34,926 bases of DNA, taken from a virus. Shown here piece after piece: positions 1 to 34,926 of the stretch (positions are counted from its first letter, which is position 1; each line of letters starts with the position of its first letter). A model generated the notes under the pieces. That model searched no databases. It saw only the letters and a list, made by a program, of their open reading frames with translations, and was not told where the DNA came from. The position numbers and the translations under genes are program-made. The DNA lies in the IMG/VR virus record IMGVR_UViG_3300047560_002009, positions 1-34,926 of that record; one strand, written 5' to 3'.

Positions 1-3000
1 ACATTTAGATATAGACAAAAAGGCGCAAATATTATTAGTACTATAGCAACTGGTACAGTTTTATATGGTAAAGATTTCTTCTATGTTAATAGCAGTTCTT
101 ACATAGCACAACTTGTAATTAAACATTTACAAGCACCTGCGTATTGCGTTAACATTGATTCAGATGCTATTGTAGATACCTCACCTTACATTCAAAACTG
201 TTCTAACATTACTGGACCATGGATGAGAAATGGTGTAGAATGGATTCCTTTCCAAACAGAACAACCAGACTTAACTGGTGTAATGGTAACAGGACCTCGC
301 CCATTGCTTGACAGTGAAATCTTCCCAGCAATGGTTGATGTATACGGAATTAATACTAGCGGATCGGGCGGCGGCATGTTAATCGACGGTGACAGATATA
401 ATTCTCAATCACCGATTAAATCAATGGTTGCCGATGCGTTCACACAAGTTACGCAAGGCGGTGTAGGATTCCACATTACTAACTTTGGTTATATGCAGTT
501 AGTTTCTTGCTTCGCAGTTTTCTGTGACAAGGCATTCTATACAACACGCGGCGGCTACCTATCTATTTCTAACTCTGTTTGCGACTTTGGTAACAGCGGT
601 TTTGAATCAGACGGCTATTATCTAGATCCATACGATGTTGGTATGGTAACAGAAGATTATTACTCTACAGTAGGTAGCATTACTGTTAACTCAGTAGGTG
701 TTGGGTTCTTATCAGCACCGACTGTTACTATCGATCCTCCTACACTACCTAGCGGACGACAAGCAACAGCTACCGCAGTTATAGATCCAATACTTGGAGT
801 TATAACAAACATTAACATTGACGATCCGGGTTACGGTTATGACTTCCAACCTGAGGTTACATTCTCTCCAGCTAACGGTGCTGTAGCAACAGCTAACCTA
901 TCAAAGAATTTACAAATTGATGTACACCAATTAGCAAATAAACCACAAGTAGGTAGTATTGCTATATTTGACGGTGATCCTAATGCGTACTATGTAAACA
1001 GTACACGCGACTCACATCTAAGTTTTTATTACGACGCTCAAAAATGTTCTCGTGACGTAGGCATTATTCTAAATGCTGTACTTACAGACATGGTGTTTGG
1101 TACTAACTTTGCGGCAACTACAGCAGGCCTTGCTTACCTAAGAAGTTATTCAAGTAAAGTTACAAGCTCTCAAAAGACACAAACTATCGACGGTATTAAT
1201 CAAGCCAGAGATCTTGCGTTAACATATACAGCAAACGTATCAGCTCAAACTGCTATTTCCGCAGGCTTCGACGCTGTCACTAATATTATTAATTTAGGAT
1301 TATCAGGCGCAAGCATTCCTAATTTTTCTACACCGTCAGGTGCCGAACCTGGTTATGTAGAAGCCGCAAATATTTTACAAGCTAATAAAATTTTTATACA
1401 AGAAGAAGTTGCCGCATGGATTAACAATACATACAGTACATTCATGTACGACAAAGTAAAATGCGGACGAGATGTAAAATTAATTTTAGATGCTGTATTA
1501 ACAGATTACATATTTGGAACAAATTATTGGACTAAAACTGCAGCGTTATCTTATATTAGAAGTTACACAAGTACAGTAACAGATGATCAAAAATCTCAAA
1601 CGATTGCTGGTTTAAACTATGCCAGAGATCGAGCATTAGCACTAATTTCAGATAGCGGAACAGAAACAGCTATTACTAATAGCATGGCAATCATTACAAG
1701 CATCATTGATGCGGTAAGCGGCTCAGGTGCTCCAACAACTTCATTTACTAGTCCATTGACTCCTGTTGCTGCAGGTTACGACGACGCAGCCGCACAACTT
1801 GAAATTAATAAAACATTTATCGGCGATGAATTAATTGCTTATATTAACGATACGTTAAGCCCAGGAACAATTCCTGGATATAACGCAACTACTTGCCGTC
1901 GTGACGTAAGTTATATTGTTGAAGCTATGGCATTCGACTTATACTACGGAGGTAATAGTGCTACCGTTGGAGCCGCACTAGCATACTATAACGGCTCGGC
2001 AGTAAACGTTGTTGTTGGCGAAACTCCAGAATTTATTTCAACATTTACACGTTTACAAACCATCATCCCATTCATTATCCAAGCAGATGTATTTGGTTGG
2101 ACTAAGTCTGCTTCCAACACAAGCACACAAGATGTTAGCCTAACAGCAGGCAGTGCTGGCGCAGGAACTGAAGCTCAAGCCTTGATACAAATTATCATTG
2201 ATGTTATTGTTAGCGGAGAAAGTGCTGCACCAGCTGTTCAAAAGCCGACATATAGCAAAGGTATCAACTATAAACTTAAAAATAGTTATCGACTAGCTAT
2301 TTTAAATGAAGATGATAAGATTGCCTATGATACTACAACATGGTTAGATGAAACATACGGTAATTTTAGCTACAACGAAACAACTTGTAAGAGAGACATT
2401 GGTTACATTACCGATGCTATGACTTATGATTTGATTTACGAAGGTAATAGCCAGACTAGAATAGCTGCATTGGCATACGCTAACGGTGACGTTATCAGAG
2501 GTCAAGTCGAACAAACTAAAGCAGCCTATGAATATTGGCAATCTATAGTTCGCGATATTGTACAAAATGTAACATTAACTCCAAGTGTAGGCAACGGCCA
2601 AGCACAAGACACATCTATTTCAGCAGGAAGCCCAAATCCATCTTACGGCCCAGCACAGCGATGCGAAGAGTTGCTACAAATTTTAATTGATGTTGTTGAT
2701 CATGGAACAGGTTATGTACCTGATCCCGAAACCCCACCTAACTATAGTTTAGGTGACGGTTCTCTAGCTACAATAAGAGAAACAATCTTAGCTGATACAT
2801 TAACAATTCAAGACGGTGTTATTGAGTATTTGAATAATACTTATGGTGGTTATATTACAGTCTTGTTTACACCACCAATTATGTCTGTTGCTAGCGGAAC
2901 AAAAGCTAAGTTCTATAACGTAAGTACAATTTCTACAGCAAGTACCGCTCTTGAATATGTAGGTTCAGGCGTCACATATAATGCCCTACCATTCTTTGGC

Positions 3001-6000
3001 GGTGAACCAGATCCAACTAAAGAACGAGTAGAAATCGATCAAGGTAAGTGTTTCACAGTAACAAGTGACCAAATTGGTAATTATAGAATTGGACAGTATT
3101 TTACTGTTAATGCTATTACTGGCGAGATTACAATTGACGCAGAAAAGTTAAACCTAAGCGGTTTAGCTAGCATCGGTCCGTTTAGACGTAACGGTATTCC
3201 AGTAGGTGTTCAACTAAGAGAAGTTAGTGATAGTCCTAACATGATTGCTAGCACAGGCTTAGTAGATCATAATACTGCTCCTACACAATATGCTGTTTCA
3301 ACGTTTGTTGAAAACAGATATTTGAACAAAGTTACAACAAGTGCTGAAACAGTTGACAGTAGCAAAGTAACTTTTGCTGGTGATGTAGGAATCGATGGTG
3401 GTGATTTAACAACTGCGGCAACTACATTTAACTTGGTAAATGATACTGCTACTACAGTTAACTTAGCAGGTGCTGGTACAAACGTTAATATTGGTTCGTC
3501 AAGCGGCACTACAACTGTTAATAACGATGTAAGTGTACACGGAACATCGTTAGGAACAAATCAAGGCACATTTAATTTAATAAATGATACTGCTACAACA
3601 GTTAATATTGCTGGCGCAGGCACATCAGTTAATATTGGTGCGGCAACTGGCACAACTACAATCAACAACCCAACTGTTACATTAGCAAACGCAACAAGTG
3701 TAAGAGTAAATGGTGCTAATCCTGTTATTAGCAGTTCTAGCACAGGTGTTTTAACATTATTTGATTCAGCTATTTCGTCTGTTAATGCTTTCCGTGCGGC
3801 AACAAATATTACAATTGGTGAAAGCTCTGGTACATTAACAATCCAAAGTGCTAATACAGTATTGAATGGCGACCTTCAAGTTAAAGGTGGTGACATCACT
3901 ACCAACCAAACAGCATTTAATTTACTTGGCACAAACGCAACAACAGTAAACGCTTTTGGTGTAGCAAGTACTTTAAATCTTGCTGACAGCACAGGTACTA
4001 CCACAATACGTAACAGCTTACAAGTTAATATCAATTCTGTATTTGGTAGCGATACAACTAGTACATTCACAGCTAACGGCGATATACAATTTAATTTAAA
4101 AGATAACACATCGGATGTTTTTACAATATCTGAAGGTTCTAATAGTTATTTCAGAATTGATACATCTAACGCAGCCGAAAAAACAACATTTGGCACATTG
4201 CCACTTGTTGCTTTCTCAAATACTACTGATGCGTCTAGCACTATATCGGCATCGACAACATTTGCTGGCGGTGTTGGTATTGGTAAAAAATTGTATGTAG
4301 GTACAGATTTAAATGTAGCAGGAAGCACAACATTAGGCGATAGCAGAACGGTTGACACTTTAACAGTGACAGGTGTGTCAACATTTAATGTTCCTGATAA
4401 TACAGCGATTGCTTTCCAAGTTTCAGAAAATACACAACCTTATATTACAGCAGATACAAGTAACGGTAGTGAAAGTGTTACTATCGAAGCAACTCCAAAA
4501 TTATTAGTTAAGAATACAACAGACAATACTTTAGGAACAGCATCAACAGGTTCAGCACAATTTACTGGTGGTGTTGGTATTGCTAAAAACTTAACAGTAG
4601 GTGCTAACTTAACTGTTAATACAGATATTGTTGTTACAGGCGATTTGGCTGTTAACGGTGGCGACTTAACAACAACAGCAACTACATTTAACTTGTTAAA
4701 CGGCAATGCTACAACAATTAATTTTGGTGGAGCAGCCACAACAATGGCTGTAGGTGCTGCAGGTTCTAGCGGTACAGTAACTATTAAAAATGACAATGTT
4801 GTTTTAGACGGCGACTTACAAGTTAAAGGTGGTGACATCACTACCAACCAGACAACATTTAATTTATTAAACACTACGGCAACAACAGTTAACTTTAGTG
4901 GTGTTGCTACTTCAACTAATATAGCAACTAATGCGGCTTCTGTTAGCACGTTAACATTTGGTCCTGCTATTACAGGTAACATTTTTAAAATTGGTGGAAC
5001 AGCAAGCGGTACTATTAATTTAACAAGTGATGTTACAACAGGCACAGTTAACGCTTACACAGGAATTACAACAGGTACTGTTAATATAGCAACCGCTGGC
5101 GCAAGTACAACTAATATTGGTGGTACGGGTGCTGGTGTTAATATTGGTACAACTGGTGGCAATAGCACATTAACTGTTAGAGGTAATGCTACAGCAGGTA
5201 CAGCAACATTGGCAACTAATGCTGATACAGCAAAAGTATTTGATACAACTGCTACAACAGTTAACATTGCTGGTGCTGGTACAACAATAACTATTGGTAA
5301 CGCATCTGGAGCAACTTTAACTACACGCCCAGATACTATTGTTGGTAGCAATACAACACAGAATGTTTATAACACAACTGCTACAACTGTAAATTTTGCT
5401 GGCGCAGGTACAGCGGTTAATATTGGCGCGGCAACAGGTACATTAACTGTTGGTAACCCAACAATCACAGGTACAAATGCTACAACGTTCAACATGAACG
5501 GAGCAAACCCAAGCATTGTTACAACATCGACAGGTACCGCAAGCGTATTCAATACAAATGCTACAACTGGTAACTTGTTCGGTGTAGCAACATCAGTAAA
5601 TGTTGGCACTAATGCCGCAAGCGCAAGTACATTAACATTTGGCCCAGCAAGCACAGGCAATACTTTCAAAGTAGCAAGTGCTTCAAACGGAACAATCAAC
5701 TATACTACTGATGTAACTAACGGTACAGTCAACGCTTGGCAATCAGTAACTGGTATTATTAACATTGGTTCTTCAGGTACTATTAATCTTGGAACAAGCA
5801 CAAGTGCTAATACTACAGTGGTTGCTGGTGCAGCAATATCAGGTAACATTTTAAAGATTGCTGGTACTGCTTCAGGTACAGTTAACTTAACAAGCGATGT
5901 TACAACTGGTACAGTTAACGTCTTTAGCAACGTTACAACTGGTACAGTTAATGTAGCAACAGCTGGCGCAAGTACAATCAATTTAGGCGGTACTGGTAGT

Positions 6001-6234
6001 ACAGTTAATATCAAACATTTAGTCTTAACTACTAATTTGGAAGTTCAGTATGGTGGTACAGGATTAAATACAATTACAACAAATGGTGTTGTATTTGGAA
6101 ATGGAACAGACCCTGTAGGTGTAACAGCCGCAAGCAATCCAGGATCAAACGCAACAACAAGTTATGGAATTTTAACAACCGACGCAAGTAATGTTCCTGT
6201 TTGGACAGACGTTATCGACGGTGGAAGTTATTAA
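1..6234 (+). CDS. Giant repetitive tail fibre/adhesin protein 1 (5'-partial)
   Basis: The reading frame is open from base 1, so the true start lies upstream; at least 2077 residues are present. The first ~200 residues look like a beta-helix fibre shaft. A Gly-Tyr beta module (about nt 680-900) follows, then four copies of a helical cassette with the pattern C-x-R-D-[IV]-x2-I-x2-A-x3-D (nt ~1024, 1444, 1879, 2365). From about nt 3410 to 6010 the protein is an array of short beta repeats built on TATTVN, VNIG and GNILKI-type motifs. It ends with a YGGTG...NGVVFGNG fibre motif. The first met codon seen (nt 223) is internal to well-formed sequence and is not the start. The composition (Thr, Asn, Gly, Ala; few Cys) and family resemblance indicate a virion surface fibre of marine T4-like phages. 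Whether it is the distal fibre, a side fibre or a baseplate decoration cannot be told. Confidence 0.85.
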   Translation, partial: TFRYRQKGANIISTIATGTVLYGKDFFYVNSSSYIAQLVIKHLQAPAYCVNIDSDAIVDTSPYIQNCSNITGPWMRNGVEWIPFQTEQPDLTGVMVTGPRPLLDSEIFPAMVDVYGINTSGSGGGMLIDGDRYNSQSPIKSMVADAFTQVTQGGVGFHITNFGYMQLVSCFAVFCDKAFYTTRGGYLSISNSVCDFGNSGFESDGYYLDPYDVGMVTEDYYSTVGSITVNSVGVGFLSAPTVTIDPPTLPSGRQATATAVIDPILGVITNINIDDPGYGYDFQPEVTFSPANGAVATANLSKNLQIDVHQLANKPQVGSIAIFDGDPNAYYVNSTRDSHLSFYYDAQKCSRDVGIILNAVLTDMVFGTNFAATTAGLAYLRSYSSKVTSSQKTQTIDGINQARDLALTYTANVSAQTAISAGFDAVTNIINLGLSGASIPNFSTPSGAEPGYVEAANILQANKIFIQEEVAAWINNTYSTFMYDKVKCGRDVKLILDAVLTDYIFGTNYWTKTAALSYIRSYTSTVTDDQKSQTIAGLNYARDRALALISDSGTETAITNSMAIITSIIDAVSGSGAPTTSFTSPLTPVAAGYDDAAAQLEINKTFIGDELIAYINDTLSPGTIPGYNATTCRRDVSYIVEAMAFDLYYGGNSATVGAALAYYNGSAVNVVVGETPEFISTFTRLQTIIPFIIQADVFGWTKSASNTSTQDVSLTAGSAGAGTEAQALIQIIIDVIVSGESAAPAVQKPTYSKGINYKLKNSYRLAILNEDDKIAYDTTTWLDETYGNFSYNETTCKRDIGYITDAMTYDLIYEGNSQTRIAALAYANGDVIRGQVEQTKAAYEYWQSIVRDIVQNVTLTPSVGNGQAQDTSISAGSPNPSYGPAQRCEELLQILIDVVDHGTGYVPDPETPPNYSLGDGSLATIRETILADTLTIQDGVIEYLNNTYGGYITVLFTPPIMSVASGTKAKFYNVSTISTASTALEYVGSGVTYNALPFFGGEPDPTKERVEIDQGKCFTVTSDQIGNYRIGQYFTVNAITGEITIDAEKLNLSGLASIGPFRRNGIPVGVQLREVSDSPNMIASTGLVDHNTAPTQYAVSTFVENRYLNKVTTSAETVDSSKVTFAGDVGIDGGDLTTAATTFNLVNDTATTVNLAGAGTNVNIGSSSGTTTVNNDVSVHGTSLGTNQGTFNLINDTATTVNIAGAGTSVNIGAATGTTTINNPTVTLANATSVRVNGANPVISSSSTGVLTLFDSAISSVNAFRAATNITIGESSGTLTIQSANTVLNGDLQVKGGDITTNQTAFNLLGTNATTVNAFGVASTLNLADSTGTTTIRNSLQVNINSVFGSDTTSTFTANGDIQFNLKDNTSDVFTISEGSNSYFRIDTSNAAEKTTFGTLPLVAFSNTTDASSTISASTTFAGGVGIGKKLYVGTDLNVAGSTTLGDSRTVDTLTVTGVSTFNVPDNTAIAFQVSENTQPYITADTSNGSESVTIEATPKLLVKNTTDNTLGTASTGSAQFTGGVGIAKNLTVGANLTVNTDIVVTGDLAVNGGDLTTTATTFNLLNGNATTINFGGAATTMAVGAAGSSGTVTIKNDNVVLDGDLQVKGGDITTNQTTFNLLNTTATTVNFSGVATSTNIATNAASVSTLTFGPAITGNIFKIGGTASGTINLTSDVTTGTVNAYTGITTGTVNIATAGASTTNIGGTGAGVNIGTTGGNSTLTVRGNATAGTATLATNADTAKVFDTTATTVNIAGAGTTITIGNASGATLTTRPDTIVGSNTTQNVYNTTATTVNFAGAGTAVNIGAATGTLTVGNPTITGTNATTFNMNGANPSIVTTSTGTASVFNTNATTGNLFGVATSVNVGTNAASASTLTFGPASTGNTFKVASASNGTINYTTDVTNGTVNAWQSVTGIINIGSSGTINLGTSTSANTTVVAGAAISGNILKIAGTASGTVNLTSDVTTGTVNVFSNVTTGTVNVATAGASTINLGGTGSTVNIKHLVLTTNLEVQYGGTGLNTITTNGVVFGNGTDPVGVTAASNPGSNATTSYGILTTDASNVPVWTDVIDGGSY

Positions 6235-6240
6235 GAGGGC

Positions 6241-6256
6241 GGCGGGGAAACCCGCT
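6241..6256 (+). other. GAAA-tetraloop hairpin between fibre genes 1 and 2
   Basis: A GC-rich stem (GCGGG/CCCGC, extended by one G-U pair) closes a GAAA loop in the short gap between two long genes. No U-run follows, so it is not a classical rho-independent terminator. It could be an mRNA stability or processing element. The stem is read directly from the sequence; the role is inference. Confidence 0.5.
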
Positions 6257-6283
6257 CTGCTCCGACCTATATAGGATAACGAG

Positions 6284-9200
6284 ATGGCATCTACAATTAA
6301 GCACAAACGTTCCAGCGTATCTGGAAAAGTCCCACAACCAGGCGATTTGGCAGCAGGTGAATTAGCACTAAACACCGCAGATGCTAAAATCTACATGAAG
6401 AATGACGCTGATACAGTCGTCGATATTACAGCAAGCATTTACGCACAAGATACTAATGTAACAGTAAGCGATACTGGATCTAATGGTACTATCACATTTA
6501 CGGCAGATGGTACACAAGTAGGATCAATGGTAAGCAACCAAATAAGCCTTACACAAGATACTGTTATTGAAAATGCTAAAAATATTAAATTTAAAGAGCT
6601 AGGATCTAATGGCTCAAACTATGTCAGCATCAACGCACCAGATTCGTTATCCGCAAGTTATACATTAAGACTGCCTACTGCTACAGGAACAGTTAACCAA
6701 GTTATTAAAACAGACGGCGCTGGAAACCTTGATTGGGGTGATGTAGATACATTTGGTAGCAATAGAATTTATGTTAGTGCTGTCAAAGGTGACGATGCTA
6801 ACGACGGTATAACAGCACCAGTTTTAACTATTAAACGTGGTTTACAACTTGCGTCTGCTTTAGTATATGACTCTAACGGTATCCCAAATGGCACACGTAT
6901 TAACCTTATCGTTAGTGCAGGCGATTACTATATCGATAACCCAGTAATTATTCCAGACAACGTAACTGTTAAAGGTGATAGTTTACGTTCAGTTAACATT
7001 CGTCCGATGAATGCCGGAAGAGATTTGTTACGTGTACGCAATAGTACATATTTCGGTGAAGTTACATTCCGAGACGGATTAAACGATGGTGTTCCAAGTT
7101 ACACATTTGCTTATGCGGTGTCCTTTGATGATCCATCAGATGAAGCAACAGATCGTGACGGATATACAAATCTTCCAACTACTAAACCTATTATTACACA
7201 ATCTCCTTATATCCAGAACTGTACTTTATTATCTTTCTTAGGAGCAAGCGGTGTATTAGTTGACGGTAATCTTGTAACAACACCGAACGATCCATTTAAT
7301 CAAATCGAAGCAGAAAATCCTGTAGTAGGCCCAGCACCAAGCCAAGGTAAATCTATGGTTGCTAACGCCTTTACTATGATTAGCTTCGGCGGAACAGGTT
7401 GGCGTGTTATTAATGATGCGTATGTTCAGTTAGTATCATGTTTCCAGATTTTCATGTTAAACGGTACCTACACCCAGTCTGGTGGTTACTGTTCTATTAC
7501 TAACTCTGCGACCAACTTTGGATTGTATGCGCTACGTGCTAGTGGTTACAGTCCTAATGCGTTCGAGTTTGATAAAGGTTACATTGGCTCAACTGGTAGT
7601 TCAGGAAGTGTACAGAATATTACAGCGTTTGGTTGGACTCGTGTGAACGGCCCGGTTGAACAATTTATTTGTCGTTTCTACGAACCATTAAGTTACGATG
7701 TCGTAACTTGTAAGAGAGACGTTGGATATATCATCGATGCGATCGGTTACGACTTAATGTTTGGCGGAAATTTCCGTACTATTTCTGCCGGTAGAAGTTA
7801 CTTAAGATCACAAGCATCAGTAGTTACAACAACACAACAGTCGGCAACAATTACTGCCTTTAACTATTTAAAAACAGAATTAATTGCCCAAGATAACGCT
7901 GACACAGCCGCTTCAACATTTATTATCAATAATATTGATACTATTAATAGTATTATTGTTGGAGGATTAAATGCTGTTCCAGAAACAACATTAGTAGACC
8001 CAGACGGATACGATGTTGGTTATTTTAACGGACGTCGATTACTTGTAGCTAACACACAATTTATTAAAGACGAAGTTTCTGCGTACATGGCATTTACGTA
8101 CAATAGTATTTGGAGTCTTTTAAGTACAGCCGACAAAGCAAAATGTACACGTGACATTGGTTACATTATTGAAGCTCTTACTTACGATTTAACTTACGGC
8201 GGCAACTTAGAAACTATTGTAGCCGCAAGAGCGTATTACAACCAGTTAACAAATACATTAGTAGAACCAGGCGGTCAAAAGACTGCGTTACTTGCTGTAT
8301 TAGCAAGAATTAAATCTGTTATTAATAGTGTTGTACAAGGAAACCTTGTATTAGTAACAACAGGTAATACAACAGCACAAGATCGTTCAGGTACTGGTGG
8401 TAGTGCTGGGGCTGCATCGTTTACAGATGCACGTATCCAAGAAATATATGACTATGTAAACAGTATTACAAATACAATCACTGAAATATTACCAGATACA
8501 ACTTGGGTTAACTCGAGTCTAACCAACATTTTCTCTAACTTCCAAAGTAATAAAGCAACTACTGAAACTGCGGTAACTAACTACATTTCAGAACAAGGTG
8601 TTGGAGCAGATTTAACAAGTACATTTAAAAATACATTGCCAACATATTTGGAAGTTGACTTTGATGCCAGCACAGATGTTGACCCAACATCAGATACTTT
8701 TACTATCGTTGCCCACGGTTTTATTAACCAAGACGTAGTTACATATGATGCTGATTCAAATCTTCAAATAGGTGGATTATATTCAGGCGACGTATTTTAT
8801 GTTAAGAGACTAACTGCTGATACATTCCAACTATATTACGACACTAGTTTAACACGTTTAGTCGATGTTACTTTTGTTGGATCAGGAACACAGTATTTTA
8901 GAAAACAAGATTTTGAAATTACAGTTAACACCGTTACAGATACTCACAATACATTCCAAAATGTTGTATTAGCATCTGGTAGCGGAAGCGGATACTCATT
9001 TACAGCAGGAGACGAAGTTGTAGGTACAAACAGCGTTGGCGGTGGTGGTTATCCATGTAAAGGTTTTGTTTACAGTTACGATAGCACAACACGAACATTA
9101 GTATTGTGTATTAACACAGTTACTATTGGTTTAACAGAAACACGTAACTTGTTTGATGCTGGAACTACTATTAGTTTAGTAGATGGCGCATCGGTTAGTT

Positions 9201-12200
9201 ATACAGTTAGTTCTGTAACTACTAGAACTGATTTATACGGAGCAACATTTGATATTGCTTCAACACTTACAGGCGGCCAGTTAACAAACACAACAGGAAT
9301 GCCAGGTAAGAGAATTTGGTTCCATCGTCCAAGTATTACAAACAGTTCTGGACACACATGGGAATATGCCGGTTCGGGTACTGACTATAATGCGCTACCA
9401 CAAAACGGTGGCAAAGGTATACCGGCATACGAACAAGTTGCTGAAAACGGTGGACAAGTTTATACATCGGGTACTAACGAATTGGGTGACTTTAAAGTTG
9501 GTAACTTTATTACTGCTTATAACAGAACAGGTAACGTAACATTTACTAACAAGATTACCGTTGATACACTTGACGTACTACGATTAGGTGTCGGTGGTGT
9601 AACCGTTGAAAGTATCAGTACTGACATTGAAATGGGTAACAGCGAACCTGGCGGTCCTAAAGATTCTCGTATCAGTACACAATTAGCTGTTTACACTTAT
9701 ACACAAGACCACTTAGGTAACGTACTTGATAAAAACGTATCAACCAATGCTATCCCAGGATCGTTAGTTCAATTGAACAGTAACGGACAGATTAATAGTG
9801 ACTTGATTCCAACAAGCCGTAGCTTTACAAACTTTAGCTCAGGTGGTTTAGATAGTCGTTTATATCAAGTTGACGATGTTCCTGCAAACGATATGTTAGC
9901 GGGTGATATTGCTACAGAAACATTCCAACAACAAGAACTTACACTTAGTGATCCTATTACAGCAAATGTTGGAACTGCTATTTTCCAAACAACTGGTAAC
10001 ACAGCAACTACAGCAATTACTAGCGGATCAAATAGTTTCACAGTTACTCACAGTGGTGCGGTAACTGTTCCTCGAAATTCTTATGTATTGTTAGAAGGTG
10101 TTACACCTAGCACATACAACGGTGTATGGTTAGTTAATCGTTCTAGCGCTGGTAGCTTTGAAGTATTTTCAAGTATCAATCCAGGTGTAGCTACTGTACA
10201 AGGTACAATTTACTATGGCGGTGCTAGTGGACGATTAAAATCTAGTTATACAAGTGCTACAAGTATCATTGTTGGCAGTGTTGGAACATCTTTCAACACA
10301 GCATTTACCAATGGTGTTAATACTTTGATCATTGGTACTGACAGAACTCCTAGTGATACTAACGGAACTGTAACAGTAAGTACAGCTCCTGCAGCTTCTA
10401 GTTCGACTGGTAACTATTTCTTAAGAACATCTGTAACAGGACAGTATTTGATATTAGATGCTTCAATGAATCCAACTTATACAAATGGATCTATTAGCAA
10501 AGCATTTAGATATAGTAATAATGCGTATGTTACAACTACAACAGCTCACAATTTTACTTCAGGTAATGCGGTAAAAATTGACGCAGGCACAGCTAGTTTT
10601 GATGGAACTCAATATGTTACTGTAACAAGTACAACAGAATTTTACTATTCAAACACAGCATCGGACAGTTCTACCTCAGCTAGTACAACAGCAACGGCCA
10701 CACTAGCAGGTGCTTCAAGTGCCACAACAATGACTGGTAGTGTAACTTCTGCGGCACTAACTGGAACAATTACTCTTGGCGATTTTGTATTTGATGTAGC
10801 AGGTACTATACCAAAAGGTAGTAAAATTACTGCGGTTAACATGTCTGTTAACCCAAGAACATTTACTATTACGTTCCCGAGCGCATCGACAGTCGCATCA
10901 ACTTCATCAGCAGAATTAAAATTCTTTACACCTGCCACAGAAACAGGAACAGTTCGTTCAGTAGTTACTGCAGCTGACTCATTGAGCCAAGGTGAGTTTA
11001 CAGAATACAGAAGCGGTGTTGTTACTGTAGTTAATAACTTTACAGGATTAACAGGCGGTAGCGGATATACAAACGGAACTTATTACAGAGTTCCATTGAC
11101 CAGTGTAACAGGTACTGGTGTATGTGCCTTGGCTGACATCACTGTTGCGACTGGTGCTGTAACAAACGTTGACCTTGTATTTGGTGGCGCTGGTTATGCT
11201 ATCAACAACATACTATCAGCAAGCACAGCTGACATTGGCGCAGGCGCTGGATTCCAAATTACAGTTAGTGCCGTTGAAAAACGTGTCTATTTGAATTTAA
11301 CTGGCGGACAAACATTCGTTGCTACATCAGGCGCTCCTGACTTTGTCGAGCATAACGCAAGTGTTGTAGCAACATTTACTGCCACAACTACGTTGACAGC
11401 AACGTTTGATGCTAGATCAACTGGCGCTGGCGGCGGTGTTGATACAGTAACTAACAGAATCACAACATCATCGGCACACGGTTTTGGTGATGGCGATCCT
11501 GTACAATACAATCCTGGAACCGATCCAGCATTGGGCGGCTTGATCACCAATAACGTTTACTATGTAAAAGTTATTAACAGCACAACTGTAGAATTGTATA
11601 GCAATTACAATCTAGGTTCAATAATGATTATTTCATCTTCTACAGGTTCAGGTCATACATTGACTAGAAAAGCCGTAGACATTGTCAATAATACATTTAG
11701 TGTTCCAGCACACGGTTTTGTCACAGGTGATGCCTTCCGTATTTTAGGACCAGACTTACCATACGAAAGTAGCGTTCAAATCGCTCAAAATACATTCTGG
11801 TTCGTTGGTAGTGTTACTACAAACAGTTTCACAGTACACGCCTTACGTGCTGACGCTTTAAGCAGTATAGCAGGTATTGTATTAGGAGAAGGCAATTTAA
11901 CAGCTACAGGTAGCGGAACAATTACCGTTGTTAAAGCAAGTATTAAAGTAACAGGAACAGTAAACACAAGTAGTCAAGCAAGAGACAACTGGAACAGCCT
12001 TGTAACAACTAACATTGACGCAAGTAATATTATTTCTGGTATTGTTAGCACATCAAGATTAGCGACAGGTTCAGCTAACAGTTATTCGTTCTTACGCGGA
12101 GACAGCACTTGGGCTACTGCGGTACAAAGCGCACAGTTAGCGTCCAATAGTGCTTTGACATTGACTGGTAACGGTGCTAGTCCGTTCTATGGAGCATTAA

Positions 12201-14842
12201 CTTTTGACGTAAACAAAGTTAACGTAACTGGTGGTTCAGGCGGATTCTCAACAACTGGTGTAGCAAGTTTCAATACTACACAATTTGCTGTTGGTTTAGG
12301 TGATACATTGGCAGCAGGTGCTGTTCAAGTTAAAGCTGGCGTCATTGATGCTGGAACACTACAAACAAGAAACCTTGCTTACGTATTAGATTCAGCTAAC
12401 CATACAACACAACCTGTTAGTGTAGGCGGAACTGGTTTAGTAACATATACAACTGGTGATATGCTGTATGCGTCTGCTACAACTACATTGAATAAACTTA
12501 CTATTGGTGTAGCTGGAACAGTAATGACTAGTTCAGGAAGTGCTCCACAGTGGAGCTCAGGCCTAACGGTTGCTGAAGATGTGTCTATTACAGGCGCAGA
12601 TTTAACAACAACGTCAACTGCTCAAACTATGGTTTTCAATACTAATACAAAATCTGTTAGTATTGGTGGCGCGGCAACAAGCATAGCTATTGGTTCTAAT
12701 ACAGCTACAGAAGCGTTTACATCAAACGTTAAGAGTTATACAACAGGTGGTGCATCTTCTATCACAGTTACAGCTAACCTTGGTTTAGGCGCAACTATTA
12801 GTACAGTAGCTCGTTCTTCTAATACAGCAACAGTAGTAACAACAGTTAACCACGGATTAACAACAGGTGATACTGTAACTATCGTATGTTTATCTGACGC
12901 CAGTTACAATACTGTAGGTTCTTCAGTCACAGTCAGCGACGCAACAACCTTTACATATTCAAATGCTGGTTCAAACATTGGAACAGCAGCTGGTACTGGA
13001 ACAGTATATATTGGCGCAGTAGGTTTGGCTTTAGGAACAACCACAGCTACTTCAGATACTTGGTTAGCTTTCTCGTCTAGCCCAGTAACAGCAGGCGTTA
13101 GAGCAGGTATGTTGGTACAAGGTAGTTCATACATACCAGCAAACACCGTAGTAACTGGTTTAGATGGAAATAGAGTATACCTCAGTCAAGCAGTTACAGG
13201 TATTATTGCTGGCGCAACTCCTATCGCATTTACTGATACTTGTACAAGTATGGGAATCAAAACAGGTGACCAAGTAACTATTGCTACTTCTGGTATTACA
13301 AACGTAGATGGTACTTGGCCTGTAACAACAGCAGGCGCAAATTCGATAACATTTGCGTTTAATATAACTACAGCGGCTACAGCTAATAATACTGCTCGTG
13401 CTGGTACTATTGTTAAAAATAGTACATTGCTATTGAAAAATAGAAACGTTACATTTGGTAGCAGTGAAGCTAGCGGAACTCCAGTTGGCGCAACATTAAA
13501 AGGCGAAAACGGTGTTGGTACAAATATTGCCGGCGCTTCGTTAACAATACAAGGTGGTTTAGCATCGGGTTCAGGAACTAACGGAAGCATTATTTTCCGA
13601 ACAGGTACTACTGGTAGTTCTGGTACTACACAAGCTACCTCACAAGAACGCATGACTATTGCGTCAAGCAGTTCGTCAACTACTTTAGATTTGACAACTA
13701 CTAAAACAACAGCTAACGTGTTTAACACAACTGCTACAACAGTTAGTGCGTTTGGTGTTGCGGCTACGTTAAACATTGCTAACACAGCAAGTGCTACAAC
13801 AACAGGCGGCACTATTAACATTGGTACAAACGGTGGCGGCGCTCAGGTTGTAACATTAGGTTCTAGCACACGCGGTGCACTGGTACAAGGTACAACAACA
13901 TTTACAGTATCAGGTACAGCAGCCGGAGCAGGAACTTACACTGGATTAAGTCATAATTCTTCTGGTACAGCTCCGTTAGGTTCAGGCGGCACGTTCAACG
14001 TTACAACAACAGGTGCTGGAACTTATTCAACTGTAGCAACTATAACGATAGCGACTGGCGGCACAAGTTACTATGTTGGCCAAACTCTTACTATTCTTGG
14101 AACAAGTTTAGGCGGCGCAACTCCAACAAACGATTTAACATTGGTTGTAGCAACAGCCGTTAACTCAAATAATACGTTAGCTATTAACTCTACTGCTACC
14201 GGCACAACTAACATCACTACTCCAGTTACAACTGGTACAGGTAATATCTTTACAGGAATTACAGGAACAACAAGAATTGGCGCTAGCGGAACAATTCAAT
14301 TAGGTATCAGTGCTAGTGCGACAACTACAGTTCAGGTTGGCGGCGCAATTACAGGTAACACCCTCAAAGTAGCAGGCACAACTACGGGAACTATCAATTT
14401 AACAACTGATGTAACTTCGGGTACAGCAAATATCTTTACCAGCGTTACTGGAACAGTTAACATTGGAGCTTTAACTAGTACATCGTCTGTTGGTACATTG
14501 GCATTAAATTCTCAGAATTATAACAGCTCTGCCGAAACAGCTGGTATTACAACAGCTACAGTAGTCAGCAGTTTTGCTATTGCTACATATAGAAGTGCCA
14601 AGTATATTTTACAAGTTTCTTGTACAGCAGGTACTGACAGCGGCGCATATCAAGTAAGCGAAGTTTTAGTAATCCATAACGGATCAACAGCCCAAATGGT
14701 TGACTACGGTGTGGTAAAAACAGGAGCAAGTTTGGTAGTGTTCACTGCGGCAGTTAACGGTGCTAACTTAGAACTAACAGCAACACCTACAGCAGGTGAT
14801 ACAATTAAAGTAAGGGTAGTGAGAACGTTAAACACTATCTAA
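6284..14842 (+). CDS. Giant modular tail fibre/adhesin protein 2 (2852 aa)
   Basis: The start at 6284 is supported by AGGA seven nt upstream. Residues 1-50 (MASTIKHKRSSVSGKVPQ, then GELALN and a K-I-Y-M-K strand) match the N-terminal virion-attachment type seen on many phage fibres. A beta-helix-like region and two CxRD[IV] helical cassettes (nt ~7690 and ~8134) are shared with the upstream protein, as is a module ending DFKVGNF...ITVDTLDVLRLG. The middle (nt ~8690-13360) holds several beta modules of the type xxHG[FL]xxGDxV. TATTV/VNIG repeats occur near nt 13720-14470. The last ~110 residues form a compact C-terminal domain with AKYILQV, YQVSEVLVIHNG and a KVRVVRTL end, as seen at the ends of other phage fibres. 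Function as a receptor-binding or fibre protein is inferred from family resemblance and neighbours. Confidence 0.85.
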   Translation: MASTIKHKRSSVSGKVPQPGDLAAGELALNTADAKIYMKNDADTVVDITASIYAQDTNVTVSDTGSNGTITFTADGTQVGSMVSNQISLTQDTVIENAKNIKFKELGSNGSNYVSINAPDSLSASYTLRLPTATGTVNQVIKTDGAGNLDWGDVDTFGSNRIYVSAVKGDDANDGITAPVLTIKRGLQLASALVYDSNGIPNGTRINLIVSAGDYYIDNPVIIPDNVTVKGDSLRSVNIRPMNAGRDLLRVRNSTYFGEVTFRDGLNDGVPSYTFAYAVSFDDPSDEATDRDGYTNLPTTKPIITQSPYIQNCTLLSFLGASGVLVDGNLVTTPNDPFNQIEAENPVVGPAPSQGKSMVANAFTMISFGGTGWRVINDAYVQLVSCFQIFMLNGTYTQSGGYCSITNSATNFGLYALRASGYSPNAFEFDKGYIGSTGSSGSVQNITAFGWTRVNGPVEQFICRFYEPLSYDVVTCKRDVGYIIDAIGYDLMFGGNFRTISAGRSYLRSQASVVTTTQQSATITAFNYLKTELIAQDNADTAASTFIINNIDTINSIIVGGLNAVPETTLVDPDGYDVGYFNGRRLLVANTQFIKDEVSAYMAFTYNSIWSLLSTADKAKCTRDIGYIIEALTYDLTYGGNLETIVAARAYYNQLTNTLVEPGGQKTALLAVLARIKSVINSVVQGNLVLVTTGNTTAQDRSGTGGSAGAASFTDARIQEIYDYVNSITNTITEILPDTTWVNSSLTNIFSNFQSNKATTETAVTNYISEQGVGADLTSTFKNTLPTYLEVDFDASTDVDPTSDTFTIVAHGFINQDVVTYDADSNLQIGGLYSGDVFYVKRLTADTFQLYYDTSLTRLVDVTFVGSGTQYFRKQDFEITVNTVTDTHNTFQNVVLASGSGSGYSFTAGDEVVGTNSVGGGGYPCKGFVYSYDSTTRTLVLCINTVTIGLTETRNLFDAGTTISLVDGASVSYTVSSVTTRTDLYGATFDIASTLTGGQLTNTTGMPGKRIWFHRPSITNSSGHTWEYAGSGTDYNALPQNGGKGIPAYEQVAENGGQVYTSGTNELGDFKVGNFITAYNRTGNVTFTNKITVDTLDVLRLGVGGVTVESISTDIEMGNSEPGGPKDSRISTQLAVYTYTQDHLGNVLDKNVSTNAIPGSLVQLNSNGQINSDLIPTSRSFTNFSSGGLDSRLYQVDDVPANDMLAGDIATETFQQQELTLSDPITANVGTAIFQTTGNTATTAITSGSNSFTVTHSGAVTVPRNSYVLLEGVTPSTYNGVWLVNRSSAGSFEVFSSINPGVATVQGTIYYGGASGRLKSSYTSATSIIVGSVGTSFNTAFTNGVNTLIIGTDRTPSDTNGTVTVSTAPAASSSTGNYFLRTSVTGQYLILDASMNPTYTNGSISKAFRYSNNAYVTTTTAHNFTSGNAVKIDAGTASFDGTQYVTVTSTTEFYYSNTASDSSTSASTTATATLAGASSATTMTGSVTSAALTGTITLGDFVFDVAGTIPKGSKITAVNMSVNPRTFTITFPSASTVASTSSAELKFFTPATETGTVRSVVTAADSLSQGEFTEYRSGVVTVVNNFTGLTGGSGYTNGTYYRVPLTSVTGTGVCALADITVATGAVTNVDLVFGGAGYAINNILSASTADIGAGAGFQITVSAVEKRVYLNLTGGQTFVATSGAPDFVEHNASVVATFTATTTLTATFDARSTGAGGGVDTVTNRITTSSAHGFGDGDPVQYNPGTDPALGGLITNNVYYVKVINSTTVELYSNYNLGSIMIISSSTGSGHTLTRKAVDIVNNTFSVPAHGFVTGDAFRILGPDLPYESSVQIAQNTFWFVGSVTTNSFTVHALRADALSSIAGIVLGEGNLTATGSGTITVVKASIKVTGTVNTSSQARDNWNSLVTTNIDASNIISGIVSTSRLATGSANSYSFLRGDSTWATAVQSAQLASNSALTLTGNGASPFYGALTFDVNKVNVTGGSGGFSTTGVASFNTTQFAVGLGDTLAAGAVQVKAGVIDAGTLQTRNLAYVLDSANHTTQPVSVGGTGLVTYTTGDMLYASATTTLNKLTIGVAGTVMTSSGSAPQWSSGLTVAEDVSITGADLTTTSTAQTMVFNTNTKSVSIGGAATSIAIGSNTATEAFTSNVKSYTTGGASSITVTANLGLGATISTVARSSNTATVVTTVNHGLTTGDTVTIVCLSDASYNTVGSSVTVSDATTFTYSNAGSNIGTAAGTGTVYIGAVGLALGTTTATSDTWLAFSSSPVTAGVRAGMLVQGSSYIPANTVVTGLDGNRVYLSQAVTGIIAGATPIAFTDTCTSMGIKTGDQVTIATSGITNVDGTWPVTTAGANSITFAFNITTAATANNTARAGTIVKNSTLLLKNRNVTFGSSEASGTPVGATLKGENGVGTNIAGASLTIQGGLASGSGTNGSIIFRTGTTGSSGTTQATSQERMTIASSSSSTTLDLTTTKTTANVFNTTATTVSAFGVAATLNIANTASATTTGGTINIGTNGGGAQVVTLGSSTRGALVQGTTTFTVSGTAAGAGTYTGLSHNSSGTAPLGSGGTFNVTTTGAGTYSTVATITIATGGTSYYVGQTLTILGTSLGGATPTNDLTLVVATAVNSNNTLAINSTATGTTNITTPVTTGTGNIFTGITGTTRIGASGTIQLGISASATTTVQVGGAITGNTLKVAGTTTGTINLTTDVTSGTANIFTSVTGTVNIGALTSTSSVGTLALNSQNYNSSAETAGITTATVVSSFAIATYRSAKYILQVSCTAGTDSGAYQVSEVLVIHNGSTAQMVDYGVVKTGASLVVFTAAVNGANLELTATPTAGDTIKVRVVRTLNTI

Positions 14843-14848
14843 TAAATA
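14841..14848 (+). promoter_or_regulatory. Late promoter box AATAAATA before fibre gene 3
   Basis: AATAAATA matches the T4-type late -10 element (TATAAATA; NATAAATA in marine T4-like phages). It overlaps the stop codon of fibre gene 2 and lies 27 nt before the next ATG, leaving room for a leader with a GGAGAG ribosome site. The match is seen; promoter activity is inferred. Confidence 0.6.
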
Positions 14849-14875
14849 CAACATACTGGTGGAGAGTGAAACCAA

Positions 14876-17800
14876 ATGGCAACTATTGATTTCGTCGTTA
14901 AAAACGGCCTTACCGTCACGGAAAAGGCCACAATTCAAAGCGCAACTGATGCAACTGGCTCGTCAGATACAAGTGCGTCAATAAACACCGCAGGTGGTGT
15001 AGCAATAGCTAAAAAATTATATGTAGGTAATGACCTTCAAGCAGCCGGTACCACAATTAATTTAGGTACAAGTACAGGAACGTTAACAACAACGACAGTT
15101 GGTGGAGCCATTACCGGTAACATTCTTAAAGTATCAGGTACAGCAGCCGGCATTATTAATTTAACAACTGATGTAACTTCAGGAACAGTCAATGAATGGC
15201 AATCTGTTACAGGAACTATTAATATTGGCGCAAGCGGAACAGTTCAACTTGGCACTTCTGCCTCTGCTATAACAACCGCACAAGTTGGTGGTGCTATTAC
15301 AGGTAATATTTTAAAAATTGCCAGCACAGCTAGCGGAATTATTAATTTAACAACTGATGTAACTACAGGTACTGTTAATCAATGGGCAAGTTTAACTACT
15401 GGTACAGTTAATATTGGTGTAGGTTCAGGCGCCAGCACAATTAATTTAGCAGGTGTAGCTGGTAGTGTTAACGTTGGTACAACAACAGGCGACAGTACGT
15501 TAACTATTAGAGGTAATGCTACAGCAGGAACAGGAACACTAGCAACCAATGCGGTTACAGGTAGTTTGTTCAATACTACCGCAACAACTGTTAATATTGC
15601 TGGCGCAGGTACATCAGTTAACATTGGTGCAACAACTGGCACAACAACAATTAACAACCCAACAGTAGTGGGATCTCAGACTTCTGTTAACTTATGGAAT
15701 ACAACAAGTACGACTGTTAATGCGTTCGGCGTAGCAACAGGTGTAAACGTTGGTGTAAATGCTGCCGCATTGAGTACATTAACATTTGGTCCTGCTATTA
15801 CTGGTAACATTTTTAAAATTGGTAGTACTGCCGGCGGATCTGTTGTTGTAACAAGCGATGTAACAACCGGTAATGTGTATCTATTCAACAACGTTGCAGG
15901 CGGTGGCACAGTTTGGATAGCAGGAGGCGGCGCCACTACAACTAACATTGGCGGCGCCAGTGCTAACCTTTTTGTTGGAACTACAGGCGGCGACAGTAAA
16001 ATAACAATTTATGGTAACGCTACAGGCGGAACAGCAATATTAACAACTAACGCTGCCACAGGTAATTTGTTTAATACTAATGCTACAACAGTTAATATTG
16101 CTGGCGCTGGCACATCAGTTAACATTGGCGCAACAACAGGTACAACAACAGTAGCTAACCCAGCGTTAACAATGAACAATAGTAGTACAACATTCAATAT
16201 GAATGGTACTGCTCCTTCAATCGCAGGTACTTCAACAGGTACAGCAAGTATTTTTAACGCAAACCTTACAGTTATTAACTTTGGACAAGCCGCAGATATT
16301 AGTATGGGCGGTACAAACAAAACTGTTACAGTTCGTGGAGCATTAGCAGTTAACGGCAATACTACATTAGGTGACGCATCATCGGATACAGTAACTTATA
16401 ATGCTAACACATCGTATGTTCCAAATACATATACGTTTACATTAGACGATGCCAGTACTAACGGTATTGGCTATCCTATCAAATTTAGTCATACTACTAC
16501 AGGAACTGCCGCAGTTGGTATTGGTACTGGCGTTCAATTTATTACAGAAAACGCTGCCGGTACAGCAGTAACTGGCGCAAGTGTTGAATCATTATCTACT
16601 AACGTTACTAACGGTGCTGAATCTTTTAACTTAGTATTAAAAACTATGACAGCAGGTGCTGCACCTGTACAAGTTGTAGCGGCAAATACTTCAACATTAA
16701 CAGTTGGTGCTTCATCTACAGCAACAACTATTAACACACAAACTGGAAGTAATTTAACATTAACACCAGGTGCTGTTGGCGCAACTAGTTCAGGATCAAC
16801 ATTAACTGTTAGCGGCGGTATTGGTGGTGCCACAAGTGGTGCTGGCGGTGCCGCAACATTTAAAGGCGGTGATGCCCAAACATCAGCCGCTGGCGGTGTT
16901 GCTACATTTAAGTCAGGAGCCGCAGTCGGAACTAACATAACTGGTTCAAATACTATTATTCAAGCAGGTAACGGTACAGGTAACGGAGGCAGTGGTAACA
17001 TTGTATTCCAAACTGCTTCTGCCGGATCCTCAGGCGCAACTGCTAACTCAATGGTTGATAGATTTATCATTGACAACACTGGTGTAATAACATTCTCTAG
17101 CAACGTTACTGTTGGCGGCAACTTAACTGTTAACGGAACCGTAACTACATTAAACAGTAGTACAGTTACAATTGACGATAAAAATATTGAATTAGCCAGC
17201 GTAGCAGTTATCACAGGACTAACTGTTACTGCTACAAACGGTAGTGCTGTTTTAGCATTTATTGGTTCAAGCACTACTACTGGTTTGTTAGCAGGACAAA
17301 CGTTAACGATTACAAGTACACAAAGCGGTGCCCCAGTAATTAACGGAACAATTTCTAGTGTTGACAGTTTAACGCAAGTTACAATGAGCGCTGTTACAAC
17401 TGGAACAACCGGTAACGTAACAGTAAGTTCAAGTGGTGCTACAGATGCTAGTGCTGACGGTGGTGGTATAACTGTTTTAGGTACATCAAACAAAACCTGG
17501 AACTATGTAAACGCTAACACAGCTTGGACAAGTAATCAAAACGTTGATATCGCTAGTTCTAAAACTTACAAAATTAGCACAACCGATGTATTAAGTTCGT
17601 CAGCTGTATTACAAAACGCAACTACAGCAAGCATCGGTTCAACAGCGGCCGCAACTACAGTTAACATTGGTGCTAATACACAAAATAACATTTTACAAAT
17701 TTATGCTAACGGTACAGGCGGAACAGCAACACTACAAACAAACGTAACTACTGGTACAGTAAACGAATATTCTAACGTAACAACAGGTACAATCAACGTT

Positions 17801-19264
17801 GGTAGTGCTAACGCAGGACGATTAAACGTTTTATTCAATCAAACAAGTTCAAGCATATCAACTGGCGCTTTAGTTGTTACAGGTGGTGTTGGAGTTAGTG
17901 GAGCGTTTTATGGTACAACAGGTAACTTCAACAGTACATTAAGTGTTGGCGGAAAGATACAACGCACAGCGTCAGGTGTTGGTTATTTAGACGGCAACTA
18001 TAGCACAGTTGAAACAACTAATACTTCCGGCGCAATTTATAGTATTGGCGGATCGTATGTTCCAGGTACAACAAGCCTTGGCACTATGTACGGTATCGGT
18101 TATGGATATTCAGGTGGTACTGCTATCGGCCAACCAGGAAGTGTGCCGGTAAACATTTGGGGATTGTACGGTGCTTCTAACGGAACAGCACGTTGGTTCT
18201 TAGATTCTGATAACGGCCGTGGATACTTTGCCGGTAACTTATATGTTAACGGTGGAACACAAGTTGTTTATAACTCAGGAACTTGGAGTATTAACATTTC
18301 AGGTACAGCGGCAAGTGAAACACTTTCTACTGTAGCAGGACGTGGTAATTCTTTTATTAATAGCGCAAGCAGTGGTATCTCAATAGGCGAAACATTTACT
18401 AACTATGACAGTTGGAATACACAATTAAACGTACACGGCGGTCCTCACGCTAGAGTTCACGTAAAAACTAACACAGTACGTATGGGTATGTATGCTCATG
18501 ATTCGTGGCAAGCTGTTAGCGGAACAACACCGGGTGGATTCGTTGGAACATACAACAACTACCCAGTATCAATTTTAGTTAATACTACTCAAAGAATGGT
18601 ATTTGATACTAACGGAAGTGTTGGTATTAACACTACATCACCCTCGTTAGGATCAGGTGGTGCTGGATTAAACATTGTTAACTCCACTTATACACAGCTT
18701 CGTGTACAGTCTAGTTCGACTAGTGCTGGTTTAGAATTTAAACCAAGTACTGGTAATTCTTGGGAATTCCAAGGAACTAACTCTAATACATTTATTTTGT
18801 ATGATAGGGGTCAAAGTCAGTATCGCTGGTCTGTAGCTTCCACAGGTAACATGAGTATTGGTTGGAATAATGACACCGACCAAGGATATAAACTTGCGGT
18901 TAACGGATCGTTTGCGGCTACAACAAAGAGCTTCTTGATTGACCACCCAACTAAACCAGGAATGAAACTTCGTTATGGTAGCTTAGAAGGTCCAGAGAAC
19001 GGTGTTTATGTAAGAGGCAAGCTAACAGATAGTAGAATTATTGAACTACCAGATTATTGGACTGGGCTAGTTGATATGGATACAATAACTGTTAATCTAA
19101 CACCTATTGGCAAGTTCCAAAAATTATATGTGGAAAAAATTGAAGGTGGAAAGATTTACATTGACAACGATGCTATCCTTGGCGGAAACGTAAACTGTTT
19201 CTACATTGTGTTCGCAGAACGTAAAGACGTTGAAAAACTTCAAGTTGAAATAGATAAGGAATAA
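14876..19264 (+). CDS. Giant tail fibre protein 3 (1462 aa) with conserved C-terminal domain
   Basis: GGAGAG nine nt upstream supports the start. The N-terminus (MATIDFVVKNGLTVTEKATI) is followed by an N-terminal array of GNILK...INLT-DVT-GTVN and TATTVNIAGAGTSVNIG repeats (nt ~15000-16300) that are near-identical to those of fibre gene 1. A Gly/Thr-rich middle comes next, then (from nt ~17940) a fibre-tip region rich in aromatic residues and including VGINTTSPS. The last ~110 residues contain KSFLIDHPTKPG, YGSLEGPENGVYVRG and a Cys-Phe-Tyr strand near the end, a domain seen at the C-termini of other phage tail fibres. The LRGV/KLDKV-type motif of S74 intramolecular chaperones is not seen. 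The gene ends two nt before the next start. It is probably a receptor-contacting fibre. Confidence 0.85.
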   Translation: MATIDFVVKNGLTVTEKATIQSATDATGSSDTSASINTAGGVAIAKKLYVGNDLQAAGTTINLGTSTGTLTTTTVGGAITGNILKVSGTAAGIINLTTDVTSGTVNEWQSVTGTINIGASGTVQLGTSASAITTAQVGGAITGNILKIASTASGIINLTTDVTTGTVNQWASLTTGTVNIGVGSGASTINLAGVAGSVNVGTTTGDSTLTIRGNATAGTGTLATNAVTGSLFNTTATTVNIAGAGTSVNIGATTGTTTINNPTVVGSQTSVNLWNTTSTTVNAFGVATGVNVGVNAAALSTLTFGPAITGNIFKIGSTAGGSVVVTSDVTTGNVYLFNNVAGGGTVWIAGGGATTTNIGGASANLFVGTTGGDSKITIYGNATGGTAILTTNAATGNLFNTNATTVNIAGAGTSVNIGATTGTTTVANPALTMNNSSTTFNMNGTAPSIAGTSTGTASIFNANLTVINFGQAADISMGGTNKTVTVRGALAVNGNTTLGDASSDTVTYNANTSYVPNTYTFTLDDASTNGIGYPIKFSHTTTGTAAVGIGTGVQFITENAAGTAVTGASVESLSTNVTNGAESFNLVLKTMTAGAAPVQVVAANTSTLTVGASSTATTINTQTGSNLTLTPGAVGATSSGSTLTVSGGIGGATSGAGGAATFKGGDAQTSAAGGVATFKSGAAVGTNITGSNTIIQAGNGTGNGGSGNIVFQTASAGSSGATANSMVDRFIIDNTGVITFSSNVTVGGNLTVNGTVTTLNSSTVTIDDKNIELASVAVITGLTVTATNGSAVLAFIGSSTTTGLLAGQTLTITSTQSGAPVINGTISSVDSLTQVTMSAVTTGTTGNVTVSSSGATDASADGGGITVLGTSNKTWNYVNANTAWTSNQNVDIASSKTYKISTTDVLSSSAVLQNATTASIGSTAAATTVNIGANTQNNILQIYANGTGGTATLQTNVTTGTVNEYSNVTTGTINVGSANAGRLNVLFNQTSSSISTGALVVTGGVGVSGAFYGTTGNFNSTLSVGGKIQRTASGVGYLDGNYSTVETTNTSGAIYSIGGSYVPGTTSLGTMYGIGYGYSGGTAIGQPGSVPVNIWGLYGASNGTARWFLDSDNGRGYFAGNLYVNGGTQVVYNSGTWSINISGTAASETLSTVAGRGNSFINSASSGISIGETFTNYDSWNTQLNVHGGPHARVHVKTNTVRMGMYAHDSWQAVSGTTPGGFVGTYNNYPVSILVNTTQRMVFDTNGSVGINTTSPSLGSGGAGLNIVNSTYTQLRVQSSSTSAGLEFKPSTGNSWEFQGTNSNTFILYDRGQSQYRWSVASTGNMSIGWNNDTDQGYKLAVNGSFAATTKSFLIDHPTKPGMKLRYGSLEGPENGVYVRGKLTDSRIIELPDYWTGLVDMDTITVNLTPIGKFQKLYVEKIEGGKIYIDNDAILGGNVNCFYIVFAERKDVEKLQVEIDKE

Positions 19265-19266
19265 AA

Positions 19267-19872
19267 ATGGCACATTCAGATAAAAATATTGTTATTACAC
19301 CGGCTAGGAGCGATAGCACAACAGATCCTAAAATTGTATTTTCGGGAGCTGATGCTAGCACGGCAGCACAAAATATAACAATGAAAGTGTATCCTACCAA
19401 TAGCGGAACTATCAGTTTTGAAGGTAGCGCAGGACAATTACTTAGTATTTCAAACACATTAAGTGGAACTATATTTTCTGTAAACGATGTTTCAGGCATT
19501 CCGTCTATAGAAGTATTAGATACAGGTGTTATTAAAATGGCGCAGTATGGCGGATTTGTATCTTACGGTGTTCAATCAGGAGCAACTGCCGCAGGATCTA
19601 CACAAGCAACCGCATTAGCTATCACTAGACCTTTGATAGAAGTGACTACCGTTGCGGCAAGTACAGGAGTTATTTTACCCACACCTACACTTGGTACAAG
19701 AGTGTTAGTAAGAAATAGCGGAGCAAACTCACTAAACGTTTATCCAAATACAGGAGCTCAAATTAATTCGTTAGGTTCCAACGTTGCGTTTGCGTTAAGC
19801 TCTAGTGCTACAATCGAATTTATTTCATTTAGTGCTACACAATGGTATACAACAAACGCTACATACGCTTAA
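19267..19872 (+). CDS. Virion-associated protein, unrecognised (201 aa)
   Basis: AAGGA six nt upstream supports the start, two nt after the fibre gene 3 stop, so the two are probably co-transcribed. The protein has no cysteine and no signal peptide or membrane segment. Its second half (GTRVLVRNSGANSLNVYPNTG, then a Ser-rich strand and a W-Y-T-T end) resembles small beta-structured proteins in phage fibre clusters. That resemblance and its place between fibre genes suggest a structural or fibre-associated role. No enzymatic motif is seen. Confidence 0.7.
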   Translation: MAHSDKNIVITPARSDSTTDPKIVFSGADASTAAQNITMKVYPTNSGTISFEGSAGQLLSISNTLSGTIFSVNDVSGIPSIEVLDTGVIKMAQYGGFVSYGVQSGATAAGSTQATALAITRPLIEVTTVAASTGVILPTPTLGTRVLVRNSGANSLNVYPNTGAQINSLGSNVAFALSSSATIEFISFSATQWYTTNATYA

Positions 19873-19885
19873 AGATATCTAAATT

Positions 19886-20215
19886 ATGAGTGTTATTTTA
19901 AAAAAAGTGGAACAAGCTGTTACAGCGTATAAAAACCAAGAGTTTACTACTCTAGCTGAAGCTTGTTCTCATCATAAAGCAAATTTACAAATAGCAAATA
20001 TCTTAGAAAGTAACCCAGGGATATTTACGCCAGATTTTTTTGTAGATGAAAAAGTGTACGAGTCTCGTATGGAATTTTGTCGTGGCTGTGAAGACTTATC
20101 TGCCCCTCCTGATATTCCTAATACTTGTAAATTGTGTAACTGCCAAGTACAGGTAATCACAACAATGGTATTAAAAAGTTGCCCTAAAGGATTATGGAAT
20201 GTCAGTATCGTATAA
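19886..20215 (+). CDS. Small cysteine-rich, probably zinc-binding protein (109 aa)
   Basis: The N-terminal half is helical. Residues ~68-105 hold CRGC...CKLCNC...CPKGLW, the C-x2-C / C-x2-C-x-C / C-P-x-G-x-W arrangement of small zinc-binding proteins often encoded near phage tail genes. Six cysteines fit one or two metal sites. No strong Shine-Dalgarno is seen before 19886. The C-terminal 17 nt overlap the next gene, and the codons of the Pro-Lys-Gly segment of the CPKGLW motif supply that gene's AAGGA ribosome site, so the two are probably translationally coupled. Function is unknown; a chaperone or assembly role for the LamG proteins downstream would be a guess. Confidence 0.7.
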   Translation: MSVILKKVEQAVTAYKNQEFTTLAEACSHHKANLQIANILESNPGIFTPDFFVDEKVYESRMEFCRGCEDLSAPPDIPNTCKLCNCQVQVITTMVLKSCPKGLWNVSIV

Positions 20216-21413
20216 TCCACAAGTACCTAGAATGGACAACTGCGTTTTGTATATAGACGCAGCCAACCCAAAAAGTTGGAGTCAGAATGTACATCCTAAT
20301 CCTTTAGATGTTGGATCGTGGGCTGTTCCAGCAGGTGCATATCAAGCAACACTATCAAGAGACACAACAGTTACCGACAGCCCTGCTGGCGGAATTCCTT
20401 TAAAGATGGCGGTAAGTTCAGCTACGCCAAATTCAGCATATGTAGGAACTTACAATAGTTCAACTTGGAACCTTGCGCCTGCAGTACAAGGCCAAACCTG
20501 GACAGTTAGTTATTGGGTTAAAGGATCTAGTGCGTTTACGGCATCGATGTTAATTTTTGAAGCAAACTCTTCAGGCAACTATTCAACTTATGGTCAGACA
20601 TATTATAATGTAACTACCGGATGGACTAAAGTAACCGGAACATACACTACAACACAAGCTACCACAGCTTATATTCAAGTTCGATTTGACAATTACAATG
20701 CTAGTACCAATATGTGGGTTGACGGCATTCAGGTAGAATTAGGCAGTACAGCTACTACTTTCAATCCTAAAACAAACTCCAATAGAGCTAACTTGTACAG
20801 TCAAGATAGCAATGCAGTTATCGGTACAACTTATGGTGTTGTCACTTACAATAGTACGGACGGCGGCGGTTGTTTTGATTTTAGTGCTGTCACCGGAGCT
20901 TCGTCGTCAGCTGCCTCTTTAGGATTTACATTTTCATCCAACATGATTCCTACATACGGAAATTTTACATTTAGCTGTTGGGTTAAAAATCCACCGTCAG
21001 CAGGACAAATAGGATTATTTTCTAATAGTGGCGGCGGCGATGGATACAGATTTGGCGCTATGCAAACCGGAACTTATGTATTATGCGGATTGCCATATAG
21101 TGAAACTTCGATACCTCATGTATCGTCGTGGGATAATTCATTATGGCACAATGTAGTAGCTGTATTTGATAGGCAAGGATTAGAAACTGGATCTCCTAGA
21201 GTTGTTGCTTATCTGGATGGTGTATATCAAGGTGCTATGTCACTAAGTGCTCCGCAAGTAGGATCTACATCGGCAGCACCGGGGTTAGTAAGAAGTGCGT
21301 GTTGCAGTTTGTACACAGGAAAATTAGCATTATTCACGGCTTGGAAAGGACACTTGACTAGCACAGAAGTAACATCATTATATAATGTACATAGGGGGAG
21401 GTTTGGAAGATGA
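20199..21413 (+). CDS. LamG-like lectin-fold adhesin A (404 aa)
   Basis: AAGGA seven nt upstream, inside the preceding gene, supports the start. Residues ~95-190 (WTVSYWVKGSS... then YIQVRFDNYN...WVDGIQVELG) resemble a CBM4/9-type jelly roll. Residues ~240-400 (FTFSCWVKN, LWHNVVAVFDR, VVAYLDGVYQG, GKLALFTAWKGHLTSTEV) resemble a laminin-G/concanavalin-type beta sandwich, with the N-x-H-R-G-R-F-G end common in phage fibre lectins. It is the first of three paralogues in tandem. A glycan-binding virion adhesin is the likely role; the ligand cannot be told. Confidence 0.75.
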   Translation: MSVSYNPQVPRMDNCVLYIDAANPKSWSQNVHPNPLDVGSWAVPAGAYQATLSRDTTVTDSPAGGIPLKMAVSSATPNSAYVGTYNSSTWNLAPAVQGQTWTVSYWVKGSSAFTASMLIFEANSSGNYSTYGQTYYNVTTGWTKVTGTYTTTQATTAYIQVRFDNYNASTNMWVDGIQVELGSTATTFNPKTNSNRANLYSQDSNAVIGTTYGVVTYNSTDGGGCFDFSAVTGASSSAASLGFTFSSNMIPTYGNFTFSCWVKNPPSAGQIGLFSNSGGGDGYRFGAMQTGTYVLCGLPYSETSIPHVSSWDNSLWHNVVAVFDRQGLETGSPRVVAYLDGVYQGAMSLSAPQVGSTSAAPGLVRSACCSLYTGKLALFTAWKGHLTSTEVTSLYNVHRGRFGR

Positions 21414-22630
21414 GCATTAATACTTCTCCAAATAGCGTTACAAACGGTCTAGTGTTTTACTATAATCAAAATAGCATACAATCTTACCAAGGCCCTCCAA
21501 TAACAAATTTAATATCTTATAACGCACCAATTAATACATCTGGCACTGGTTATAATATGATAAGTGGTTCTGAAACTACTTTTGTACCAGGGCTAGGAAC
21601 TATGCGTGTTCAAACATGTCAGATACAAAATAATTACCCTTCTGTATCATCATGGTGTTGTGTTAATTTCTTTAGTTACGGTTCTTGTTCTGTATCGCCT
21701 TCTACTTTGTATACTTACGGTATTGTTTACAAAAATGATACCGGTTATACTGGTAGCAACTACATGTATCGTTACGAGTACAATGGCGGAACTTATGTAA
21801 CTGAATCAGGTGTACACAGCACATCTAATAGAATACATTTAGGAGATGGTTGGTGGTGGGCGTGGGGCACATTTACCACACAACCTACAACTAACACACT
21901 GAATGGATTAGCGTCTTTTTATTATCAGTACTCAACTAGTTACGATAAAATGTCTGTGGCTAAAGTATTCTTAGCGGCTGGAAATTATTCTTCATTACAT
22001 CCAAAATACTGGCCTGATGTAAACACTACACGATCTTCTACAACAGCTCTACGTGATTTAACCGGAAATAATACACTAACTATAAACAGTTTAACTTACG
22101 GAACTGACGGTGCAATGAGTTTCAACGGTTCTTCTAACTCTCTAACATTGCCCTTCAATTCATCATTGTTTAATTTTAATAGTGAACAAACAATCATAAT
22201 AGCTATGAAAAACCAGTCTCCGTCTTCTGCTAGAAGAAATCCGTATAATCAAGCATACGCCGGCGCCGGCACTATTACGCATGAAAATGATACAAGTTTT
22301 AACTATTATTACGGAATAAACGGAACAGACGGAGCCACTTATACTTCGCATAATTCTCCGTTTTCAGTAACAGTAGGCGAGACAGCAATAATAGCTATAA
22401 CTAGAAACGTTAGTCAAACAGCGTGGTATAAAAACGGAGTTTTAGGCAATACACAAAGTAACCCTTACGGTAGTACTGTAGTTACAGGTACTAATAGTAT
22501 CACACTTGGAAGCGGATATGCCGGCTCATTTGGCGGGAACATATATTCAGTAATGTTGTATAATCGTGCGTTAACCGCTAACGAAATATTACAAAACTTT
22601 AACTCTGTGAAGGGGATTTACGGACTATGA
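21410..22630 (+). CDS. LamG-like lectin-fold adhesin B (406 aa)
   Basis: The start codon overlaps the stop of adhesin A (ATGA), with GGAGG eight nt upstream. Residues 1-30 (SVTNGLVFYYNQNS) match the start of LamG-type phage proteins. Residues ~70-190 are aromatic-rich, with WWWAWG and several Tyr. Residues ~230-400 form the second beta sandwich (AMSFNGSSNSLTL, ITRNVSQTAWYKNGVLG, YSVMLYNRALTANEILQNF), ending K-G-I-Y-G-L. It is clearly paralogous to its neighbours in architecture, though diverged. The unusually high Tyr/Trp content fits carbohydrate stacking. Ligand and virion position are unknown. Confidence 0.78.
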   Translation: MSINTSPNSVTNGLVFYYNQNSIQSYQGPPITNLISYNAPINTSGTGYNMISGSETTFVPGLGTMRVQTCQIQNNYPSVSSWCCVNFFSYGSCSVSPSTLYTYGIVYKNDTGYTGSNYMYRYEYNGGTYVTESGVHSTSNRIHLGDGWWWAWGTFTTQPTTNTLNGLASFYYQYSTSYDKMSVAKVFLAAGNYSSLHPKYWPDVNTTRSSTTALRDLTGNNTLTINSLTYGTDGAMSFNGSSNSLTLPFNSSLFNFNSEQTIIIAMKNQSPSSARRNPYNQAYAGAGTITHENDTSFNYYYGINGTDGATYTSHNSPFSVTVGETAIIAITRNVSQTAWYKNGVLGNTQSNPYGSTVVTGTNSITLGSGYAGSFGGNIYSVMLYNRALTANEILQNFNSVKGIYGL

Positions 22631-23766
22631 GTATAGCTACAGGACCAGTAATTCCTACATTAGGTTTACAATTAAAATTAGAAGCTAGTAGTTTGTATAG
22701 TAGGTTAGGTCCTAATTTACTATCGGGAACTAACGTACTCTCAAACTATGCGGCTAACCAAAGTGTAACAATTACTCAAAACGGAAACTTCATACAAGGA
22801 GTATCTAATCAGAATACAAGTACCCCGGGTGTATGGCCTATTTGCGGAACTATAGCTTGTACAGCAAATACAAGATATACATTTAGGGTAAAAGGATATG
22901 TATCAAACGGTTCAACTGCTTGGCTGTATGTAGCAGGAAATGTAAATGGTAACTTAGTCTGGCAAGGTAATCCGTTAACTACAACTAATGGCTGGGTTGA
23001 AAATACATTTACACCTTCTACAGATACAACATTGCGTGTTGGCATTTTATGGTCTAGCCCCACTACCGGATCTTCTATACAAATTGAAGATATAGGTTTA
23101 CATCAAACAAATACTTTCTATGATATGTCTCAGTACAGAAATATATTTTCAGCAAGTAACTATACATTTCCTACCATGACTGTTACTAGCCCGGTGGCAG
23201 GAAGTCTAAATTATTTTACTTTTGTGAATAACGGCAGTACTGTTAATAACATCTATTCAACAACACAAGTATCTACATCAACGCAAACTCAGTATACTCG
23301 AATAGGGTGGTTTCAGCTGACAGGAAATAACGGAGCATGGAGCCCAATTATACAAAATAGTATTGGAAATAACTCAGACATGGGTCTAGCTGTAAGCGGA
23401 AATAGATTACATTTCAGACAATATACAAACACAGGAACTAGCGGAACTACATCGGGTGATTATGGTGTAAGTGGATCTACAGTTATTAATTTAAATACCT
23501 GGTACCAAGGGGCTATTGTCGTTGATAGGACTACTAATAATGTAAAATTATATGTTAACGGTGTACTAGATAGCAGTATTAGTATAAACGTTCTTGGTAA
23601 TTCTTCATCGGATACTATTGTCATTGGCGGGGCTTCGACTGATAGTTACGGTGGAGACCGAATGTTTAAAGGATATATAGCTTCGGCTTCTCACTACAAT
23701 AGATTGTTATCTGATAGCGAAATAGCTGCCGACTGGTCTGCTAACCGAAGCAGATACGGAATTTAA
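22627..23766 (+). CDS. LamG-like lectin-fold adhesin C (379 aa)
   Basis: ATGA overlap with adhesin B and an upstream AAGGGGA ribosome site support the start. Residues ~60-155 (YTFRVKGYVSNG...LYVAGN) resemble a CBM-like jelly roll. Residues ~220-375 form a LamG sandwich (RIGWFQLTGNNGAW, WYQGAIVVDRTTNNVKLYVN, GYIASASHYNRLLSDSEI), ending R-S-R-Y-G-I. Its stop overlaps the stop of the convergent Nudix gene by two bases. It closes a four-gene overlapping run starting at the cysteine-rich protein, so joint translation and similar amounts of product are likely. Confidence 0.78.
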   Translation: MSIATGPVIPTLGLQLKLEASSLYSRLGPNLLSGTNVLSNYAANQSVTITQNGNFIQGVSNQNTSTPGVWPICGTIACTANTRYTFRVKGYVSNGSTAWLYVAGNVNGNLVWQGNPLTTTNGWVENTFTPSTDTTLRVGILWSSPTTGSSIQIEDIGLHQTNTFYDMSQYRNIFSASNYTFPTMTVTSPVAGSLNYFTFVNNGSTVNNIYSTTQVSTSTQTQYTRIGWFQLTGNNGAWSPIIQNSIGNNSDMGLAVSGNRLHFRQYTNTGTSGTTSGDYGVSGSTVINLNTWYQGAIVVDRTTNNVKLYVNGVLDSSISINVLGNSSSDTIVIGGASTDSYGGDRMFKGYIASASHYNRLLSDSEIAADWSANRSRYGI

Positions 23767-24230
23767 ATTAATTCAATTAAATCAAATATTGTTTGTAATT
23801 TTGTTCTAATTGTTTTACTACTAAAACTATTACGCAGTCCTTGATGTAGCGGCTTTGGCGCATAATCTATAGTTGTCCAAGCATAGCCACAATGCTCGTT
23901 ACTTAATATAGGAATAAACTCATCTTCTATAACACAAAGGTACGTGTGGAAATTAAACACAGTATCGTTGCTGACAAATGTTTCAATAGGTATTGTTTTT
24001 AAGATTTTAGGAACGCTTCCAATTTCTTCTTTGATTTCACGCTGAAGTCCTTGCCAAGGAGTTTCTAAATTTTCGTTAGTGCCTCCTACAAGGCTCCAAG
24101 TTCCTGTATGTTTACCTTGTGCTTTTTGTAGCAATAAAAAACGTTTGGTATTTTTAGCATAAAATAACGCACCGCTACAAACAATGCGATCTTTACGGTT
24201 CGAAATACCAGTCTCCGCGTTGGTAATCAC
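23763..24230 (-). CDS. Nudix hydrolase (start uncertain)
   Basis: The Nudix box is complete: GTNENLE-x7-REIKEEIG, matching G-x5-E-x7-R-E-U-x-E-E-x-G with a Ser at the final aliphatic position. The fold begins near IVCSGALFYA (nt ~24187) and is followed by LLLQKAQGKHTGTWSLVGG. Nudix enzymes hydrolyse nucleoside diphosphate-linked compounds; T4-like phages often carry one, but the substrate cannot be read here. The gene lies downstream of gp15 on the same strand and overlaps its end. No ATG sits at a sensible position: the ATG at 24290 has no ribosome site and adds 98 nt of overlap. GTG at 24230 (used here) has a weak AGAG upstream, whereas ATT at 24206 has GGAGA with 5-nt spacing. The 3' end converges on adhesin C. 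Confidence 0.85.
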   Translation of the reverse strand: MITNAETGISNRKDRIVCSGALFYAKNTKRFLLLQKAQGKHTGTWSLVGGTNENLETPWQGLQREIKEEIGSVPKILKTIPIETFVSNDTVFNFHTYLCVIEDEFIPILSNEHCGYAWTTIDYAPKPLHQGLRNSFSSKTIRTKLQTIFDLIELI

Positions 24231-25803
24231 CTTCAAAGCTCTTGACCCATGCGACGCCGTTCCATAAGTATTGTGTGCTTGTGTATTCATTTGTCAAATA
24301 TAATAATCTATCAGCACTTTCTTTGGCACTGAAAACAATAGTCCATGCTGAGCCATTCCATTCAATGATGTCATTGGCACCAGCAATAAAATCCGATCCG
24401 TCATCGTTCTTCCACGCATCTGGACCATCTTCATTCATATATAGCTCATATGTAATTTCACTACCAGCAGGAGCGATTTGGTCCAACACAATAAAATAAT
24501 TACCAGTATTTGGATCGTTTGGAATACGTAAACTACCACTTCCAACTTCCACACCGTCTACAAATACTCTGTGGTCATTTACTTTTCTATGTAATGTATT
24601 TGTATTGATACGTTGTATTCTGCTATCATTGACAAATGTATCAATGATACCGCCGCCTATATTGTCTAAAATTAGATATCTAGTGCCTGTACTTGGAGCA
24701 GGTAAACCGTGTCCTGGTCCTGTTTTATGCGGGTCAATAACAGCATCAAATGTGCCTTGACTAGTTCTATAATTGCTAGGAATTAAACTATTAAGTGGAT
24801 ATGTATCTTCGTCCCAATTTACAATTAACATTGTATTGTCTAAAGGATTCACTGTTACATAGCCTACAACTACACTACCATTAGGCTGGCGCAAATAAAT
24901 TTTACTTAGGCCAGGAGTATACCCTTTTCCATTAGGATATTGATCTATTAACATAGACCAACTTAGATACCCGCCTGCGTTATTTTCGTGGCTTACTAAT
25001 CTAATTTTACCTTCAGAAACTTCAATATTAAAGTTACCGATGGAAATACCTTGATGAGTTATAGGATCTGTTGGGCTAGTTGTTCCTGTTAACGGATCAA
25101 CGCCTAACCCGTCAATATATCCAGGATTAGTTGTTCCAACACCGCCTAAAATATTAGCAATAATATTTGTAACAACACCTAAACGTTTAACTTTAACCGG
25201 CGGGCTAATCCAAATAGGAGTTTCTAAACCAATGCTAGCAACATCGATATCAGTATTAGTTCCTGTAGGTATTGAGCGACTTGTAAAAGTTACATCTGTT
25301 ATATCTACAACACTTAAACTGGTCCAGTCGATATAATTGTCTGTAGTTTGTATTTCTAAACTAGGGTTGAACAGCATTAATATTTGCTCGAGTATTTGTA
25401 ACTTTTGATCGGTGTTTGCTGACCAAATGTCTGCCTTAAGTGTTAATTTATAAGGAGTAGGCATTAGTCTTTCAACAGTATAATTGTCACCTTGTTCACT
25501 AGTATATTGTCCAAATTCATCAATAGCACGTTCGCGTATGTGTAACTTTCCTACATAACTGCTATCAGCTAATCTGCCTCTATCTAATTCTAAATCTGTA
25601 ATGTAGATAGCAATTCTAGGAGGTCCTAATACTTTGTTTTCGCTATTGTTATTAATAATTGTGGCTGCTTGTCGGTCCATATCGCCATACATAACTGGCA
25701 CACGAACTAGTGTACCGTCAGCATACTTTACCACAAAGTTACTTAATAGTCTAATAACTTGTGTTAAGTATCGGCGTATCTGTGCGTCGTAAAAAAATTC
25801 CAT
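24193..25803 (-). CDS. 15: gp15 tail completion / sheath stabiliser protein (536 aa)
   Basis: The N-terminus (FFYDAQIRRYLTQVIRLLSNF, then VRVPVMYG) aligns by eye with T4 gp15 (FYNSSFRRY...LFSN...IRVPITYA). Further gp15-like segments include PPRIAIYITDLELD, PTPYKLTLKADIWS, QILEQILMLFNP and PIWISPPVKV. In T4 gp15 caps the tail tube and sheath and joins the tail to the neck. The gp15-like part covers about residues 1-215. The remainder, to 536 aa (T4 protein 272 aa), is an extension with two W/Y-x-W-N-G-x-A-W modules near the C-terminus (~res. 475 and ~513). The start overlaps the gp14 stop (TAATG), with AAGGG ten nt upstream, indicating coupled translation. Confidence 0.9.
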   Translation of the reverse strand: MEFFYDAQIRRYLTQVIRLLSNFVVKYADGTLVRVPVMYGDMDRQAATIINNNSENKVLGPPRIAIYITDLELDRGRLADSSYVGKLHIRERAIDEFGQYTSEQGDNYTVERLMPTPYKLTLKADIWSANTDQKLQILEQILMLFNPSLEIQTTDNYIDWTSLSVVDITDVTFTSRSIPTGTNTDIDVASIGLETPIWISPPVKVKRLGVVTNIIANILGGVGTTNPGYIDGLGVDPLTGTTSPTDPITHQGISIGNFNIEVSEGKIRLVSHENNAGGYLSWSMLIDQYPNGKGYTPGLSKIYLRQPNGSVVVGYVTVNPLDNTMLIVNWDEDTYPLNSLIPSNYRTSQGTFDAVIDPHKTGPGHGLPAPSTGTRYLILDNIGGGIIDTFVNDSRIQRINTNTLHRKVNDHRVFVDGVEVGSGSLRIPNDPNTGNYFIVLDQIAPAGSEITYELYMNEDGPDAWKNDDGSDFIAGANDIIEWNGSAWTIVFSAKESADRLLYLTNEYTSTQYLWNGVAWVKSFEGDYQRGDWYFEP

Positions 25804-27236
25804 TATAAATCAGCCCTTGGTCTTAATGCTTTGCTTAATGATTGACGTTCTTCTGTACTACTACGGTATAATTTATAGTTAACTTGTTCGCCAGGATTAA
25901 TAGGATCAGCAAAAGTAATTACAGCAAATCCGCCTGGACCTTCTGTTACACTAGCTGGCATTACACCTTCTCCCATTCTAGCACTAGCATACATAGTATC
26001 AATATATGTTATGTTTGTTGTAATTGACGGTGTCAATACTTGTGCGGTAATAAAATCTTCTTTCAATAAACCAACACCTGTACGATTCTTATTATTAATG
26101 AATGTACCTTTTTGTGTTTGACGGTCACGTGCCAATGCTGGATCTGTATTAGTAGGATCATTATTGGTCATTGTCATACGAACACCATCTTCGTATTTTA
26201 CCCAACGTGTTCCATCATACTTAAACAATCTAGTTGGCATAAAGTCTGTACGCAAAAAGAAATCATCTTTAATAGGCGCATTAGGGAACTGAATACCGTG
26301 TCCAAAAGACGCACCGTTGTCAGGTACTCCATCACCTAACAAGTATCCTGTATAACCTGTACGTTGTGGACGATTTGCTGTTCTACTAGCATCTAGTTGA
26401 GCATTGGAAGCATTAATATCTGTTTCGTCTGCGGTAATAATGCTAGGCTTACCTGTTGTAGGATCAACAGCAAGTGTAAAGAATTGTTGTGTTTCGTAGC
26501 CGCTTAGTTTAGCATCATCTTCTGCTTGACGAAGTACAGCGTCATTAATTTCTAATTCTCTTGCGTGTGTGCTTAACAAATCTCGTATTGTTTGATTTGT
26601 TAAATTACCTTGAGCATCGCGAATTGGATCGCCATTGCTGTCCACGGCAGGTTGGTCAAAAATATCTTTGTATTGCTGACTATCAACAATTTTGGTTAAT
26701 TTTAATCTGTATAAATGCGGGTACCATGTAGGGCTAAAACCTTCTGCCGCACGACCTACATCGCTAATAACATAGTACTTGGGCAAGCTAACATCAAAGT
26801 CGTTTAGCGCAAATTCGTCTCTTAAATTTGGTACTTCAATAACATCGCCGCTCATAGGTTTGCGTCCAACTGTACGAATAAAATCGTTAATATGTACAGT
26901 CATATAAACTGTATCGTTGTCGATAAACAAACCAAACTGGCTTAGGTTAAAGTCGATGTCTGCTACATTATATACGCCACGTATTTTGTAAATGCTAACA
27001 TCATACTTACGATCGCGGTTTTCAAGAAATAACAAATCTTGTATATTTGTAGGGCTTACGCCACCGCTATAATGCGGTTGATCAGCGGTAGCATTTTCAG
27101 GGTCCGGATTTGACGGACCGAGGTATTTGTGTAAGTAAATGTCCGTACCGCCCACGTGAAACATTTCACTGGCAGCACGATCAATAAACTTATAATCGTT
27201 GGTTTTATTGGTATGATAAAGCGATAAACGTGGCAT
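25803..27236 (-). CDS. 14: gp14 neck protein (477 aa)
   Basis: The start at 27236 (MPRLSLYHTN) is chosen over the longer frame to 27308, which would overlap gp13 and begins with unrelated sequence. Segments typical of the family are EMFHVGGTDIYLHKYLG, LFLENRDRKYDVSIYKIRG, FIDNDTVYMTVHINDF and the GDVIEVPNLRDEF turn, matching T4 gp14 in order. The neck protein closes the filled head with gp13 and accepts the tail. T4 gp14 is 256 aa; here the extra C-terminal ~220 aa include FFLRTDFMPTRLFKYDGTRW and end with SLSKALRPRAD, as in marine T4-like phages. No Shine-Dalgarno lies upstream. A CTAAATA late-promoter box stands 7 nt before the ATG. It is the first gene of the gp14-gp15-Nudix unit. Confidence 0.9.
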   Translation of the reverse strand: MPRLSLYHTNKTNDYKFIDRAASEMFHVGGTDIYLHKYLGPSNPDPENATADQPHYSGGVSPTNIQDLLFLENRDRKYDVSIYKIRGVYNVADIDFNLSQFGLFIDNDTVYMTVHINDFIRTVGRKPMSGDVIEVPNLRDEFALNDFDVSLPKYYVISDVGRAAEGFSPTWYPHLYRLKLTKIVDSQQYKDIFDQPAVDSNGDPIRDAQGNLTNQTIRDLLSTHARELEINDAVLRQAEDDAKLSGYETQQFFTLAVDPTTGKPSIITADETDINASNAQLDASRTANRPQRTGYTGYLLGDGVPDNGASFGHGIQFPNAPIKDDFFLRTDFMPTRLFKYDGTRWVKYEDGVRMTMTNNDPTNTDPALARDRQTQKGTFINNKNRTGVGLLKEDFITAQVLTPSITTNITYIDTMYASARMGEGVMPASVTEGPGGFAVITFADPINPGEQVNYKLYRSSTEERQSLSKALRPRADL

Positions 27237-27243
27237 AGTATCA

Positions 27244-27250
27244 TATTTAG
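27244..27250 (-). promoter_or_regulatory. Late promoter box CTAAATA for gp14
   Basis: On the - strand CTAAATA is followed by seven nt and the gp14 ATG. T4 late boxes end near -6, so transcription would begin one or two nt from the start codon. It is one half of a dyad with the gp13 promoter. The next gene upstream on this strand (HNH) starts 1.9 kb away, so gp14 needs its own promoter. Confidence 0.6.
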
Positions 27251-27252
27251 CT

Positions 27253-27260
27253 GATAAATA
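27253..27260 (+). promoter_or_regulatory. Late promoter box GATAAATA for gp13
   Basis: GATAAATA fits the NATAAATA late consensus and is followed by an AGGAGA ribosome site and the gp13 ATG at 27276, giving a conventional short leader. It is separated by two nt from the opposing gp14 box. Confidence 0.65.
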
Positions 27261-27275
27261 CAACAGGAGAGAACA

Positions 27276-28040
27276 ATGTCCAACATAGATACAAAAGCAG
27301 CCAGACAACAGGTTTTCGAGTATGTACGTACCATGCTAGGCGATGGCATGATTGACGTTGAACTCGACCCTCAACATTACGAAATAGCACTAGATCGTGC
27401 TATTAATAAGTTTAGACAACGTAGCAGTCACGCAGTAGAAGAAAGCTACATGTTTTTAGAGCTAAAACAGAACCAAAATGATTACAGATTACCTGACGAA
27501 GTTATCCAAGTCCGTGCTTGCCATCGTAGAACGTTGGGTAGCAGAACTGGAGGAGGAACGGGTTCAAACTTTGAACCGTTCAACTTAGCATATACAAACA
27601 CCTACTTGCTAAACAGCACAATGTTAGGCGGTATTGCTACATATGACATGTTCTCGCAGTATCAAGAAATGGTGGGTCGTATGTTTGGTGCGTTTATTGA
27701 ATTCCAGTGGATTCAACATAGCCATACATTACGCATTTTACAACGTCCTTTCACAGACGGTGAAACTATCATGTTGTACTGCTATAACTACAAACCAGAT
27801 TACGTTCTTATTGATGACTTGTATGCCAAGCAATGGTTTAGAGATTACACACTAGCTAATTGTAAACTGATGCTAGGCGAAGCACGTTCTAAGTTCGCAC
27901 AAATTGCTGGCCCTCAAGGCGGCACACAACTTAACGGCGGAGATTTAAAATCAGCTGGCAAAGAAGAACTTGAAAAATTAGAAAAAGAATTAGAGAATTT
28001 AGTTTCTGGCGGAACGCCAATGACATTTGTTATCGGTTAA
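27276..28040 (+). CDS. 13: gp13 neck protein (254 aa)
   Basis: AGGAGA five nt upstream fixes the start. The sequence carries the gp13 pattern: an N-terminal helix (QQVFEYVRTMLGDGMIDVEL), ALDRAINKFRQRSS, EESYMFLEL, YRLPDEVIQVRACHRR, the central MFSQYQEMVGRM and WIQHSHTLRILQRP, and the FRDYTLANCKLMLGEARSKF helix. T4 gp13 (309 aa) forms the head-proximal neck ring with gp14. The C-terminus has a Lys/Glu-rich helix (EELEKLEKELENL). It lies divergent to gp14, whereas in T4 genes 13, 14 and 15 run in one direction. The next gene begins seven nt after its stop. Confidence 0.92.
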   Translation: MSNIDTKAARQQVFEYVRTMLGDGMIDVELDPQHYEIALDRAINKFRQRSSHAVEESYMFLELKQNQNDYRLPDEVIQVRACHRRTLGSRTGGGTGSNFEPFNLAYTNTYLLNSTMLGGIATYDMFSQYQEMVGRMFGAFIEFQWIQHSHTLRILQRPFTDGETIMLYCYNYKPDYVLIDDLYAKQWFRDYTLANCKLMLGEARSKFAQIAGPQGGTQLNGGDLKSAGKEELEKLEKELENLVSGGTPMTFVIG

Positions 28041-28043
28041 ATA
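28037..28043 (+). promoter_or_regulatory. Possible late promoter box TTAAATA before the 135-aa protein
   Basis: TTAAATA differs by one base from CTAAATA and stands exactly four nt before the ATG at 28048, the same spacing as at 33249 and 29467. It overlaps the gp13 stop. The spacing is the main support; the match is imperfect. Confidence 0.35.
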
Positions 28044-28047
28044 TAAT

Positions 28048-28455
28048 ATGAAAGTTTTTGAAATTATTACAGAAGGCACAAAGACAGGTAATGGCACTAC
28101 AGCCAAGGGCAACATGCAGGCAATGTCTAAAGAACAAAAAGCCGCTATGAAAAATGCCACAACTGTCGCTGGTTTAAATCAATCTACTGGTAGTGCTTAT
28201 ATTGGTTATCGCTATGGTATTGCTTTAGCGGCGGCACCACACTTTCCAGCAGGTGGTGAAGCAGATAACTGGATCGGTGGAGATCCGTTAATTAGTCCTT
28301 ACAGTGACGAAGAATGGGAAATGGTAAAAGCCGCGGCCAAACAAGTTGGTGCTGGCGGTATCAAGAACTGGAGCGGCAACCGCAGTAAAGAAGTTGCTGA
28401 CGTAAACAAAACTAGCACCGTTGCTAAACCAAAACGCAACAAGTACGGTGTTTAA
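28048..28455 (+). CDS. Probable internal head protein with capsid-targeting-like N-terminus (135 aa)
   Basis: The ATG at 28048 (MKVFEIITEG) is preferred over an upstream ATG inside gp13 because it begins with a recognisable peptide. M-K-x-aromatic-...-I-T-E resembles the T4 capsid-targeting sequence of internal proteins (MKTYQEFIAE), and I-T-E followed by Gly fits the (L/I)-x-E cleavage rule of the T4 prohead protease. The rest contains YIGYRYGIALAAAP and a basic C-terminal tail (NWSGNRSKE..., ending KPKRNKYGV), also known from proteins of unknown function in marine T4-like phages. Basic charge fits a DNA-associated packaged protein. No Shine-Dalgarno is visible. Gene identity as a small conserved phage protein is firm; the head-targeting role is inference. 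Confidence 0.75.
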   Translation: MKVFEIITEGTKTGNGTTAKGNMQAMSKEQKAAMKNATTVAGLNQSTGSAYIGYRYGIALAAAPHFPAGGEADNWIGGDPLISPYSDEEWEMVKAAAKQVGAGGIKNWSGNRSKEVADVNKTSTVAKPKRNKYGV

Positions 28456-28465
28456 CCAATCACTA

Positions 28466-28494
28466 TTGACTTAACCGTAAAAAATCTGTAATAT
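28466..28494 (+). promoter_or_regulatory. Sigma70-type promoter for the dNMP kinase
   Basis: TTGACT (28466-28471) and TAATAT (28489-28494) are separated by exactly 17 nt, and a second TATA-like hexamer overlaps downstream. The GGGAGA site and ATG follow at 28507-28519. This is a host-sigma70 promoter pattern, unlike the NATAAATA boxes of neighbouring genes. Confidence 0.7.
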
Positions 28495-28516
28495 ATAGTA
28501 TGTCCTGGGAGATACT

Positions 28517-29197
28517 ATGATTATTGGGTTTGTTGGATTTATTGGGTCGGGCAAAGATACTGCCGCAGACTATCTAGTTAACTTTCACGGCTTTCGCAGA
28601 GATTCATTTGCTAACACATTAAAAGACGCGGTTTCAGCTGTATTTGGTTGGGACCGCGTTCTGCTGGAAGGTCGTACTAAAGAGGCTCGCGAATGGCGAG
28701 AGCAAGTAGATGAGTGGTGGGCAGAGCGTTTAGGTATGCCGCAATTAACTCCTCGCTGGGTTTTACAACGCTGGGGAACAGAAGTTTGCCGTAACGGTTT
28801 TCACGATGATATTTGGATTGCCAGTGTTGAAAACAAAATGCGTAAAACTAAAGACAACATTGTTATCAGCGATGTTCGTTTTCCTAACGAAATTAAAGCA
28901 ATTAAAAACGCAGGCGGAAAAGTAATCCGTGTAGTGCGTGGTCCGGATCCAGAATGGTATCAAGACGCTTGGAATATGAATCAAGGCCCTACTAATATGA
29001 GCTGGGCTATTAGTAAAATGCGTATGGAAAAGCTAGGTATTCATGCTAGCGAAACAGCTTGGATTGGAAAAGGCATCGACATTGACGTAGACAATAACGG
29101 CTCAATTGATGACTTGTATGAACAAATTAGAAATCTGGTAGAAGACCGCCACGCTTCCACTGAAAACCTTCTTTATGAAGGACTCGAGAGCAGTTAG
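28517..29197 (+). CDS. 1: Deoxynucleoside monophosphate kinase, T4 gp1-like (226 aa)
   Basis: Residues 7-16 (GFIGSGKDTA) are the Walker A loop of dNMP kinases. WVLQRWGTEVCRNGFHDDIW and ISDVRFPNEIKAIKNAGGKVIRVVR match the lid and nucleotide-handling segments, and VDNNGSIDDLYEQI matches the end of T4 gp1. T4 gp1 (241 aa) phosphorylates dTMP, dGMP and hydroxymethyl-dCMP to diphosphates for phage DNA synthesis. The insert with WREQVDEWWAERLGMP precedes the conserved block, and an HASE motif (res. ~176) is present. GGGAGA supports the start. Its own sigma70-type promoter implies early expression although it stands among late genes. Its last 71 nt overlap the convergent HNH-like gene. Confidence 0.9.
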   Translation: MIIGFVGFIGSGKDTAADYLVNFHGFRRDSFANTLKDAVSAVFGWDRVLLEGRTKEAREWREQVDEWWAERLGMPQLTPRWVLQRWGTEVCRNGFHDDIWIASVENKMRKTKDNIVISDVRFPNEIKAIKNAGGKVIRVVRGPDPEWYQDAWNMNQGPTNMSWAISKMRMEKLGIHASETAWIGKGIDIDVDNNGSIDDLYEQIRNLVEDRHASTENLLYEGLESS

Positions 29198-29462
29198 CAC
29201 AAATTGTTTTTAAATTACTTGGACGGCTATTGTTTAAGTTACCGTCCAAGTGATAAACATTAAACTGCTCTACGTGCTTACTTTTAAAACCACACTTATC
29301 GCATGTGGTTTTTATCCTATAACCGTCCTTATACCACTTAGGTATATAGGCACCGGTACCTCCTTTTAAACAAGACTCACACTTACTCCTATAGTAAGTT
29401 CTTCCGTTCTTAACATAGTTAATAGCGGCTAATCTATATCCACAAACACATAAAGGGCGCAT
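29127..29462 (-). CDS. HNH-endonuclease-like zinc protein (111 aa)
   Basis: CVC, CESC, CDKC and CANC knuckles suggest two zinc sites. The segment VYHLDGNLNNSRPSNLKTIC (res. ~69-88) has the H-x-D-G-N-x2-N-x4-N-L-x3-C form of HNH/zinc-loop nucleases. Similar proteins occur as free-standing genes in marine T4-like phages, and some are probably homing endonucleases. It lies alone on the - strand between the + strand kinase and sheath genes and overlaps the kinase by 71 nt in antisense. AATAAATA stands four nt before its ATG with no ribosome site between. The usual final HNH histidine pair is not clear, so it could be catalytically dead or a zinc-binding regulator. Confidence 0.7.
   Translation of the reverse strand: MRPLCVCGYRLAAINYVKNGRTYYRSKCESCLKGGTGAYIPKWYKDGYRIKTTCDKCGFKSKHVEQFNVYHLDGNLNNSRPSNLKTICANCSRVLHKEGFQWKRGGLLPDF
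29214..29254. repeat. Inverted repeat (stem-loop) in the HNH-like gene
   Basis: ACTTGGACGG (29217-29226) and its perfect complement CCGTCCAAGT (29242-29251) flank a 15-nt loop, and three further pairs (one G-T) extend the stem to 13 bp. It starts 17 nt after the kinase stop and encodes the HLDGN...RPSN segment on the other strand. No U-run follows on either strand. Confidence 0.65.
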
Positions 29463-29466
29463 TTTG

Positions 29467-29474
29467 TATTTATT
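29467..29474 (-). promoter_or_regulatory. Late promoter box AATAAATA for the HNH-like gene
   Basis: Read on the - strand, AATAAATA is followed by CAAA and the ATG of the HNH-like gene. The only purine-rich site (AGGAAAGG) lies upstream of the box and too far from the ATG to act as a ribosome site. Confidence 0.5.
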
Positions 29475-29530
29475 CGCACCTTTCCTACACCTTTTTTTGG
29501 GTGTATAAGCCCTGCCTTTTGGAAGAATCC

Positions 29531-29538
29531 AATAAATA
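29531..29538 (+). promoter_or_regulatory. Late promoter box AATAAATA for gp18
   Basis: AATAAATA lies 32 nt before the sheath ATG and is followed by AGGAG eight nt from the start. This is the conventional late-promoter arrangement, and would serve gp18 and gp19 up to the terminator at 33217. Confidence 0.65.
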
Positions 29539-29570
29539 CATTAGAACAGAATACCTTAGGAGATTCCAAC

Positions 29571-32567
29571 ATGGCCCAATTAAGTTCACCTGGTGTAGCA
29601 GTATCAGTTATAGATGAAAGTTTCTATACACCCGCTGCTCCGGGCACAGTCCCTTTAATTATCGTTGCCAGCGCCGAGAATAAACAAAACGGCAGTGGCA
29701 CTGGCACCGCTCCAGGTACATTGAAAGCCAATGCTGGCCAAGTGTATCTATTAACAAGTCAGAAAGATCTTGCTGACACTTTCGGTGACCCAGTATTTAA
29801 AACAGATGCTAACAACAACCCAGTTCACGCTGGCGAGCAAAACGAATATGGTCTACAAGCCGCATATAGCTTGTTAGGCGTAAGTAATCGTGCTTTTGTT
29901 GTTCGCGCAGATTTAGATTTAGATCAACTAACAGCACAATCAGAAGCACCATCAGCTGAACCAAACAATGGTACATACTGGTTAGATACAGCAAACTCAC
30001 ATTGGGGTATCTTTGAATGGAACGGTGCTGCCGCAACAACAACAGGCGGACAAACATTTACAAATAAAGTACCTTTAGTAATCACAACAGCTTCACAAGT
30101 TGACTTAGGTACAGGCGGTCCAAAGAGCACAATCGGTAAAAACGGCACATACGCTGTAGTTGCTGTACGTGATACAAGCTACGACGACGCATTACTAACA
30201 ACAAAGCACCCAATGACTTTCTGGTACAGAGATTCTTCAGGAACATGGGTACAGTTAGGTGATACAACTTGGTCCGGAACAGGCCCAGGTGCTAAACAAA
30301 TACAAATCAGCGCACACACTGATGTTCCACAATGGAAAGCAAGTGCGTTGGACGCACCTACAGGTAGCGTATGGATTAAAACAACAGAACCTAACTTAGG
30401 TGCTCGTTGGAGAGTTAAGCGTTACAATGCTACAACTCAAGCATTTGACCAAGTCAATGCTCCAATCTATAGCGATAACGTAGAAGCATTATACAAGTTA
30501 GACAAAGCTGGCGGTGGTGTAAATCTTGCTGCCGGAACATTGTACGTTAAGCCTACTCAAAATCCTGGCGTAGATTTTGCTATCTATCGCAGAAAGAGCG
30601 CGGCTCCAACAGTAATTAAATCTGTTAAAATTACAGAAACAACTATCAGCGGAACTTCTTCTTACGCATTTGAAATGTCTGAAACATTGAAGAATTCAGG
30701 TTCTTATGACAGTGCTGTAACAGTTAGTTTCACAGCAACAGGCTCTGTTGACGATGCTGCAGCTTTAGCATCAGCAATCAATGCCGCAGGCTTTACAAAT
30801 ATTGAAGCAAGTGTTGACGCACAAAACCGTGTTGTTATTGAACACAGCTTAGGCGGTGATATCCTTATCAATGATATGGACGGCGGCCTAACACAAGCAG
30901 GTTTTGCAGCTTACGACTTCGATACTAGCACAGGAACTGTTAACCTATACGCAGACAACGGTAACTTAGTTGCCAGCTTATGGGAACCATTAACTTATGT
31001 TTCTAGCGCAGATGCTCCAACAAGTTTAACAGCAGACGGTACATTATGGTACAGTAGCGTTCTAAACGAAGTTGACATCATGATTCATGATGGAAGCACA
31101 TGGGTAGGTTATGCTAACGGCGTAGCAGGCACAGATCCAGCAGGCCCAATCATTAGCGCAACTAAACCAGAAACACAAAGCGACGGTACTACACCTTTAG
31201 CAACAGGCGACCTATGGGTTGACTGGAGTGCTACTGAAGATTTCCCAGCTGTTTACAAATACAACGCTGACTTACAAAAGTGGTTAGTTGTTGATAAGAG
31301 TGACCAAAGCACAGAAGACGGCATGTTATTTGCCGACGCTCGTTGGAATACAAATGGCGTAGATATGGACGCTAGCACAATTGAAGAATTGCTAGTAAGC
31401 GATTTCTTAGATTTTGATGCTCCAGATCCAGCACTATATCCAAAAGGAATGTTGCTATGGAACTTACGTCGTAGCGGATTCAACGTAAAAGAATTCAAAC
31501 GTAACTACATTGACTTGACAGCAGATAACCCACGTTATGGCGATGAGTCTATGGGCGACTACTACCCACACCGTTGGGTAACTAAGAGCGGTAACCAAGA
31601 CGACGGTTCTGGTACATTCGGCCGTAAAGCACAACGTAAGATTGTTACACAAGCTCTACAAGCACTTGTTAATAGCAACCAAGCAATCCGCGACGAAGAA
31701 AGTCGTGTATTCAACTTAATCGCTTGCCCAGGTTACCCAGAGTTAATTGGCGAAATGATTAGCTTGAACTATGACCGTGGATTAACAGCCTTTGTTGTTG
31801 GTGATACACCTGCTCGTTTACCAAGTGACGCTACAAGTTTACTAGAGTGGGGCTTGAACATGAACTTAGCACTTGAAGATAATGATATCGGTGCTACAAG
31901 TTACGACGAGTACATGGCTATGTTCTATCCATGGGGCTTTACAAGCGACAACTTTGGTAACAACGTTGCTGTTCCTCCAAGCCACTTAATGTTAAGAACT
32001 ATTGCCCTAAACGACCAAGTTGCTTATCCTTGGTTTGCTCCAGCAGGCGTTCGTCGTGGTGGTATTACTAACGCAACAGCAGTCGGTTACATCGATGCTG
32101 AAGGCGAATTCAAATCTGTGGCATTGAACACAGGACAACGCGATACATTGGCTAGCGTTAAGATTAACCCTATTACATTCCTAACAGGAACAGGTTTAGT
32201 CAACTATGGCCAGTATACAAGAGCAAGAGCCGCAAGTTCGTTAGATCGAATCAACGTTGCTCGTTTAGTTGCTTACTTACGTAGACAATTGAACACATTA
32301 GCTAAACCATATATCTTTGAACCTAATGATAAAATCACTAGAGATGAGATTAAAGGTGCCGTAGATAGCTTACTATTAGAACTAGTAGGTCAACGTGCGC
32401 TGTATGATTACATTGTAGTGTGTGATTCAAGTAACAATACACCTTCTAGAATCGACCGCAATGAATTGTATATTGATATTGCTATTGAACCAGTTAAAGC
32501 GGTTGAATTCATTTACATTCCATTGCGCTTAAAGAACACTGGCGAGATAGCCGGGTTAGGCGCTTAA
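29571..32567 (+). CDS. 18: Tail sheath protein gp18 (998 aa)
   Basis: AGGAG eight nt upstream supports the start. Residues 1-115 (LSSPGVAVSVIDESF, PLIIVASAENKQNG, YLLTSQKDLADTFG, AAYSLLGVSNRAFVVRADL) are the sheath N-terminal domain. Residues ~586-998 (NYIDLTADNPRYGDESMGDY, HRWVTKSGNQDDGSGTFGRK, VFNLIACPGYPELIGEMISL, WGFTSDN, VPPSHLMLRTIALND, GGITNATAVGYIDAEGEF, ELYIDIAIEPVKAVEFIYIP) are the conserved C-terminal core. The sheath subunit contracts around the tube. At 998 aa it is much longer than T4 gp18 (659 aa). The extra length is a block at about residues 125-585 with repeated G-x-[LY]-W...[YF]-[DN]-G-x-x-W modules, probably exposed on the sheath surface. It is followed directly by gp19. 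Confidence 0.95.
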   Translation: MAQLSSPGVAVSVIDESFYTPAAPGTVPLIIVASAENKQNGSGTGTAPGTLKANAGQVYLLTSQKDLADTFGDPVFKTDANNNPVHAGEQNEYGLQAAYSLLGVSNRAFVVRADLDLDQLTAQSEAPSAEPNNGTYWLDTANSHWGIFEWNGAAATTTGGQTFTNKVPLVITTASQVDLGTGGPKSTIGKNGTYAVVAVRDTSYDDALLTTKHPMTFWYRDSSGTWVQLGDTTWSGTGPGAKQIQISAHTDVPQWKASALDAPTGSVWIKTTEPNLGARWRVKRYNATTQAFDQVNAPIYSDNVEALYKLDKAGGGVNLAAGTLYVKPTQNPGVDFAIYRRKSAAPTVIKSVKITETTISGTSSYAFEMSETLKNSGSYDSAVTVSFTATGSVDDAAALASAINAAGFTNIEASVDAQNRVVIEHSLGGDILINDMDGGLTQAGFAAYDFDTSTGTVNLYADNGNLVASLWEPLTYVSSADAPTSLTADGTLWYSSVLNEVDIMIHDGSTWVGYANGVAGTDPAGPIISATKPETQSDGTTPLATGDLWVDWSATEDFPAVYKYNADLQKWLVVDKSDQSTEDGMLFADARWNTNGVDMDASTIEELLVSDFLDFDAPDPALYPKGMLLWNLRRSGFNVKEFKRNYIDLTADNPRYGDESMGDYYPHRWVTKSGNQDDGSGTFGRKAQRKIVTQALQALVNSNQAIRDEESRVFNLIACPGYPELIGEMISLNYDRGLTAFVVGDTPARLPSDATSLLEWGLNMNLALEDNDIGATSYDEYMAMFYPWGFTSDNFGNNVAVPPSHLMLRTIALNDQVAYPWFAPAGVRRGGITNATAVGYIDAEGEFKSVALNTGQRDTLASVKINPITFLTGTGLVNYGQYTRARAASSLDRINVARLVAYLRRQLNTLAKPYIFEPNDKITRDEIKGAVDSLLLELVGQRALYDYIVVCDSSNNTPSRIDRNELYIDIAIEPVKAVEFIYIPLRLKNTGEIAGLGA

Positions 32568-32585
32568 TAATTAGGAGAAATTAAA

Positions 32586-33203
32586 ATGGCAGTATCAACA
32601 CTATCGAAATTTACAGTACCTTTAGCTAGCGATCAAAGCGCTAGCGCTCAAGGTCTGTTGATGCCAAAACTAAAATACCGTTTTAGAGTAAGTTTAGAAA
32701 ACTTTGGTATTACAACTCCAACTACTGTTTTAACTAAACAAGTTGTTGACGTTACTCGTCCTAGCGTAACATTTGATAACATTTTATTAGATGTTTACAA
32801 TAGCCGTGTTAACATTCACGGTAAGCACACATGGGCAGATATGACCTTGAACTTACGTGATGACGCAACAGGTGAAGTTACTAAGTTAGTTGGCGAGCAA
32901 CTACAGAAGCAATTTGACTTTTATGAGCAAGCAAGTGCCGCTTCTGGTATTGATTACAAGTTTGTAACACGTATTGAAATGTTAGACGGTGGTAACGGAA
33001 CTAACGCACCTAACGTTCTTGAAACATGGGAATGTTTTGGTTGTTATGTTTTAACAGCTAACTATGGCAATGCCGCTTACAACGCTAACGAAGCAGCCAC
33101 AGTCGCACTTACAATTAAGTACGATAACGCAATCCAGAGCCCACAGGGTACTGGTGTTGGTACAGTGGTTGGACGTACACTTGGTTCTATGACTACAGGT
33201 TAA
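32586..33203 (+). CDS. 19: Tail tube protein gp19 (205 aa)
   Basis: AGGAG eight nt upstream supports the start. The gp19 pattern is present: MPKLKYRFRVSLENFG, LTKQVVDVTRPSVTFDNILL, NIHGKHTWADMTLNLRDD, KQFDFYEQASAASGIDYKF and ETWECFGCYVLTANYGNAAY. T4 gp19 (163 aa) forms the rigid tail tube; this one has about 40 extra residues, at both ends and in loops. It is 18 nt downstream of gp18, forming a sheath-tube pair, and is the last gene before a terminator. Confidence 0.93.
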   Translation: MAVSTLSKFTVPLASDQSASAQGLLMPKLKYRFRVSLENFGITTPTTVLTKQVVDVTRPSVTFDNILLDVYNSRVNIHGKHTWADMTLNLRDDATGEVTKLVGEQLQKQFDFYEQASAASGIDYKFVTRIEMLDGGNGTNAPNVLETWECFGCYVLTANYGNAAYNANEAATVALTIKYDNAIQSPQGTGVGTVVGRTLGSMTTG

Positions 33204-33216
33204 TAGTAATCAAAAC

Positions 33217-33244
33217 AAAAAGGCTCTTTCGAGGGCCTTTTTTT
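33217..33244 (+). terminator. Rho-independent terminator after gp19
   Basis: A 10-bp stem (AAAAAGGCTC with GGGCCTTTTT, one T-G pair) with a TTTCGA loop is followed by a T-run through 33244, 14 nt after the gp19 stop. It separates the gp18-gp19 unit from the following genes. Confidence 0.9.
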
Positions 33245-33248
33245 ACGA

Positions 33249-33255
33249 CTAAATA
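33249..33255 (+). promoter_or_regulatory. Late promoter box CTAAATA for the tube-like gene
   Basis: CTAAATA lies five nt after the terminator T-run and four nt before the ATG at 33260. It is identical to the box upstream of gp14, and no ribosome site lies between. Confidence 0.6.
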
Positions 33256-33259
33256 ATGT

Positions 33260-34330
33260 ATGTCCAGTTACGCACTACGTCAATTTGTATCAGGGGCCTT
33301 ACACCCTAAAGGTAATGTCGGCGATTTCCAACACGCCGCTCGTCTATTTGTTGATAGCGATTTAAGACTTGCCCCTAAACGCAAGTTTAGTTTCCACGTC
33401 GTTTTTAACATTAATCCAGGCGCATTAAAAACATTAAACTTTCAGTATCAGCATCAAACTGAAATTAATATGTTGGTTAAGACTTGTGAACTTCCTAAGT
33501 TTACACTTAAGACAGAAACACTTAACCAATATAACAGGAAGAAAGTTGTCAATTTAGGTATCGATTACAATCCTATCAATATTAGGTTCCACGATGATAA
33601 CTTAGGTGTCGTTGGACAGCTTTGGCAAAACTATTATAATTATTACTACGCAGACGTTACGGCAGCTAACGTAGTCGGTGGATATAATAGAAATGCGATG
33701 CAAGGCCCAGGATTTTTTAGATCTCGTTATGGCCTTGATAATAACAGCAGTATGCCGTTTTTCACAGATATCACTATCTATCAAATGGCAAAACGTGCTT
33801 GGTATAGTTATAAACTAATTAATCCTGTGATTACAAGTTGGAGTCACGACGCATTAGATTACAGTAGTAGTCAAAGCTCTGAACAAGCTATGACTCTTGC
33901 GTATGAAGCTGTAACTTATAATACAGGATATGTCGTTCCCGGACAAAATCCTCCAGGCTTTGGTGGTCCAGACCACTACGACACCATGCCAAGTCCTATT
34001 AGTCTTGCTGGCGGCGGAACTAAAACATTGTTTGGTCAAGCAGGTGTACTTGCTGGTATCGAAGCAGTATTCGGCGCTGTTGGTTCCGGACAAGCATTTA
34101 GTAGTGTAGGTAATTTCTTAGGAACTGCTATCACAGCTATTAACACATATCAAAATGCCAAAGCATTAACTAACGCAGGTGTTAGAGCAGAAGTTACTAA
34201 CATGGCAGTCAGAGGTTTAACTAGTTTAAGTAGAATTGGTTTAAGTGGTTTATCAAATACAAGTTTCCCTGTAAACAATCCAGTAAATACTACCGTTGCG
34301 ACACAACGGAATATAACAGGAGGACCATAA
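33260..34330 (+). CDS. Conserved structural protein, tail tube-like / possible gp54 baseplate-tube protein (356 aa)
   Basis: The start MSSYALRQFVSGALHPKG is typical of a protein conserved in marine T4-like phages, with HAARLFVD, KRKFSFHVVFNINP, LVKTCELPKFTLKTETLNQYNRKK, DYNPINIRFHDDN and the aromatic-rich LWQNYYNYYYAD. The LVKTCELPKF-LNQYNRKK-IxFHDDN pattern is that of the tube-fold family (gp19, gp54), so it may initiate or cap the tube on the baseplate. Assignment to gp54 specifically is uncertain. Residues ~250-320 are Gly/Ala-rich. It has no Shine-Dalgarno and its promoter is inferred to be only four nt upstream. The codons at its end (Thr-Gly-Gly-Pro) supply the AGGAGG site of the next gene. 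Confidence 0.75.
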   Translation: MSSYALRQFVSGALHPKGNVGDFQHAARLFVDSDLRLAPKRKFSFHVVFNINPGALKTLNFQYQHQTEINMLVKTCELPKFTLKTETLNQYNRKKVVNLGIDYNPINIRFHDDNLGVVGQLWQNYYNYYYADVTAANVVGGYNRNAMQGPGFFRSRYGLDNNSSMPFFTDITIYQMAKRAWYSYKLINPVITSWSHDALDYSSSQSSEQAMTLAYEAVTYNTGYVVPGQNPPGFGGPDHYDTMPSPISLAGGGTKTLFGQAGVLAGIEAVFGAVGSGQAFSSVGNFLGTAITAINTYQNAKALTNAGVRAEVTNMAVRGLTSLSRIGLSGLSNTSFPVNNPVNTTVATQRNITGGP

Positions 34331-34331
34331 C

Positions 34332-34703
34332 ATGGAAGATACTAATTTACCACCACAAAGCGATACTGAAAGCGGCCAGCCTGTAAGAAGTTTCTTTGAC
34401 AAATATTTTAAACACCAAGTTACATTCCCAACAAGCCAAATTGATGCTGTTATAGGATTTTTTACAAAACGCGGGTTTGACACAACATCCGCTAGAAGTA
34501 CAGCCATTGTACTATTAAATCAAGCACGTTTAGATAATGTCAGTGTATTCCAATTGTTAGATTCATTAAAAGGTTTCAATGACGTACAATTATCAAATGT
34601 CGTAACTGAAATTTTAAATGCTTACAGACAAAGCACAAGTATGTTAGGCTTTAAAATTACAACTATAGAAGAAACAGCCGAAAGTCGTAATATTGTGCCA
34701 TGA
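34332..34703 (+). CDS. Conserved small protein of unknown function (123 aa)
   Basis: AGGAGG eight nt upstream, inside the preceding gene, supports the start. The sequence (SFFDKYFKHQVTFPTSQIDA, VIGFFTKRGFDTTSARSTAI, LLNQARLDNVSVFQLLDSLK, DVQLSNVVTEILNAYRQSTS, and an ESRNIVP end) is mostly helical. It resembles a short protein of unknown function in marine T4-like phages that is found next to this tube-like gene. It has no cysteine and no membrane segment. Its stop overlaps the gp4 start (ATGA). An assembly or baseplate role is plausible from position only. Confidence 0.75.
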   Translation: MEDTNLPPQSDTESGQPVRSFFDKYFKHQVTFPTSQIDAVIGFFTKRGFDTTSARSTAIVLLNQARLDNVSVFQLLDSLKGFNDVQLSNVVTEILNAYRQSTSMLGFKITTIEETAESRNIVP

Positions 34704-34926
34704 GTCGCTTTGCTAATGGAAATTACAACATACAAAACCCAGAAAAGTATGTAGGAAAGAAAAAACCTAGATATCGTAGTAGCTGGGAATGGCACTTCAT
34801 GAAGATGTGCGATGAAAATCCTGCTATAATAAAATGGGCTAGTGAAGCTATATCTATTCCTTATAAATGCCCTATTACAGGTAAACAAACCATTTACGTT
34901 CCGGACTTCTTTATTCAGTATATGGA
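34700..34926 (+). CDS. 4: gp4 head completion protein (3'-partial)
   Basis: The first 75 residues are present. MSRFANGNYNIQNPEKYVGK, then PRYRSSWEWHFMKMCDENP, IIKWASEAISIPY and TGKQTIYVPDFFIQY align with T4 gp4 (KYRG..., YRSNWEKFFFEWLDKNPEII, WGSETAVIPYF, RRYFMDFWM). The W-x-S-E...D-F pattern is that of a restriction-nuclease-like fold, and T4 gp4 completes the filled head before neck attachment. The start overlaps the previous stop by ATGA. The window ends before the expected E-x-K catalytic strand, so nuclease competence cannot be judged. Confidence 0.9.
   Translation, partial: MSRFANGNYNIQNPEKYVGKKKPRYRSSWEWHFMKMCDENPAIIKWASEAISIPYKCPITGKQTIYVPDFFIQYM

Follow-up and report, generated by a model that had tools for sequence, protein, structure and literature searches.

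Late-promoter boxes adjoining start codons suggest leaderless late mRNAs in an uncultured T4-like phage lineage

The T4 late promoter (gp55/gp33/gp45) carries TATAAATA at -13 to -6, so that its box ends at -6 (PMC2988020), and the cyanophage late box is NATAAATA (PMC2984593). In the window, by which we mean the whole 34,926-nt stretch of viral DNA analysed here, four genes have the core TAAATA only 4-7 nt before their ATG, and a promoter so close would leave no room for a ribosome-binding site. This raises the question of whether their late mRNAs have a leader at all, and a sequence-only reading had proposed that all four are leaderless. Comparison with relatives makes it very likely that the mRNAs of three of them, the gp14-like, HNH-like and tube-like genes, are leaderless products of T4-type late promoters and one case of a gene-specific layout found across the lineage. 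The proposal is not supported for the fourth, at 28048, whose box is not conserved.

Boxes and start codons in the window

The boxes, gaps and start codons of all four genes lie where that reading had placed them. On the minus strand, the gp14 box (27249-27244) is followed by TGATACT (7 nt) and the ATG at 27236, and the HNH-like box (29472-29467) by CAAA (4 nt) and the ATG at 29462. On the plus strand, TAAT (4 nt) separates the box at 28038-28043 from the 28048 start, and ATGT (4 nt) separates the box at 33250-33255 from the tube-like gene at 33260. As had been claimed, none of the four has a Shine-Dalgarno (SD) sequence at normal spacing. TAAATA at a gap of 4-7 nt precedes 4 of 19 gene starts in the window, against a mean of 0.11 in shuffled upstream regions, and 0 of 20,000 draws of such regions reached four.

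GGAG-type ribosome sites are present, again in line with the earlier reading, at all the genes with a more distant box, which serve as leadered controls. These are the 14876 gene (box 14843-14848, plus strand, gap 27 nt, GGAG site), the gp13-like head-tail adaptor gene at 27276-28040 (plus strand; phrog_211, E 2e-35; box 27255-27260, gap 15 nt, AGGAG 27266-27270) and the tail sheath gene at 29571-32567 (plus strand; phrog_10581, E 1e-228; box 29533-29538, gap 32 nt, AGGAG 29558-29562). The form [ACGT]TAAATA, as in a T4-type late promoter, precedes the gp13, gp14, sheath, tube-like and 14876 genes. Across the window, the base 5 nt past the box is A in 7/7 intergenic boxes versus 2/7 intragenic ones.

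Conservation of the layout, gene by gene

The gp14, HNH-like and tube-like genes keep their close-box layout in dozens of relatives. The gp14-like neck/virion structural gene (25803-27236, minus strand, 477 aa; phrog_11591, E 3e-89) is predicted to be transcribed from 27239, an A at box+5, with a 3-nt leader, ACU. Its neighbour gp13 is divergent, and the earlier reading noted no nearby upstream gene on the gp14 strand. Among distinct orthologs, 32 have the box at a gap of 4-7 nt and no SD, 28 are leadered and none is mixed. In the gp14 tree, the leaderless layout occupies 34 of 37 rows of one large clade, and the exceptions, L101 and L024/L032, form two lineages within it with a box gap of 18-22 nt and AGGAG; the leadered gp14 of L024 starts with TTG. 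The gp13 and gp14 boxes stand back to back, 5 bp apart, and we rejected the idea that this arrangement is a special device, since divergent boxes are overall not commoner than convergent controls.

The HNH-like/zinc-cluster gene (29127-29462, minus strand, 111 aa; phrog_2255, E 3e-7) is predicted to have a 0-nt leader, and its box lies at a gap of 4-7 nt in 50 of 53 distinct relatives, compared with 0/64 for sheath and 0/58 for tube1. AAGG motifs occur about 15-25 nt upstream of its start, beyond the box, and thus fall outside the predicted late transcript. For the tube-like paralog (33260-34330, plus strand, 356 aa; phrog_4542, E 3e-16), the predicted transcription start coincides with the A of the ATG (33260), again giving a 0-nt leader. 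The terminator said to lie directly upstream is indeed there, an intrinsic hairpin with a T run after the first tube gene (33217-33242, plus strand; -12.9 kcal/mol, z -3.3), and the orthologs' genes are preceded by terminators as well. Distinct orthologs comprise 33 with a gap of 4-7 nt and no SD and 21 others that lack the box but have an SD. A palindrome, ACTACGTAGT, found between terminator and box in many of these orthologs was rejected as a general promoter element, as it is absent from the window and shows no genome-wide enrichment elsewhere.

The 28048 gene (28048-28455, plus strand, 135 aa, MKVFEIITEG..., function unassigned) is a different case. The TAA in its TAAATA is the gp13 stop codon, so that half of the box is accounted for by that stop, and the box is absent in relatives; we accordingly rejected it as a leaderless gene, and the box is probably not a promoter. 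Its translation is probably coupled instead to that of gp13, by termination and reinitiation at a stop 7 nt before the ATG. The overlap of box and stop fits this reading, as do two orthologs, one whose ATG directly follows the gp13 stop without a box (L164) and one with an SD-like GGAAAGG upstream (L163). Against it, only seven relatives were found, and the base at box+5 is A, as in the true boxes.

Spacing across the lineage and alternative explanations

The genome-wide scan that the earlier reading had called for was run on relatives, where the close spacing far exceeds what composition-matched controls give. Across 12 contigs from the lineage to which the window belongs, 94 gene starts have TAAATA 4-7 nt ahead of them, whereas fourteen permuted hexamers of the same composition average 8.5. 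TAAATA is depleted at gaps of 0-3 nt (6 starts versus a permuted mean of 19.7), is at chance level at 8-16 nt (30 starts) and forms a second, SD-led hump at about 17-35 nt, so that the spacing is bimodal. An unbiased hexamer-by-gap scan ranks TAAATA at gaps 5 and 4 right behind SD motifs, and the close class was seen again in four contigs fetched afterwards. T4, Syn9, PA5oct and Atu_ph07 are without it (8/220; Fisher P 2e-14). The contigs are related, and all these counts are therefore not independent of one another. Starts at gaps 4-5 show a preference for AUG (78 ATG, 2 GTG, 1 TTG), which is required for leaderless initiation in E. coli (PMC9031893). An SD of at least 4 nt is found in 10% of the close class versus 73% of the 17-35 class. 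The missing SDs had been put forward as a test in their own right, but they carry no independent weight, because geometry-matched permuted-hexamer control starts lack SDs as often (SD at 15/94 versus 12/87).

The earlier reading undershot in scope: the architecture is lineage-wide and includes the sigma-70 promoters of early genes. Host-type sigma-70 promoters peak at gaps of 5-7 nt (6, 16 and 6), matching their own start-site spacing, and this close class adjoins genes for a DnaB-like helicase, a primase and an exonuclease, with 28 ATG starts and 1 TTG.

These data bear on three other explanations. We give almost no credence to the view that the spacing is a by-product of short, A+T-rich intergenic gaps in which TAAATA is no promoter. 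TAAATA is itself A+T-rich, and the 28038 box is half stop codon, but hexamers of equal composition do not reproduce the excess at 4-7 nt, the four outgroup phages have similar or lower G+C yet show no gap peak, and the box is kept across strongly diverged orthologs. It is likewise very improbable that the starts are mis-assigned and that the true ones, each served by a ribosome site, are to be sought farther downstream. Mechanical ORF calls are no proof of starts, yet the gp14 start codon and MPRLSLY are kept from residue 1 in leadered and leaderless orthologs alike, and the tube-like and terminase N-termini are conserved from their first residues. The boxes could also be promoters while the proteins come mainly from longer read-in transcripts, whose A/U-rich leaders would allow weak initiation without an SD; the short mRNAs would then be a by-product. 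Neighbouring A/U-rich sequence can aid SD-less initiation, and upstream transcription is possible for genes within late clusters. This explanation is nevertheless unlikely, given the divergent neighbours at gp14 and the HNH-like gene, the terminators before the tube-like gene in window and orthologs, and the floor at gap 4 and separate sigma-70 peak, neither of which it predicts.

Proposed mechanism and relation to known systems

We favour the leaderless reading, in which the phage gp55 sigma, with host polymerase, would read the TAAATA box at the gp14, HNH-like and tube-like genes and start transcription at the first base of the ATG or 1-3 nt upstream. Translation would then begin by recognition of the 5'-terminal AUG and not by SD pairing, and late gp55 and early sigma-70 promoters would each place the ATG at their own +1. 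We infer from box, gap and conservation that the boxes are promoters, where exactly transcription starts and that translation is leaderless; many genes in these uncultured T4-like giant phages appear to have mRNAs that begin at most 3 bases from the start codon. The window itself is a fragment, and a gp55 homolog is encoded in its relative G005 (phrog_12791, E 3e-63; phrog_234, E 3e-22), with tblastn matches in G001-G005; the relative L292 carries its gp55 gene at 13206-14054. Searches of the relatives for gp45 and gp33 gave no PF02916 or tblastn match, but these searches were weak and the PF02916 control was silent too.

The layout resembles T4 late promoters in the core box, its predicted position relative to the start and the gp55 homolog encoded in relatives. 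T4 and Syn9 have no 4-5 nt class, however; most of their boxes stand 17-32 nt ahead of the ATG and leave space for an SD, which is present there. Like lambda cI, which is transcribed from PRM, and other leaderless mRNAs (PMC9031893), the genes here have a putative -10 element adjoining the ATG, a predicted 5'-terminal AUG and no SD; cI, however, is a single gene, whereas this lineage would have dozens per genome, in two promoter classes and conserved by gene. The '-10 adjacent to ORF' leaderless genes of Deinococcus-Thermus (PMC12340547) are similarly a genome-wide class, with the ORF beginning a few bp after a -10 motif, but they belong to bacterial genomes and a housekeeping sigma, whereas the present case is a phage lineage that encodes a late sigma and mixes in SD-led genes.

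The Thermus phage phiYS40 is reported to have a leaderless temporal class of transcripts, although its promoters are not known to be T4-type and its host is itself rich in leaderless mRNAs. Among the open-access papers searched we found none on leaderless T4-type late mRNAs. No cultured close relative was found, the best gp14 match being 43% (Atu_ph07) and the best tube-like match 29%, and a search for the host through related contigs in bacterial genomes gave no gp14 match. Terminase matches were rejected as a host clue, since they fall in MAGs of conflicting phyla and are probably misbinned.

Leaderless phage mRNAs are textbook curiosities, lambda cI being the example. If our reading is correct, a widespread uncultured phage lineage would use them routinely, gene by gene, in early and late classes beside SD-led genes, and would offer natural leaderless/SD-led ortholog pairs for probing what leaderless initiation is for. 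Transcription starts would be readable off the sequence, the gap floor marking +1, and gene callers and SD-based start prediction would misjudge such genes. By further inference, the layout would suit low-copy products (terminase, neck, tube-like cap), with bulk structural proteins keeping SD-led leaders; the sheath, tube and capsid genes do retain SDs. More tentatively, promoter placement may run two initiation modes in parallel, leaderless for sigma-70 early replication and low-copy gp55 late genes and SD-led for bulk virion proteins, with the shifting state of ribosomes and initiation factors setting protein ratios during infection.

After the box, A/G is enriched at +6 in the outgroup and A at +5/+6 in the lineage, as a matter of composition only. 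It counts against the leaderless reading that a gap of 4 nt requires a start one base before T4's canonical +1.

Spacing between late-promoter boxes and start codons

The window, a 34,926-base fragment that makes up an entire IMG/VR record, carries the structural region of a T4-like jumbo phage, including the sheath, two tube genes, and gp13- and gp14-like neck genes, and its nearest cultured relatives are remote (Atu_ph07, 43% in gp14; Phosso; PA5oct; the 121Q/CBB group). The sequence-only reading had proposed leaderless late mRNAs for four genes, and direct reading of the window sequence confirms all four boxes and their gaps, counted in nucleotides from TAAATA to the ATG: 7 nt for gp14 (ATG at 27236, - strand), and 4 nt for the HNH-like gene (29462, - strand), the gene at 28048 (+ strand) and the tube-like paralog (33260, + strand). 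TAAATA lies at a gap of 4-7 nt in 4 of 19 window starts, compared to a mean of 0.11 in shuffled upstream regions, where 4 was reached in 0 of 20,000 draws. Because so small a window proves little about spacing, relatives were collected by searching with gp14, the tube-like gene and the 28048 gene, and the whole contigs were then read. Among the group's large phage contigs, L309 (PBPT01000016, 335 kb), L310 and L313 are binned in bacterial MAGs that carry the labels Neomarinimicrobiota, Rickettsiales and others; L309 and L310 are apparent copies of each other.

In 12 contigs of the window's lineage, the distance from TAAATA to every in-frame ATG of a long ORF was tallied, without start calling, with 14 permuted hexamers as the control. 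Gaps of 4-7 nt held 94 ATGs (37 at gap 4, 41 at gap 5) against a permuted mean of 8.5. Gaps of 0-3 nt held 6 (permuted mean 19.7), gaps of 8-16 nt held 30 (24.5), and a further hump lay at 17-30 nt. In an outgroup of T4, Syn9, PA5oct and the first 400 kb of Atu_ph07, gaps of 4-7 nt held 8 against 10.5 permuted, with one hump only, at 17-32 nt. Pooled P values are overstated because the contigs are related, but the effect is still present in single genomes (relative G001, 15 versus 1.9 expected, P 2e-9; G002, 18 versus 1.3, P 4e-15). Four contigs fetched later again peaked at gaps of 4-5 nt, mostly 5 (13, 9, 8 and 18 genes); gaps of 0-3 nt held no more than 2 and those of 8-16 nt only a few. 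Three of these (G013-G015) come from relatives with a leadered gp14, and the close-box class is therefore wider than the gp14 clade.

The near-empty gaps of 0-3 nt are what a promoter of this kind must show, since transcription starting beyond the ATG would leave the gene without its start codon. This floor places the predicted +1 five or six bases after the box; in T4 numbering the late box spans -13 to -6, hence +1 at the sixth base (PMC2988020). Start codons at gaps of 4-5 nt were 78 ATG, 2 GTG and 1 TTG, consistent with leaderless initiation, which in E. coli depends on AUG (PMC9031893), although the contrast with gaps of 17-30 nt (162 ATG, 8 GTG, 13 TTG) is modest. The proposed test by absence of a Shine-Dalgarno (SD) did not discriminate, as an SD at -25 to -4 was found in 15 of 94 leaderless-class starts and 12 of 87 geometry-matched starts.

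A second predicted promoter family

An unbiased scan of hexamers by gap picked out SD motifs, TAAATA at 4-5 nt and, unexpectedly, TTGACA at gap 29. The last corresponds to the -35 element of host-type sigma-70 promoters with a -10 that stops 6 nt short of the ATG. A paired-hexamer scan found 6, 16 and 6 genes at gaps of 5, 6 and 7 nt, roughly one at each gap from 8 to 11, and another mode around 30; the gap 5-7 peak was absent from the outgroup. These close promoters occur in G001 (L169-L188), G002 (L189-L205) and other relatives, and 28 of 29 of their genes start with ATG. Identified products include a DnaB-like helicase, primase, exonuclease and a DnaJ-like protein (from the N-terminus only), making this a predicted leaderless class of early replication genes. 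Sigma-70 transcription starts 6-7 nt after the -10, so that +1 would again fall on the first base of the ATG. Two promoter families of unlike spacing, each with the ATG at its own predicted +1, would be hard to explain other than by leaderless mRNAs. T4-type late promoters are known, as are leaderless mRNAs, for instance in lambda cI and Deinococcus-Thermus; a limited search of the open-access literature found no report combining the two.

Conservation gene by gene

Ortholog counts were made over distinct proteins. For gp14, 32 orthologs have the box at 4-7 nt without an SD and 28 are leadered, 21 of those with an SD of at least 4 nt; none is mixed. Likewise, 33 tube-like orthologs have the close box without an SD, and 21 of the 25 without a close box have an SD. 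The HNH-like gene has the close box in 50 of 53 orthologs, compared to 0 of 64 for the sheath, 0 of 58 for the first tube gene and 5 of 60 for gp13. The large terminase has a box at 4-5 nt directly after a terminator in G001, G002, G003, G005, G008 and G009, and gp23 retains AAGGAG-type ribosome sites. In the gp14 tree, 34 of 37 rows of one starred clade (96) are predicted leaderless, and the label changes at least 4 times overall versus 23 in shuffles. The exceptions within this clade, L101 (gap 18) and L024/L032 (gap 22, TTG start), all carry AGGAG, and their nested position suggests that leaderlessness was lost.

The gene at 28048 probably does not belong to this class. Its box overlaps the gp13 stop codon and is not conserved in relatives, and a late promoter is unlikely here; translational coupling with gp13 is the better reading. 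At 28048-28455 and in relatives' gap 4-7 genes we noticed MKIxEIIxE-type N-termini resembling T4 capsid-targeting sequences (15 of 94 gap 4-7 genes versus 39 of 1172 without a box, for a pattern picked after looking), and these proteins may be packaged and injected.

Proposed initiation and nearby elements

A gp55-type late sigma was identified in G005 (phrog_12791, E 3e-63) and, by tblastn, in G001-G004 as well; gp45 and gp33 had no match in relatives, in searches too weak to show absence. We propose that gp55-bound host polymerase melts the TAAATA box and initiates transcription five or six bases after it. The mRNAs of gap 4-5 genes would start at the AUG or one base earlier and that of gp14 at ACU-AUG, with ribosomes, probably 70S, engaging the 5' AUG. 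In E. coli, mRNAs without a leader tend to be translated poorly, and the terminase, neck, tube-like and HNH-like proteins are presumably required in small numbers, so the layout may keep output low. It may also save space: at 27237-27275, gp13 and gp14 share a 39-bp gap that holds both promoters, their divergent late boxes lying back to back with 5 bp between them, one side predicted leaderless and the other SD-led, an arrangement kept in relatives.

Between the terminator and the tube-like late box, many relatives carry a perfect palindrome, ACTACGTAGT, or its TACGTAG core (L084-L093; G001 near 124346), which is absent from the window and not enriched elsewhere in the relatives' genomes. Directly upstream of the HNH-like box (29473-29510, - strand), a tandem AAAAGG..AAAAGG is conserved in most relatives and is possibly another transcript's leader or a homing site.

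Follow-up and report, generated by a model that had tools for sequence, protein, structure and literature searches.

A putative capsid-targeting propeptide on a small basic protein of an uncultivated T4-like phage and on unrelated proteins of its relatives

The open reading frame and its late-gene setting

In this work we have analysed a virus record of 34,926 bases over its entire length (the window). The record comes from a T4-like phage, of which it is a fragment with genes for a neck protein, a dNMP kinase, a tail sheath and tail tubes. Our interest was in the open reading frame at 28048-28455 on the plus strand, which runs from an ATG at 28048 to a stop codon at 28453-28455 and encodes 135 amino acids with the N-terminus MKVFEIITEGTKTGNG. 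A first, sequence-only reading of this DNA had described a frame starting with MKVFEIITE followed by G, and its coordinates and N-terminus are as given there. There is an in-frame TTG 21 nt 5' of the ATG; we favour the ATG because stand-alone homologues start at the methionine of the peptide. The product is divided here into a capsid-targeting-like N-terminal propeptide, MKVFEIITE (28048-28074, +), read directly from the sequence and marked by a conserved hydrophobic-x-E and by its recurrence on non-homologous proteins, and a mature part which we call domain A (Gly10-Val135; 28075-28455 with the stop codon, +), with relatives, at least 498 in number, in viral contigs. Cleavage by the prohead protease is predicted after Glu9, between 28074 and 28075 (+), from the conservation of hydrophobic-x-E.

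Domain A consists of 126 residues, ends in KRNKYGV and is basic, with a pI of 9.58; the last 35 residues, for which a basic tail had been claimed, have a pI of 10.4 (8 K+R vs 2 D+E). In being small and basic it resembles the T4 internal proteins, and a pI above 7 was found for 75 of 78 distinct mature domain A sequences from the best 80 of at least 498 relatives. No significant Pfam or PHROG family was found for the product in our scans; matches to Pfam HERV-K_env_2 (E 0.034, under the cut-off) and PHROG 27137 (E 0.059, weak) were dismissed as chance. An AlphaFold2 model of domain A from 46 sequences was poorly ordered (pLDDT 56.6, pTM 0.29). As to its cellular role, our likeliest guess is a DNA-associated or host take-over function.

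The gene directly 5' of the frame (27276-28040, +) encodes a neck protein, the head-tail adaptor Ad2 of T4 neck type (PHROG 211, E 1.6e-35), and the gap between its stop codon and the ATG is 7 nt. The T4 record labels gp13 'head-tail adaptor Ad2', in agreement with the gp13 neighbour named in the sequence-only reading. Downstream lie a deoxynucleoside monophosphate kinase gene (28517-29197, +; PHROG 139, E 2.8e-55; Pfam DNMK) and the tail sheath gene (29571-32567, +; PHROG 10581, E 9.6e-229). The heptamer ATAAATA, which resembles a T4 late promoter, occurs at 27254-27260 (+), 22 nt 5' of the neck start. The window has only four copies, at 14842, 27254 and 29532 (+) and at 29473 (-), compared with about 16 expected from base composition, and all four sit 11-39 nt 5' of an ATG; the genes behind them are a large frame at 14876, the neck gene, the sheath gene and a reverse-strand frame starting at 29462. 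Since our frame follows the neck stop by 7 nt and the neck gene has this heptamer in front of it, it is probably transcribed late, on the transcript of the neck gene served by the copy at 27254. The arrangement of neck gene, domain A and dNMP kinase gene in this order is seen again in relatives. The neck gene, found in 19 of 84 domain A loci, and the kinase gene, found in 20, each lie no more than 500 nt from domain A in 18 loci (relatives taken from the best 80 of at least 498).

Several other genes deserve mention. In relatives, a ferritin/Dps-like protein (L001:3790-4230; Pfam Ferritin, E 1.1e-20) is encoded 3' of a fusion of a cytidylyltransferase with domain A, and of the 55 loci in which such a gene was found, 45 have it no more than 500 nt from domain A (best 80 of at least 498 relatives). 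The protein itself is without a capsid-targeting-like peptide; a phage ferritin/Dps next to cargo genes may have a bearing on DNA protection. The window also holds two very long frames, 1-6234 (2,077 aa, cut by the window end) and 6284-14842 (2,852 aa); they contain repeats, for instance FNLLNTTATTVNF, and perhaps encode tail fibre or other surface proteins. Behind the ordinary tube gene there is a second, longer tail-tube-like protein of 356 aa (33260-34330; PHROG 4542, E 2.9e-16), and between the kinase and sheath genes a small reverse-strand frame (29127-29462) with cysteine pairs and its own ATAAATA, which, judged by eye, is perhaps an HNH-type nuclease.

Conservation of the predicted cut site

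With the window protein as query we found seven loci in viral contigs (L001-L007), and with an alignment of nine sequences (A2) at least 498 relatives in uncultivated viral contigs, of which the best 80 were kept. The window protein had no match at E 0.01 in 50,697 named phage records, and L007, the most divergent relative of the first search, had none there even at E 1. In a collection of bacterial and archaeal genomes 51 pattern matches for domain A were obtained and none was confirmed, so that no host could be named. Two architectures are seen among the relatives. In the first, domain A is encoded by itself and is preceded by a peptide of its own (MKINEIINE|G, MRAKEFIVE|Q, MKILDIITE|S); in the second, it forms the C-terminus of a longer protein, usually after a cytidylyltransferase-like domain (PHROG 3041/395) which has its own start peptide, MKLRELFE or similar. 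In both, a glutamate stands at the boundary of domain A. A second, divergent domain A, again with a peptide of its own, accompanies the first in the same locus at L032:10395, L089:1736, L092:10349, L108:2556 and L081:10298; the cargo gene has apparently been duplicated there.

The sequence-only reading had named the conservation of the I-T-E position as the point on which it could fail. It withstood this check: hydrophobic-x-Glu precedes domain A in 73 of 73 distinct relatives from the best 80 of at least 498, a count in which the G007 row was split at VFE, not ITE. P1 is always E, P3 is I in 35, V in 22, L in 15 and F in one, P2 varies, and G occupies P1' in 33 of the 73. The T4 prohead protease gp21 cleaves by the rule L/I-X-E (PMC9026906), and MKVFEIITE is a short N-terminal peptide which ends in this way and falls within the length of about 7-19 residues expected of such propeptides; the valine found at P3 in the family falls outside the strict L/I rule. 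The stand-alone peptides have a consensus like M-[KR]-x-x-[ED]-[IF]-[IV]-x-E. One part of the earlier description, the order M-K-x-aromatic, did not survive the comparison: among 26 distinct nine-residue peptides (from the best 80 of at least 498 relatives) position 4 is R in six, K in five, L and N in three each, H, Y and F in two each, and otherwise C, I or T, so the aromatic residue is not a feature of the family and we dropped it as a requirement. Position 7 is always hydrophobic (I, F, V, L).

The fused proteins are informative about which part of the peptide is retained. A motif lies within 28 residues of the domain A core in 41 of 41 fused rows (from the best 80 of at least 498 relatives), whereas in other parts of these proteins 24% of stretches of that length contain one; these figures are descriptive, since the statistic takes the last motif before the core and the sequences are related and not independent. 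One of the 41 rows (MIAE|GGM, L103 type) is actually a stand-alone protein with two sites. The whole peptide is embedded at only seven of the 41 junctions (MRAHQFVKE, MRAHQFINE, MRAYQFIRE), and the remaining junctions retain the cut-site part alone (AVAE, SLRE, KISE, LLQE and so on). That the targeting half disappears and the cut half stays is what would be expected if the N-terminus of the fusion does the targeting while the junction still needs to be cut.

A protease of the S77 (gp21) type was not detected in the window, which is a fragment. In relatives, where most records are likewise fragments, it was found in 1 of 8 and 5 of 15 records; all six of these also carry gp23, which was present in 7 of 16 records of one survey. 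In the gp23 of relatives (L111-L116), the T4 sequence FLTE65 followed by A aligns with L[AMS]E followed by S[AP]T[AT]G, mostly then ATSAGN. A second module of the cargo locus starts with E followed by TATAGxTSAGN, which is nearly the start of the capsid protein. It occurs alone, as in MRLRELFE followed by TASAGATSAGN, and fused, as in VLGE followed by TATAGSTSAGN, and E stands one or two residues before ATAG in eight of eight distinct contexts, found with a pattern that did not require E.

Could the peptide be simply a short N-terminal helix which binds a partner, such as a scaffold, neck or other phage protein, and is never cut? We infer the cleavage, and in T4 IPIII different residues govern targeting and processing (PMC9026906), both of which leave room for such a helix. 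We nevertheless consider it very improbable, since P3 and P1 are retained at internal junctions that have lost the other residues of the peptide, and in the gp23 of relatives this short motif also stands at the aligned T4 cut.

The same peptide on unrelated proteins

The earlier reading had proposed a search for other N-termini of this form, and the search found them on several non-homologous proteins in the same loci. In the loci of relatives (best 80 of at least 498), a regular expression for the peptide matched at 198 of 2,036 methionines in the first 35 codons of open reading frames and at 17 of 8,606 later ones, and 10 of the 17 internal matches are the embedded copies at fusion junctions. 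After clustering of the frames at 60% identity the counts were 34 of 628 early and 2 of 2,628 internal methionines (p=1e-22; best 80 of at least 498). The counts are without L032 and L035, which are parts, and thus duplicates, of G002 and G003; the overlapping loci L001-L007 of the first search are represented by G000, G002-G005, G007, L031 and L066, and the record of L004 is counted only as G004. The expression used misses MKSFVEYLIE of G003, which a wider one finds. The tagged proteins form nine clusters without detected homology to each other, six of them present in at least five loci (best 80 of at least 498). Examples are cytidylyltransferases, a 123-aa family (MRIIELLE), DUF6321 proteins and a DUF6267 protein. 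A further one, of 724 aa with the start MKVLQILKE (L057:5847-8018), combines a deaminase domain of the cytidine/dCMP type with a region resembling ParB, and is possibly a packaged enzyme.

It might be argued that the likeness to the T4 peptide is due to chance or to simple common ancestry of the tagged genes, and within the window alone the expression indeed matches once, at one of 25 early methionines and none of 127 internal ones, which is not significant by itself. We regard this as scarcely credible: the mature parts are non-homologous, the enrichment at gene starts is strong after dereplication, and the early methionine codons of lambda (0/91), T7 (0/59) and P2 (0/72) gave no match among 222. 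In single genomes the test is underpowered, and with a strict motif the enrichment at starts over internal positions was strong only in G017 (7 and 0, p=2.4e-5) and weak in G003 (2 and 0, p=0.04), G016 (2 and 2, p=0.16) and Melnitz (1 and 0, p=0.29). In about 150 of the 169 kb of T4, a loose motif found eight distinct gene starts, namely those of ipII, ipIII, 21, 22, 24, alt, 2 and one more. The products of ipII, ipIII, 21, 22, 24 and alt are known prohead-core or gp21-processed proteins (PMC9026906, PMC9958956). The last E of the loose motif in Alt is not the site where Alt is cut, because its published propeptide has seven residues (PMC9026906). The T4 DNA-end protector gp2 (L130:16062-16886, minus strand) starts with MAIFQIINE followed by S and fits the same motif.

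Homologues of the cytidylyltransferase are present in cultured phages, and in 8 of 10 such records they have starts resembling a capsid-targeting sequence: MKSFSQFLTE (P-SSM2), MKKFSAFLNE (S-SM1), MKKFSAFLTE (P-SSM7, S-RIM8), VKSFGQFLTE (S-SSM7), MKLFNQFFKE (S-CRM01), MRFLDFIKE (P-TIM40) and MKKFSEIIE (Melnitz). The start of the S-CAM1 protein could not be called, and the cytidylyltransferase of jumbo phage CBB lacks a peptide of this kind. The virion proteome of S-SM1 includes a 'putative citidylyltransferase (T4-GC190)' (Sullivan et al. 2010, PMC3037559), and T4-GC190 is the cluster number of the very S-SM1 gene which bears MKKFSAFLNE. This links the capsid-targeting-like start to presence in the particle, not to cleavage. 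Virion proteomics was found for this homologue of the fusion partner only (PMC3037559), and for no phage with domain A.

More questions are raised by the shell proteins. Could the peptide be cut from a structural protein of the shell, the vertex or the neck region and not from an injected internal protein? T4 gp24 starts with MAKINELLRE and its first 10 residues are removed (PMC9958956), and since this shell protein has a similar cut N-terminus, such a peptide cannot tell internal from shell proteins. Our frame also adjoins neck and sheath genes, and the second module copies the cut site of the capsid protein. Domain A itself, however, is small and basic with no sign of a capsid fold, its model is poorly ordered, it is fused to an enzyme in many relatives, and one homologue of the enzyme is present in virions without being a shell protein (PMC3037559). 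A structural role of this kind is therefore unlikely, even if it is the most serious of the alternatives.

A model for cargo delivery and its comparison with known systems

The explanation which we prefer, and hold to be very probable, is that the frame encodes a small basic head cargo protein with a capsid-targeting propeptide which is cut by the prohead protease; its targeting, cleavage, packaging and injection we infer. The earlier claim of a T4 capsid-targeting-like peptide most likely holds, given the hydrophobic-x-E in all 73 relatives and the recurrence on non-homologous proteins. According to this model, MKVFEIITE would act like the T4 capsid-targeting sequence and draw the late-expressed precursor into the prohead core, where the activated gp21-type protease would cut after Glu9 and free the basic domain of 126 residues. 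The freed domain would stay in the head with the DNA and would probably enter the host with it. In relatives, domain A would be one module of a larger cargo set in which non-homologous proteins bear the same kind of peptide, and in the fusions the peptide of the cytidylyltransferase together with the retained junction site could allow one targeting peptide to bring in two products.

Perhaps the arrangement is a general one. We give about even chances to the broader proposal that a widespread group of uncultivated T4-like phages has a modular, polyprotein-style cargo. A common N-terminal peptide would send unrelated modules, such as the cytidylyltransferase and the deaminase-containing protein, to the head; the modules would be joined, split and reshuffled with a site kept at each junction, one of them nearly copying that of the capsid protein, and the head protease would free several injected proteins from each precursor. 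What we consider new are the modular fusions with conserved internal cut sites, the module which nearly copies the capsid cut site and the breadth of the tagged set. In a search of titles and the beginnings of abstracts no paper was found that deals with capsid-targeting peptides of cyanophages or of T4-like phages from the environment, and 'capsid targeting sequence' and 'cyanophage' occurred together only in PMC9026906, where 'cyanophage' stands in the reference list alone. It has been suggested that the capsid-targeting sequence may let T4-like phages package various proteins (PMC9026906).

The peptide makes it possible to predict from sequence which of the many unknown proteins in environmental T4-like phages travel inside the head and are likely to be delivered together with the DNA, and the same rule marks the mature N-termini of the predicted cargo. 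By this route T4 brings an ADP-ribosyltransferase and an anti-restriction protein into its host. A common tag on unrelated proteins of uncultivated phages points to many undescribed effectors for host take-over or counter-defence, and the fusions which retain the protease site suggest a route for the evolutionary rearrangement of cargo sets.

How does this compare with known systems? In the giant phage SPN3US, many ejected head proteins have propeptides which, as in our model, are cut after a glutamate motif by the prohead protease; unlike in our family, the motif is A-x-E, with Ala at P3, the propeptides described are mostly long and the phage lineage is different (PMC10052503). The T4-GC190 proteins of the cyanophages S-SM1 and P-SSM2 and the Melnitz homologue belong to the enzyme family of the fusion partner (PHROG 3041/395) and share the capsid-targeting-like start, but neither these phages nor other named records have a match to domain A. 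Among the T4 shell proteins, both cut by gp21 after L/I-x-E, gp24 loses a propeptide of 10 residues and gp23 one of 65 (PMC9958956). Peptides of relatives such as MKINELLTE are close to that of gp24, and the gp23 of relatives has LxE aligned with FLTE at residue 65, but domain A matches neither shell protein.

The closest likeness is to T4 IPII and IPIII with the capsid-targeting sequence MKTYQEFIAE. They share with our family a peptide of 9-10 residues with an M-K start and a hydrophobic-x-E end, the core E-F-I-x-E in relatives starting with MRAKEFIVE, a small basic mature protein and the use of one peptide on different mature parts. In T4 IPIII the main targeting residues are those at positions 4 and 7 (Y4, F7). 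Unlike in IPIII, position 4 is not conserved in our family, where position 7 is hydrophobic throughout; the family peptide is one residue shorter, has no fixed aromatic residue at position 4 and accepts Val at P3, and domain A also occurs in fusions that follow an enzyme and have a site inside the protein. The mature domain A has no sequence similarity to IPI, IPII or IPIII in Pfam, PHROG or the named phage records. The product of our frame may thus work like a T4 internal protein, without being filed as one.
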